A stretch of 64,000 bases of DNA from Theodoxus fluviatilis (taxonomy: Eukaryota > Mollusca > Gastropoda > Cycloneritida > Neritidae): the NCBI GenBank assembly GCA_034096865.1, contig JAWQFJ010005888.1, positions 1 to 64,000 of the forward strand, read 5' to 3'. Positions 1 to 64,000 of this stretch are shown here, in pieces. The translations under genes were made by a program, and so were the position numbers. The notes beneath the pieces are model-generated. The model saw only the letters and a program-made list of their open reading frames with translations, searched no databases and was not told the DNA's origin. Every line of letters starts with the position of its first letter. Within the stretch, counting starts at the first letter, position 1.

Positions 1-865
1 GCGGCTTATAAACCGGTGCGGCCAATCTATGGATTTTTCTCCAGAAAGTGGACTTGCATTCGCTCACTTACCTTTAAGTTTATTGTTGCTATGCGAAGTT
101 CGTCGTATGACAACAACTCACACTCACACGGCACAGACAGCTGAGAGTTGGCAGTCAAAGTTAGGAATGATCGATCAGTTACACATTCAACCCAACAGAA
201 GTAACACACACAAGACCGAAAGTAATGCCGAAAACACGTCGCCAAGTCTATGATGCAGCTTTCAAACTGGATGCCATCGTCAAAGCTATGGAGAAAGGGA
301 ATCGCGCTGCCGCCCAAGAACTAGGCATCAACGAATCTATGGTTCGGCGGTGGCGAAAACAGGAAGGTGAACTTGCCAAGTGCAAGAAGTCCAAGAAAGC
401 ATTCCGAGGTTGCAAAGCACGTTGGCCAAAACTTGAAGACGAACTTGAAGACTGGATTAACACACAACGTGTTGATGGTCGCGGTGTTTCCACTGTACAG
501 CTTCGTCTTAAAGCGCGCACAGTTGCATCCAGTCTGAATCTTACCGACTTCAAAGGCGGTCTTGGTGTTTCCGTTTCATGAGACGCAAAGGATTGTCCAT
601 ACGTGCGCGTACAACTTTGTGCCAACAGCTGCCGCCGGACTTTGTTGAGAAACTTGCGTCTTTCCGCAACTACACACAGAAGCAAGTAACAGAGAATCTG
701 ATTGGTCCGTAAATTCCGGCCTATAAGCCGCGCCTTTTTTTCATGAACGGACCCCTGCGGCTTATAAACCGGTGCGGCTTATCTATGGATTTTTCTGATT
801 TTTTTTTTTAATTCAGGGGGTGCGGCTTATACTAAGGTGCGCCTTATAGGCCGGAATTTACGGGT
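1..865 (+). mobile_element. pogo-like DNA transposon derivative, copy 1 (5' end cut by window edge)
   Basis: This is the left copy of a small element whose full form lies at 1497-2405. It carries a transposase DNA-binding ORF (from 225) and ends in an inverted terminal repeat that finishes ...GGAATTTACGG at 864. One extra G and then TA of the surrounding minisatellite follow. Offset to the same landmarks in copy 2 is 1547 bp. Copy 1 differs from copy 2 by a 4-bp insertion in the ORF near 552 and by scattered substitutions. TA target sites and a two-HTH transposase head are known for the pogo/Tc1-mariner group. The catalytic DDE region is absent, so the element is non-autonomous. Confidence 0.8.
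225..712 (+). pseudogene. pogo-like transposase, DNA-binding half only, frameshifted (copy 1)
   Basis: The frame opens with a basic helix-turn-helix (residues about 8-50). Its core GNRAAAQELGINESMVRRW matches the first HTH of pogo/CENP-B-type transposases. After the residues LTDFK near 549 the frame breaks. The second, CENP-B-type HTH continues in another frame (about 560-709), recognisable by RFMRRKGLSIRARTT. It ends at a TAA made by the start of the element's internal terminal repeat. No DDE catalytic domain follows, because the ORF runs straight into the 156-bp end module. The protein would bind DNA but could not cut it. The cause of the frame break could be decay or a base-calling slip; copy 2 is out of frame at the same place in a different way. 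Confidence 0.75.
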
Positions 866-1496
866 ATCTATGCCATATGCGAGATACCCATGTATAGTGA
901 GTGCTGTATCTGTGCCATGTGCGAGATACACATGTATAGTGAGTGCTGTATCTGCGCCATGTGCGAGATACACATGTATAGTGAGTGCTGTATCTGCGCC
1001 ATGTGCGAGATACCCATGTATAGTGAGTGCTGTATCTATGCCATGTGCGAGATACACATGTATAGTGAGTACTGTATCTATGCCATGTGCGAGATACACC
1101 TGTATAGTGAGTGTTGTATCTATGCCATGTGCGAGATACACCTGTATAGTGAGTGCTGTATCTATGCCATGTGCGAGATACACCTGTACAGTGAGTACTG
1201 TATCTGTGCCATGTACGAGATATACCTGTATAGTGAGTGCTGTATCTATGCCATGTGCGAGATACACCTGTATAGTGAGTGCTGTATCTATGCCATGTGC
1301 GAGATACACCTGTGTAGTGAGTGCTGTTTCTATGCCATGAGCGAGATACACGTGTATAGTGAGTGCTGTATCTATGCCATGAGCGAGATACACCTGTATA
1401 GTGAGTGCTGTATCTATGCCATGAGCGAGATACACCTGTATAGTGAGTGTTGTATCTATGCCATGTGGGAGATACACCTGTATAGTGAGTGTTGTA
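866..1496. repeat. 42-bp minisatellite, array 1 (about 15 units)
   Basis: Fifteen near-identical 42-bp units lie between the two transposon copies. Because 42 is divisible by three, several frames stay open on both strands; one forward frame reads MYSECCIYAMCEIH per unit. Units differ at a few fixed positions (for example CACCTG or CACATG, TATCTATG or TATCTGTG). I treat this as non-coding satellite, since no frame is better preserved than another. Confidence 0.9.
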
Positions 1497-1771
1497 CCGT
1501 AAATTCCGGCCTATAAGCCGCGCCTTTTTTTTCATGAACGGACCCCTGCGGCTTATAAACCGGTGCGGCCAATCTATGGATTTTTCTCGAGAAAGTGGAC
1601 TTGCATTCGCTCACTTACCTTTAAGTTTATTGTTGCTATGCGAAGTTCGTCGTATGACAACAACTCACACTCACACGGCACAGACAGCTGTGAGTTGGCA
1701 GTCAAAGTTAGGAATGATCGATCAGTTACACATTCAACCCAACAGAAGTAACACACACAAGACCGAAAGTA

Positions 1772-2255
1772 ATGCCGAAAACACGTCGCCAAGTCTATGA
1801 TGCAGCTTTCAAACTGGATGCCATCGTCAAAGCTATGGAGAAAGGGAATCGCGCTGCCGCCCAAGAACTAGGCATCAACGAATCTATGGTTCGGCGGTGG
1901 CGAAAACAGGAAGGTGAACTTGCCAAGTGCAAGAAGTCCAAGAAAGCATTCCGAGGTTGCAAAGCACGTTGGCCAAAACTTGAAGACGAACTTGAAGACT
2001 GGATTAACACACAACGTGTTGATGGTCGCGGTGTTTCCACTGTACAGCTTCGTCTTAAAGCGCGCACAGTTGCATCCAGTCTGAATCTTACCGACTTCAA
2101 AGTCTTGGTGTTTCCGTTTCATGAGACGCAAAGGATTGTCCATACGTGCGCGTACAACTTTGTGCCAACAGCTGCCGCCGGACTTTGTTGAGAAACTTGC
2201 GTCTTTCCGCAACTACACACAGAAGCAAGTAACAGAGAATCTGATTGGTCCGTAA
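1772..2255 (+). pseudogene. pogo-like transposase, DNA-binding half only, frameshifted (copy 2)
   Basis: Its first 108 residues are the same as copy 1 (first HTH at about residues 8-50). It lacks the 4 bp present in copy 1 after LTDFK, so its frame runs on to 2191 without meaning. The second HTH is readable in the next frame from about 2105 to the TAA at 2252-2254. No catalytic domain is present. Confidence 0.75.
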
Positions 2256-2405
2256 ATTCCGGCCTATAAGCCGCGCCTTTTTTTCATGAACGGACCCCTG
2301 CGGCTTATAAACCGGTGCGGCTTATCTATGGATTTTTCTGATTTTTTTTTTTATTCAGGGGGTGCGGCTTATACTAAGGTGCGCCTTATAGGCCGGAATT
2401 TACGG
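2250..2405. repeat. 156-bp MITE-like end module with both terminal inverted repeats
   Basis: It starts CCGTAAATTCC and ends GGAATTTACGG, with a T-rich centre. The same module sits at 707-864 in copy 1. It has terminal repeats at both ends and could be mobile alone, but the base pair before it is GT rather than TA, so it did not insert here as a separate unit. Confidence 0.65.
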
Positions 2406-3530
2406 TATCTATGCCATATGCGAGATACCCATGTATAGTGAGTGCTGTATCTGTGCCATGTGCGAGATACCCATGTATAGTGAGTGCTGTATCTATGCCA
2501 TGTGCGAGATACACATGTATAGTGAGTGCTGTATCTATGCCATGTGCGAGATACACATGTATAGTGAGTGCTGTATCTATGCCATGTGCGAGATACACCT
2601 GTATAGTGAGTGCTGTATCTATGCCATGTGCGAGATACACCTGTATAGTGAGTGCTGTATCTATGCCATGTGCGAGATACCCATGTATAGTGAGTGCTGT
2701 ATCTATGCCATGTGCGAGATACACATGTATAGTGAGTGCTGTATCTATGCCATGTGCGAGATACACCTGTATAGTGAGTGTTGTATCTGTGCCATGTGCG
2801 AGATACACCTGTATAGTGAGTGCTGTATCTATGCCATGTGCGAGATACACCTGTACAGTGAGTACTGTATCTGTGCCATGTGCGAGATACACCTGTATAG
2901 TGAGTGCTGTATCTATGCCATGTGCGAGATACACCTGTATAGTGAGTGTTGTATCTATGCCATATGCGAGATACACATGTATAGTGAGTACTGTATCTAT
3001 GCCATGTGCGAGATACACATGTATAGTGAGTGCTGTATCTATGCCATGAGCGAGATACACCTGTATAGTGAGTGCTGTATCTGTGCCATGTGCGAGATAC
3101 ACCTGTATAGTGAGTGTTGTATCTATGCCATGTGTGAGATACACCTGTATAGTGAGTGCTGTATCTACGCCATGTGTGAGACACACATGTACAGTGAGTG
3201 TTGTATCTATGCCATGTGCGAGATACACCTGTATAGTGAGTGTTGTATCTATGCCATGTGCGAGATACACCTGTATAGTGAGTGCTGTATCTGTGCCATG
3301 TGCGAGATACACCTGTATAGTGAGTGTTGTATCTATGCCATGTGCGAGATACACCTGTATAGTGAGTGCTGTATCTATGCCATGTGCGAGATACACATGT
3401 ACAGTGAGTGTTGTATTTGTGCCATGTGCGAGATACACCTGTATAGTGAGTGCTGTATCTACGCCATGTGTGAGACACACATGTACAGTGAGTGTTGTAT
3501 CTGGGCCCATGTGCGAGATACACCTGTATC
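2406..3530. repeat. 42-bp minisatellite, array 2 (about 27 units)
   Basis: Same unit as array 1. The first unit after the transposon carries the same rare variants (GCCATATGCG, then ATACCCATG) as the first unit after copy 1. That points to duplication of element and flank together. Confidence 0.9.
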
Positions 3531-4740
3531 AGGGCAGTGCCTGTACCTATGCCATGGTGGAGATTCACACAGTAACCGTGAGGCTGTATTGTTGACAGCT
3601 GGTGTTTTTGTCCCCCACATCACCCCCGTGGACCTCCCCTCATGCCACGCGTTCTTTTTTTTAGTCACATCACTGATCATTATGTACCACACCGACCGAA
3701 GTGCGTGTACCTATGCACATGTGTGAGACTCACCACATTGTACAGTGAGGGTTGTATTTTGTGCCACAATGTGCGAGAGACACCTGTATAGGAGTGTTGT
3801 TTATCTATGGCCACTATGCCGAGATTACACATGATTATAGTGAGAAGTACCGGTATCTCTGCCATGTAGCCGAGAGATACACATGTATCAGTTGAAGCTG
3901 CTGTATCTATGCCATGAGCGAGATACCACCTGTATGAGTGAGATTTGCTTTGTATCTTTTGTGCCTATCGTTTTGCGTAGGGATACACCTGAAGATAGTG
4001 AGTGTTTGTATCTATGCCATGTTCCGTGGAGATTATTTTTACACACCTTGTATTACGTGCAGTGCGGAGTACATACAGCCAGTGTGTTGAGAGGACACAC
4101 ATGTAAAGTGGAGTTGTTGTATCTAGCAATTTTCTATTTTAATGTTTTGCGAGATAAACCTGTAAGTGAGGACTGTTTTGTATCTATTTCATATTTTCAG
4201 TAGCAGATAAACCTGTAAGTGAATGTGTGGATCTGTGACATTTTGTGCCCCCACCCGACCCGCCCACACTTAACAGATGTAACAAAGTGACCAACTTTCT
4301 TAACCATTTCCTTTATTTCCTTTTTTACCTTTTTAACTCCACCCCGCATGTTTTGTGTATTTGTGCCATGTGGCGAGATTTACACCGTGTATTTCGTCCA
4401 GATTGTGTGTGTATTTGTTGCCAGCGTTGCGAGGATACACAGTACAGTGTAGGGTTGTAGGTGTGGTTACAGGGGCGAGAGACACAGGTTTATAGTGAGT
4501 GATGTAGTCTGTGGAAATGGGCGATTGGATAAACTATGTACAGGGGGGAGTGTGGAGCTATTGCCATAGGTGCCGAGAAACAAATGTACAGGGAGCGTGG
4601 GTATCTATGCGCTGTGTGAGGAGAAACATGTTGTTGTACATGTGAAGTGTTGTATTTTGTTTTAGCACATGTGCGAGATTACACCTCGTAATAGTGATGG
4701 GCTGGCTACTCAGCCAATAGGCGAGAAACCTGATATGGTT
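3531..4740. repeat. Decayed edge of the 42-bp minisatellite
   Basis: Recognisable fragments (GTATCTATGCCATG, GCGAGATACACCTG, TAGTGAGTG) recur at roughly the same spacing with growing indels and substitutions up to about 4740. Unrelated insertions occur near 3595-3700 and 4230-4350. ORFs here are leftovers of the open unit and are not genes. Confidence 0.75.
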
Positions 4741-7700
4741 GATTCGTGTTAACCGTCTTACCTGTGACGTTACTGTTCATTTCAGTTACTCAGTGTGCGT
4801 CATGTGATGACTGCAGATCATTTGTGACTGTGCATGAGATAACAAGGTGGAAGTACCTAAACGACAAAATGAAATATTTCAATCACAATGTTATTTATTT
4901 ATTCATGCATATTCCAGAAAAAACAGCATGTTTGTAAAAAAATAATCTACTTGTTTTTTACAGTGATCAATGTAAATATCAGGAAAACATGCATGACATA
5001 GTGCACCGATAATTTTTGCATTTTCTGGAAAACTGCTTTTTGTACAGCCTTGCTACTCATGCAGTCATAGCTCTTGACAATATGACAAGCAGTTCCATCT
5101 CCTTCCCGTCTACTAGTTTGCAAGGCAGATCACCACATGTGCGTGGTCCCTTGAGATGGCTGACGGACACCTGTGGCCCCAGCCCAGGTGTGGCTGCCCC
5201 CACCCCCCACCCCCACCCCCACCCTCCACCCCCCCACCCCCACCCCCAAGTAGTGTCAGGTATAATCAGGGCTGTGAAACACCTTTAAGGACCTGTCTTA
5301 TCGAATGCTTTCCCTCTGAAGACCGTCAGCTGTCCCGCTTCCCAGGAAGTTTTATTCTCTTCAGGCTGTGAAATTGCAAAAAGTATCTCTAGTGTTCGCT
5401 ACTGACAAACATCGTTTACTTGCAGCATGATGCATGGAGTAGGTCGTCTACCTTGCTTGTGTGTTCTTTTCCATTCAATTCAGCAAAAGCTGCGTTAAAG
5501 TGACTCTTTAGATGAGGAAAACTAGAGACTGGTACACTACTTACATGTGTGTACTGTCTACCTGCACTGGGTACTTTTCTGCCCTTGGTCCTGAAGCTTT
5601 CCCCCAAGGAAGCACAGGCTTGCAGGTCTCTATGCCTACTTGTGGGTCTGAGTGCAATGAGCAAGTCTTTAGATGCACAGAGCTCGCTGTAACTGTGAAA
5701 ACCTAGTGCCAGGAAGAAAAGAAGGTGAGAATTGTGCAAAGTAATTAATCCCCCCCTTCCCCTTCCCCTTCCTCAAACCACCACCACCATCCCTACTCCG
5801 CAGCAATAGTGTTGAAGAGGTTGTTAGGTCATGGAGAAATTCATCAAAAACTTGGAGATAATTGTTTACACACACAAAAAGGAGGGCTCCACTATTAGTT
5901 TTGATTTGAAAGAGTCATGGTGTTGCATTATTGAGTGAATGAGTGGAGTGTTTGCGGCGAGCTAACTCTGAGCTGTTTGCATTGCAGCTTGCAGAAGTTT
6001 CTTTCAGACAACTGTTGCAGTGATGGCATATGAACACTTCTTTTTGAGACATGCGGTTGATTTGTCATGAATCTGAATGACCAGACCAGGTCATTCTATG
6101 CGTCTTATCACTCGCACGTAATCTTGGGATATATATAAATAAATATATACATGTATCAATTCCTTTTGTTGTGACTATGACCATTTATATGCAGGGGTTG
6201 TCATGTAATATCCATTGTTCACATTTGACTGGGTTGCATTGTACATGTATATGGTTGAAACATCTTGCGGTTTATTTCTGTCTTCGTTGTCTGTGATGCC
6301 ATCATGATCAGGGGTTGCAGGGCTGTGGGAAATGTATGTCATTGAGGCACCTCGGATCACAATAAACTTGCATCACCATTTCTCTATTGACTTGCAGTTT
6401 CAATAGAAAGCTGTTTAAGCTTTCCAGTAGTGATTGGTGATGGTGAAGAAATGCATGTGTGCGCTTGTGTGAGTGTACATATGTGTTCGTATGGGTGGGT
6501 GCACTCACGCATGTGTGTGTGTGTGTTTATATGTGTGTGTATATATACACACACATTTTCGTGGGGGGGAGGGGGAGGCCCAGAGCACTAGGCACAATTT
6601 TGAGAGGAAGAAGAAGGCATTCATTTTCTTGAATGATCCAAAAAATTTGCATTTTTTCATTGCCTCGGAAACGGTGTTCCAGAAAACAGTTGCTATGTAA
6701 GAGAAAGGCGGATGGCCATGTCTCTCCAGATTCATGCAGAGAATCTTAAGTATTGATTATCTCAGTATTCTAGGAGGAAAATATGCCTGCTTCTAAATTG
6801 CAACTTTTCTTTTGTTTTTGTTTTTTTCTAAAGGAACCTAAAAGGTTCCTGTGTACTTTCATGGTCAGCATGATCTTTGACAGTCATTTCATTACCTTGT
6901 CAACTTGGTATTGTAGAGTGGTGCAACTAGAATGTGGAGTTATTTAGCCACAGTTGGCTTTTGCTTGAAACTTAAGGGGCACATGGCATAGACAAAAGGG
7001 GTATTATAAAAACATTCACCGCTCAGCAAATATCAACGCAATGTTTATGAAATTTGCAGACAATACAAACGCACTACAAGAAATATTGAGACTAATTTTT
7101 ATTTTTTCAGATGGAGTTATTAATGAATTATGACACATTCACTGAAAAATATGTACAGTATACCTATTTTTGCTCTTCTACCAAACCACAATGATCAACC
7201 TCTAGATCTGCAATGGTTGTAAACAAAGAAGGACTATATTACACAATAAGACATAACAGTTTCTGTAACTTTTGCAAATGTTTCTAGTGGAAAGCAGCAT
7301 TATCATCTGGGGAAAAACAACACTCCTGGCAAGACATGATTAAATTATTATTAAAAATAATCAAAGTTACAGTTTCCTGACTGGTTCTATTGTATTCTAC
7401 ATCCATTTATATGCAACACACAAAAAATTAATGCCATCTGTTTTCCAAATCACTTTAATTTAGGGGCAAAAAAGGTCAGAAATTTATTATAAATTTGACT
7501 TCAAAGTTTGAGGAAAAACTACCCTTGCAAAACAAATTAACTACAAATGATCAAAATTTTAACATTACTTTTTAATTATAGAGTCCATTACTTTATTTTT
7601 TTAAATTATATTTTATTTCAGTAAGTCAAAAAGGGGAGTATATTACATGTAGCAGGGAAACACATAAACATGGCTATGAGTCTTTGGTGCAAATACTGTG

Positions 7701-8399
7701 CATCAAGCAGTTTTACACACAAGCAACAAGACCTAAAAAGAAGAGAGCCAGAAACATCCGTACATATGTGACCCGTTTTCATGAACTGAGTCTGAACTCG
7801 CACACAGCAAAAACGCAGTAGAGGCTGACAAAGGTGATGAGGGTGGATTTTGTGTATATTGACGTTTTGGCAAAACTGAATCCTAAATACATTTGCTTTT
7901 CATAATCGAATGTTGGAAAGTTTCCTTTTAGCTTATAAACACCTACCCATTCTAAAGTATTATACATTCTCTTCCTCCTTTTTTGCATTTTTAGTTGAAT
8001 AATAATCATTTGTTGTCAAGATGAAATACTTTTCCATTTATTTATCATTCTATGTTCAGAAAAAGATTTTCTCTACCAATCTGCCAAACTTTGAGCTGAT
8101 GCATGCATGAAAAACTAAGGAAAAACTGGATAAAGTTGTTAAATCTTTGACCCTTGATTTATCAAAATAGCCGTCAGCACATCACCTCTCTTTGAGTGAG
8201 CATAACTTGTTCCGTTTTTGGAGTAGAAGTTTGATTTTTATATCGATGAAATATAATTTTTTGCAGATTTTGAAAATACAAATATCTCAAATCTAATTTT
8301 TGCGAGTTATGACTCGGTTTGTGAAAACGGGTCTTGCAAACAAAATTTCATCTAGTCGCAATATTTCGGGGGCCAAATCATCACATGAAAATTAAAATC
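4741..8399. other. Intergenic, no gene seen
   Basis: AT-rich unique-looking sequence. It holds a C-rich tract (5189-5250), a C/T run (about 5745-5770) and an imperfect GT/TATA microsatellite (about 6505-6560). The stretch 6950-8340 is especially AT-rich with only short random ORFs. I found no splice-consistent exon and no known domain on either strand. Confidence 0.5.
5189..5250. repeat. C-rich low-complexity tract
   Basis: Runs of CCCCCAC repeats; the opposite strand has several G runs and could form a G-quadruplex. Confidence 0.7.
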
Positions 8400-8545
8400 C
8401 ACAAAAAAGTCTATGCCTTATGCCCCCGTAGACCTCAGAGGCACCCGCTGTCACTCCTGGTTGGGGAAGCAATGCAGGTGAAGCACAGTACTAAAATGCG
8501 GAGGTTTGAGTGCTTATACCCACAGGTACTCGTGACAATTGATCG
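8400..8545 (-). repeat. Decayed tRNA-derived SINE fragment
   Basis: On the minus strand it resembles the SINE at 18186-18362: the part corresponding to GCAAGATGCTTAACTTGC next to a TTCTCC motif is recognisable around 8450-8500. Divergence is high and the ends are uncertain. Confidence 0.4.
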
Positions 8546-8719
8546 GGTTTGACGTGCAGATCTTGGAGTTTCAACCTTGAGCAAGGAGCTTCAATCACTT
8601 TGTCTCTTCCCATCCAAGAGCAGAACTAGGTACCAGAAAGGACAATGATGGCACACTGCAATGCAATTAACAGTTAATGCTGCGGTGCTGCTACCTAATT
8701 GTAACTCACTGCGTGCATC

Positions 8720-8925
8720 CTATCTGTCTTCCTCCTGTGGGTTAGGGGGATAAGAATTGACCCACCGCATCTCCCTATGCGATTCTTAAGAAACGAATAA
8801 CTAGGGACACCATGACTTGATTTGCGTTTACTCTAAACTGTTCTTGTGATTTTCGTGCTTAATGGCCTTACATAGCCTACAAAGGCTGAAAGGCCGTAAA
8901 ACACTATCCATCCATCCTACATGTC
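8720..8925 (+). repeat. (ATCC)n-tailed short interspersed repeat
   Basis: Member of a family of about 190 bp with at least twelve copies in this window. Landmarks in order are a GTGGGTTNGGGGT head, a GACCCACCGCGTCTCCC block, CTAGGGACACCGTGACTTGA, GGCCTTACATAGCCTAC, GGCTGATAGGCCGTAAAAC and then an ATCC tail. The fixed 3' simple-repeat tail is typical of retroposed SINEs. I see no convincing pol III A/B boxes, so the class is uncertain. Confidence 0.8.
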
Positions 8926-9054
8926 TGTTGCTGCATTTGTTGTTGGGTGCCAGAATAGGGTTGATCAAGTAGCCCGGGGACCAAGGGGTGAATTGTAGAT
9001 CAGTTTGAGCTTCAAATTTAGGGGGGGGAGTTGTTTTGTTTCAAAGGCTCCTCA

Positions 9055-9058
9055 TCAA

Positions 9059-9109
<51 letters not shown>

Positions 9110-9360
9110 AAGCCCTTAACTCCAGACAGAGTCATCAGGGCACCATCTGACAAGCTGTGCAACAGTCTGTTCCATTTCTCCCGGTTTTGTGCCAAAGCCT
9201 GAGTCTCCGCAACTGTTTTCCCAGTCCACTCCTGGATGTTATCTGTCCATCTTTTCCTCTGCTGTCCTCTCTTTCTCTTTCCCCCTATGGTTCCTTGTAA
9301 AATCTGTTTTTGCAAGGCCACTGGATCTTGTGACATGACCATACCATCTCAGTTTCAAAG
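9055..9360 (-). mobile_element. Non-LTR retrotransposon 3' fragment A with (ATG)n tail
   Basis: On the minus strand about 78 codons of an RT C-terminal tail are readable: GGKRKRGQQRKRWTDNIQEW followed by a tryptophan-containing helix. This is the conserved end of many animal LINE polymerases. A (CAT)n tract on the plus strand at 9057-9108 lies just beyond, so the copy ends in an (ATG)n tail. It is strongly 5'-truncated, as is usual for LINE insertions. Confidence 0.75.
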
Positions 9361-9364
9361 GTTA

Positions 9365-10108
9365 CTCAGTTCAGTTCAGTTCAGTCTCTTAACCCTGAGA
9401 TGGGTTGTTGAGGCACCACTGATGACTTTCGGACAATCTTCCTCCATCGAGCTCTATCCTCTGTGGCCCGCTGTGAGTCAGCAAGGGTCAAGCCTGTCCA
9501 CTCTGATGTTGTCTTCCCACCTCTTTCTCTGCCTGCCTCTCCTTCTCCCACCTGGTACGGTACCTTGCAGGATGATCTTGGCCAGCCCACTGCCTCTTGA
9601 CACGTGACCGTACCACTTCAGCTTTCTGCTTTTCATGACTGAGAGCAGGTCTTCGTACTGTCCAATTGCTCTCCTGATCCTGTTGCTGACTTTCTCATTT
9701 GTGGCATGGTCTTTATATGAGATGTTCAGAATCTTGCGGTAGCATCTCATTTCCAGGGCTTGTATCCGTCTCTGTAGTTAAGATGTGAGTGTCCAGGACT
9801 CGCATGCATACAAGAATACGGAGATGGCCAGCGTGCGCATGAGCCTGATCTTCGATCAACGCGAGAGTGATATTTCTGTCACGCCATATTGGCTTCAACT
9901 TTGCCAATGCTGCTGTTGTTTGTGCTATCCTGGACAGTATCTCTGGCTTGGACCCTTCATCAGTCACAATAGATCCCAGGTATTTGAAGTTGTTCACAGC
10001 TTCCAGTTTTTGGCCCTTCACTTTGATTTCCATTTTGAAGCCCTGAGGATTGGTCGTCATCACCTTGGTCTTCTCGGCGCTTATCTCCATGCCATATCAT
10101 ATGCCTGT
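9365..10108 (-). mobile_element. Non-LTR retrotransposon 3' fragment B with (CTGAA)n tail
   Basis: The minus strand encodes the end of an RT fingers/thumb region (KTKVMTTN then NNFKYLGSIVTDEG at about 9960-10090), a gap with frame breaks near 9790, then LKWYGHVSRGSGLAKIILQG and GGRRRGRQRKRWEDNI (about 9540-9660). The 3' end is followed by short CTGAA-like repeats (9366-9386). The 5' truncation point is about 10108. Several frame changes make it a dead copy. It belongs to the same broad LINE class as fragment A but is a separate insertion, because each has its own 3' tail. Confidence 0.8.
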
Positions 10109-10282
10109 GAACAACTGCAAACAAAAAAAAGAGAGAAAAGGAAAAGGCCAACAGTGAAGGAATTAAGGCTATAATTAATAAAGGATAGAAACAAATGCCA
10201 CATGTGGCATTAAAAAGGTTCATGTATAGTAAAAATTGTGAATGTAACCAGTTTTGTAAACAACCGATTGTGAACATCAAAG

Positions 10283-10625
10283 TACGAACGAACGAACGAA
10301 TACTTTATTGTAGAGGCCATCGACCCAGTACAGTAACTCAGAATAAAACATTATCTAATGATAGAGACCTTCTCTTAAATGATTGAAATAAATGAGAGCT
10401 CACACATCTCACTCTTTCCCTCTCATCACTTGAAAAACATACTGCTATGCTGTCTTGCATGGTGAGTCCTATACAAAAGTGCAGGTATTTCATCCTTAAA
10501 TTGTCATATGTTGGACATGTGAACTGAAAATGCATTTCATCCTCTTCACTTTCGTTGCAGCTGGGGCATAATAAAAAAGGTGGCTCACTATATCTATATA
10601 GAAAACATCAAAGAAGACTTCTTGT
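10283..10625 (-). mobile_element. LINE 3' fragment C with (TTCG)n tail
   Basis: The minus strand reads CPSCNESEEDEMHFQFTCP and continues to about 10338. This Cys/His pattern (C-x2-C, then EDE-x-HF and CP) is the zinc-binding C-terminus common in LINE polymerases. A minus-strand AATAAAG sits next to a (TTCG)n tail (plus strand CGAACGAACGAA at 10286-10300). 5'-truncated. Confidence 0.7.
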
Positions 10626-11834
10626 TTTCCCTCTATCAAGTTTCATCAGCAATCAGCAGGATGTTGAAAATGTGCCTGAAGTTAGCGGATTTCAAAAGAT
10701 CTCTTCATTGGGAGAGACCGGGGCACTTAACTGCAAAATGCCTGATGGTGGCGACTTCAACTATACAGGTTGTGCATGCTGTGTGAAATGTATGGCTGAT
10801 TTAAAAACTGCTGATCACACTTGGACTGGGAACTGTACAGGGTTGAGGGAACAGGGGCTGCTGGAAAAGCAACATATGCTGGCTTTGTCAGTCCTCCCAA
10901 AGCTCTAGCTTGATGCAGTTGACCAGAACTGAAACAACAGGCCCGGCATTTTATCTCGACACCTGCAAGCTGTGTATGGACCCACTATTCCATCCTACCT
11001 CCCACTACCATTCTCTGTACTTGTTCATTTCTGTTGGAAAATCGATATGCCCCATGCCACACACTCAGGAACAGTGGTGGCAAGGCTGTTTGGTGCTGAC
11101 AGGTTCAGAGCTAGTCATACATCTCTTTCTCTGCCATTCTTTCATGTTCCATGATGCTGTACTCCGTCAGCTTTTCACGTGCACTTTGGGGTGCCCAGGG
11201 AAGTGAAGGCAAACTGCCCTTTTTTTCTTTACCTACTTGAACTCACTGTTTAAAATTGAGAGACCATGTGGTAACTGTTTCTCAAGGTTGTTGCTTGACA
11301 TGTAAGGGAGGGGGGGGGGGGGGGGGGGGGGAAGTTATGGTAACCAGACTATAGGTCCAATAGGCCTATACCTGACCAAGCCTATTTTTTGTATGCCGAC
11401 CCTAAACTTTTTTCAATCATTTCACACACAAAAAAGGAAGGAAAAAAAATGACGGTAATCAATGAATTGTGTGCTGTCCCATCTTCTTTGCCTTATGAGC
11501 ACTATTCAAGTATCAAGAAAAGAAATTAAAATTCAGGCCAAACTACTGACCTCATGTTATTGTGTTCACAACTATTCCTTCTTTTGGTAGAGTCAAAGGA
11601 GGGGCTCAGCTGCATGGGTCAGTACAGGGTGCCATAGCAAGCACCCGGTCCCAGTGGCATGGAGTGATGCTTGTGAATCTGCTGCAAGTCTGGGTCATCC
11701 ATCATTGTTTCAGCATGTCACCTGCACTGCACTGGCTTTATGGCCCTTCAATAACGACAATGATATTCTTTATTGTTGTCCTTTTTGAGTTAATTCTTTG
11801 GGGGTAATTTCATTCCCGGTTATTGCTGTGCAGT
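10626..11834. other. Intergenic, poly(G) tract, no gene seen
   Basis: Open frames up to 117 codons (10555-10908) show no domain and overlap the LINE end. A pure G tract of about 22 bases lies at 11310-11332. Nothing else is identifiable. Confidence 0.5.
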
Positions 11835-12000
11835 GCCCAGTGACCGGTTTTACTCCTCGGTAGGAGAGGCAAAGTGGGTGAAGCACCGTGCCCAAGGATG
11901 CAACTCTAGGATCTGTGCAGCTTCGAACACCGCAGCCATTAGCTGCAGGCCCGAATATCCTAGTGCCATAGCCAGTGGGGTGCCTCCTGTTCCACTTGCT
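11835..12000 (-). repeat. tRNA-derived SINE, decayed
   Basis: Reverse complement matches the SINE at 18186-18362 over the central block (plus strand GGTTTTACTCC, then AAGCACCGTGCCCAAGGATG, then GCAACTCTAGG). The tRNA-like head is largely eroded near 11980. Confidence 0.6.
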
Positions 12001-12279
12001 GGGTTGTACTAGATGCCCATTTCCAAGGGAGCCCTATCAACAATCCTTGGCCCCTTCAGGAAGCCAGCCTAGCTCAGCCTTACATTTGCCAATTTGGTCC
12101 TGTCACTTGTTCTACCACTGTTACCTCCCACTTCAGCTGCAATGTTGTGGTTTGTATGTTGAAGTGGGCTGCGCCATGAACACTTCAATAGTCAGGCCCA
12201 TACAGCACTAATAATAATACCATTGTTTTGCTCAAATACATTCAAATTTGTTTGGCGACTTTCACTCCCAACCCCACTG

Positions 12280-12430
12280 TGGAGCATCCAGTGCCTGGTT
12301 TTGCTCCCCAGTAGGAAAGGCAATGGGGGTCAAGCACCGTGCCCAAGAATGCAACTACAGGATTCATGCTGCGTGGCACACTGAACCTGTTGACCAAAAG
12401 CTGAGAGTCCTAACAACTCAGTGTGAATGA
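12280..12430 (-). repeat. tRNA-derived SINE, decayed
   Basis: Second minus-strand copy of the same family (plus strand GGTTTTGCTCCCCAGTAGG, then GTCAAGCACCGTGCCCAAG). About as diverged as the copy at 11835. Confidence 0.6.
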
Positions 12431-12630
12431 TGCAAGGCCCAGGAATGCAGCTTCATACTCAAACCCATTCTAGTTCACTCGAGACTTCCCCTACCGGCGA
12501 GTGTCTCTAGCCCAGTTGACATAACGTCATGGAAGGTTTTTGTCCAAAATATGCAAATGACGGTCACACGAGAGGCTTGTGGCATAGCCGATCTGCTCCC
12601 CGACATACCTGTTGTTCTAAGACTATTTCG

Positions 12631-12750
12631 CACAACTTACTCTTGTTGGGGCAATAAACAAGCATTTATTCGATAAAATAAAATGTTTGCGTTGAAATGG
12701 AAGTTTTGACATGTGAATGATTTCTGTAAAAGTGAAGAAGAAAATAGTGT
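12631..12750 (-). repeat. Dispersed repeat shared with 17329-17440
   Basis: About 115 bp (starting CTTACTCTTGTTGGGGCAAT on the plus strand) recurs with about 90 percent identity immediately beside the piggyBac element. It is of unknown class, and the minus-strand ORFs covering it are incidental. Confidence 0.7.
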
Positions 12751-13251
12751 CGAACAAACTATTTTTGGCGCAATGCTGGGCCAGAGTCAATACTGATTCG
12801 GGTTCACAGAATGACTCAAACCCTGACCCATCTTGAATCTTCCTCCTGGACAGTTGACCTGTATGGTGCTTGTATGGAAAGTGTAACAAATTTATGTAGG
12901 AAGTAAAGTATCGTGGAAAAATAAAAGGGGAAAAAATGTATCATATTTACCTTGGAAGAAAAATAAGGAAAAAAAAGTAACAGAAAAAAAGTTTCATGAA
13001 AAACTGCATCAGAGTAAGAAGCAACACAGGGGATCAGTGTATCTTAAAAACATTCAGATTACAGTGTCTACATGTACTTCTCTACCATCAGCAGTACAAT
13101 GTTTTCCTCATTCCATCACATCAGTCTTGGAAAGATTCCATCAAAACTAGCATGTACTACAAGTCTAAATGCAAGGATGAAAAGACTGTTGTACATGACG
13201 AAGTATCCCTTTGAAATAAGCCTCAACAACAGATAATGGTCAAATAAACTT

Positions 13252-13257
13252 TTTATT
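13252..13257 (-). terminator. Polyadenylation signal of the secreted-protein gene
   Basis: AATAAA on the minus strand, about 540 bases past the stop codon, with T-rich sequence around it. Cleavage is expected near 13230-13240. It is the first canonical signal downstream of the stop that I noticed. Confidence 0.6.
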
Positions 13258-13793
13258 TCAAAAGCAGATTACAATTGCTACACAGACAGAAAGTCATGGC
13301 ACAAAACTCATGTCAAAAGAGCAATCACAGATGAGAGGCACTATAGGGTGGTCAGTACAAAGCACTTTCATTCTAACAAATCATCACTTGGTACAAGATC
13401 CCCTTCTATGCATTGTTAGATAAACTGGAACTGTAAGAATGGACCATGTGCTTAATTGCTTCACATATATCGAATGTGCAAAACTCCCGCAATGCAGAAT
13501 AACACTCAACATAAGCAGAGGAATGCGTACAACTAGATAATTGTGTACAACAAGTTTTTCTATTATGAAAAAAAAAATCTACTTTCAGACAATTTTGACC
13601 ATGCAAGAATAATCACTTCATCATCACAAACCACAACACAGCACCCCACTCCTCGCCATCCAAAAAAGTAACAGAAAAATTAGAATGGTTCCAAGGCCGG
13701 CAAAAGATCACCAGGTGGAAGCTTGCAGAAAAAACAAACAAACAAACAAAGAGACCATGAAATAACTTTAGTAGCTCAGGGCAGGAAGGGCTC
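13258..13793 (-). other. Predicted 3' untranslated region of the secreted-protein gene
   Basis: Sequence between the TGA and the AATAAA signal with no competing gene. A minus-strand ORF inside it (13613-13885) is an out-of-frame extension of exon 5 and has no recognisable content. Confidence 0.5.
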
Positions 13794-13885
13794 TCAATAC
13801 ACGGTGCAGTTGGCAGAGGTGTACTGAGTGCAGATGGAGTTGCTGGTGGTCTCCGAGTAGCCAGTTTTCTGGTCCAGACCAGCAC
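13794..13885 (-). CDS. Secreted protein gene, exon 5 (last coding exon)
   Basis: The acceptor is CTGCTGCAG at 13886-13894. It encodes AGLDQKTGYSETTSNSICTQ and continues to a TGA at 13794-13796, contributing cysteines 149 and 157. The phase-1 junction with exon 4 completes a glycine codon. Confidence 0.88.
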
Positions 13886-16800
13886 CTGCAGCAGCCATCA
13901 CAAAGCAGTCAGACATATTGGGGTTTTTTCCTTCCCTTTTTTATATATTAAATTATCTTTATTCAGAAGGGAAGGTATTTACACACAAGCAGCAGCAACA
14001 GCCAAAAGAAAAAAGAAACAAGAAGGGCAAAGCCCATACGACTCACATGCTTGACCTTGACCTTTATATGACCTTGACCTTCAGGTGACCTTCAAGGTCA
14101 AGGTCAAACAACTAAACCTACCAATGACATCATACACAAAGAAATGCTTTACACATTTTTCCTACCAAAATACATGTGACCTTGACCCAAGGTCAAGGTC
14201 ATCCAAGGTCATGCAACACAAAGCTGTTAATTCAAGACATAGGAAGCACAATGGTGCTTATTGGCACTTTCTACCATGAGATATAGTCACTTTTAGTGGT
14301 TCACTACCCCATTTTGGTCACATTTCATAAGGGTCAAAGTGACCTTGACCTTGATGATATGTGACCAAATGTGTCTCATGATGAAAGTATAACATGTGCC
14401 CCACATAATTATTAAGTTTGAAACAGTTATCTTCCATAGTTCAGGGTCAAGGTCACTTCAAAATATGTATACAATCCAACTTTGAAGAGCTCCTGTGACC
14501 TTGACCTTGAAGCAAGGTCAACCAAACTGGTATCAAAAGATAGGGCTTGCTTTGACCTATATACCACTTGTAGCTAAGGTCGCCATTCTCAATAACGTGG
14601 GAGAAAATTGGGAAAATGTGAAAAATGACTGTTTTTGAGACCACATTTATGGCTCCTGTGACCTTGACCTTGAAGCAAGGTCAAGTCACTATGTATGTTT
14701 TTTGAGGCCTTGTCATCATACACCATCATGCCACATTTGGTGTTGATAGACTTAATAGTCTCCGAGAAAAATCCAACGTTTAAGTTTTTTACGGACGCCC
14801 GGACAGACGGACGCCCGGACGGACGCCCGGACGGACGGACGGACGACACGGCTCAGTACATAGACTCACTTTTGCTTCGCATGTGAGTCAAAAAGAGAGA
14901 GGGAAAACAAGGGAAAAGGTATATATCATGGGGGATGTCGAGAGATGAGATCTGGATGGATGGGTGGATGGTGTTTAACAGCCTATCAGCCTTTTTATGA
15001 TATGTAAGGCCATTTAGCATGAAAATCATTAGAATAGCATGGGGTAAGCGCTAATCAAGTCATGGTGTCCCTAGTTATTTGCCTCCTACGAATCGCGTAG
15101 GGAGACGCGGTGGGACTATTCTTACCCCAAACCCACAGGGGATAGATGAGATCTGGAATGGGAAGGGGGGGAAGGGCTATGGAGTGGGTGAAGGGGTGAG
15201 AGGCGGAACCGGATCAGAATGCGTTGGGTCAAAGGCCTTTTCTTGTCATTGTTGTATATAATAATTAATAGTGTCTTTATTAATTAATACTGGTAAGACC
15301 AGCGACCACCAAGCAGTCGAAGTAGAATTCTACTCTACTTCATCTCCAAACACATTTCCCTAGGCCCTCGTTCAACAAATGTATTTGCTAAAGGGGCACA
15401 GCTACAATGGCTCTGACCCGAGGTAGTCATTTAAATCCACAAAGTTTAAAACAATGAGTTCTACTTTTTAAAACAGAGGTGAGGGGCCAATGTCAAACTA
15501 CAAATTAAATTTGATGAGGGTTACCCTTCTCTTGTTTTTGGTTTTAAAAAACTGGAGAGCTAGCCCAAGCTTAGCCTGGGTGGCAATGGGCAGTATGGGA
15601 ATGGCATCAAGGGTGTAATGAATGAATAAATGAATGAAGTAAGTTTCATCCTCTCTAAACCTTTTAGGCTATGTTCGGCCATAGACAATGAAAATCACAG
15701 GGGCCGAAGGAGGGATGGATGGAGTCTTATGGCCTATCAGCCTTTGAAGGCCATTCTCTAAGATAACCTATTAAAGTGAGAGCAAGAACAGTCGAGTTTC
15801 GATGTCCCCATTTATTCGCCTCTTATGAATGACATAGGGATACGTGGTGGGTCAATTCTTGTTACCCCCAACCCACAGGGGGGGACACACGAGAGCTGAC
15901 TAGAGAGTTGAATGTTCACTTCTCTCATAATTCACATTCTAAAAACCTCATCAAGACATGGTGGCTCTATTCTTACCCCCAACACAGAAGGAACATGCAA
16001 GTGGGAATTGTCATGAGAAAATGTGTGAAAAGTCTCAAAAATGACAAAATGATATTTTTCAACTGCAAATTTTGTGAAGTTTAAAAAATATATTCCAGAT
16101 GAATTATATTTAAAATACAAAACTATCTACTTTAGCATACAGCTATAGAAATACATGCATGACATAGCTCCCTGGCAACTTTTCGGTCAGTTTTCTCAAA
16201 AACTTCCCGCCACTCTTAACCCTCTGCGTGCCGTCGGCGGTCATAACCGCCGACGTAGTTACCTCCCCTCACAGCCGTCGGCGGATACAGTCGACAGACA
16301 GATAGGCATGTTTGAATCTGGCGCCGTTTGCTATGAATCTTGGGATTGTGAGAGCTCTCTATGCATGGAGACTGCGCAGAAGAGCCTCGCTTTCATAATA
16401 ACAGTCGCCATATTTTTTCACTTCAAGTGCGCGAATTTAGAGCGAATTTTGAAGTTACCGATCGAGGTAGACACGCTGTTGCGCGATTTCGAGTGCGCAC
16501 GCTGGCCCAGAAATGGCTGAGCTCGATCCTGATGAAGAGCGAATCTTTGAAATATTGTTCGATTCTGACTCGGAAGAAGAATTCCATAGCTTCACAGAGG
16601 AAGATTTGGTCGAGTTTGCCACAGACTGACAGTGACAGACGAAATCGAAGTTGAACCAGCCCACTTCAAGATTCCGTCTGCGTATGACCACTCATGGTTG
16701 CTGTGGCAAACTCGACCAAATCTTCCTCTGTGAAGCCATGGAATTCTTCTTCCGAGTCAGAATCGAACAATATTTCAAAGATTCGCTCTTCATCAGGATC

Positions 16801-19800
16801 GAGCTCAGCCATTTCTGGGCCAGCGTGCACAGTCGAAATCGCCCAACAGCGTGTCTACCTCGATCGGTAACTTCTGAATTCGCTCTAAATTCGCGCATGG
16901 ACTCTCCTCAACATGTGCCCGATGAGGTATCTAAATTGGATGCTTTTCATCTCTATTTCAACTAATAAAGTCGTTGACTTGATGGTCGACGAAACGAATC
17001 GCTATGCTGGTCAAGTGAGGGCGAAGAAAGGAAGCGATGCAGGAATTTATTCTCGAGTAAGTCAGTGGCACTCGACACGTTTTTTACTTGTGTTGTCTCA
17101 GTTTTTTTCCTTATCATATTGTATTGCATGGACATAAATTTCAGTGGGTCTATCAGAGAGAGCATTCAATTTTCCATCTTTCCTCCATAAATTTTGCCTC
17201 TATAGCAAAGAATAAAATAATTGTATATTTTTAAACAGAAGAGGGGTCTCGGTTTTGGGGCACGCCCAGAAAATAACTGGCTGCAGGGAGGAAAAACCGT
17301 GAAAAATTAATGGCGTCCAGAGGGTTAACTTACTCTTGTTGAGGCAATAAACAAGCATTTATTCGATAAAATAAAATGTTTGTGTTGAAATGGAAGTTTT
17401 AACATCTGAATGATTTCTGTAAAAAGTGGAGAAGAAACATATATACAATAGAATATATGGCATATACTTTTCTGAACGGGTGCCACCTTCGCCCCAAACG
17501 TTACCTTCAAAGCTACATCCCTTCTCATATGAATAAATATCTCCAATGGGACTATGAGGGACCACATTTCACCTGTGATGAGGTTGTGGAGATTGCAGTA
17601 GTTGGTTCCATAGTCCAGGACAGCATACCACGTCTCGGATGTGCTGTATCCCTGTAGAATAAACCATATCATATCAAATTAACCTTAGGAAAACCATGAA
17701 CATTTATCAGACTATGCCAGACCAAGGATTTCTTCTTGAGATGCTATCAACCAAAACTGAACTTGCACATGTGGAACATGACAGGCATTTTGCTCCACTT
17801 TATTAGTTTCCTCTAAAGCCCTTTGACTGGCTACATTTAAATTTAAAGTTATCAAAGATCATGTCATTTCCAGGTATTCCTTTTGAGTAGTCTCCTCTGT
17901 GACAATGCTGCCTGGAGGTACCACTGCATCAGGAGACTGTTGAGTGAGGGCAAGGTGTTGACTTCTCAGGTTTACTGGTATAGATGGGTGCAGCTATGTT
18001 CCTAGGGCTGGATACAGAACTTAGCACAAGTTTCATTTTATCATGTGGGTTGGCCTCTTCCCTGCAGGGGGAATTGAAGGCTTGGGTAGGTCTCAATAAT
18101 CTAAACCCATCCTATGGCTTCCCCTAGCTGAGCTACTGGATAAGGTCCCAAAACCTAGCAGCCACAGGTTTCATCAGATGAAATCGGGGGCTCTGTGGCC
18201 GAGTGGTTAGCGCACTGGACCTACAGTCGCTAGCGGCCAGTGGGTACGGTACGGCGCTCGAAGCTGAGCGGTTCCCAGAGTTGCATCCTTGAGCAAGATG
18301 CTTAACTTGCATTGCTTCTCCCCACCCAGGAGTAAAACACCAGGGAAACGTGCCAAAGTAATCACTACTGTTGATTGTGGGCAAGAACGGGGAAAAAAAA
18401 GGGCATTGAACATCTCCAGCCATAAGTTCTACACTTACATCGACCCCGCAGGTGCTGCCACTGGGGTGGAAGGTGAAGGTCAGGTCATCTACGTAGTGCT
18501 TCACTGGAGTGGTGTGGGTGCCTGACAGCTGGCTGTCAGTGGAGCTCTTCACCTGTACGAAAGCACAAACAGCACATGATGTACCCATCCTTGCTATCCC
18601 AGCAACCTTCTGATAACCTAGTTGCCGGACACGTAATCTTCAGGTCTTTCCACAAAGACATATGCAGTGAACATATGTTGTGTCCTTGATGCCTCCCTTT
18701 CAACAAATATGAAGACAACCCAAGGTTTCTCAAAGCATGTTGGGGATGAGAGGGTGGTGTGGAAACGGGAGTTTGGTTGGGTCAGAAGAAAATTTGGGGA
18801 GATTTCAGATCCTACACCTGACTAGTGCATTCTTTGATCAGTTTGTCTACAGATGTACATAAATACAATGGAAGTGCTGTGAAAGTTGCCCCCGCCCCCC
18901 TTTAGGATTTGGAAGAAACAAGCTGCCCTGATCAGCTTGATGTCTTCTGCAGTTTGAATTTTAAGATACCTCCCAGTGGCACAGAAATGCTGCTTGGGGC
19001 CGGTTGTGTGAGTGCTACTAGAGCAGGCCCCACAAGCACAAAGTCCACAGCATTCCAGCCGATGACAGAGACATCCATGCAACATAGGCTGTATGAGATT
19101 CTTGATCAGTCGATGAAGAAAACTTGAAATTCATATGCCCAAATATGCTAATTTATTCAAACTGGTATCAGTGTAAACAAAATTTAGTCTGTCACTCAGC
19201 CAGCCGCTGCTCTTGGAAAATATGCATTTGATATTGACTTTGTTTGATTTGTCCCTTGTTTGATGTTTTCTTTCTTTTTCTCTCTGCCTTTGTTTGTTGT
19301 TGTCATGTATGTTTATTTTCTAAATGTCCCCTAGGGTTATGAAATAAATTGTGCCGTAATACGGCACCCAAACTTGAACTTGAACTTGGTATGAGGACTA
19401 TGAACCCAACCCACACACAGATACTATCTGTTTGAACTACTAGATTCCTTATCAGCTAGAGCAGCTAGACACAGCAACCCACATGCCTGCAGAACTGGCA
19501 CAAGTTCTGAGACAATGCATGAGTTGCATTTATCCCCGATTTCTTAACCCCTACTTTTAGAAGGTTGGCAAAAAGGTGAGCTTTAATACATGCGGATCTC
19601 TTCACCGGTTCTATGGAATCAACTGCCAGAGGATCCTAGTCTTGAGACATCCTGGCACCATGGAAAATTTGTGACATTTTGTATTTCTGTGCATGCACCA
19701 CCGAGCAGCCTTTGGGCTAGAAGTGCGCGCAATACAAGTACATTATAGTAGTACACATACATTCATACCCCTCTTCTCAAGCCAGGTTCACTAGTAATGC

Positions 19801-22800
19801 CTTGCACAATTAAACACCAAAACATGAAAGTTATCAAGAGGCACAAATGACATCACGCTTTCATGTTAGACCAATGAGCACTGGCACCACATGGGAGACT
19901 TCAAAGATCTTAAGCATTTTGTGATCAAAAGGCCAGCCTAACATGGGAACTCAACAACCATTCCCAAAAAGCTCAAGAGGATGGTCTTGGTGAATAGACT
20001 TGCAAGCCACCTGTCAGGATTCCCCAAGTGCTCACTGGAAGATGGGACAGCAGACAATTCTTTGATCACCTATGATTTTTGTCTCTTTTCCCCTTTTTCC
20101 ACTGGTAGTCATTATAGATAAATTTAAGTTTATTGTAGGCAGAAACATATAGGGTCAATCAGGTTACTGTAACCATAACTTTTTTTTTCTTATTGCCTAG
20201 GGAGACGATGGATGGATAAATGGAGCCTAAGGGGCCTATCAGGGCTTTATAAGGCCACAGCTGTTGTAAAACCACCAACTTATCAGTGTATAAAACATAT
20301 TTTGTTACTGTGGATTCTTGTACAATTCACTTAACTGTTACCAAAGATTATAGGTTACACAAAGATAGTTCATTAGCTCATTGTTGTGAGGATCGAGACA
20401 CGTTGTGCCCCAAGCGGCTAGAGCTATTGGTGAATCAAGGAAAGGTAATCACACCTCTTAGCGACATGTAAAACTTCCTGTTTATTGACGGTTTCTGATG
20501 AGTTCCGATCATGTTTGTGAATAAATTTACTGTGTAATGTGTAATAAAATGATTTGCTGCAATAATGGGGGTGTTTTGGCTTTTTTTGTAGTGCTCAGGC
20601 GTTGTGAAATCCAACTCGACCTAGATCTACATGGTATGGGTTTGAATGGGAACGATCTATTTTTCATTATTATCTAAGAATGCAAGCTTGTTTATCAACG
20701 TATACACCCCTGTGGAATATCTTTTGGAAATGCAAAGCAATACATACCTGTCAAGAAGGTGATTTGCGGCCAGAAAATCATTCGATTAAGTGAATTCAGT
20801 TGCCGCTTCCGCAAAGAATTAGATTTACGATCAAGCGTTGCCCTGTGACCTGCATTTCGATTGTTAAAAAGTAGGACCTTTCAATACCTTTTGATGCATT
20901 CAACATACAGCTTTGATAAATTAATGCTGTTCATGGCTTACATTATTTTCGGATGGGTTTCTAGTATCTCAAAATATAGCTTTTTCTGCGCGAACTGGAG
21001 AGAGCTGCCGCCATTGAGTTGTCTAAAGAGTAGACATCTACGCCATATCTACACAAAAGCAGTCCTCTGATTGGTTCTCTGAATAGAATCCTCCAATCAG
21101 CAGGCAGCTTTCTTCGCCGTCTTGTCACTAAGCGGTGTGCGTACACTTTCCTTGATTCACCCCTACTCTCGCCGGTAGGTGCAGCGTCTTGTAACTTTGA
21201 AGAGCAAAAGCTCGGCATGAGCTATCTTTGTGTAACCTATAATCTTTGCTGTTACATTAAGCACACTCAGAACCACTGCCCATCAGCCTGTATGGGCCAT
21301 GTAAGACCCCCTATCATGAAAAATCACATAAGCTGTTAGAGCAAGATTTAAGTCTCAACCCCTCTAGTCACTTGCCTCCCATGAAGCACATAGGGATGGA
21401 TGAATGGATGGAAGGAGCCCTAGGGCCCATCAGCTGTTAGGTCATACAGGGTAGGGATGGATGGAGTTTTACTGCCTACCAGCCTTTGTAGGCTAAGGTC
21501 ATACAAGATTATAACAAAGTTCAATGAGGTAAAAATGTTGAATTAAGAGACAAATGGAGAAATATCGAAAAACAATACTGACATTGAATGACTCAAAGAT
21601 GAGAATAAAACTCTGAATCTTTCAACAATATTATCACAGCAAGAGGATCTAATCTTAACCCCCAATCTACAAAGAGCTGCTCCAAAGCTACTAAAACAGT
21701 AGTTCTTGATGAAGTCCTTGTGGTCTACTATACTCACAGCATAGAGACACTTCTCTCCACCATTTTTGCAGTTGTCAGCTGTCCCCCATGTTTTCATCTG
21801 CTGCACCAGGGCACTGCTCACGTCAGAGCAAGACATGCCGAAGGTCCTAAAAAATTCAAAAACCAAAATGTGTACATATTACACATCAACAAGTACAACT
21901 ATAATTTTATAAAGCATATTATAAGGCCAAAAGAAGAAAAAAAGTGTGGTTATGGTAGCATGGCCAGAAATAGGGTCGGTAGGTCGGCTTGAATTGTTTT
22001 AATAGCAGAGGCCAGATTGAACATAAGTAACAATTTCTCATTTGATGAAAAAACCTAATTCCTGAGGTGCTCCTAAGGCAGGGATGATGGGACAGCACAC
22101 ATATTCATTGGTTGCCATCCATTTCTTCCTCCCTTTTTCCTCTTGTTTTGCACAATCGATAAAAACAATTTTAGGGTCAGCAGAAAATAATAGGGTCATT
22201 TGGGTTACTGTAACCACAGCTATTTTAATCTTTAGAAGCAAGATTTAAAATATCTAGAATTCTTTTGAAGAAATTTCAGTCCCAGGTGCTACTGTGCACT
22301 TTTGCTGAGCAGATAACAGACCATTCCAGAGTAACTGGCCATTCCAAATGACTGATGGGATGGATGGATGGATGGAGTTTTACTGCAATGAATGGCCATT
22401 AACAAGATTAAGAACTAAAATCACTAGAAAATTTTACAGCAAGCACAAATCAAGTCAAAACATGCCTATTTATTTGCCTCTTACGAGTTGCATTGGGAGA
22501 CGCGGTGGGTCTATTCTGACCCCCAACCCACAATGCCAAGAATGCCAGGAAGATACTTAAAGACAGGGGTTCTTCCATTCTGCTTGTTTGGAAATGTCTC
22601 ATCTTCGGCACCCAGTAAGGTAGCAACAAAGGTTGCTGATGCTGTGGTATCAACCCATCTCTCACTCAAGAATCAACAACTTGTTACAATTGAATGTTTA
22701 AATGTTAAAGTAAATAATTAGAGGAGCTTCTCAGGGTGAAATTGACTCAACCTTGTACTGAGATCAGTGCTGTGTTTTAGTACAGGAGCTCTGACAAGCA

Positions 22801-23651
22801 CATTAGCACCCGTCTGGGCAACAATTTGTCACTTCATGGCATCTGATCAATAAGAAGGGGTGGGCGAGTTGAACAGATGGATGAATGTATGAATAAATGA
22901 ATGAATTGGATGGATGCATAGGACCATTTCGAAAAAAGAAGCAGGCATATATTATGTAATCATTTACAAACAAGGTTAATACATGTTTTTGTCATCAATA
23001 CATACTATTACTACATTCAGACATGTTCACATAAGCTAGATGAATGCAGAAATGAAAGAATTAAATGATTGCGAAAGCGGGGACAGCAAATTCATTCGGC
23101 TAATTCAGCCTGAATGCTCACTTTTTAAAGTACAAAGTTCACAGCAACTGGATTTTTGCTCAAATAATATACCAATGCACATGTTGCATGCACTCACAAA
23201 CATGTAGACTGTCATCCCTACCATACAATATTACTAGTACTACTTAAACTTTGTTATCCTTTCCGCCAAAAGTCTTTATGAATACTATTGTTCTAATTAA
23301 CTTGTTGAAATTAAATTGTTACCTACACGATAAATCTACTAACGACCAACTGAAGTACACTTGTCACTGTACTCGCGAGGACAATGATAACGTAAGTTAC
23401 GTCGTAACATGCGCATCAGCAGTAGAACAGTTGAGTTTCGTCTACAGTATTTGAGTTTCGCCCTGATAATTTCCGTTTCGCTCTACGCTAAGCCATTATT
23501 CACTAAATGTCGCGAACACAGTGCTTGCTGATAACCAAAACAAACTACTCGGTAGCTCTTACCATTTCACACGGCAAGAGGCATGAATGGGAATGGAAAG
23601 TGCCGGGACAAGGCAGGACGCCGCAAAGACGAGAAGAATCTTGGCCTGCAT
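13794..23651 (-). CDS. Small secreted cysteine-rich protein, five exons, 160 aa
   Basis: Spliced CDS: 23651-23563, 21846-21738, 18552-18439, 17651-17573, 13885-13794 (89+109+114+79+92 = 483 nt, 160 codons plus stop). Each junction has GT...AG and the phases agree (2, 0, 0, 1). The product starts MQAKILLVFAASCLVPALS, a signal peptide, so it should be secreted. The mature part has eight cysteines (26, 36, 56, 63, 101, 123, 149, 157), enough for four disulphides, and an N-C-T glycosylation sequon near the end. Motifs GGEKCLY, TPVKHYVDDLTFTF and WYAVLDYGTNYCNLHNL look strongly conserved. I recall similar uncharacterised secreted proteins in fish and invertebrates but cannot name the family. A TATA-like box lies 60 bp upstream and a poly(A) signal lies downstream. 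The introns (787 to 3687 bp) are packed with repeats. Confidence 0.88.
14019..14893 (+). repeat. TCAAGGTCA-rich dispersed repeat, copy 1
   Basis: About 870 bp, starting AGAAGGGCAAAGCCCATACG-ACTCACATGC and ending GCATGTGAGTC. The outer ACTCACATGC/GCATGTGAGT pair is inverted. Inside are about a dozen TCAAGGTCA/TGACCTTGA motifs, several overlapping as direct repeats without spacer, and near the end a GGACGGACG short-repeat block of variable length. The copy lies in intron 4 of the secreted-protein gene, opposite in direction to transcription. The 63-codon ORF found in all three copies reflects their similarity; the stops elsewhere argue against coding. Confidence 0.85.
14951..15141 (-). repeat. 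(ATCC)n-tailed repeat
   Basis: Minus-strand copy with a GGATGGGTGGATGG tail at 14953 and the GTAGGGAGACGCGGTGGG block at 15097. Well preserved. Confidence 0.8.
15705..15885 (-). repeat. (ATCC)n-tailed repeat, diverged
   Basis: Minus-strand copy with GGATGGATGG at 15713, GGCCTATCAGCCTTTGAAGG, and a GTGGGTCAATTCTTG head near 15857. Confidence 0.75.
16429..16896. repeat. Long inverted repeat: two 195-bp arms, 78-bp loop
   Basis: Arm 16429-16623 and the reverse complement of 16702-16896 agree with only scattered mismatches. The arms cover the start codon region of the piggyBac transposase remnant. RNA from either strand would fold into a long hairpin. Confidence 0.9.
16513..16629 (+). pseudogene. 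piggyBac transposase N-terminal fragment (38 codons)
   Basis: ATG at 16513 opens a very acidic segment (MAELDPDEERIFEILFDSDS, then EEEF) typical of piggyBac transposase N-termini, stopped by TGA at 16627-16629. The same segment is present inverted in the second arm. Confidence 0.65.
16907..17070 (+). pseudogene. piggyBac transposase fragment (start of DDE_Tnp_1_7 region)
   Basis: VDLMVDETNRYAGQV followed by SRVSQWHSTR resembles the segment in which piggyBac transposases begin their core domain. It is out of frame with what precedes it (LDAFHLYFN then a stop), and nothing of the core follows. Confidence 0.6.
17329..17440 (-). repeat. Dispersed repeat shared with 12631-12750
   Basis: It starts exactly at the right TTAA of the piggyBac element (plus strand CTTACTCTTGTTGAGGCAAT). 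Confidence 0.7.
17573..17651 (-). CDS. Secreted protein gene, exon 4
   Basis: Acceptor TTCTACAG, donor CACAG/GTGAAA. It encodes GYSTSETWYAVLDYGTNYCN and LHNLIT, contributing cysteine 123. This is the most conserved-looking segment of the protein. Confidence 0.88.
18186..18362 (+). repeat. tRNA-derived SINE
   Basis: The head has a perfect pol III A-box-like motif (TGGCCGAGTGG) in a class II tRNA context (GTTAGCGCACTGGA). A central block GCATCCTTGAGCAAGATGCT then TTAACTTGCATTGCTTC follows. This is the best preserved of four copies here. It lies in intron 3 of the secreted-protein gene, antisense to it. Confidence 0.8.
18439..18552 (-). CDS. Secreted protein gene, exon 3
   Basis: Acceptor CGTACAG, donor GAT/GTAAGT (consensus). 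Thirty-eight codons in phase 0 at both ends, with TPVKHYVDDLTFTFHPSGST followed by CGVD and cysteine 101. Confidence 0.88.
19240..19388 (+). mobile_element. LINE 3' end with (TTGAAC)n tail
   Basis: TATGAAATAAATTGTGCCGT, then AATACGGCACCC and three TTGAAC units. A poly(A)-like signal directly followed by a short tandem tail matches LINE 3' ends. No coding part is kept. Confidence 0.55.
20205..20272 (-). repeat. (ATCC)n-tailed repeat, truncated
   Basis: Only the tail and the GGCCTATCAGGGCTTTATAAGG part remain. Confidence 0.6.
21275..21510 (-). repeat. (ATCC)n-tailed repeats, two or three nested partial copies
   Basis: GGATGGATGAATGGATGG (21396) and GGATGGATGGAGTTTTACTG (21457) are two tails. 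A third, older body lies at 21275-21395 (CCCATCAGCCTGTATGGGCC). Copies appear to have inserted into one another. Confidence 0.65.
21738..21846 (-). CDS. Secreted protein gene, exon 2
   Basis: Acceptor TTTTTTAG, donor GCT/GTGAGT. It encodes TFGMSCSDVSSALVQQMKTW and GTADNCKNGGEKCLYA; cysteines 36, 56 and 63. Phase 2 in, phase 0 out. Confidence 0.88.
22356..22540 (-). repeat. (ATCC)n-tailed repeat
   Basis: GGATGGATGGATGGAGTTTT tail, then GGGAGACGCGGTGGGTC near 22496. Lies in intron 1 of the secreted-protein gene. Confidence 0.75.
23563..23651 (-). CDS. Secreted protein gene, exon 1 (signal peptide)
   Basis: ATG at 23651, donor GTAAGA at 23562. It encodes 29 residues: a lysine, a hydrophobic core ILLVFAASCLVPAL and a small-residue cleavage region before the first mature cysteine. 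This is the only ATG in frame after the predicted cap site. Confidence 0.85.
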
Positions 23652-23680
23652 GATGATGATCTGAATTCAACCGCAGTTAG

Positions 23681-23716
23681 TATCTGACAGGCTCCCAGGA
23701 TCGACTGCTTTTATCC
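23681..23716 (-). promoter_or_regulatory. Core promoter of the secreted-protein gene
   Basis: GGGATAAAAGC (minus strand, 23716-23706) is a TATA-like box. TCAGATA about 25 bp downstream fits an initiator, giving a 5' leader of about 30 nt before the ATG at 23651. Confidence 0.55.
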
Positions 23717-23719
23717 CTG

Positions 23720-24370
23720 AGCTGTTTGTTGCATAAGAGTTTATGGTGCACGTGACTCAACAGCTAAAGCTGGTAAAATTGTCGGTCAAATTCCGCTCGG
23801 TCCGGGTCAGGTTGCTCTTGAACCAACAACATAGCGATCCGTAGTTGTGAATGATAAAATGAGCATTTGGAGTAGTGTCCCTTAGCTAGCACAGCCTCTC
23901 GCGGAAAAGTTCGAAATGAACCACAGCCATAGGATCTTTGCTACAGCTGCCTGAACGCTGAGGATTTTCTTCCGTCACTGCACATGACATGTATTATGGC
24001 TGCGGACGAGTAGAAATGAGCTCTTCGAGCCTATGCTGAATGTTGCAAGGTCATAGCAGTTTGAGTTTGAAATATGTGAGTAAGTAGAGAAATGCTGCAT
24101 TCACCTCAGCGGTATTCATAGAAACAACCCTTGAATTTCTTGATGAGTATTTCTTCTGCACACCATTTGAAGAAGTACTGCTAATATGTCACACTTCGAA
24201 AAGTAATAGTGTTGGGCAATCTCAGTTGTTCTCATACAACTAAAGTCTATAAAGGTTAATCCCAGGCAGTGAAGTACCGTTCATCTATTATTCATTTTTG
24301 TGCACAACATGGCTTCCCCAGTGTTACTTGCCATGACTAACCTCTCTACCTCTCTCTCTCTCTCTCTCTC
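23720..24370. other. Upstream flank, no gene seen
   Basis: Unique-looking sequence upstream of the secreted-protein gene, with no ORF of note. A CT run lies at 24348-24371. Confidence 0.5.
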
Positions 24371-24373
24371 CAC

Positions 24374-24576
24374 CCCTGTGGGTTCGGGGTAAGAATTGAC
24401 CCACTGTGTCTTCCTACTGGACTTCGTAAGAGGCAAATAACTAGGGACACCGTGACTTGATTTTCGTTTACTCTAAACTGGTGTAGTGATTTTCATGCTT
24501 AGTGGCCTTACATAGCCTACAAAGGCTGATAGGTTGTAAAACTCCATCCATTCATTCATCCATCCATCCATCCATC

Positions 24577-24616
<40 letters not shown>
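24374..24616 (+). repeat. (ATCC)n-tailed repeat followed by C and CT tracts
   Basis: All family landmarks are present from CCTGTGGGTTCGGGGTAAG (24374). The tail runs into a C run (24578-24588) and (CT)n to 24616. Confidence 0.8.
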
Positions 24617-24617
<1 letters not shown>

Positions 24618-25287
24618 GTTGACAAATGGTAAGTTGTGGGCAGTTGTCATCACACTCCCTCAAGCTAAAAGTGTGATGCATTGTAATGGAGACTTTAGAC
24701 AGTGCTGCTATGACAGAAATACTGGGCTGAACCGTCTGAGTTGCAGTTGAGTGGAATCGTGCCTTAATACCATGGAATGATCTTGAAAATTTGTTTTATG
24801 AATGAATATATGCAAAGTAGAATTTATGGGGCATGAAAGGAATGAGGGCATTCTGGTAATAAAGGTTCCCCACTCCATACTTCCTTTACCTTGTTGGTGT
24901 TCACTCTGTGTATATTGTGGAATTAGTGTGTAGAAGGGCACTCTCTCTCTTTCTCTCTCCCTCTTTTCTCTCTCTCTCTCTCTCTGTTTATCATGTGCGT
25001 TTTCTTCCTAGCCCTTTCTGGCTGCATTTTGACCTGGCTTTTGACCTCTGGCCATGTCAAAACAACGCTGACCAGAGGTGCAGCTATGGGTCAGCCTCTC
25101 TTATCAGTTATCTGTAGGGGCATCGCAGGCTGTCAGGCCATCAGCATATAAACTGCCTCCACCATTGTCCCTTGGTTTTAATTCTACCATTGTTGTGCTA
25201 ATGGTAATTGACCCATTCTTCTGTTAATGGTAATTCCCCTATTGTTCTGTTGATTGTAATTAGAATGTAGTGCTTTGATTAGTGTTG

Positions 25288-25675
25288 TTGGTGTAATAGA
25301 GCTGAGCTCCCTGCATGCTGGGGAGCAGATGTGTTTGGAGAGGGAGACCGGTCAGGAGAGGCGAGCGGAGCAGATGTGCCTGTCTTGCAGTCTCGCTTGG
25401 TCTCCAAGTTTGTGCGAGCTAGAATAAAACATGTACCCTTCACCAAAAGAACCCGGGTTTGTCCTGCTAAACGGAGTTTGTCCTGCTACATTGGAGTAGA
25501 GAGATGTTCCCCTCTCTATAGCTCCAAGCCTTCAGCCTGCAATGTGCCAACTATACCACAGATGCTTGATGATTGACGCTATGATTGATGTTGATGATTG
25601 ATGCTGATGATCGATGTTAATGAGAACTACTGTGTATGCCTCCATCCCCCACCCACCCCTCTGTTTCTTTCTTTT

Positions 25676-25712
<37 letters not shown>

Positions 25713-26405
25713 TATACCACAGCACTCGGACCACTCCTTTTCAACCTGTGTCAGAAGTGGGATACACGCGCTAAAGCAGGACAAATTTCCACCATGCCGG
25801 GCAAAGGGAAAAAGGGTTGTCAGCCGCCACCAGAGGAGGACGCCCGAGCGTACACGTCGCCCGCTCCTCATGTGGCACCGGTATGGACAGTGATGCCACC
25901 CCCAACCCTACCAGTCTTCAGCGGGGGAGACGGGGTGAAGACGTTTATCGCTGAAGCAAGACGAGTGCTTCAAGCACTTCGGATGGGGGAAGGCATGAGT
26001 GCCGACTTCGTAATTAGGCACCTTGAGGGCCCTGCCAAAATCGAAGTCATCAGCAGAGAACCGGAGACGCCGGAGGAAGTGTTCCACATCCTTCAGGAGG
26101 TTTTTGGCGACTGTCGCCCGTTGCAGTCTCCTCCAGGCTTTCCATACCCGGCGACAGGGGCCTTGCGAGGGGATACTGGAGTACAGTCACTCGTTGCAGG
26201 CTCTGGCAGCAAGGATCAGGCGCCACCGGCATGCCCCTCTGGATGCTGCACTGATCCGGGATCAGTTCGTCGTCGGCCTCCAACCCCCATCTCTCTGACG
26301 AGACATGGAGAGATTTGTGAGGGATCGAGAGTATTGCGATTTCCTGGAGGTGAGGGCGGAGGCGATGCGCTGGATGAGGCAAGATGGCGCCCTTTCCCAG
26401 CACAG
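25288..26405 (+). mobile_element. Ty3/gypsy-type LTR and gag fragment
   Basis: LTR-like sequence from about 25288 contains an AATAAA at 25421. It runs to a primer-site-like TGTCAGAAGTGGGAT (25749-25763), the same tRNA-Leu-type site as in the large element. A gag frame starts at ATG 25794 and shows the retrotransposon Gag pattern (LPVFSGG then FVIRHLEGPAKIEV). Near 26115 the gag frame shifts (it continues in the +1 frame as GILEYSHSLQALAARI and RDQFVVGLQPPSL) and it ends near 26400. No pol or 3' LTR follows. The exact LTR ends are uncertain. Confidence 0.65.
25562..25709 (+). mobile_element. Poly(A)-tailed retroposon with 13-bp target duplication
   Basis: AACTATACCACAG occurs at 25549-25561 and again at 25710-25722. 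Between them are about 148 bp ending in AATT and a run of about 27 A. That is the signature of LINE-machinery-mediated retroposition into the LTR/leader. The body (TGATGATTGA-rich) has no homology I recognise. Confidence 0.8.
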
Positions 26406-28007
26406 AAAGTGGGAATGGTCCTGGACTTCGCGGAGAACTTCGCTTGTCAGTACCAGGTCAGTATTTACTATTATCCTGGTAAATTAAATACAGTGAATAG
26501 ATATCTTGGTCAGAGTAGTTTTGTCTTAGATTTCCTTTAAATTAAATGCAATTGCTTTACTCTTATCCATAAGTTTTGTGTATTTTGTCTTTTTCAGGAT
26601 GAAATCCAGGCCGCCCACTGGCACCATGCGCAGGCGACGGTCCACCCCATCGTTGCCTACTACGCCTGCCCGACCTGTGGTGATTGCATGACAGTGTCGC
26701 TGGTGTTTCTGTCTGATGACAAAACACATGACTTCAACGCCGTCCACGCCTTCACTACACTGGCTGTTCAACACCTCCATGCTGCTCGAGGCCTTCCAGT
26801 CGAGGCAGTTGTTCAGTGGACTGATGGCTGTGCAAGCCAATACAAGTCAAAAGGTAATTTAGATCGACGCGTTTACGGCAGATTATCCCATGCATAGATT
26901 CTGGTTCGATTTATCACAGTGCCTGAGACAATGAATTGATTTCTCTTTGTTGACTGGCAACATAATACTTACAGAAGGTTCTAATGTATTTTTCAGGTCC
27001 CTTCTCTGACATCAGCTGCGCCATCCAGGACCACAGCTGCACCCTCGAGCATCATTACTTTGGCTCAAGGCATGGGAAGGGGCCCTCAGATGGTGAGAGT
27101 GCCGTTGTGAAGCACCATGCCTCCATGGCAATGAAGACCTTGCGTGCGGTCATCAAGTCAGCAAAGGATTTATTTGAATACTGTGTTGCGAGCGCATTGA
27201 ACAAACAGCCTCCTGAAGAAGATGATCCTGATTGCCAGCATCCCCCAGGTGAGGAACCAAAGAGCCAGCATTTTCTACGGACTTTCTTCTTCGTCAAATC
27301 TGAGGACATTGATAGACACAGAAACCGTGATGTCAAGACGGTGAAGGGGACGAGGTCGCTCCATGCTGTGAGGTGTCTGGAGCCCAACGTGATCCAGACA
27401 CGTGAGCTGACCTGCTTCTGTGATGCCTGCAGGACTGGCATGGGAGACTGCAACAACACGGAAGTGGTAGGGAAATGGCAGGAGCAGACTTTAAAGCAGC
27501 CTGGTCAGAGAGCAGTCCAGCCTGTGCCGCAGCATCAACAGCCTGCACCACAACCGCCCCAACAGCAACAGCCTGTGCCACAGCCTGCGCCACAACAGCA
27601 ACAGCCTGTGCCACAGCCTGGGCCACAACAGCAACAGCCTGGGCCACAACAGCAACACCCTGTGCCACAGCCTGGGCCACAACAGCAACAACAGCCTGGG
27701 CCACAATGTTCAGCAACAACAGCCTGCGCCACAACAGCCTGCGCCGCAACAGCCTCTGGAAGTCGGAACCTGGGTCCAAGTGAACTTCAAAGGGCACAAC
27801 CGCACTGTTCCCTTCTTTGAAAAGGTCGCGGAGGTGGACCTCGATGCTGGGGACATAAAGGTGCACTACCTAAAGTATCGCCCAGACTCGGGCACGTATG
27901 TGTGGGCGGACGAAAGCTGGCTGCCGGCATACCACCCTGTCATCAGGATTGACCCTCCAGCTCTGGCACCTGGCCGGGGAGTAGCCTACTACATTAATGC
28001 AGTGTAG
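25794..28007 (+). CDS. Gag-headed, transposase-like spliced ORF with Gln/Pro-rich tail
   Basis: Predicted exons 25794-26456, 26598-26853 and 26997-27820 (or 28007 after a frame shift). Donors and acceptors are GT/AG and phases match (0, 1). Residues 1-105 are Gag-like. Residues 106-205 read a shifted frame of the same gag. From VGMVLDFAENFACQYQ onward the protein matches, by recollection, an uncharacterised family common in cnidarians and molluscs, with WTDGCASQYKSKGPFSDIS and FGSRHGKGPSDGES, a pattern suggesting a nuclease or transposase fold. A Cys cluster (TCFCDACRTGMGDC) and a long Q/P repeat follow. The conserved C-terminus (VNFKGHNRTVPFF, YVWADESWLP) is in another frame, ending with TAG at 28005. 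Alternatively the gag is unrelated and a host exon begins at 26406 after a CAG acceptor. Function unknown. Confidence 0.5.
26598..26853 (+). CDS. Transposase-like gene, middle exon
   Basis: Acceptor GTCTTTTTCAG, donor AAAAG/GTAATT. 85 codons plus one base: DEIQAAHWHHAQATVHPIVA, ACPTCGDC and WTDGCASQYKSKG. Good splice sites and a clean frame make this the firmest part of the model. Confidence 0.7.
26997..27820 (+). CDS. Transposase-like gene, last exon with Q/P-rich repeat
   Basis: Acceptor TGTATTTTTCAG. It encodes SRHGKGPSDGESAVVKHH, an acidic PPEEDDPD linker, FFFVKSEDIDRHRNRD, a Cys-rich segment and then tandem QQQQPVPQPGPQ-type units (27510-27720). The frame seems to slip in this repeat near 27705: the downstream conserved C-terminal segment (27740-28007) is in the +1 frame. 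Confidence 0.65.
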
Positions 28008-28129
28008 ACTGTCTCACCAGACTTGTTTCCTTGGCTTCTAGTCAGGGAGTGAGTGGTCAACTTCTTAGACTGTATGCCTTTTCCTCTGTGTTCCAAGAAA
28101 TGACTAGTCATTTTTTTCTTCTCGTTTTT
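28008..28129 (+). other. Probable 3' untranslated start of the transposase-like gene
   Basis: Short T-rich segment between the last stop and the TCAAGGTCA repeat. No AATAAA here; the next plus-strand signal is at 29076-29081, beyond the repeat. Confidence 0.4.
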
Positions 28130-29016
28130 GACTCACATGCGAAGCAAAAGTGAGTCTATGTACTGAGCCGTGTCGTCCGTCCGTCCGGGCGTCCGTCCGT
28201 CCGTCCGGGCGTCCGTCCGTCCGGGCGTCCGTCCGTCCGGGCGTCCGTAAAAACCTTAAACGTTGGATTTTTCTCGGAGACTATTAAGTCTATCAACACC
28301 AAATGTGGCATGATGGTGTATGATTACAAGGCCTCAAAAAACATACATAGTGACTTGACCTTGCTTCAAGGTCAAGGTCACAGGAGCCATAAATGTGGTC
28401 TCAAAAACAGTCATTTTTCACATTTTCCCAATTTTCTCCCACGTTATTGAGAATGGCGACCTTAGCTACAAGTGGTATATAGGTCAAAGCAAGCCCTATC
28501 TTTTGATACCAGTTTGGTTGACCTTGCTTCAAGGTCAAGGTCACAGGAGCTCTTCAAAGTTGGATTGTATACATATTTTGAAGTGACCTTGACCCTGAAC
28601 TATGGAAGATAACTGCTTCAAACTTAATAATTATGTGGGGCACATGTTATACTTTCATCATGATACACATTTGGTCACATATCATCAAGGTCAAGGTCAC
28701 TTTGACCCTTATGAAATGTGACCAAAATGGGGTAGTGAACCACTAAAAGTGACTATATCTCATGGTAGAAAGTGCCAATAAGCACCATTGTGCTTCCTAT
28801 GTCTTGAATTAACAGCTTTGTGTTGCATGACCTTGGATGACCTTGACCTTGGGTCAAGGTCACATGTATTTTGTTAGGAAAAATGTGTAAAGCATTTCTA
28901 TGATGTCATTGGTAGGTTTAGTTGTTTGACCTTGACCTTGAAGTTCACCTGAAGGTCAAGGTCATATAAAGGTCAAGGTCAAGCATGTGAGTCGTATGGG
29001 CTTTGCCCTTCTTGTT
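28130..29016 (-). repeat. TCAAGGTCA-rich dispersed repeat, copy 2 (inverted)
   Basis: Reverse orientation of copy 1, nearly full length. The GGACG block is longer (28170-28250). TCAAGGTCA motifs are at the same internal positions. Directly downstream of the transposase-like gene and possibly in its 3' UTR. Confidence 0.88.
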
Positions 29017-29325
29017 CTTTCTTCAATTTTGCCACAACATGCTTGTTTGCTTTTTAAAGGATACTTGTGGATTCAAATAAAGTAATCACAATGGCATGTC
29101 AAGCAGTTTTAATGTTTTGTTTATGGAAGGTGGGTGAAAGTGTGAATGTGGTGTCTTTGTTACGCGGCAAATACAATTTTATACACTGGTAACATTTCCT
29201 TGCAATTGAACATAGGTTCATTCAGAAAGGTTTTCTACACTGCTATGTCTTTATTTCACATGATGATGCTGGTTAACATCAACTTCCTAAGAAGTGTGTC
29301 ATTTGATGACACTTTTACAACACAA
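29017..29325. other. Spacer between two inverted repeats, with AATAAA
   Basis: 309 bp of unique sequence. A plus-strand AATAAA at 29076-29081 could end transcripts of the gene upstream. Confidence 0.5.
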
Positions 29326-30187
29326 AACAAGAAGGGCAATGCCCATACGACTCACATGCTTGACCTTGACCTTTACATGACATTGACCTTCAGGTGACCC
29401 TCAAGGTCAAACAACTAAACCTACCAATGACATCATACACAAAGAAATGCTCTACACGTTTTTCCTACCAAAATACATGTGACCTTGACCCAAGGTCAAG
29501 GTCATCCAAGGTCATGCAACACAAAGCTGTCAATTCAAGACATAGGAAGCACAATGGTGCTTATTGGCACTTTCTACCATGAGATATAGTCACTTTTAGT
29601 GGTTCACTACCCCATTTTGGTCACATTTCATAAGGGTCAAAGTGACCTTGACCTTGATGATATGTGACCAAATGTGTCTCATGATGAAAGCATAACATGT
29701 GCCCCACATAATTATTAAGTTTGAAACAGTTATCTTCCATAGTTCAGGGTCAAGGTCACTTCAAAATATGTATACAATCCAACTCTGAAGAGCTCCTGTG
29801 ACCTTGACCTTGAAGCAAGGTCAACCAAACTGGTATCAATAGATAGGGCTTGCTTTGACCTATATACCACTTGTAGCTGAGGTCGCCATTCTCAATAACG
29901 TGGGAGAAAATTGGGAAAATGTGAAAAATGACTGTTTTTGAGACCACATTTATGGCTCCTGTGACCTTGACCTTGAAGCAAGGTCAAGTCACTATGTATG
30001 TTTTTTGAGGCCTTGTCATCATACACCATCATGCCACATTTGGTGTTGATAGACTTAATAGTCTCCGAGAAAAATCCAACGTTTAAGTTTTTTACGGACG
30101 GACGGACGGACGGACGGACGGACGCCCGCCCGGACGGACGACACGGCTCAGTACATAGACTCACTTTTGCTTCGCATGTGAGTCAAA
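29326..30187 (+). repeat. TCAAGGTCA-rich dispersed repeat, copy 3
   Basis: Same orientation as copy 1 and inverted relative to copy 2. Start AACAAGAAGGGCAATGCCC, end GCATGTGAGTC. One internal CAAGGT unit is missing near 29404 compared with copy 1, and the GGACGGACG block is short (30094-30137). Confidence 0.88.
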
Positions 30188-31317
30188 AATATCAAAATGC
30201 CATCCCGTGTATTCTTAAAATACAATGGTCTTTAACTACCATTTTGTAGTACTATTGGTTTGAATTTTGTGTCTATGTTACGCGGCCAATTTTCCTATTG
30301 GCCGCTCATTTCCAGACCTCTGGAGCCTGTATTCTTGTCTAAGTTATCTTTTCACCTGCATAACTCATTGCATCCATTGTTAGGCTTTATGAAAAAGTGC
30401 ATTGCAGACTATTTAAAGCAACTTTTTTTTTGCACCACCATGTCACACTTTTAGGCCCAGTTTCTGAGACAGACCCCCATCCATCCATCCATCCATATCC
30501 GTGAACCAAAAGTCTTAGATCTGTGCTTTTGTTTGGATGTGCATCTGTCTGAAAACCCAGCAGCCAGGGAGCCTGCTGATGACGGGGTCTTTGAGCGGCT
30601 CCGGTTGTATTCTACTCTTGTGTCATTCGCTAAGTGTGCACTCTCTGTGGACTGACATTCAGCTGGCAGGTTCGCTCAGCTGCCTGCACCTAGACTTTTC
30701 CCAGTTGTTGTTTTTTTCTTTTTCAGGAAGAAATTGTCACACTGAGATTACTAACTCACAGAAGAGTTTGTCTGTGATGTCCTTTGACTTGTATCATGCT
30801 CCAATGTAATTTGCAGCCATTTTGCTGACAATGTAATACTGTATATATATCAGCTTCAGATGCGTTCCTGCAAAATAAGTCCCTTCAGAAAAGTATATGT
30901 AGTGATGTCTCACTATGTTGCACTGAATTTGCCATAGTTTCTGTTCCTTCCTATTTAAATTGTATGTTAAATGGTAAACTAGACAAAAACATCAGCTGCA
31001 CCCTCCAGCTTTTAAGCTTTATCAGGCACAGCTTAATCAGAGAATACTTGGAAAAAGTAGTAAATTTTAGAATTATCATAGATGATGATAATAGATGGTT
31101 TCTGCCCCTCCAAAAGCACTTTTTATAATTAATTATTTATCTGAAGCCCTATTCTTTTCAATTTTTCCACAAAAGTCGCAGACTTTGTGCTATAAAAAAA
31201 GAAGACCTAATACAAGAAGTTCCATTGTGTTGTGCAAAAGTGGGGCATTCCCTTCTGATTTTAGGTCAGCACTTTCCACTAAAGATTTTTAAGACCTGAT
31301 TACTCACATAGACAATG
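30188..31317. other. Intergenic, no gene seen
   Basis: AT-rich, with a short (CATC)n at 30478-30495 and a TATATA stretch near 30841. ORFs are short and featureless. Confidence 0.5.
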
Positions 31318-31735
31318 TAAACGTAGCTGGCTGGGGCTTGTCCATAGGATGAACGATGGTAAAACCCCGAAGGACCTGCTTTATGGTGAACTAAAATCCA
31401 GCAGGAGATCAGCTGGTCACCTACAGGTGAGATTTGAGGATGTCTGCAAGCGGGACCTAAAGGTGCTTGGCAGTACCATCTGGGGTTGGTAGGAGGTTAG
31501 AAACCACACCTGTTGGAGAGATGAGCTCTGGAGAGAAAGATGAGACTCTGGAGGTTGGAGGAGAAGAGATGCACTCCATGGAAGAACAGGTTGTGCCGAG
31601 ATGACACCAGCACCTTCAAGTGCAACTGCTGTGATAAGGATTGCCACTCCAGGATTAGACTGCACAGTCACTGCAGGATCTGCTGCCAGACGGCAACTCC
31701 AGGACCAGAATCCATGGTTAGACATATCTGAGAGA
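31318..31735 (+). mobile_element. LINE polymerase C-terminal fragment D
   Basis: HRMNDGKTPKDLLYGELKSS then RFEDVCKRDLKVL, a stop at 31488, and in another frame RLWRLEEKRCTPWKNRLC with a terminal zinc-finger-like FKCNCCDKDCHSRIRLHSHC. This order is the typical end of one class of animal LINE polymerases. Truncated at both ends and broken. Confidence 0.75.
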
Positions 31736-33089
31736 GGCCTATTGGCAAAGTGTACATGTGTTTTCAAGGGTTAAATATAAGATTGACATTTCTGCCTTAT
31801 TCATTACCCTGTCACGAAATAGTGGATTTATTCATTCATCTCAGACCGAGGACCAATGACGTTTTCAGAGTGCCATAGATGATGAGTGGTGAATGAAAGT
31901 TGTAGGCTACTCCTTGCTTTACCTCCTCACCTGGAATGTTGTGCAGTTTACTGGTCTTCTTTAGTGATGCTTGAACAACAAGATGTATCACGTTGTGGTT
32001 GGGTCCCTGGAAGACTTTTCTACTTGTGGAAAGTGTACATGCTGTAGTCATTGTGCAAAAAGTACCACATACACCTGCTTCCTCAGATGGAACCCGAGGA
32101 TATGGAGCTTTCAGGGCCTGCTCCAGTAAGAAAACCTTTCTACTTGTGCAACATTGTTTTCCCCCATAATTATGTGGAAGTGAGTGTGATGGACTGATGA
32201 GAAATTATTTTCCTGTGATAAGATGCATAGGGACTGCTGTAAGCTATTCATAAAAGCTGGTGCATTCTAAATTGCAACTGATCTGACTTGTTTGGGAGAC
32301 AGTACACTGTGGCTGTGTTTCGATGACCATCATTTGCTGTGTGTTACATCGATTTTTGCAAAGACATTGAAGTATGCAATGTAAGTTGTTGAAAAAAAAT
32401 CTTTTTTGTAACGAATCACATTAATCAAATGTACATTGTGTCTTTCTCTGCAGTGATTTGGTAACATTTTTGTTTCCCTTTTTATCCAACTACCGTTGAA
32501 AACTGGGACATTGGTTGGGCACGTGCATTTTGTTTTTTAAAAATATTTTAACAGCCATGTGTTACAAATGTAAAGGGTCAGCGATTTGCATTCTTTTTCC
32601 CCAAAGCGGCTTTGTTGTACCGCATGTGAACACTTTTTCAACAAAGGGTAACGCGCTAAAGGCTCCTTCACACTGCAGAATAATGTCATACGCAACCACT
32701 GTCAAGCTTTTGTCTGGTAACGCCTTTTTTTCAGTTAGCATTGCAACAAATTGTAATTTCATAAAATTTCAAGAGTGACCCTTAACTTTTTGTGACTAGT
32801 GTATATCACCTTCAGCACATTCCCTGAGGAGATTAATTCCATGAATGCTTTACATCTCTATATGAAGTCTGTGATTTTGCTCAGTGCTTCTGGTGCATGC
32901 CATGATGTGCTCTAGTTTTTTTTAGCATTACATCTGTCATGGAAGTTACTGGTTGCTTTGGTTGAAGTTTGTGTTTGATGTAGGCATTCATTCAATATGA
33001 TAATATCCAGGCATGCATTCAAGATCGACACGTGATGCAGTGTCAATAAATAATCCAAATTTTGTCATTCAAGTTGACTGTGCACTGAT
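31736..33089. other. Intergenic, no gene seen
   Basis: Unique AT-rich sequence without convincing ORFs, known repeats or splice-consistent exons. Confidence 0.45.
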
Positions 33090-33203
33090 CACGTTTTGCC
33101 ACTCTTGCTCACTGCTTGGCTGTTTTGCCACTCTCGCTCACTGATTGGCTGTTTTGCCACTCTCGCTCACTGATTGGCTGTTTTGCTACTCTTGCTCACT
33201 GAC
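33090..33203. repeat. 29-bp tandem repeat, about four units
   Basis: Unit contains GCTCACTGATTGGCTG, so each copy carries an inverted CCAAT box (ATTGG). Confidence 0.85.
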
Positions 33204-33639
33204 TGGTGTGTGCCTATCTCATGTACTGCGCCATAGCATATATATATATATCTTGAGTGGGGATGGGAGGGTGTGTTTTTAAAATGTTTAATAGATGTGT
33301 TGGAGAAAGGAAAATGCACACATGATCTTGTGCAGTTGTGTCATCTTTTGGAAAACCTATCATGCTTCTGTGTATGAGGTACTTAAATGGTACACACATA
33401 ATTATTCATTAGTTAGATCTACTTGCAGTAAATGAAATAATGATTAAAATGTGACATCCATTCCTAATGTGAGGTTTTAAACTAGCTGACTATGAATTTG
33501 AATTTGCAGTTGTGATGAAAGGGTCATGATATCAGTTTCTGCACTGTGTTTTGAAGGGATATAAATTGCTCCCAGGCCATCACATTTTTGTACTTTTTAA
33601 TTTGAAAAGCTTTTTGAAGGAAAACACATATTGCACAAA

Positions 33640-34375
33640 CATGTGAAGTATACATGAATGCGTGAGAGCATTTGGCAGACTGTACAAACGTGTGTGGAAC
33701 AACAAGCACCTAAAGAAAAGTTCAAAGATTAGTGTCTACAGGGCTGTTGTAGTTACCACTCTCATATACGGATCTGAATCATGGGTCACCTATCACAGCC
33801 ACATATGACTCCTTGAGCGCTTTCATCAGCTCTGCCTCCGCACCACCCTGAACATCCACTGGAGTGCCTTCATTACAAACATCGAGGCCCTTGAACAGGC
33901 TGGGATCACCAATGTTGAGGCCATGCTACTGAAGTCGCAGCTGTGCTGGGCAGAACATGTCCACAGGATGGAAGAGTATCGCCTGCCTAAGGTCACCATG
34001 TATGGCGAACTCTCCACTGGCCAACGTGACAGAGGGGGACCAAAGAAACGCTACAAAGTCTGCCTCAGGAAGTCCCTCAATGCTTGCCACATAGACCATC
34101 GAAGTTGGTCATCACTTGCTGCAGATTGTGACACCTGGCAGCTTGTCGTAAGCAGGGCCGTCGCCTCCTTTGAGAACACCCGTAGGGCCTACATAAAAGA
34201 AAAGCAAAATAGGAGAAAAAATGAGGCAGCTGCGACGGATCAGACCTTCCCCTGCGGCAATTGCGGCCAGATCTGCCGATCCTGCATTGGACTTCTTAGT
34301 CATGAGCGGGCCTGCAAAGGACGTGGACCATGACCTTCCAGATCTTCGTAATCGAAGCAAAGCCATGATGATGAC
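33640..34375 (+). mobile_element. LINE polymerase C-terminal fragment E
   Basis: Readable in the plus frames: KISVYRAVVVTTLIYGSESW (end of the RT), a TGA at about 33807, then RTTLNIHWSAFITNIEALEQ, LCWAEHVHRMEEYRLPK, RDRGGPKKRYKVCLRKSL and a terminal zinc motif CGNCGQICRSCIGLLSHERA. It continues intact for 136 codons (33923-34333) and ends near a short ATGATGAC tail. 5'-truncated, with at least one nonsense change. Confidence 0.8.
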
Positions 34376-35671
34376 ATGAATGCATGTCATTATGCGGAGT
34401 GCTGTAGCATCCTAAGTGCATCACACAGTTTTAAAAATAATAGTTTTTATTTTTTTATTTTTTAAAGTTTTGTAAAGATTCCATGGAAGTGGATATCATG
34501 CACTGGATATGTTATGTCTTTCATTATGTTAATGAGTTCAAGTTGGTTTGTTCAATACAGAATTTTCATAGATGTGAATGTCTCGATGTAAGGATTTCTC
34601 AGGAAGCTGACACTGTTTTAGTTTTGTCCAGGGTCCCTGTGGAAAAGGTTTGTTCATGTTCCCCAACTGATAGTCATATGTGTTGAGCATTCAGCTGAAA
34701 AGTGTTAATGGTGCTAAGATGACAAAGCTGTTAAAAGGTGCAAAGATGACTAAATAGATTAATAAATTTCTATGTTAATAAATTTTCATGTGACTTTACA
34801 AAAAAAGAAGCATATCTGTACTGTGATGCAAATTAATTTCATTGAGAAAAAGCTATGTTGGAGTCAAATTCTTAGATTTTAGGAAGATGCATTTCAGTTT
34901 TGGGTAGACTCGAATTCAGCAAAATTGTGCCATTAAACCCATTTTGGGTAAAATCAATGTCTGACTGATCCATAGTCAAGTATATGTTGAACAAAGTGAT
35001 AATCAAAATATTTAACAGTCTTTTGGCAACCCACTTTTTAATGTTTTTGAGGGATTCTCACACGAGTTTGTGTTGAATGTTTAACCTCTTTTTCACTTTA
35101 GTACTCTTTAATATCTCATTACTGCTTTTGTATTATATTCAGGACCAAAGCAGACCTCGTACTTTTGAGTGTCCTCAGAATTATGTTTATGAGTGAATTC
35201 TCATAAAACAGATGGTGACCAACTCATTATTTGAAAGTTATTTATGCACATATTTTGTCATTTTTTAATTAATATGTGCTGTTGATGCATTACTATTAAG
35301 CAGACATAGCACAAAATGTGTGCGAGTCGAAATCGGTGTGTTTATGACTTATTTGCTTCCTTAGCTTGGCTGTGACTTCACGGCATGTCTTGTATCCCAT
35401 TTTTTGACAGTAACCAAACTCTGCTGTGTTCAGTTGCTTTTGCTGTACATGCCCACCCTAGTTCAGCATTGGCCCCCTGTTGGTTGGGGGTCAGAATATG
35501 TATGTATGTGTATTCTTGTTATGCGCAAGACTTCACACCTAGCAATCATGCTCAATGTGCAACATAGTCACCAAAACAAGATTCTTGGCTTTAAAAATGT
35601 GTTTTTAGTCCTTTTAAAAAATCCTTTACACTCCATGACTTTCTGAGTCGTTCCGGAATGCTGTTCCAACA
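34376..35671. other. Intergenic, no gene seen
   Basis: AT-rich; nothing recognisable. Confidence 0.45.
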
Positions 35672-35863
35672 CTTTCCCCACCGCGTCTCCCTACGTGATT
35701 TGTAAGAGGCAAATAACCAGGGACACCGTGACTTGATTTGTGTTGACTCTAAACTGTTCTAGTGACTTTCCTGCTTAATGGCCTTACATAGCCTACAAAG
35801 GCTAATAGGCTGTAAAACTCCTTAACTCCATCCATCCATCCATCCATCCATCCATCCATCCAT

Positions 35864-35899
<36 letters not shown>

Positions 35900-35908
35900 C
35901 CATGGTCT
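35672..35908 (+). repeat. (ATCC)n-tailed repeat with about 20-unit tail
   Basis: Body from CCCCACCGCGTCTCCCTACG (35676), tail of nearly pure CATC units at 35827-35906, the longest tail of the family here. Confidence 0.85.
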
Positions 35909-36184
35909 AGCACTGACTGGGAAAGAATATGGAGTGGAAATTCAAGTTGCTTATGACTTATTATTTGGCAGCTTTGTTTTCAATTGGTCTAGTGCGGGCA
36001 TGTATAGCAGGTGCAACTCTTGACGTGTCTCCTTGTCGCCCCTATACTTGTTAAGAAAGAGTTGTATTTCGTAGTCAACATTTTTGTATTAAAGAGGTTG
36101 CATCTAGATAATTTTAAGAATTTAAAAATTTTGTATATGTAAAAAATGTTGTACTGAAGAATTTTTTTACAAAGGCATGTGCAC

Positions 36185-36366
36185 TTGAGCATGCATGTGA
36201 GTGCATGCATGCTCGCACACACATTCTCGCACACACATTCATGCATGAATGCACACACGTGCACATACAAAAAGTGCAAATACAAACATGGACAGAATGA
36301 GAGAGAATGGTGCTAAGGAGTGATGTTCAATGTGTGTGTGTGTGTGTGTGTATTTGTGTGTGTATG
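36185..36366. repeat. CA/GT-rich simple repeats
   Basis: GCATGCATGCTCGCACACAC region and a (TG)n run at 36331-36364. Confidence 0.6.
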
Positions 36367-36536
36367 GATGCATGTCCACTTATACAGTGCTGAATTCCAC
36401 TCCAGCAGGAATGCACACAGCATAGCACACTGTTTTGAATAACAATGTTCTCATGGGATTTGTTGTTGTTTTTGTTTTGTTTTTTGCTTTTTGCTTTTTA
36501 ATATGGAATTTCATGGAAGTAGATTTCACGAAAATT

Positions 36537-36930
36537 TCAGGAGAATTATTTCTCAACTCCTTTGCTAAATAGGAAAATGAACTTTAGTGACAATTATTCA
36601 GATTCCTGTGATAGATCTAGAGGAGAAAGTGAGGGGTATGTTGGCATGGTAGGTTAGTAAGGTAATCTCAGGATAATTATTTCACAAATCATCTGCTAAT
36701 TAGAAAAATGATCTTTAGTGACAATTATTCAGATTCATGTGATAAATCTAGAGGAGAAAGTGAGGGGTATGTTGGCATGGTAGGTTAGTAAGGTAATTTC
36801 AGGAGAAATTATTTCACAACTCCTCTGCTAAATAGAAAAATGATCTTTAGTGACAATGACTCAGACTCCTGTGATGGATCTAGAGTGGAAAGTGAGTGGA
36901 ACATTGGACTGGGAGGTGAGTAGGGAAATT
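36537..36930. repeat. About 130-bp tandem repeat, three units
   Basis: Units start near 36537, 36667 and 36800. Each contains TTTAGTGACAAT and AGAGGAGAAAGTGAGGGG (third unit more diverged). Local triplication with no coding content. Confidence 0.8.
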
Positions 36931-38260
36931 TGCGCCAAGTAAGGCCTAATTCTTGTTCAGGTGACATCCAGGTGCCAGGTCTGGGGAAGAAGGGTTGTTC
37001 TGGGTGCGTCACTTCTTGTTAAGGCCAAGATAAGTCTGAGAGCATTCAGCTGATGTTTGACCTCTGCACATGCTGTGGCAGGTGACTTCACAGATTAGGC
37101 AACAACTGGAGCTTCTCATGGCCCGCATGACCCGTGGATCTGTCACTGCCAGACCAATGTGTCCCTCAGAAATAGGACAAATGATCTGGTGACTGTTAAT
37201 GACTGAAAATAAATCTCTAGTACTATTCAGTATAAGACTGCACTCTGCATGCTGTGTGCAACTTTAAAAAGAATATGAATTTAGGTTGTATGTGCATGTG
37301 TGTATGTATATTTGTGTGTGTAAGTGTGCAGATTGTATGTGTGTGTTAGCAGATTAAGAAGATGATAAAGTTGGGAGGGGTGCTGTGTGTGTACGCGTGC
37401 ATGTGTGTGTGTGTGTGAGACCGATGAAGGAGCATGTATGTTTTATTAACATTTAACTGTCCTGGACATCCCACGTCTGTCTGTGACAATCTTTAGCCCA
37501 CTGTCCAACGATCCAAAATAATACACTGATTGTTATATTAACTTGTTTATGTATGGAAATCTACCTACCACAAATCAAATCGGAGCAGTCAATGACTTTT
37601 CTAAACTTGTGTACACTGTAGGCTTGGGATGCATTGACTGGAGCATACAGAAATACAGTACAAGGCATGTAGAGTATCTTTTACAGAGAGCATGATGGTG
37701 TTGGCTGGTAGGGCAAATCCTGGTCAGCTGTGCACCCATTCTTCAGTTTCCAACTGGAGCCAGAGCCAGGGTGTTTCGTCAGTGATTGAACACTCCATGA
37801 GAAATTCTCTCAATAGAAGATGCGGTGAGACTGTTGATTTTGCTGGTTGGTAAGTGTAGAGATGTTTCTTGGCGGTTGGGTGCGAAGTAAGTTGTGGCAT
37901 GTGGGTTTGGCTGGATGTTTTAGGGTGAATTGAACACTTGGTTGGATCTTAATGATCTGACCCAGTCCTAATGCCCCTGGCCCCCACTCTCTCTCTTGCT
38001 CACACACACACACATACCCCTCCCCCTCCTCTTCAAGTGCTTGGGGCCACCCCAGGCTGAGCTGAAGCCCAGCAGCCAGGGGTTCCAACCGATAAGGAGA
38101 CATCAAGCGACTCCAGCAGATGTTAAGTCTAAGAAGATGGAGAATGGACTAGATTGGTTTTAACAGCATGCAACATCAGAATGTTGAAAGTTGCAAGATT
38201 GACTACCAGTTACCAGTGACCTTAAAAATTACTAATTGATCATTTTCCTAGACTCGTGTA
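36931..38260. other. Intergenic, no gene seen
   Basis: GT-rich microsatellite pieces at about 37290-37430, a CA run at 38001-38014, and a degenerate short repeat at 37920-38090 that resembles 18065-18180 and 53825-53910 (CCAGCAGCCAGGGGTT-type motif). No gene found. Confidence 0.45.
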
Positions 38261-38264
38261 GAAC

Positions 38265-38549
38265 TGTGGCAGGAATGCCGAGAAATGCCCCGACCCCGAG
38301 GGAGGGCACGCGAATTGGCCCAGGGCTCGGTAAGAGCCAGATAAAAGAGCTAAAAGTACTAGAAAGGCTTCTCACCTTAGTCGCTCGACGCTGTATCTTC
38401 AGTAATGCACCCCGGTCACCGGTGATGCTGCCTTTTATACGTGCTCACCCAACCAATCCAATTGGCTCTTACGGGTGAGCACTAATCGGTGGTTTCGACA
38501 GGTCGATCGCCCATTCCAAGGGCGGTAACTAGGAGCGCCTCCTGCCACA
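38265..38549 (-). repeat. 3' LTR of the gypsy element
   Basis: 285 bp, ends TGTGGCAGG and CCTGCCACA. Identical to the other LTR by eye over its full length, implying recent insertion. Confidence 0.95.
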
Positions 38550-38568
38550 CTCTTCCCCGTTTTTTCTT
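38550..38568 (-). promoter_or_regulatory. Polypurine tract (plus-strand primer)
   Basis: Minus strand AAGAAAAAACGGGGAAGAG abuts the 3' LTR directly, as required for plus-strand DNA priming. Confidence 0.85.
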
Positions 38569-38922
38569 GGAGCCCCCTGGACATCTCCCCTTGCCGGGGG
38601 GTGGGGACGCCGCTCGTTTCCTACACAGTCGACCTGCCCTTTCCAGAGGTGGCAAAAGGTAGAAAAGAGCCAAGAGACAAAAATAACACAGGGCAATTAA
38701 ACAGGTTGAGAGCAGTAAGAATGGCCACTTGGAGAACTACCTCGAAGCAGCAAGGACAGACTCACAACCAAACAAACTAAAGTTTTTCATGACAGGAAAG
38801 ATTGATGCTCGTAGCTTACTGAGCCCAGGAAACCTAAATTTTGATGTGATGGCATAGGCCTAGCCCAGCTTCATGCTCATCACATACCTATGCTGCTTCG
38901 TACTTCCCCCCCCCCCCCCCGC
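38569..38922 (-). other. 3' untranslated segment of the gypsy element
   Basis: About 350 bp between ORF3 and the polypurine tract; includes a C run at 38907-38921 (G run on the transcribed strand). Confidence 0.6.
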
Positions 38923-41367
38923 CTACAGCTGGAAGAACTGGCGGGCATTCTCGATAGAGAGCCGCAGGATGTCAACCCGCCTTGCCCCGCGGATTTCAGA
39001 CACCCTACTCGAGATCTCATCCAAGAGGTAGGGGGTAGAGAATCCCTTCTTCAGACGGATCGGGCAGTCCGTCTCCAGCAGCAGTCTCGCTGAAGGGATA
39101 GCTCGGATGCCTTCTTCCTGGCCCGCGGTACAGCGCCTCAGTACAGAGATCCCCACACTAAAGTAGGTGTTGGGGAAAATCTGCTGCCATCGATGCACCT
39201 CCTCCGGGGAGCCCTGGAAGAAGTGCACCTGCACACGCTGCTGCGCGGGTTCGAGTTCTTCCGAGAGGACCTTCAGAAGACGTGACAGTACGTCTCCCGA
39301 AGGCGCCCCTCGGCAGTGGACCTGCAGAGGACGGGTGGAAATGAGGTCCCGGAGTCCTGACAGCAGGAATCTCAGAGCCACCTCCTGCTCCTCCAAGGTA
39401 GCAGATTTGGTCTCATCCAGCCCGAACTCTCCAAAGGCCACCACCTTGGGTAGTCCCGACAGCTCCCTGAGCCGTTGTACCACTACCTCTGGTTCCGCGA
39501 GCACCTCCTTGGCATACTTTGGGTGTAAGCCAAGGGCGATACCGAGCCGCGAATCCCTCATGATGTCCCGACGCCAGCCGCGCTGGTGCCTGAGCATATG
39601 TTGGTGCGTGCTCGGATCGCAAAAGGACGCCACCGCATACTCGATGTCCACCTGTGGACTACCCCGTAGCCCGTTGGCCCTCCGGGCCAGGGACAACACC
39701 GTCCTCAGGTCGCCCCCCCGGGGGGCTTCGTGCACCCACTTCCGTGCCTCCCGGCCCAGCCGGTCCAGGTGGAAGTGGGCATCCACCCCCATCAACCTAC
39801 TCAAGCGCGTCCGGGACGGCGGGCACGGCTTAGGTTCTGGGGTGGGGGTGGGTCGTGGCGCCAATGCCACCGCCTGGGCATAGCTCAGGCTCGCACCACA
39901 CTCACCTTTGAGCGGCCCTTCGGATACACCTCCACCGCCTGCCACCATGTTGCCGGAGCGCACCCGTAGCCGGAAATGGTCGGCTCTCGTCTGCAGGGCG
40001 GGAGGCTCCAAGCTTCCCCGCGCACCGACCTGCGGTGCCTCCCCGGTCGCGGCTGGTCTACTCCTGCAAGATGACAGACGGGGGGGGCTCACACCCATTA
40101 AGGAGTCAGGCACACCGGTCACAAGGGTTCGAACCCCCGTGTTTCCAACTTCTCGACAGAGAACCGATCGCGAAGACCTTCCGACGGCCTGATTCCCTAC
40201 CTGCTCACTGCCCAACAGCGCGTCCTCCAGCCTAGCTGCGTCGCTTCCCGAGGGAGAGAGGGCGTCTATCCCCGGTGGCAGGGAGATGAGTGGCCCCACT
40301 TCCACCTCCATCGAGACCTCAGCGGGAATCACGAGGTCGGCAGTTGCGAGCTGTACCGCGGCCGCCGGGCTGTCAGTGACGACCGACGTGGCGCTCGCGC
40401 CGGTGGCACTAGCCATTACGGCGGGGTCGCCAGCAGCAGGAGTGGTTCTGGCCGGTGTGGTCTGGGCCAACCGTTCTCTGGCAGCCACCAGAACTCCTCG
40501 CTCCGCCGGGGTGAGCTGCCCCCACACCGCGTTGGAGAGGAACCCCTGGACAGGGATATACCGGAGTATCTCCTCCGGCTTGCGGTCGCGCGGTAGGGTC
40601 CCCACGCTGGTCAGCCTCGGTCGCCGCGGGGCTGGCGGGTCCGCCGGGCGCTGCTCCTGACAGAGTCGGCGCTGCTCTTGACGGGATCGGCGCTGCTCTC
40701 GACGGGGTCGACGCCCCGAGCGCCCCTGGTACTGGGTGCCCGCTTCCAAGGCGCCCTGATTCCCCCATTGAGCTGCTCGACCTCTTGGGGCAGTCCGCCC
40801 CCGGCCGCGGTCGTGACCGTCAGGTCGAGGGGGAGGGGATGGGGACGCTCCACGCTGTCGTGCACCCCCGCCCGCAGGTGTTGACGGTCGGCGAGATCGC
40901 CGTCCGGCGTTCCGCAGATGGAGACCCAGCGCTCCGGTCCCCGCCATTGGGGCAAACTCGCGGAACTCCTGCTGTGCCCGACGCCCCGCCAACTGCAGGA
41001 GGGCAAACAACACCCGCCAGTGCAGCAGCAGTCCCGCGGTGTTCAGGGGGGTCAGGCTCAGGGGTCCATCCGGCCTTGGATGCCCCCAGTGGTTCAGTAG
41101 GCTCTCGCAGATGAGGGCCTCCCTCCTGCTGATTGGCGTTCCCCTGGGGATGGAACGCTCCACCAGAGTCGCCAGCCGGAACAGCGACCCGTCCGGGACG
41201 TTGAGGTGCCCGGCCACCATCATCACAGCTCCCAGCATCTCCGGGAGGGATCTCCCAAAGAACTGGGGCGGGAAATGCTCTTGAAGGGCATGCTCCCGCA
41301 GGTTCCCGACCTGTCTTCCCCCACACAGGTCGCATGTCGCTCCACCTTCATACGATTGCCGGGACAT
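38923..41367 (-). CDS. ORF3: C2H2-like finger plus TatD-family nuclease (814 aa)
   Basis: The ATG at 41367 follows the integrase/PHD stop (41383-41385) by 15 bases and is in the same frame. Residues 12-31 form a C-x2-C-x10-H-x4-H finger. A low-complexity Arg/Pro/Ala-rich middle follows (about 150-520). Residues 526-814 are a TatD-type metal-dependent hydrolase: MGVDAHFHLDRLG (H531, H533), LGIALGLHP, AFGEFGLDE (E647), LQVHCRG (H684), VQVHFFQG (H715) and LLLETDCP (D767). These are all the metal ligands of the family. TatD enzymes are Mg2+-dependent 3'-5' exonucleases or endonucleases acting on DNA or RNA. The closest animal relative by motif feel is TATDN2. The frame is fully open, unlike pol. 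Role in the element (cDNA trimming, RNA removal, host-defence escape) is unknown. Confidence 0.88.
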   Translation of the reverse strand: MSRQSYEGGATCDLCGGRQVGNLREHALQEHFPPQFFGRSLPEMLGAVMMVAGHLNVPDGSLFRLATLVERSIPRGTPISRREALICESLLNHWGHPRPDGPLSLTPLNTAGLLLHWRVLFALLQLAGRRAQQEFREFAPMAGTGALGLHLRNAGRRSRRPSTPAGGGARQRGASPSPPPRPDGHDRGRGRTAPRGRAAQWGNQGALEAGTQYQGRSGRRPRREQRRSRQEQRRLCQEQRPADPPAPRRPRLTSVGTLPRDRKPEEILRYIPVQGFLSNAVWGQLTPAERGVLVAARERLAQTTPARTTPAAGDPAVMASATGASATSVVTDSPAAAVQLATADLVIPAEVSMEVEVGPLISLPPGIDALSPSGSDAARLEDALLGSEQVGNQAVGRSSRSVLCREVGNTGVRTLVTGVPDSLMGVSPPRLSSCRSRPAATGEAPQVGARGSLEPPALQTRADHFRLRVRSGNMVAGGGGVSEGPLKGECGASLSYAQAVALAPRPTPTPEPKPCPPSRTRLSRLMGVDAHFHLDRLGREARKWVHEAPRGGDLRTVLSLARRANGLRGSPQVDIEYAVASFCDPSTHQHMLRHQRGWRRDIMRDSRLGIALGLHPKYAKEVLAEPEVVVQRLRELSGLPKVVAFGEFGLDETKSATLEEQEVALRFLLSGLRDLISTRPLQVHCRGAPSGDVLSRLLKVLSEELEPAQQRVQVHFFQGSPEEVHRWQQIFPNTYFSVGISVLRRCTAGQEEGIRAIPSARLLLETDCPIRLKKGFSTPYLLDEISSRVSEIRGARRVDILRLSIENARQFFQL

Positions 41368-41382
41368 CTGCAAAGACAACTT

Positions 41383-41850
41383 TTACTGACGACCCCGGCG
41401 CTGCTCACAGTCGGGGCAAATAAAAGACGCTGCGGCCTGGGCTTCCTCAGGGGTGATTCCTACACAACGGGGGTGGAACCATTCATCGCAAGAGTCACAC
41501 GCCACCATCAGCTGCCCATCATCGGGCCCTCGACAGCTGCAATACAATGGTGTATCCGACAGCTCCGCGGACTCAGCAGGGAACTCATCTGCAAGAAAAG
41601 CAAATGACGTCGATCCCTCCGAGGCCGCCTCCTCTGGCGATTGGTCCCCCATCGGTGTCACCCGATCCTTCCCCGACAGCTGTCTCCGCAACCTCCGGAT
41701 CCACAGAGGTAAGGGATCATCCAGGCACCTTCGCAGGCGGTCACAGTGAACCACCCACCTCCTTCTGGAAGAGGCAATAGTGCAAGGTGCTGAGAAAAGG
41801 ATTTCCGTGACCGCATACGGTCCCCTCCACGATGGAGCTAACTTCCTGCA
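41383..41850 (-). CDS. Integrase C-terminal tail with PHD finger
   Basis: After an in-frame TAA (41851-41853) the reading continues: RKLAPSWRGPYAVTEIL is the usual small beta domain after a gypsy integrase core. Then WVVHCDRLRRC, an acidic linker and a C4HC3 PHD finger at about 41408-41546 (LYCSCRGPDDG, VACDSCDEWFHPRCVG, FICPDC). The aromatic DEWFHP core resembles fingers that read histone H3 tails. The last codon precedes TAA at 41383-41385. Chromodomains are the better-known targeting module at this position; a PHD finger would serve an equivalent role. Confidence 0.85.
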   Translation of the reverse strand, partial: CRKLAPSWRGPYAVTEILFSAPCTIASSRRRWVVHCDRLRRCLDDPLPLWIRRLRRQLSGKDRVTPMGDQSPEEAASEGSTSFAFLADEFPAESAELSDTPLYCSCRGPDDGQLMVACDSCDEWFHPRCVGITPEEAQAAASFICPDCEQRRGRQ

Positions 41851-42573
41851 TTATGAAATCTTCCTGGCCGAATTTGCCAGGAGGACTGCGTCACCCACCT
41901 CGAACTCGTTCGGAGCTGCGTGAAGGTCACAGTCACGCTTTTGCCGCTGCTGTCGGTCGTGCAGAGCATTACTGGCTATGGCGTGAGCTTGCTGTAGCCC
42001 CTGCCGCGTCCTTTCCACATATCCTTCTAAGGAATGTGCAGGTTCTGACACGCCCATCATCAAATGCATGGGATGCTTAACCTCACGGCCGAGCATGAGG
42101 AAGTTGGGCGTGTAGCCGGTGGAGCGGTTGACTGTTGCTCGCATCGCTCCCGCCAGCATCTGCAAATGGTCGTCCCAACCGGCCTGTCCGTCTCTCAAGG
42201 TACACCGCACCATCTGGAGGAGTGTACTATTCATCCTCTCTACCTCGGCTCCCATACTGGGCCAGAAGAAACTTCCCCTGAGCTTCTGCAAGGTCGCATC
42301 CCGTCCCCTATGACCGGACATAATGTGAGAGTGCGCCAGGGCCATCAGGGTGCGCCGTAGCTGTTGGGGCACCACCCACAGTTGCCGGGCCTTGTCCCGA
42401 CCCCTCCAGCAGTACCAGAGGTTACCACCCTGCCAGACGAGCAGGGCCCTATTGGTCCAGAGCTGCTTCACCAATGGAGACTTAGCAGCCAACTCCTCCT
42501 GTGATGGGGAATGACCAGCAGCTGTCCAGCGTCCTACAAGGCTCAAATCTACATCCTTACCTTGTTCCTTACC
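41851..42573 (-). pseudogene. Integrase with the catalytic core deleted
   Basis: The frame from about 42573 reads through a linker and the first half of the HHCC zinc domain (HSHIMSGHRGRDATLQKLRG, FFWPSMG). It then jumps straight to VERMNSTLLQM, which normally follows the third catalytic residue, and on to GYTPNFLMLGRE. The Cys pair of the zinc domain and both catalytic aspartates are missing, about 150 residues by comparison with typical integrases. The junction lies near 42236-42250. The deletion is in frame. The protein cannot be catalytic. It stops at TAA 41851-41853. Confidence 0.88.
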
Positions 42574-43347
42574 TTACTGCTGGGGATCCATTACCTGGAC
42601 CCAGTTGCTGGACCCCTCATCACTCACCATCCGGATGGTTGGTACCGCCGAGGCCGACACCGCCAATGGGAGAACATCATCCACTTCCTCCTCAAAAAGG
42701 TTCCCACTGGTAGTGCTTCCTCGTGCAATAGGGGCACCCACCACATGGAACACGGGAGAGATCCGCACCAGCCTGGTAGTACCCGCAGAGGTCCAATTCC
42801 TCGGACAAGCGTGACAGGTAGTCAGCGTTGAGTGGATGTTTCCCTTCCGATGTACAACTCGCATGTCGTACTGGGCGAGCTCTTCAATCCACCGAGCGAG
42901 TTGACCCTCGATGTTCTTGAACCTGAGAAGCCACGCCAAACTGTTGTGGTCGGTCCTGACGAGGAAGGGCCGCCCGAGCAGATAATGCCTAAACTGCCGC
43001 GTGAAGGCAATGATCGCTAGGAGCTCCTTCCGAGTGGTGCAGTACTTCCTCTGCGCTGGAGACAGACTTCGGCTGGCAAAAGCAATGGCCCTTTCTTTCT
43101 CGTCTTGCACCTGCGACAGCGAGGCACCAATAGCCGAGTCAGAGGCATCCGTGTCCAGGATAAACATTCCCTCTCTCTGGGGTAGTGCTAGGACTTGGGC
43201 TGACGATACCGCTCTTTTCAGCTGTCGGAATGCTTCTGTGTGCTCATCCGCCCAGGCGAACGGTGCCTTCCCGGTCAACTGGTAGAGGGGTTGTGCTAAC
43301 TCTGCCAAGTGCGGGATATGCTCGCGGTGGTAGTTGACGAAGCCCAA
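42574..43347 (-). CDS. Pol: RNase H segment
   Basis: The segment starts GFVNYHREHIPHLAEL (RT connection) and contains RNase H motifs FILDTDASDSAIGASL, the TTRKELLAI glutamate and RTDHNSLAWLL. It is out of frame with the RT ORF by a one-base loss in TTTTGGG near 43352. A compensated pair of indels (about 42836 and 42715) garbles the linker ADYLSRLSEELDLCGYY. It ends at TAA 42574-42576, after which the same frame continues into the integrase. So it is a broken part of one polyprotein. Confidence 0.88.
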   Translation of the reverse strand: MGFVNYHREHIPHLAELAQPLYQLTGKAPFAWADEHTEAFRQLKRAVSSAQVLALPQREGMFILDTDASDSAIGASLSQVQDEKERAIAFASRSLSPAQRKYCTTRKELLAIIAFTRQFRHYLLGRPFLVRTDHNSLAWLLRFKNIEGQLARWIEELAQYDMRVVHRKGNIHSTLTTCHACPRNWTSAGTTRLVRISPVFHVVGAPIARGSTTSGNLFEEEVDDVLPLAVSASAVPTIRMVSDEGSSNWVQVMDPQQ

Positions 43348-45022
43348 AAGCTTTCAACGTCCCTCGTGCACTTGGGTTGAGGCCACTTTTCCGTGGTCAC
43401 TATGCTGTCGGGTTCAATCTCGACAGAGTTGCCAGACACGATCTTCCCCAGGAACTTGACCTTCGTGTTGAAGAGGGTGCACTTCTTTGGCTTCAGCTTC
43501 AGGTTGTGCTCTCGGAATCTGTCGAAGACTTCCTTCAAGTTCCGGAGGTGTTCTTCAAAATCTTGCCCAAGCACCAAAACGTCGTCGAGGAATGCCAGAA
43601 CCGTCTTCCAGGTCAAACCTCTCAGGACCAGGTTCATGGCCCTCTGAAAGGTGCTCGGAGCATTACACAGCCCGAAACTCATTCGCCGGTGTTCGTACAG
43701 GCCGAAGCGCGTGATGAACGCGGTCTTCTCCCTGTCCCGTGGGTGTATCTCAATCTGCCAGTACCCCGATGCCATGTCCAGAGTGCTCATGAAATGATTC
43801 CCGGCTAGAGCATCCAGACAATCCGAGATCAGTGGCAGAGGGAACGCATCCTTCCTCGTTACCTCATTCAGTCGCCGGTAATCCAAGCACCACCGCACCC
43901 CGCCGTCTTTCTTCCTGACCAAGACCGGGGATGCGGCCCACGGCGAGTTCGAGGGTTGGATGACCCCCGCATCCAACATGGACTGAAGATGCTTTTCCTC
44001 CTCCGACTCAAATCCTCGAGGGCACCTACGCAGCCGATCCTTGATGGGGGGAACGTTCTCGGTCAGGATCTCGTGCTGCACCGCGTCAAAGCAACCTAGG
44101 TCCAATTCATGGGCGGCGAAGACATCGGCGTACGTCGTCAGCAACTGCCTCAGTCCTAGCCTCTGGCCTTCCGTCAGGTCCTTCCCGGAGCGTTCAAGCA
44201 AGTCCTTCACGTGAGACGGGACTTCCTGCCCCGTGTCCGAAGGAGTCGCGTACCTGACCCTCCCCCCTGTATCATCCGTGTCCAGCACTGTGACTCTAAC
44301 AGCAGTGCCCACCATCGCACCCAGGGACAGGGCCAGGGTGTGATCGGTATCGTTGAAAAGGTACACCGAGACCATGCCATCCGCGGCTACGTCATGCAGC
44401 GTAGCTGGCATCAGACCCAAGGTCATCCCGGGTATTGAGGATATCAACCAGAGACCCGCCTCCGAGGCGGAGAATACAAGTTGACAAGCCTTCACCGTCC
44501 TTGGCGGCACTCTAACTGGAGTCGCTGTGGACACCACGCGGAGTGTCACGCCCTCCTCGCCCCTCAGCATCCTGGCCGGAATCACCTCTTCCCCCAGACG
44601 AAGGGTCAGCTGTCCAAGGTTTATGACGGCTCCAACTGCTCCCAGAAAATCCATGCCCAAGAGCATATCCTCGGGGATGCATGCTACGTAGACTGGCATC
44701 CGATACCGGCCCTTCCCAATGGTAATGGAGACGTCCTTCACCACCGCCGCCTCCACCGGCTGACCCGCCACGCCGTGCAGCCTGGCCGGCTCCAATGTCC
44801 TGGACGAAAGCCATTTTGCCACGGTGTGGGAGCCAACTATGGTGACCTGGGCCGCGGTGTCCACCACCGCCATAAGAGGGCAGTCTTCGATCAGAGCTTC
44901 GACCACCAAACTCAGACGATCGTCGACCCGGCGAATCCTGGGCGTTTCTCCTCCAGCAACTGGTACCGCGAGCTGCTCGACAGGGGACGGTTCGCACTCG
45001 CTACTCAAACCCTCCCGTCCGC
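43296..45022 (-). CDS. Pol: aspartic protease and reverse transcriptase
   Basis: Read by minus-1 frameshift from gag. The protease motif MAVVDTAAQVTIVG near the start has DTA in place of the usual DTG/DSG, followed by LLGMDFLGAVGAVI, the second conserved retropepsin segment. The RT has PSNSPWAASPVLVRKKDGG, RWCLDYRRLNEVT, DMASGYWQIEI, MSFGLCNAPSTFQRAMN and the catalytic FLDDVLVLG, then KCTLFNTKVKFLGKIVSG. The conventional LPQG block appears as FGLCNAP, which is normal for Ty3/gypsy. The frame breaks near 43352 within CTRDVESF. Confidence 0.93.
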
Positions 45023-47509
45023 GTTTAAATTAAACCGGACGCGAGTGGGTGGAGTTGGAGACGGCGACCTGGACCCGTCCCTCCCCGGCTTCTTCGGACA
45101 TTCCCGGGCCATATGCCCGACTTCCTGACAATTGTAGCAAGTCATCCCCCCTGGTGGGGACCTTGGTCGTGCGTATGGGCGTGGGGGAACTCCGCTCCCC
45201 GACTCCGGCACTGGCAGCCGAGTTTCGAAGAGGGTCTTCAGCTCCTTTATGAGCTTATAAAGGTCCTTGCCGCCCGCCTCCTCCTCCTCTTCAGGACTAG
45301 GATCCGCTGGCTGTCGCGTAAGCCGCTGAGCCGGCTTCTGCGCCACTATGGCCTGTCGCACCTGCTGTGGGGCTGTTTCCTCCTCGGTCGATCCGCCTGA
45401 GGCCTCCAGCCGCCGTACCCTGGCGTGTTGACTCCACATGGAGGTGTGTTCCACGAAGGCTTGGACTGCGTCCAGCGCCTCCCCCAACGTCTTGTACCGG
45501 AAATTGATGCAGGCGGTGGCAGCCGCGCTATTCTCCAGGCCATTCAGGAAGCAGCGCACCATCTCTTCCTCCACGAACTTGGGGCTGACGTCGCGGGGGA
45601 ATGCTTCGATAGCCATCCCGCGGACTCGGTCTGCCCACTCCCGCGGGGATTCCTTCTTGCTCTGCATCATGTTGTTGAAATGCGCCCTTTGGGTGTCGGG
45701 GGTAACTGACTGGCCGAATCTGGTGGCCAGAGCCTCTACCACCAGGGACAGATCCTCCTGCTGGCTGCGAGGGAGCTGTTCGTAATAATGCAGGGCGTCC
45801 CCTTCCAGGTGCATCGCGAGGTATAGCGCAGCCTCCTTGTCCGTCCAGCCCCGAACCAGCATATGGCGCCGAAACTGGCCATGGAAATCCCGCCACGGCT
45901 CCCTTCCCGTGAAAGGCCGTAACTTGGGGACATCCCTTCTTCCTCCTGCTGGGACATGAATGGAGAAATCCTGAGCCGCCGACAAGCGCAGATCCTGAAG
46001 CGAAGGGGTCCTCGACTCCCGGAAAGTGGGCTGCCCCCACCTGCTGCCCGCCGAGTCATCCCACGTCCCGCGGGTCTGCGAGGCCCCGTAGCTCCCCATG
46101 CCTGGGGCTGCAGCCGGCCGGAGACCCGGGGGCGACGGGCCAGTCGAGGGGAAGGCTCCCCCGAGGTGGTCCCACTGCTCCCGTTGCCTTTCCCGTCCCT
46201 CGCGCCTCTGTGCTCCGTCGGCCTCCTCCGCTAACCCCCCACTCGCGACGTACCCAGTACGCCCGTCGTAGGCCGACTGCGAGCGAGCACTCGTGCGGTC
46301 TCGGACCGCTCCCTCCTGCTCCGCCGCCCGTAGCTGCTGACGGAAAGGACGTAGGGTCTCCTCCACCGTCTGCACGGTTTTGAGCATCGCCTGCTGTACA
46401 GTAGCGGCCTGCTCATCCATGTGCCTCCGGAGGGAGCCACACGTTCTTTCCAAGTGCTGGACCTGGTCAATCAGGGTCTGCGAATGAGCGATGTGCTCCT
46501 CATGCAGCTGCCTGATCCGCCGCTCCGTGTACGCAAAGGACTCCTCTCTACTCTGGTCCAGATCCTGCCTCAACTGGTCGAGACGCGGGCGGAGGTCCTC
46601 AGTATCCTGCTGCGCGCGCTCTCCCGGCCACGCGGGCCTGGGGGTCGGCGCCGTTACGTCCCCCACTGGAATCATGGACAGGGACCGGCGACTCCTGCGG
46701 GCGTCCAGGTCCTCCTGAGCATCGGCGGACGCCCTTCCACCACCCATACCCGTGAGTGATGATGCGGGCCTCCCAGTAGGTAGGGAGGGAAAGTGGGAAC
46801 TTCCCGTCTCCCTCAGCGTTGAGCTCGCCCGCGGCTGCGGCAGCCTCGTGTCGCCGTCGAGGTCAAAGAAGCCGGATGATGCGAGGCGTTGTTGCGGACG
46901 GGGCTCTCCCAGGTCCACCCTGTCTGCCTCCGTTATCCGTTCGGCTTCCCCTGCACACTCCCGCTCCGACGAGTCGCTGTCCGTCCCCTGTGTCCGGGTC
47001 CCGGGGCCGCCGGAACTCTGCCAGCGGGACGTTATACGATCCTCCGTGGGGACGTGCCAATCCTTCCGGGGCTCCCCCTGGGGGCCATCGCCGCTCAGCG
47101 AGGTGGTCCCCACCCCTGGTGATTCCAGGGGGGAGCCTCCCGGTGCTTGGTTGGCGATCTCAGCAAGAGTGCACCGGGCGTCCTGGGCCGAGTACACCGG
47201 CTCCTTGAGTTCCTGTGCTGAGAGTGAGGTGTAGGTCATCACCCCTCCGTCCGTTATGCTGCAGCCAACAGGACCGTCGATGGAGCAGCGGCCTTGCCAT
47301 TGTCGGATGAACCAGCCATAATCATCCTTGTCAGCTTTACTGACACTCGTCGCGGCGAAGAAGTCCGGCACGAGCAGCTTGGGTCGGGCGAGCCAGGCGG
47401 CCAGCATGCCGGCCTTCCGTACCGTGGTGTTGGTGGACGCCATAATCTCCGCCACCGTAAACTTGGTGGGGGTGGGGTCCACGACCCCCGAGTCCCGCGA
47501 CTCGGCCAT
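45005..47509 (-). CDS. Gag polyprotein (834 aa)
   Basis: I chose ATG 47509 (TTTGGGATGGC, good context), giving MAESRDSGVVDPTPTKFTVA. Order: a variable Ser/Arg/Pro-rich region; a coiled coil at about residues 310-400 (LRQDLDQSREESFAYTERRI and HLERTCGSLRRHMDEQ); a capsid domain (PKLRPFTGREPWRDFHGQF, ALYLAMHLEGDALHYYEQL, FLNGLENSAAATACINF); and a CCHC knuckle CYNCQEVGHMAREC near the C-terminus. It stops with TGA at 45005-45007. The same frame is open upstream to 48172 and would add a hydrophobic, Cys-rich stretch of 221 residues; I regard that as leader. Confidence 0.92.
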   Translation of the reverse strand: MAESRDSGVVDPTPTKFTVAEIMASTNTTVRKAGMLAAWLARPKLLVPDFFAATSVSKADKDDYGWFIRQWQGRCSIDGPVGCSITDGGVMTYTSLSAQELKEPVYSAQDARCTLAEIANQAPGGSPLESPGVGTTSLSGDGPQGEPRKDWHVPTEDRITSRWQSSGGPGTRTQGTDSDSSERECAGEAERITEADRVDLGEPRPQQRLASSGFFDLDGDTRLPQPRASSTLRETGSSHFPSLPTGRPASSLTGMGGGRASADAQEDLDARRSRRSLSMIPVGDVTAPTPRPAWPGERAQQDTEDLRPRLDQLRQDLDQSREESFAYTERRIRQLHEEHIAHSQTLIDQVQHLERTCGSLRRHMDEQAATVQQAMLKTVQTVEETLRPFRQQLRAAEQEGAVRDRTSARSQSAYDGRTGYVASGGLAEEADGAQRREGRERQREQWDHLGGAFPSTGPSPPGLRPAAAPGMGSYGASQTRGTWDDSAGSRWGQPTFRESRTPSLQDLRLSAAQDFSIHVPAGGRRDVPKLRPFTGREPWRDFHGQFRRHMLVRGWTDKEAALYLAMHLEGDALHYYEQLPRSQQEDLSLVVEALATRFGQSVTPDTQRAHFNNMMQSKKESPREWADRVRGMAIEAFPRDVSPKFVEEEMVRCFLNGLENSAAATACINFRYKTLGEALDAVQAFVEHTSMWSQHARVRRLEASGGSTEEETAPQQVRQAIVAQKPAQRLTRQPADPSPEEEEEAGGKDLYKLIKELKTLFETRLPVPESGSGVPPRPYARPRSPPGGMTCYNCQEVGHMARECPKKPGRDGSRSPSPTPPTRVRFNLNADGRV
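45023..45029 (-). promoter_or_regulatory. Minus-1 ribosomal frameshift site UUUAAAC
   Basis: The transcript reads U UUA AAC in the gag frame (gag codons AAT TTA AAC), the canonical slippery heptamer. The pol frame is closed by TAA immediately upstream and open immediately downstream, and gag stops six codons later. GGACGG (starting 2 nt after the heptamer) can pair with CCGTCC about 24 nt further on, a possible stimulatory stem, though the spacing is shorter than usual. Confidence 0.85.
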
Positions 47510-49346
47510 CCCAAATGACCAAAGCGCGATGACTGCTGCCAATCTCTCTCCCGGAAACGATTCTAGTAGAGGTCTCTCTGTTGCTGAAAGTAGAAACACA
47601 CCTAACCCTACACCACCACACCCCTTCCCATGCGAAAAAACGAAGGGGGGACAGCGTGCAAGGCCGATGCAACATAAAGAACGACAACAAAAAGAAAACA
47701 CCACAACAGCTGCCGCTATTATGGAAGGGGAATACGTTTCTGCTGAGGACGCAACACCGGAAAATTGTGCACAAAACAAGGGAGCAATACTGTCACAGTA
47801 TCCGCTGTCAAGGGAAACACTGAGAAGCTTCGACAGGATGCAGCAACAGCAAAGTGCAACAGCAAAGTACACAAAGGGTGAACACAAGGGTTGAAAGCAA
47901 TGGCAGACAGTATCGCATAACGAACACAGCAAAAAGCGCCACTGCAAAGTGCAAAACGCATGGGAATCAACCAGAGCAAATAGACAAACAATCGCAAAAA
48001 TGTAAAGCTGCAAGGAAAATGCAAATGTAGGGCAGAAGCAGGTTGCAGTGAACAACAAGCAAGTGCAACAAGTATGGCAGGTAGACACCAAACAGATCAA
48101 AGCAACAGCATATCCCCCCCTACTACAGAAGAATCTCGTTATCCGTCCTCGAAAATCCCCACTCCCATCCAAGGGAGCTAACCAGGAGCACTTCCCCGAC
48201 CCTCAGATTAACTCCCCCTGGAAGCATCTGAGCGAACTCAGGGGCAGAGTGTCCCGTATCTCGAAAAAACGTGGCGAAAAATCATTCTCTCATCCATCGT
48301 TTGATGGGCATGTCATTCTTGTCGAGAGAATGAAGAAAAAACTTAGTTCTTATTACTGTGAAAATCGTAGGCAGAAGTGCTGCAGTCGGGTCGCCGCGTG
48401 CAAGGCATCATGCATCGTGAAATAAATAAACAAAAAACATCGGTCTCTTTCGTACCAGCCCCCCTGAACACTCTGCAGGGCATTGCGCCGTCCAATAGCG
48501 CGAAAATAGGCCTGCCACAGCCTAACGATGCATGGCCGCGGGGGCGTAATTCCCGTGCCGTTTGAACACGAGTTCACGCCTCTTGCACATCTCCGAGCGC
48601 AGTTCGAGCACTTCCCGCCCACTGCTTTTCAAAAATCGCTAGCAAGGAAAGGGATAGACACAGACCATGGGGAAAGTCAATGAGAGTCCACTCGAGGCAA
48701 AAAAACCAAAAGCCGACTTACTTGTGTGCGTAAAAAACCGAAAGGCCAGCGCTTAGCATGGGACGAGGGCTTACAGCCAACAAATAGCAAAGTCGACTCA
48801 CAATGACACCAAGCGAAAAAACAGAAAAGTAGCCTCATGGACCAAAAAAAAGCAAAGACGACTTACAGGTGCCAAATGCGCAAAAAACAAGAAGGCCCAT
48901 GCCTTACGTCGGACGAGGCCTCTTCTAAGTAGACTCCCATAAACTACCTCTCACTCGTGAAAAAGAAGAGTTTAACAAACAAAAAATAGCAAAATGGAGC
49001 GAGGCCAAACCAAGCTCAAAGCAAACCGATAGCGAGAGGCAAAATGACAGATAGCAAAACACAAAAAAATGCTGATGTATTGCCCAGCGGCTTAGCCTCC
49101 TTGAGCGAATATCATCAGGGTGCATGAAAAAAAAACGAAACAGAAAAGACAGAACGAGTCCCATCACCCAGGATGAACTCAGAAAAATGAAACCTAACTG
49201 ACCAGCGTCATGAGCGCCCGAGCACAGGCAAGCTTCGCGTGCCAAGCGCAATCATATCGCGCCAAGCCGTCCATTAACGGCAGATGGCGCACAGCGCATT
49301 CTGCATGCGCTAAACCGTCCATTAGCACAGACGGCATGAGGTCGGC
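47510..49346 (-). other. Leader of the gypsy element
   Basis: A 1.85-kb non-coding leader. It contains two diverged copies of a segment of about 145 bp (48705-48775 and 48850-48925 share GACTTAC...GACGAGG). Several GTAAGT/GTGAGT motifs appear on the transcribed strand (near 48715, 48795, 48855), which could be splice donors. Confidence 0.55.
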
Positions 49347-49361
49347 ACCACTTCTGACACC
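49347..49361 (-). promoter_or_regulatory. Primer binding site, tRNA-Leu type
   Basis: TGGTGTCAGAAGTGG begins two bases inside the 5' LTR end. It is complementary to the 3' end of animal tRNA-Leu (CCACTTCTGACACCA). Confidence 0.85.
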
Positions 49362-49363
49362 AA

Positions 49364-49648
49364 TGTGGCAGGAATGCCGAGAAATGCCCCGACCCCGAGG
49401 GAGGGCACGCGAATTGGCCCAGGGCTCGGTAAGAGCCAGATAAAAGAGCTAAAAGTACTAGAAAGGCTTCTCACCTTAGTCGCTCGACGCTGTATCTTCA
49501 GTAATGCACCCCGGTCACCGGTGATGCTGCCTTTTATACGTGCTCACCCAACCAATCCAATTGGCTCTTACGGGTGAGCACTAATCGGTGGTTTCGACAG
49601 GTCGATCGCCCATTCCAAGGGCGGTAACTAGGAGCGCCTCCTGCCACA
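49364..49648 (-). repeat. 5' LTR with promoter of the gypsy element
   Basis: It carries a clear TATA box on the minus strand (GTATAAAAGG, 49539-49530) with CCAAT-like GCCAATTGG about 30 bp before it. The initiator should lie about 30 bp downstream, near 49500. Followed outside by GAAC. Confidence 0.92.
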
Positions 49649-49652
49649 GAAC

Positions 49653-50775
49653 TAGCTAACAGGTTGATGTGCAGGGAAGAAAGCTCCTTACTCAGATGTT
49701 CTTAATTTGAAGCAGGGTTTCGCAATTTATCGCTAAACTTTGCAACTTTCTACAGTTATGTATGTCCCTTGCTGGTGAACTGAAACCACAGCATATCTCG
49801 GAACACTAAATCGTGTATTCCAAGGTGTTAGAGATGTTCTGTTAAAAATCTAGTAGTTCTTATGCAATTCTGGAACGTTGATTAAATTGCTGGTACAAAT
49901 GTCATATTCTTTTCATGCTGTCTGGCAAATGAGAAATTTTACATTGTTTCCTTTTAGTGCATGCATCGTCTGCTATTTCAGCTCGCGCGGAATGTATCGA
50001 CAATCGTTGGAGTTGCCTCCCTTGTTACAGCGAGAAGAACCACAAGCAAATGGGATGGAAAAGGTATAATGATACAGTATGCATGTATGGCTTATAAGGA
50101 TTCATTGAAATTGTTTACTTTGGTAATTGGGATCAAGTATGTGCCGCGTATTTTTGGCTGCTTTGCACAACTTCTAGAGCGAGCTGAACGCAGAGGGGCG
50201 TGATGTAACTCTGTAAACTGTTGGAATTGAAGGAAGCTCACCTCATCCGAAACCTGTAGTGCAATCACGGATCGAGTTAATGAGAGAAACCGAGTTCCCA
50301 TAAAGAATGACCATAACTATACTTTGAAAAATGGAAACGAGTTACCAATTTCACCATTTTAAATAGCCTACCCCCACCCCCAATCTCCCACCCCCACCCC
50401 CCACTGTTCACCCCACCCAAAAAAACAAACTTAACGCACCATTACAAAGGGCATGGAAAGAAAGAACAAAGATGACCTCTAAGATACTTCATACAAGTTT
50501 TAAAACATTAACTGACAAAGAGGTTCTAACTTGAACTTAATTCCGATGAATAAAGACGGAAATTATTGCTGGGTGGAGCGCCAGGTCGTGTTATCTGTGT
50601 ACGTTACGGTCCATGTAAAAATTCATATTATGAATGACACAGGAGGGATGCTCAGAGATGTTTGCATCCCACTCATTAAATCCCCAAATACATACAAGGG
50701 GAATGCCGGGGTCAGGCTAAAGGGTTACGAGAGGGACAAGGTGCGGCTACTAGATTTCTGTATTCGATCGTGGGT
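49653..50775. other. Intergenic, no gene seen
   Basis: Unique sequence with a C-rich patch (50370-50415). A 111-codon ORF at 50531 runs into the next repeat and is not credible as a gene. Confidence 0.5.
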
Positions 50776-51348
50776 CGAGCCCTCTGTGGGTTGGGGGTCA
50801 GAATTGACCCACCGCGTTTCCTACGCGATTCGTAAGAGGCGAATAAGTAGGGACATCGTGAGTTGATTTGCGTGTACTCTAAACTATTCTAGTGATTTTC
50901 GTGCTCAGTGGCCTTACATAGCCTACCAAGGCTGATAGGCCGTAAAACTCTATCCATCCATCCATCCATCCATCCATCCATCCCTGTGGGTCGGGGGTCA
51001 GAAAAGACTCGCGCGTCTCCTTATGCAATTCGAAAAAGGCGAATAACTAGGGACATCGTGACTTGATTTCCGCTTATTACAAACTACTCTAGTTTTTCGT
51101 GCTCAATGGCCTTACGTAGTCTACAAAGGCCGATAGGCCGTAAAAACATACCCTCTGTGGGTTCGGGGTAAGCGTTGACCCACCGCGTCTCCCTACGCGA
51201 TTCGTAGGAGGCGAATAACTATAGGGACACCGTGACTTGATTTGCATTCACTCTTAACTGTTCTAGTGATTTTCGTGCTTAATGGCCCTACATAGCCTAC
51301 AAAGGCTGATAGGCCTCAAAACACCATCCATCCATCCATCCATCCATC
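50776..51348 (+). repeat. Three (ATCC)n-tailed repeats in tandem
   Basis: Copies at 50776-50983 (with tail), 50984-51149 (no tail) and 51153-51348 (with tail), all in the same direction. All family landmarks are readable. Insertion of copies into or at the tail of an earlier copy would produce this. Confidence 0.85.
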
Positions 51349-51419
51349 CGTAAAAACGCCATGAGTCAGTCAGTCGTGGGTCGACTCGTGACGAAGTCAG
51401 TGGGGCGAAGTCTGATGCG

Positions 51420-51957
51420 CTATATGATGCGCCACGCAGTCAAGTCTTGTAGACTCGTGTGGCGAGGTCTTGAGTGCCACGAAGTCTTGAAAGAATACAA
51501 AAGTCTGGCGAGGTTTTGAGTGCCACGACATCTTGAAAGAATACAAAGGTCTAGCGAGGTCTTGAGTGCCATGAAGTCTTGTAGACTCGTGTGGCGAGGT
51601 CTTGAGTGCCACGAAGTATTGAAAGAATACAAAAGTCTGGCGAGGTCTTGAGTGCCATGAAGTCTTGAAAGAATACAAAAGTCTGGCGAGGTTTTGAGTG
51701 CCACAAAATCTTGAAAGAATACAAAGGTCTGGCGAGGTCTTGAGTGCCATGAAGTCTTGTAGACTTGTGTGGCGAGGTCTTGAGTGCCACGAAGTATTGA
51801 AAGAGGACAAAAGTCTGGCGAGGTCTTGAGTGCCACGAAGTATTGAAAGAAGACAAAAGTCTGGCGAGGTCTTGAGTACCACGAAGTCTTGAAAGAAGAC
51901 AAATGTCTGGCGAGGTCTTGAGCGCCACGAAGTCTTGAAAGAACACTAAAGTCGGGT
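51420..51957. repeat. 46/40-bp minisatellite with higher-order structure
   Basis: A units (46 bp, GGCGAGGTCTTGAGTGCCAC then a GAAAGAATAC end) alternate with B units (40 bp, ending AGACTCGTGT). Order by reading: B A A B A A A B A A A A. Minus-strand ORFs across it are by-products. Confidence 0.85.
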
Positions 51958-52035
51958 AGCTGGTCACTTAATTGTCCCTCCATTAAATCCCAAAGTATTG
52001 AGTTGGTCATGTCTTTCGTATGTGTGTGAGAGTAT

Positions 52036-52047
52036 GTAAGAGTTTGT

Positions 52048-52129
<82 letters not shown>

Positions 52130-52240
52130 GTAAGTGTGTATATGTAAGAGTGTATATGTGAGAGAGAGAGAGAGAGAGAGAGTGTGTGTAAGAGTGTGTG
52201 TGTGTGCGTGTGTGTAAGAGTGTGTGTAAGAGAGTGTGTG
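52036..52240. repeat. GT and GA microsatellites
   Basis: (TG)n 52046-52086, (GA)n 52086-52127, then mixed GT/GA to 52240. Confidence 0.9.
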
Positions 52241-52289
52241 TGGAAGAGTGTGTTCATGCGTGTGTATGTGTGTGAGAGTATATGTGAAA

Positions 52290-52442
52290 ACGAACAAACT
52301 TTATTTTACAAGGGTAATGAATTAGGTAGTAGTGCCTTTCTTAATTCAGCCGTTGAGGCAATATATTCAAATGCAGTAAGAGAGATACAGACAGAGACAG
52401 AGACAAAGACACAGAGAGAGAGAGAGAGACAGATACACACAG

Positions 52443-52493
<51 letters not shown>

Positions 52494-52522
52494 TACACAC
52501 AGAGAGAGAGAGAGAGAGAGTT
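52290..52522 (-). repeat. LINE-like 3' end motif with CA and GA tracts
   Basis: AACTTTATTTTACAAGGGTA then GTAGTGCCTTTCTTAATTCAG: on the minus strand this contains AATAAAG near a 3' end. Then GA, (CA)n 52445-52490 and GA 52500-52520. The same motif recurs at 54730 and 63709. Confidence 0.55.
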
Positions 52523-53937
52523 ACTTTCCTCGAAATGAAGACACTGACGAGTTATTCCCCTTCCCCTATCAGCCCGAAACGGATTCCACGTCTCGTCTGC
52601 ATCTGTGTTCTGCGTTCTGCCCATGGTTGAGAGGGGAGGCTGTGTATATGCACTTATTAGTACTTTGCAGCATCCATCATAACCTCAATTTTTAGAGTCG
52701 ACGAAAGTGTCGCTTTTCAGTGGTCATGTGATAAGTGTGATATTCTGTTGGGGTGACGAGCAAATGATATCAGCAACTATTTCATAATTTGCTGTCAAGC
52801 ACGATCGGTTCGTCGCCATTGCACATTTTGAGACTCATTTATGTATTCATATCACTTGTTGTGGTTCAGGTGTCATTTTCTCAGGCGAGCAAACAGACAG
52901 GTACAGATTGATAGAAACGTTATTGTCTATATTAGAAATTCTTCACATGTGGTACGGGCGCAGATTTTTCATAGATCGAACAGGATATATAGGCCTATAT
53001 ATGGCCCGTCGACTTCGAAGATGAGATCGCAGCACACTACGGTTGTGTTCAGATCAAAGAGCGCTGCAGGGCTCCATTTTCGGAGATGTCTTTTGTTTTT
53101 GAAGACGAGCTAACGATGATCTTCGGAACTGCCGATCGACTCCCTCGCTATTGCTCATTACTGGACAGAACAAAGGATCGAGGTAGGCGGTCACTGCCCA
53201 GGTTAAAGTGAATGCCGTTTTTCTGCGAACTTTTCTGAAATCCGTGATTATATAGCCTTAAATTCTGCCACTGTCATGACCTGTTTTAATGTACGAAAGG
53301 AGATAAACGATATTTAGATCATCCAGATGAAAACTGACCCAATTCCAAACTGGCAATGCATGGAAGCTAAATATGATAATATCGCTTGCTTGGCTTTCAA
53401 CATGGCTGAGGAATTAGTGTTGGTGGCATCCTTTTGGTGCAATAAACTACCTGTTGATTAGGACAACCATAGTCAGCCCTCGTTGCCACTAACTCGATCA
53501 GCGCATCAGAATTTGGGCTGCGGTTTTATCTTCTATGTCACTGTCTTCATCGACATTGACAGACCACCATGCATGCATGATGCCGGAGCAGCGGACAAAA
53601 TGTACCCACACCATTCTGGAAGACTTCTTCTCAAACTGCAGCCGCCTGCCCAACGAGCACATCACGTATGACTGACAAACCCCATTGTCACCTTGTTTAA
53701 ACACATTCTGAGTGATCTTTGATCTCAGGGTGAAGGGTGAGAGAGGTACTGAGGTAGGGCAGTCTCATTCCATTTCAACGTTTGTTCAAGGTTTGCAGGA
53801 TTAACATACGGCCGCTCTATGCCCCTTACCAGCTGGAACCCCTGGCTGCTGGACTTTCGGGGCTGCTCCAGTAGCTCAGCTAGGGCGGTGCCAAGCAGCC
53901 GCAGAGGCTACTGGGTAAGGTTGGGGTAGGTGAGGTG
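52523..53937. other. Intergenic, no gene seen
   Basis: Unique sequence; no exon or repeat assigned except a weak short repeat at 53825-53910. Confidence 0.45.
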
Positions 53938-54025
53938 GAGGTCGAAGGGGGGGGGGGGGGGTTGGGGGGGGGGGGGGCTGAGAGGTCGGAGGGGGGGGGG
54001 GGGGGAGGTTGGGAGGGAGGGATAG
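53938..54025. repeat. G-rich tracts
   Basis: Four or more runs of 10 to 15 G separated by short spacers; strong G-quadruplex potential. Confidence 0.9.
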
Positions 54026-54465
54026 GGGAACTTAGGGATCGAATCCGTTCATTCAGATCTAACCGTGCGTTCATACCGGCCTTGAAGATCGCACAACTCC
54101 CGCGCCACCACACACTGGTCGCCAGACCTCGTATCCAACCCCAAGAAACATCTTTACACGCATTTCCCGATCAAATACAAGAATTAACTCCTAACCTTCA
54201 CTCCCCAATTCTTCTGGCAAGAAGATCTTCTTATGACGGGTTAAATTTGACCAGAATCCGCTCATCAAGTGACGTCAATCACATTTTTGACGTCATATAC
54301 AACGGAAGCATTCGTCAGTCTGTCAGCCTCTCTTCCGTCCCTCTTTCTCTACCCATTGCAACTGTCTCCTGGGAAGATTTTCCTATACTTGGTCATTTTA
54401 CGTTCACCTTTTTAGAGCAAGTATATCTTAAACCACTCTTTTGATGTTGGCCTGTGATCCCCTTG

Positions 54466-54476
54466 GTGGAGGGAGG

Positions 54477-54562
<86 letters not shown>

Positions 54563-54588
54563 GGAGGGGAGGGAGGGAGGGAGGGAGG

Positions 54589-54643
<55 letters not shown>

Positions 54644-54666
54644 AGGGAGGGAGGGAAGGAGGGAGG

Positions 54667-54729
<63 letters not shown>
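54466..54729. repeat. 264-bp pure purine GA/GGGA tract
   Basis: Almost uninterrupted purine strand: GA repeats alternating with GGGA blocks. One T occurs near 54677. Confidence 0.95.
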
Positions 54730-54731
<2 letters not shown>

Positions 54732-54810
54732 AATTGAATACACTCTACAAGGGTAGTGAAAAAAGCCACTGCCTTTCTTACATTCAGCCCTTCCAAACAA
54801 AACAAAAAAA
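54730..54810 (-). repeat. LINE-like 3' end motif, second copy
   Basis: CACTCTACAAGGGTAGTG then CCACTGCCTTTCTTACATTC matches 52300-52350 and 63715-63765 in arrangement and lies directly beside the GA tract. Confidence 0.5.
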
Positions 54811-55496
54811 CAACGTAAAGATTAGATGCAACTGTTGTAAGTTTCTTCGAATGGCATGCACGCCACGATATTACTGTAACCAGTTGGTACTACATAGTAA
54901 TCACAAGTGCCATGAATTAAAATCAAAGTAGTTTGGTTGAATAAATGAGTAATAGCAGACAGACAGAGGGACGGACTGACAAACAGAAGCACAGAGACGT
55001 ACAGAGAAAGACAGAGTCTAGTATACTGGAGAGCCTTTGATAGAACTTGCACTGAAGGTCAACGAGTACGAACTCCAAACTGCACCCTTGCGGTGCCGCT
55101 CTCTCTCCTACTAGGCTTATCTCTAGCAGCTTCTCCAGACCAGAGGATAAAGAGGAACCTGAGAGGGCAGAGATGGGCTGATGCCGAAGATTAATGAAGT
55201 CCAACTTTGGAAGGAAGCAGAAGGAGCTGTGACTGCTGCATGGTGAGTTTGCAGAGTGGAGATGCTTCTGGTTGCTGGCTGTCTGTGTGTGTGTGTCTTA
55301 TCTGCTGACTGATGGGCTGAGCAATGTAGAGAAGCAAACGGTTGACGGAAGAGCACAGTATGAACCTTGAAACAGTACATTGACCCTAATGGACCAAAAA
55401 TCTGCGCAGTTGTGCCCTCACATTCCTGTCAGCCCTAACGAGCAGCGTGTCGCTTTCTGTTGGGGACATGATTGACGCTTTTACTAGTTTAGAATG

Positions 55497-55650
55497 AATG
55501 GATGAATGAAGTCTTACGGCACACCAGCCTTTGTAGGCTATGAAAGACCATTGATCACGAAACCTCTAGTATAGGTTTGAGTCAGAGCAAGTCAAGTATT
55601 GATTTCCCTTGTTATTTGTCTTTTACTAATACTGCAGGGGTACGCGGTGG
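55497..55650 (-). repeat. (ATCC)n-tailed repeat, diverged
   Basis: GAATGGATGAATGAAGTCTT tail; CAGCCTTTGTAGGCTATG; ACGCGGTGGGCC near 55633. Confidence 0.7.
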
Positions 55651-55664
55651 GCCGTTTCTTAATC

Positions 55665-55746
55665 ATCCTGCTGCTGCTGCTGCTGCTGCTGCTACTACTA
55701 CTACTACTACTACTACTGCCGTTGTCACAAAATCCTGCTGCTGCTG

Positions 55747-55814
<68 letters not shown>

Positions 55815-55948
55815 GCCGTTGTCACACAATCCTGCCGCTGCTACTACAGCTCCTATTACTGCTGTTGTCGCTAATACTGCTGCTGTTGCTGATGATGATT
55901 AATGTTTGAACGTTGTAAACCCTTCTGATGACTTTCTTGCTGCTGCTG

Positions 55949-56004
<56 letters not shown>

Positions 56005-56130
56005 GCCGTTGTCACACAATCCTGCCGCTGCTACTACAGCTCCTATTACTGCTGTTGCCGCTAATACTGCTGCTGTTGCTGATGATGATTAATGTTTGAA
56101 CGTTATAAATCCTTCTGATGACTTTCTTGC
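55665..56130. repeat. CTG/CTA trinucleotide tracts in tandem duplicates
   Basis: (CTG)n(CTA)n tracts at 55667-55718, 55736-55813 and 55938-56002, each followed by TGCCGTTGTCACA(C/A)AATCCTG. The last two share about 190 bp including TAATGTTTGAACGTT, so they are a segmental duplication. Confidence 0.85.
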
Positions 56131-56972
56131 TTCAGTTGGGAAGACCTCAGAAACTGGCAGCACTCACCTGTTTGATGACCTTGTCGATGGGGTTGTCAAA
56201 GTGAATGCGTACATTTAATGGCATGATATGACGATTTGATGAATATGACTTGAAACACAGGTGCACTCTTTACTTTTGGAATAAGTATCACCGCATTCAG
56301 TAATGGAAGGCTCGGAGGCCGACGGTGGGCACATTGTCACGTGGCTATAGTTATTGGGCATCTCAGGCAGAGACTCTGATGGGGACGTACTCATGGCAAC
56401 TAGAGAGCACTCTGAGAGCGCAAACCTCCGCCAAGGAAGCCACAATTTCTCTTCCACGGTCTGCATTATTTAGTCAGGATGTTCTGCTCCCCAGGCCTGA
56501 CGCCACGAAGCTCAGTTCATTTTAGCGCCAGCTAGCAGCCACTGAGTGCGGAATGCTTACGCCAGCGTCATCAATGTTTGATGTCATCAACTACGTGATG
56601 CGCGATGTAATTTCTCTTTATGCTTACCTTTCCCAAAATAACGAACATATAATCTCCAACATTTAATGGCTTGTTCCTTAAGTGAAACCTTGACTGTGCA
56701 GCACATTTTAAAGAATCCGTTTAGAACTTCTTGAGTTATTTGACAGAATAGCGAGCTAACGAACAAACTAAGGAACTAACCGAGGGGAAAACACAACCTC
56801 CTCGGCGGAGGTAACTATTCTTTCAACAGTAGGACTGTCGAACCCGGGTAAATACACCGAGCCAGTTTAGTAGCTGGCATTTGATTGGCTTATTGGCTGC
56901 ATCGTTGGTCTGCGACAGAGCCTGATTAAACCCGCCAAGGAGGTTATATTTTACCCCCTGTTCGTTAATTAA
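56131..56972. other. Intergenic, no gene seen
   Basis: No assignable feature. Short ORFs only. Confidence 0.45.
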
Positions 56973-57088
<116 letters not shown>

Positions 57089-57454
57089 CAAATTCTAAAC
57101 GGATCCTTGTCAAATTTGGTGAAAGGTCAGAAGAATCCAATAAGTTTTGGATGTTATATGTTATCTCATTTTGGAACCGCGACCAGAAGCCAAGGTCGCC
57201 CAGAAGGAGGTGCAAGGGCTGTGTAAAGGAACGCGTGTGTCTGGCTCTATGGTGTACCCCCAAAGCAGCTTGAGGAGTGACAGCTCATACTGGCGTGCAT
57301 ACAGCACCTCTTTCGAGGAGTCACCGGATCCACCTCACCAGAGCCAGGGGAAGGAGGAAGACTGGAAAATCTGAGGCTCCCTCCACCTACTCGAAATGTG
57401 ACACTGGTCGCTGTTTTTCCTTGCTCCATCCTCACAAGGTATGATTTACTGTTG

Positions 57455-57655
57455 TAATGAATGAATGAATGAATGAGGTTTACGGCTTATCAGTCTTTGC
57501 AGGCTATGTAAGGACTTTGATCACGAAAATCACCAGAGGTAATTAAATCAACAGTAAGTCAAGTCTTGATTTTCCTACTTATTTACCTTTGACGAATCGC
57601 ATAGGGCGTCTCGGTGGCTCTGTCCTTACCTCCAACCCTCAGGAGGATTACTGTT
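57455..57655 (-). repeat. (ATCC)n-tailed repeat, diverged tail of AATG units
   Basis: GAATGAATGAATGAGG tail, CAGTCTTTGCAGGCTATG, AATCGCATAGGGCG head. Confidence 0.75.
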
Positions 57656-57984
57656 GCAAACAAAATCATTTAAAAAACAAACTTTGTACAATAAGATGAC
57701 TGATACCCACTCAACACTGGGGGTGGACTTCGTAACATCTTTGAAACGAAATAGGTGACATTTTCGTCTCTGACTCTGAACAACCTGATATGCCACAAAT
57801 TAATTATACTGTATGTCGTCGAATGTGTGGTTTTATAACATATTCTATTTCAACGATTTGTGGTTTATAATATAATTATTCTCTGTCAACGATTTTCCCC
57901 CATCCCCGCTGTCCATCCCCATCCAAAACATTATTCCGTTTCCTCATCCCATTGTCCTGTGCATTCCGTACGTGGATCATGTTC

Positions 57985-58195
57985 GCATTGAGAAAGTTCG
58001 CGCCTGCAGACAGCCAGCCATAGAACCACACAAGGACCTGCTCACACTCACGAAGGAAAGAAAACTGCGAGGGCACGGACGTGGCACAAGAAGACCAGGT
58101 CTTGCCAATACTATTCTTCAAGGCACAGTGCCAAGGGAACAGAAAGAGAAGCAGACACAGGAAGATGTGGGAGGACAACATCCGGGAAAGGACAT
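57985..58195 (+). mobile_element. LINE polymerase C-terminal fragment F
   Basis: The plus frame reads LLTLTKERKLRGHGRGTRRP then GLANTILQGTVPREQKEKQT, a degenerate version of the KLKWYGHV...ILQGTVPGGRRRGRQ block seen at 9540-9660. Short dead fragment. Confidence 0.7.
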
Positions 58196-61100
58196 CTTTC
58201 ATTTTCACCACGGAGCCTGCTCGGTGAATCAGGTGCACTGAGACGGGATCTGCTCATCATTCCAAACCACTGACATATTTCAAGAAGTGAGTTACTATTT
58301 TCCATATGCACTGTGCTTCGACGTCGCGCATTCCTCAGGCACAAAATGAGAATATAGGCCTACAGGCCGATAGAGGATTGGTTTGATTGTCTTTACACTG
58401 TTTTCGGAACACGTAAAATAGAGAGTATTGAATCTGTTCGGGTAAAGTATCCTTGAATGATTCTTGAAAATGAAACCGCAGCCATATGAGCTGAAATGAG
58501 AATCACATCTCAAGTACGTATGCATTTTACGTATGTTCACTTGTATAGCGCCGGAGTCCACCCCAAATGGAGTGCTCAAAGTTTTGTTTGAAAAAAAAAT
58601 CTTCAGTTGCATTTTGACGGATGCCCGAGAAGTTGATTTCCTGCGTTTTCTTGAAAGTCGTTTCAGTACACTGCTGTTACCTGGGGTGGGGTGGGGTGGG
58701 TGGGTGATATAGCCAACATGTTCATGCATGTGAAATATTTTGAAGTCCTTGATGATTTTTAATGTCTCATAGGTCAAATTGTAAGGTTGTTTATCACGTT
58801 GCTTAAGTTGCCTCGTAATTAAAAAAATGAATGCCAAGGTGATTATGAATTTAATGACAAACCATTCTGATGAAGACTTATGTCCAGAAAACAATTTGAA
58901 TTATTTCCTCGTTCGAACTCAAATCTGAATCCTAACAATGAGTAGTTATGAGCGAGTTTTTTTCCCAGTACCATATAATCCTTCCCAGCGTCTTCCAACC
59001 CAGTAGCCCCATATAGAGTAGCAGCAGTTCTCTCTTTCTGACTGCTCCTGACAGATCGGCGGCCTGGCTGTAGATAAGCTAACACAGCAGTATCAACCGC
59101 AAGTGGTTTCCTACCCACCATGCAAGCTCTCCTCAACTGCGGCATCACTTGCTGCTCCTCCAAGACAGCCCTGTCGTCAAAGGAGCTACATAGTGCGCCA
59201 AAACGGAATTGCATGAAGACTATGAAGACTTGCGCTTGGCTTTCATGTAGCTCCACTCCAAAGTCCGATAACAGCAACACCATTGATGCAGTTTTGACAT
59301 GCGTAGTGCCCAGTGCCTCAGCATCCCAGTAGCCATCTTGCCGCAAGCTTTTCTTCTGGATCGCTACAATATCGTTCCACGGGGGCGGGTGGAAACGGCC
59401 TCCCCGCGCAGAGCGGAACATTAGCATTGATTCCAGCATCCTGCAGCTGGGAATAATTCATGAGTTGGCCTCAGCAGACGACCAGTCTAAAACCTGTGTG
59501 GGTTTGTGCTGCCATTCACGGCATCATCGCCCGCGCTAGCACATCCTCCACGCTCCAGTCAGACAGTAAGTGCCGTACGTCCCTTCTCTTCTTCTTACAT
59601 AATCTAACTCGACTGGCATACTTTGTCGCTGTCTTCGACATATATTTTCAAATTCGTCTTACACCTGCATGCGACTGCGCGGAGCAGGCCAACTGCGATG
59701 CAGCCGAGAGCTGTTCGGCTGCCTCCTGCGTGTGTACTCTGGTTCTTTCATCGCCCTCGCTGCCTCCGGCGGTGTGCCTTGTTCCGTTGTTAACTCCTTG
59801 ATACACCTGGACAAACATGGAATTGTTGTCATTTGAGCAATGCCTGGCCACGATTCGGACGACGAGAAACGCCACAGTAGAGCCCGCTGTTGTTTTAGGC
59901 TTGATGCATCTCTAGTAGAACGTCTTCCAGAGTCGTACGTGTGTGTAATGTTATGCAGTCCGCAATCAAGCAAACTAACTTGCAGTCACCCCTTTACACA
60001 TGCTGGTGGGCATATCCGTGTCAGACTAAAGCTGAGATTCATTTTCTGTTGATGCAGTGGGCAAGTAGAATATAAATATTGGAAGGAGTCGCTGTAAGAA
60101 AACAGTACCTGTAGAAACTGTTCGTGCTTTCTTTAATTAATCGCCGAGATACTCGGATATCTTGTCACTTAGCTTTGTTGGATTTCATGAAGTTGTTCGT
60201 GGACATAACGAACATTTTCAAAGAATGTTACAGGACATTTACTGATCTAGTAACGGAGGCTGCTCTGTCAGTTGCATTCCTTGGTTTTTGTTTACGTCTT
60301 CCTGTCTTTTTAACCCCCAAAAATGTTTAGATTTCGACTGTACTTAAATCTGCTGCCGGTCATGTATATATTCGTTTGAGTTAACAAGTGAATCCGTCGT
60401 TGTATCAGAACATTTCTGAAGAACAGTAATAGTTGCTGCGGTTTTTGTCATTTGCGAGTGATCTTTTCACTGAAAGCGAGAGTGTATGCCTCTAACTCAA
60501 ACTGTTGCCGTGGTTTACTTGTGGAGTGACCTCGTGCTCCGAAAGCCATGATCGAAATCACCCTTCCACAGTACTTGACGAATCGCAGAAGACGAACTAG
60601 ATCGCAACAAGCAATGATCAGATATGAGCATTCCTCTGTACAACTCGTTTGAATGGCATGCAACGTACGTGTTTCCTTTGAGAGATTATTCCAAAGATAT
60701 TATAAAGGTATCACAGCTACCAGATTTTAGTTAACATGTATATCTCTCTATTCACTTTCCCGTTAGAATGATAATTTCCTTTAACTCCTCATGTTACCTT
60801 TTCTTCTCCCTACTCCAAATGCCTCGCATTTATTCTGCTCTTGTTTTATACTTGTTGTTTCTAGTTTCTTCCTTCGTGTTCCAGCAGTTTATGCTCTTGC
60901 TTGAAAAGGTGACCAATGCAAGCGGAACTAGAGATATCATTTGCTCCTTCTGAGATGTCATGTTCTCAGTTCCTGTCGTGGAACGTGAAAGCCAGATCAC
61001 TCGGAACTTGTGACAGCGATCGCTATTAAACGTTTGCAAACAAGCACGAGACGTGAATAGCTTTGTGTATGAAGAATGAGAGAGCCAGCTCACGCCCCTG

Positions 61101-61786
61101 AAATTTTCCGTTTTCTAATGTTATTTGCTGCTTAAATAATTACATATGAGTTTCCATTTGCGCCGTAAAGTAGCGCCTTGTATCAGGCTAAGGTTTTAAA
61201 CGGGAAAATGAGGGTATCAGGCTGACGAGTAACCGCCCCCTACTTGCCTACAACTTGCCGTTTTTTATACAATGGTTTTCTATGTTTCTCTTACCGTCCT
61301 CCTTCGGAGAGAAAGAGAAGTTTGTTCCTCTGTTATTAAATTAATTGCCCGTTAAATCGCAGGTGTGTGTGTGCTCAACGTGTGCATACATTTCCCTGTG
61401 TATGATATAATGTATTTAGTTTATGATCTGTTGATAGGATATTAAATTGCATTATCGTCACTCAACTAAAACTAATTGGTAAGCAGTTTAATTAGCCCGT
61501 GCTCATTAATCTGATCTTGAAAACGAAAATGGAGATAGTAAGAGGCATGATGTCGAATGCGTTCCAGACTGCCAGAATACATCACGGTGGGACTTTCGAC
61601 TCCATACATGCATGCCAAAGCTGCATAGTAGGAAGCTGCTGATTGGCTAATTCTCCTCATCGCCTGCCTTCGCTAGGGCCCGTGATTTGTATTAATCAGT
61701 ATCATTAGTATCTTTTTGAGATGAATTTGTCTGCGGAAGAATTCCTCGCCTCATGTACTTATAACTTTCTTGACCAAAGTATCATG

Positions 61787-61787
<1 letters not shown>
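58196..61787. other. Intergenic, one unassigned long ORF
   Basis: No recognised repeat or exon. A minus-strand ORF of 198 codons (58843-59439) is long for its context but shows no domain that I know. A GGGGTGGGGT run lies at 58684-58703. Confidence 0.4.
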
Positions 61788-61838
<51 letters not shown>

Positions 61839-61842
61839 TTTT
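61788..61842. repeat. (AT)n and T run
   Basis: AT dinucleotides 61788-61830, then about 12 T. Confidence 0.95.
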
Positions 61843-62099
61843 ACCGGTTTTAACCAACCGATCAGAGAGAGCACTGCTCATGCATTTGCTGAAGCTTTCC
61901 CAGATCACTCGTTGAGGAGGGAATGAAATAAAACATTGCGCCGTCCTCATTTCACGTGAGGGTTCCAGACTTGCAGAGAAACTGGCCAATGGAGGATGGT
62001 ATACTGTCGAAATGAAAATAGATCTCTTGACACTCGGCGATGGACACAGCAGAGCTGTTTACGAGGCGGGCGTCCCGGCCTGAGTGAACGAACATCCAA

Positions 62100-62690
62100 C
62101 ACGAATGCTTTTGGTGGTTGCAGTGGTGATGGCAGTTACGATGATTGTTGTGATGTTGGTGGCGACGACGATAATGATGACGACCAAATGGCAGCGGATA
62201 TGGTGGTGGTGGTCGTGGTAATGAAGAAAAGAGGATAGTAGTGGAGGTGGTGGTGGTTGTGGTGGTAGCGGAGTTTGTGGTGGTTGTGGTGGAGTTGGTG
62301 GTAGTTGTGGTGGAGGAGTTGGAGGTGGAGTTGGTGGTGGTTTTGGTGGAGGTGGAGTTAGTGGTGGAGTTGGTGGTGGTGGTGAGGACGACGACGACGT
62401 TGGTAGTGGGGAGGGGTGGGGGTGGGGGGAGAGCGTCGCAGTGGTGGTGACTGTGAAGTGGATGTTGAGGAGGAGGAGGAGAGACTAAGAAGAGGAAAAA
62501 GAGGAAGACGAGAAGGGCGATGACGAGGTGATGAATGGTGTTGCCATCGCTCCATTTAACAATGAAAGGCACGACGAACTGATGACGCTGTTGTGGCAAT
62601 GATGGTGATATTGTTTTTATTGTGGTGGTGGTGGTGGTGGTGATAGTGGTGCGAGTGACGATAGTGAAGATGATCTGGATACCTTGCATA
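62100..62690. repeat. GGT-rich low-complexity region
   Basis: Imperfect GGT/GTT/GAC triplets on the plus strand. The minus strand has an open frame of 245 codons made mostly of Thr/Pro/Ser, which I attribute to the triplet bias. Confidence 0.85.
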
Positions 62691-62781
62691 CCTAAAGACT
62701 ATTTGCTAGCGTGGTCAAGCAATGACGTTTGCACCGGAATAGAAATGTTTTCGCCACGTTTAGTCCTGACGTTTTATATAT

Positions 62782-62783
<2 letters not shown>

Positions 62784-62834
<51 letters not shown>
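62784..62834. repeat. (TC)n microsatellite
   Basis: About 25 uninterrupted units. Confidence 0.97.
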
Positions 62835-62836
<2 letters not shown>

Positions 62837-63059
62837 TTCACGACTGGTGGCGGGCCTCTAGAGGACACAGTACGGAGTGTGACTGGGGAATCCACACTTC
62901 ACTGTGGCGAGTGAGGGGCTGCAGTTCTAGTGACAGAATGTTTCCCTTTGTTTGAATGGAATTCTTCAATAAATATTAGCGGCACTGTGATAAATATATC
63001 TCTTTCCTCAAGCATTTCATATTATTCTGCAGTCCTCCATGAATCAAATGTAGCTCTAT

Positions 63060-63440
63060 GTGGCTGAAGATTCATCCATTCATTAATTTGTCCTTCCATC
63101 CATGAACTCATCCACAAAATTGCCCACCTGCCTATCCATCCATTCATTCGTCCATTTGCATACCCACCCACCAATTACTCTCTAGTCAATCGAAAGACCC
63201 ATCCATCTCTTTATTCATCTATCATCGTACCATCCATCCATCATTCCGTTCACCCATTACTATCAGTCCATCCATCTACTAATCCACCCACGCACCCTTG
63301 CATACTTCAACGCACTGCATCCTTCCATCCGTCCATCCATCCATCCGTCCATCCGGCCGTCCATCCCTCCATCAATCAATCCATCCATGCATTCGTCCGT
63401 CCGTCCGTCCGTCCGTCCATCATCCATCCATTCATCCAGT
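63060..63440. repeat. Degenerate (TCCA)n tract
   Basis: Variable TCCA/TCCG/TTCA units over 380 bp, much longer than the tails of the (ATCC)n repeats, with no recognisable body next to it. Confidence 0.8.
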
Positions 63441-63646
63441 GGCCAGATTCCGTAATATCCATTCGTCTACTTTGCATGCATATATCTGCATTTTTCATGT
63501 ATTATTTGCATACATCGTCTGTCATTTGAAAAGCACTTCCAGGCGACATCAAGCACTGCGTCTCGTTCAAGTTGCTTACACATTGCTGTTGCCTCATTTA
63601 TGAAACTGCATTAAACTCATTTTAACTGTAGTGGTGAAGAAAAAGC

Positions 63647-63649
<3 letters not shown>

Positions 63650-63713
<64 letters not shown>

Positions 63714-63773
63714 TTTATTTTACACGGTTAGTGGATTCGGCAGAAATTGCCGCTCTTACATTCGACCAGACAC

Positions 63774-63867
<94 letters not shown>

Positions 63868-63919
63868 CAGACAAACAGACAGACCAGACAGACAGACCAG
63901 ACAGGCAGACCAGACAGAC

Positions 63920-63957
<38 letters not shown>

Positions 63958-63963
63958 TTATAA
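63650..63963 (-). repeat. GA tract, LINE-like 3' end motif (third copy), GACA tract
   Basis: (GA)n 63651-63710; AACTTTATTTTACACGGTTA (63711) matches 52300; (CAGA)n 63775-63856, then mixed CAGACC/CAGA and (GA)n to 63955. Confidence 0.8.
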
Positions 63964-64000
63964 GCCTAACCAATGATGTGTTCCCTTGAAGAACAAATCA

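What the first reader, a model, noticed from the sequence alone, without database searches (positions are those of the whole stretch)
38923..41367. LTR retrotransposon encodes a TatD-family nuclease as a third ORF
Downstream of pol lies an intact 814-codon ORF with an N-terminal C2H2-like finger and a full TatD domain retaining HxH, Glu, two His and the final Asp. TatD enzymes are metal-dependent nucleases; I know of no established role for one in the Ty3/gypsy cycle. It may trim cDNA ends, remove RNA, open target DNA or counter a host defence. It is the best-preserved ORF of the element although pol is damaged, which hints at selection or an activity useful in trans. Similarity to animal TATDN2 raises the question whether TATDN2-like genes came from, or gave rise to, such elements.
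Basis: partly seen in the sequence, partly recalled or inferred. Interest (0 to 1): 0.88.

Follow-up and report, generated by a model that had tools for sequence, protein, structure and literature searches.

The report
Retrotransposon with conserved TatD nuclease gene
A family of jumping elements in this animal genome carries a third gene for a TatD-type nuclease that selection has kept intact, which suggests that these elements use a DNA- or RNA-cutting enzyme not previously linked to their life cycle.

Summary
On the minus strand lies an 11.4-kb Ty3/gypsy element (38265-49648) with identical 285-bp LTRs. Its third ORF (38923-41367, 814 aa) has a C2H2-like finger and a complete TatD domain with all metal ligands.

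It is not a one-off capture. Of 33 close pol copies in this genome, 16 have TatD downstream on the same strand, 6 run off their contig and 11 lack a Pfam hit; no contig of 43 distant gypsy pol matches has one. Ligands are intact in 18 of 20 copies examined. TatD dN/dS is 0.08-0.15 between the window and its four nearest copies, against 0.49-0.83 in the linker of three. Two diverged families show pol-PHD-ORF3. A third has ORF3 and a PHD trace. Gastropod and bivalve proteins join the clade, apart from cellular TatDs.

Against strict need in cis, some copies lost most of TatD but keep pol. Likeliest: a trans-acting TatD nuclease, perhaps from spliced RNA, processing replication intermediates; the step is unknown. 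Closest precedent: DEDDy-exonuclease ORF3 of rotifer elements (PMC5408684).

The parts
38265..49648 (-). Ty3/gypsy LTR retrotransposon, 11,384 bp, defective pol
   Evidence: LTR pair, Pfam gag/PR/RT/RNase H/IN zinc/PHD/TatD, Ty3 RT best PDB hit
49364..49648 (-). 5' LTR, 285 bp, ends TGTGGCAGG...CCTGCCACA
   Evidence: 285/285 identical to the 3' LTR
38265..38549 (-). 3' LTR, 285 bp
   Evidence: 41 LTR matches on 35 contigs of the own genome
49348..49362 (-). primer-binding site TGGTGTCAGAAGTGG (tRNA-Leu type by recall, not tested)
   Evidence: sequence next to the 5' LTR
45005..48172 (-). gag open frame with a CCHC zinc knuckle (the listed start is a mechanical TTG; true start not determined)
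45023..45029 (-). UUUAAAC in the gag frame at the gag-pol overlap, candidate -1 frameshift site
   Evidence: no significant RNA structure downstream
43296..45008 (-). pol: protease and reverse transcriptase frame
   Evidence: Pfam RVT_1 1e-31, Asp_protease_2 4e-8
42574..43347 (-). pol: RNase H frame (frame change relative to RT; ends at an in-frame stop)
   Evidence: Pfam RT_RNaseH_2 1.8e-34; frames
41851..42546 (-). pol: integrase zinc domain joined to the integrase C-terminal part; catalytic core deleted at about 42235-42245; in-frame stop downstream
   Evidence: Integrase_H2C2 3.2e-13 and no rve match; junction shared with L015
41383..41754 (-). pol C-terminus: PHD finger, H3K4me3-reader type by similarity
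   Evidence: Pfam PHD 3.8e-11; best PDB BPTF, PHF2, SPP1, CXXC1
41368..41379 (-). TTGTCTTTGCAG just before the ORF3 ATG, 3' splice-site-like
   Evidence: CAG abuts the ORF3 ATG in 14 of 16 copies printed; no transcript data
38923..41367 (-). ORF3, 814 aa: N-terminal C2H2-like finger and helical block, low-complexity linker, C-terminal TatD domain
38926..39798 (-). TatD domain of ORF3 (last 291 residues)
   Evidence: Pfam PF01026, E=2.7e-27 for ORF3 as a whole
38550..38568 (-). polypurine tract before the 3' LTR
   Evidence: read by eye

Best explanation
ORF3 is a captured TatD-type metal-dependent nuclease that has become a regular third gene of one Ty3/gypsy lineage, next to a pol that ends in a PHD finger. 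Shown by sequence: position, linkage to pol, retained ligands, purifying selection on the finger block and the TatD domain, and one clade apart from cellular TatDs. Inferred: it is translated from its own spliced RNA (a CAG acceptor-like site abuts the ATG). The N-terminal finger tethers it to nucleic acid or to the particle. It acts in trans as a 3'-5' exonuclease or endonuclease on single-stranded DNA, RNA or hybrid ends made during reverse transcription or integration. Rough odds: conserved, selected TatD gene of the element, about 0.95; active nuclease, about 0.85; role in the element's own nucleic-acid processing rather than against the host, about 0.5.
For: Pfam and ligands. Linkage: 16 of 33 close pol matches against 0 of 43 distant ones (Fisher p=1e-7, or 5e-9 leaving out the 6 that run off their contig; copies are related, so p is only indicative). 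Two intact pol frames followed directly by ORF3 frames. TatD dN/dS of the window with L014, L016, L017, L015: 0.08, 0.08, 0.10, 0.15; linker 0.83, 0.49, 0.78 with L016, L017, L015. Ligands intact in 18 of 20 genome copies and in 22 of 23 ORF3-type rows that cover all six. ORF3-type rows on one side of a 100/99 branch. CAG abuts the ATG in 14 of 16 copies. E. coli TatD is a 3'-5' exonuclease on ssDNA and RNA, and human TATDN1, TATDN2 and TATDN3 have nuclease activities (PMC12709183, passages).
Against: A subfamily with pol frames kept has lost most of TatD (C3905, C15025, C16192, C15483), and two further close copies keep the ORF3 N-terminus without any TatD match (C13250, C4671), so TatD is not strictly needed in cis. 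No TatD was found at 4 close pol copies, where only 1.35-1.4 kb each was looked at. Some pairs have higher TatD ratios: L022-L027 0.48, L010-L011 0.33, L014-L015 0.30; L019-L028 0.67, where L028's end is out of frame. L027 lost one His ligand. No transcript, activity or structure was obtained.
Confidence: 0.6

Rival explanations
1. Counter-defence: the nuclease destroys host small RNAs, R-loops or other host nucleic acids that silence the element. It would act in trans and spare TatD-less copies.
For: Fits the TatD-less subfamily. Human TATDN2 has RNA exo- and endonuclease activity and resolves R-loops (PMC12709183, passages).
Against: No host target was tested. Purifying selection without a sign of positive selection on the TatD domain is not what an arms race would most simply give.
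Confidence: 0.25
2. Target-site model: the PHD finger at the end of pol reads H3K4me3 at promoters, and the TatD protein clears RNA (R-loops) or processes ends there, so that integrase can act.
For: The PHD's best PDB matches are BPTF, PHF2, SPP1 and CXXC1. The cage-like Y, M and W are kept in families A and B and in the C-family fragment L007 (the cage assignment is recalled). PHD lies immediately upstream of ORF3 in 13 of the 20 regions fetched, families A and B, plus L007 of family C.
Against: No insertion-site survey was made. The window insertion is not visibly at a promoter. TatD and PHD may simply have been inherited together.
Confidence: 0.12
3. Non-catalytic role: ORF3 is mainly a nucleic-acid-binding, assembly or env-replacing protein and TatD chemistry is not used.
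For: The N-terminal finger block is as constrained as TatD (ratios 0.07-0.17 with the window). The TatD-less subfamily keeps the ORF3 N-terminus.
Against: All metal ligands are kept in 18 of 20 copies and in 22 of 23 full-coverage rows from several sources.
Confidence: 0.08
4. Passenger: a host or bacterial tatD captured once by this copy and carried neutrally, or an assembly artefact.
For: The window's pol is defective. A bacterial-type tatD contig (C10494) is in the same assembly.
Against: Linkage in many copies, low dN/dS, relatives in other sources including two molluscs, and a clade apart from C10494 and the host genes.
Confidence: 0.02

Closest known systems
Bdelloid rotifer LTR retrotransposons (Vesta, Juno) with a DEDDy-exonuclease or GDSL-esterase ORF3 (PMC5408684; abstract and passages seen)
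   Same: LTR retrotransposon with an enzymatic, non-envelope third ORF. One type is a 3'-5' exonuclease, some of those ORFs carry a Zn-binding Cys-His motif, and the ORFs are closer to each other than to cellular homologues.
   Different: Different enzyme fold family (DEDDy/RNase D-like against TatD amidohydrolase-like). That paper saw no significant departure from neutrality within genomes, whereas here dN/dS is low. TatD occurs 0 times in its text. The recovered pol here ends in a PHD finger.
Ty3 of yeast and animal Ty3/gypsy elements
   Same: Order PR-RT-RNase H-IN. Best PDB hit of the RT is Ty3.
   Different: PHD finger at the end of pol and a TatD ORF3. The nearest gypsy lineage looked at in this genome (C712, 36% identity) shows neither within the 2.2 kb left after pol (PHD absence judged by eye).
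Cellular TatD nucleases (E. coli TatD, YcfH; TATDN1 and TATDN3)
   Same: Full TatD domain with the HxH, E, H, H, D ligands.
   Different: The ORF3-type rows lie on the other side of a 100/99 branch. They carry an N-terminal finger and a long linker, and are encoded in a retrotransposon.
TATDN2 of vertebrates
   Same: TatD domain after a long N-terminal region (recalled).
   Different: No special relationship was shown. TATDN2 itself was not available for the tree. Two host genes that I call TATDN2-like by recall group with cellular TatDs.

Membership tests
Ty3/gypsy LTR retrotransposon | LTR pair with TG..CA ends and a short target duplication | tested here: met
   285/285 identical LTRs; GTTC duplication read by eye
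Ty3/gypsy LTR retrotransposon | pol order PR-RT-RNase H-IN and Ty3-like RT | tested here: met
   uninterrupted relatives L019 and L025
Ty3/gypsy LTR retrotransposon | complete integrase core | tested here: not met
   Missing in the window copy. Present in family B copies L019 and L025 (rve). This concerns the copy's integrity, not its kinship.
TatD nuclease family | full-length TatD_DNase model above its cut-off | tested here: met
   96.2 bits against 27, model positions 1-253
TatD nuclease family | HxH, Glu, His, His, Asp metal ligands | tested here: met
TatD nuclease family | TIM-barrel fold and metal-dependent nuclease activity | not testable with these tools
   The fold job had not finished at the last poll; no assay possible
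TATDN2 | closer to TATDN2 than to other TatDs | tested here: inconclusive
   Host multi-exon TatD genes group with cellular TatDs; no TATDN2 sequence was held
DEDDy-exonuclease ORF3 of rotifer elements | DEDDy exonuclease domain in ORF3 | tested here: not met
   The only Pfam hit in ORF3 above its cut-off is TatD
Elements with a spliced third ORF | subgenomic spliced RNA | not testable with these tools
   Acceptor-like CAG before the ATG in 14 of 16 copies; no RNA data and no donor scan

The most novel reading that the evidence does not exclude
A lineage of Ty3/gypsy elements present in molluscs took in a TatD nuclease once, long ago, and has used it since as a dedicated replication or integration nuclease, paired with an H3K4me3-reading pol. 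The elements would clear RNA or ends at promoter chromatin before integrating, and many annotated mollusc 'TatD' proteins would be retrotransposon ORF3s.
Probability: 0.2. Interest if true: 0.85.

Novelty: new variant of a known kind. Interest (0 to 1): 0.7.

Why it matters
Enzymatic third ORFs of LTR elements are rare, and their use is unproven. Here is one whose metal site is conserved and whose domain is under clear purifying selection across several families, so a selected function is likely. It points to a step in retrotransposition, or in escape from silencing, that a TatD nuclease can serve. It also warns that TatD or TATDN-like gene families annotated in mollusc genomes may be retrotransposon genes. 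The giant squid paper labels a TATDN2 gene among transposon-like ORFs inside its Hox cluster (PMC6962438, one passage); I did not test whether that is such a case.

Tried and rejected
Scans of IMG/VR with the ORF3 TatD domain, with PR-RT and with a five-sequence TatD alignment found no relatives. The first protein search (whole ORF3) gave one relative, because the linker dominates.

The idea of a one-off capture, of decay, and of an assembly artefact were rejected. The idea that ORF3 is the only intact ORF was rejected: gag is open too. A pseudoknot or stem downstream of the candidate frameshift site was not supported: z -1.29, -0.44 and 0.95 for three lengths. In L025 the pol frame is not the -1 frame of gag, so the slip site does not explain every copy. 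A TATDN2 origin is not supported. Literature: searches gave no paper on a TatD gene in an LTR element. The two papers holding both terms are off-topic as far as I saw (PMC5840709 passages; PMC5408686 listing only). Repeat databases could not be searched.

Limits: genome searches score only the best candidates (76 of 2382 for RT, 40 of 116 for the LTR). Of the 20 regions, 18 copies entered (L018 and L024 were left out as near-copies of others, and C9148 was read from L002); L007 and the window make 20. L012/L013, L019/L020/L028 and L024/L025 are 98-99.7% alike and may be allelic or very recent copies. Copies were first picked by TatD, which biases towards intact ORF3; the RT and LTR searches are the counter-check. 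The structure job had not finished after polls 102, 105, 109, 113, 116, 119, 125, 128, 130, 133, 135, 136, 138, 141 and 142.

Full report
What is there. The window holds, on the minus strand, an 11,384-bp LTR retrotransposon (38265-49648). The LTRs (49364-49648 and 38265-38549) are identical over 285 bases, end in TG..CA, and are flanked by GTTC on both sides; a primer-binding site follows the 5' LTR and a polypurine tract precedes the 3' LTR (by eye). Gag is one open frame with a CCHC knuckle (45005-48172). PR-RT (43296-45008), RNase H (42574-43347), an integrase remnant (41851-42546) and a PHD finger (41383-41754) follow. The RT's best PDB match is Ty3 (5.9e-46). ORF3 (38923-41367, 814 aa) starts 15 bases after the pol stop, in the same frame.

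State of pol. Frames change between RT and RNase H and within the RNase H-IN stretch, and in-frame stops occur before and after the integrase part. The integrase core is missing: relative to L016 about 390 bases are gone, leaving one copy of an 11-base stretch. L015, at another locus with target duplication GTAC, has the same junction. So a copy line without an integrase core has moved at least twice, presumably with integrase from other copies. L015 and L017 also lack PR and RT, with the same gag-to-RNase H join in both, and keep ORF3 open. Their LTR pairs match at 284 (2 mismatches, 2 gap columns) and 283 (1 mismatch) positions.

ORF3. Pfam finds TatD over the whole model, with bacterial TatD and YcfH and human TATDN1 and TATDN3 among the PDB matches of its profile. 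The N-terminus has a finger of the type C-x2-4-C...L-R-x-H-x4-H. Of 20 copies examined, 18 keep H, H, E, H, H, D; L027 has Leu for one His, and L007 lacks the first part. TatD dN/dS (Nei-Gojobori) between the window and L014, L016, L017 and L015 is 0.08, 0.08, 0.10 and 0.15. By region, with L016, L017 and L015: N-terminal 150 residues 0.09, 0.07, 0.17; linker 0.83, 0.49, 0.78; TatD 0.08, 0.10, 0.15. The chance of so few amino-acid changes under neutrality in TatD is 5e-7, 6e-8 and 9e-6 (pairs are not independent). Not every pair is as low: L022-L027 0.48, L010-L011 0.33, L014-L015 0.30, and L019-L028 0.67, where L028's end runs out of frame.

Linkage. PF01026 has 107 matches in the 965-Mb own genome. 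They include exon-like matches that are probably host genes, and one bacterial-looking contig (C10494). A PR-RT search scored 76 of 2382 candidates. Of the 33 with at least 51% identity, 16 have a TatD match downstream on the same strand, 1.2-5.3 kb away and mostly 3.5-4.1 kb; of the 43 with at most 47%, none has a TatD match on its contig. Among the other 17, six run off their contig. I looked at the remaining 11: six have the ORF3 N-terminus but no TatD or only a remnant, one (C698) has a TatD remnant, and four showed nothing in the 1.35-1.4 kb read. In family B copies L019 and L025, pol is one uninterrupted frame (1333 and 1316 aa) with protease, RT, RNase H, integrase zinc, rve core and PHD; ORF3 (784 and 768 aa) follows.

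Families. In this genome ORF3 falls into A (window-like, 83-99% in TatD), B (41-43%) and C (33-36%). A and B show the full order pol-PHD-ORF3. For C only ORF3 and, in L007, a PHD trace were recovered, because contigs end or hold Ns. RT-RNase H is 77-80% identical between A and B, while PR, integrase, PHD and TatD are 41-47%, so these elements are mosaics. The nearest other gypsy lineage looked at, C712 (36% RT identity), has a pol ending without a PHD (by eye) and no further frame of 150 aa in the 2.2 kb left on the contig.

Wider distribution. The third protein search (TatD-domain profile) listed 50 proteins with E<=1e-10, including Dreissena polymorpha (bivalve) and Nucella lapillus (gastropod) proteins (taxonomy) and many unnamed ENA proteins on short contigs. 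In a 39-row tree the 29 ORF3-type rows lie on one side of a 100/99 branch, and the 10 cellular rows (two host multi-exon genes, human TATDN3, bacterial proteins) on the other. Of 23 ORF3-type rows covering all six ligand positions, 22 keep them; P0009 has Gln for the first His. P0016, P0018 and P0035 also begin with a Cys/His finger (by eye). Genomic context of these proteins was not available, so that they too lie next to pol is inference. Since the named relatives are molluscs, a mollusc is likely; this too is inference.

Counter-evidence. C15025, C16192 and C15483 share the same loss of most of TatD (nucleotide junction), and C3905 appears to have the same one by its frames. C3905 and C15025 keep long pol frames (1333 and 1156 aa). 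So TatD is dispensable in cis. This fits supply in trans, but also a weak or conditional need. The LTR search gave 41 matches on 35 contigs (116 candidates, 40 scored). Four contigs have a simple pair of LTRs: three hold ORF3 (window, C11857, C2077), and the fourth (C696) has only 859 bases between its LTRs. C756 has three LTR pieces within about 1 kb.

Expression. In 14 of 16 copies printed, CAG stands directly before the ORF3 ATG, after a partly pyrimidine-rich stretch, in families A and B; the exceptions are L010 (broken there) and L012 (family C). This looks like a 3' splice site, as for env-type third ORFs. I have no RNA data and did not search for a donor. UUUAAAC lies in the gag frame at the gag-pol overlap in the window and L016, and the same heptamer stands before pol in L028.

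Mechanism. I commit to a trans-acting TatD nuclease that processes nucleic acid during replication or integration. Related enzymes act as 3'-5' exonucleases on ssDNA and RNA, as AP endonucleases, or on R-loops (PMC12709183, passages). Counter-defence is the main rival. The PHD finger's closest solved relatives are BPTF, PHF2, SPP1 and CXXC1, readers of H3K4me3 by recall, and the Y, M, W positions are kept. A link between promoter chromatin, R-loops and a TatD enzyme is therefore possible but untested.

Novelty. The kind (LTR element with an enzymatic ORF3) is known from bdelloid rotifers, with DEDDy exonuclease and GDSL esterase (PMC5408684, abstract and passages). A TatD ORF3 was not found in the held papers; repeat databases could not be searched.

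Noticed in passing
window 45023-45029 (-): Candidate -1 frameshift site UUUAAAC in the gag frame; the same heptamer stands before pol in L028, but in L025 pol is in another frame. RNA folding downstream is not significant.
   Followed up: partly
window 41383-41754 (-): Pol ends in a PHD finger, most like BPTF and PHF2; the cage-like Y, M, W are kept in families A, B and the C fragment.
   Followed up: partly
L016, L019, L020, L025, L028 against the window pol: RT-RNase H is 77-80% identical between families A and B, while PR, integrase, PHD and TatD are only 41-47%: a mosaic.
   Followed up: no
window 42235-42245 (-) and L015 about 5276-5286: The same integrase-core deletion is shared by two insertions with different target duplications.
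   Followed up: yes
L045-L047, L049, L052: Copies with the ORF3 N-terminus but TatD missing or reduced to a remnant; three share a nucleotide junction.
   Followed up: partly
G000:C696:40676-42104: Two LTRs 98% like the window's with only 859 bases between them.
   Followed up: no
window 225-3726: Two copies of an ORF starting MPKTRRQVYDAAFKLD, each followed by an array of short tandem repeats (827-1535 and 2369-3568).
   Followed up: no
window 28202-30140: Large inverted repeat: arms of 701 bases, 97% complementary, 537 bases apart.
   Followed up: no
L001 (G000:C10494:2500-3246): Bacterial-looking tatD, 276-aa frame, E=6e-73: likely a contaminant or symbiont contig in the assembly.
   Followed up: no
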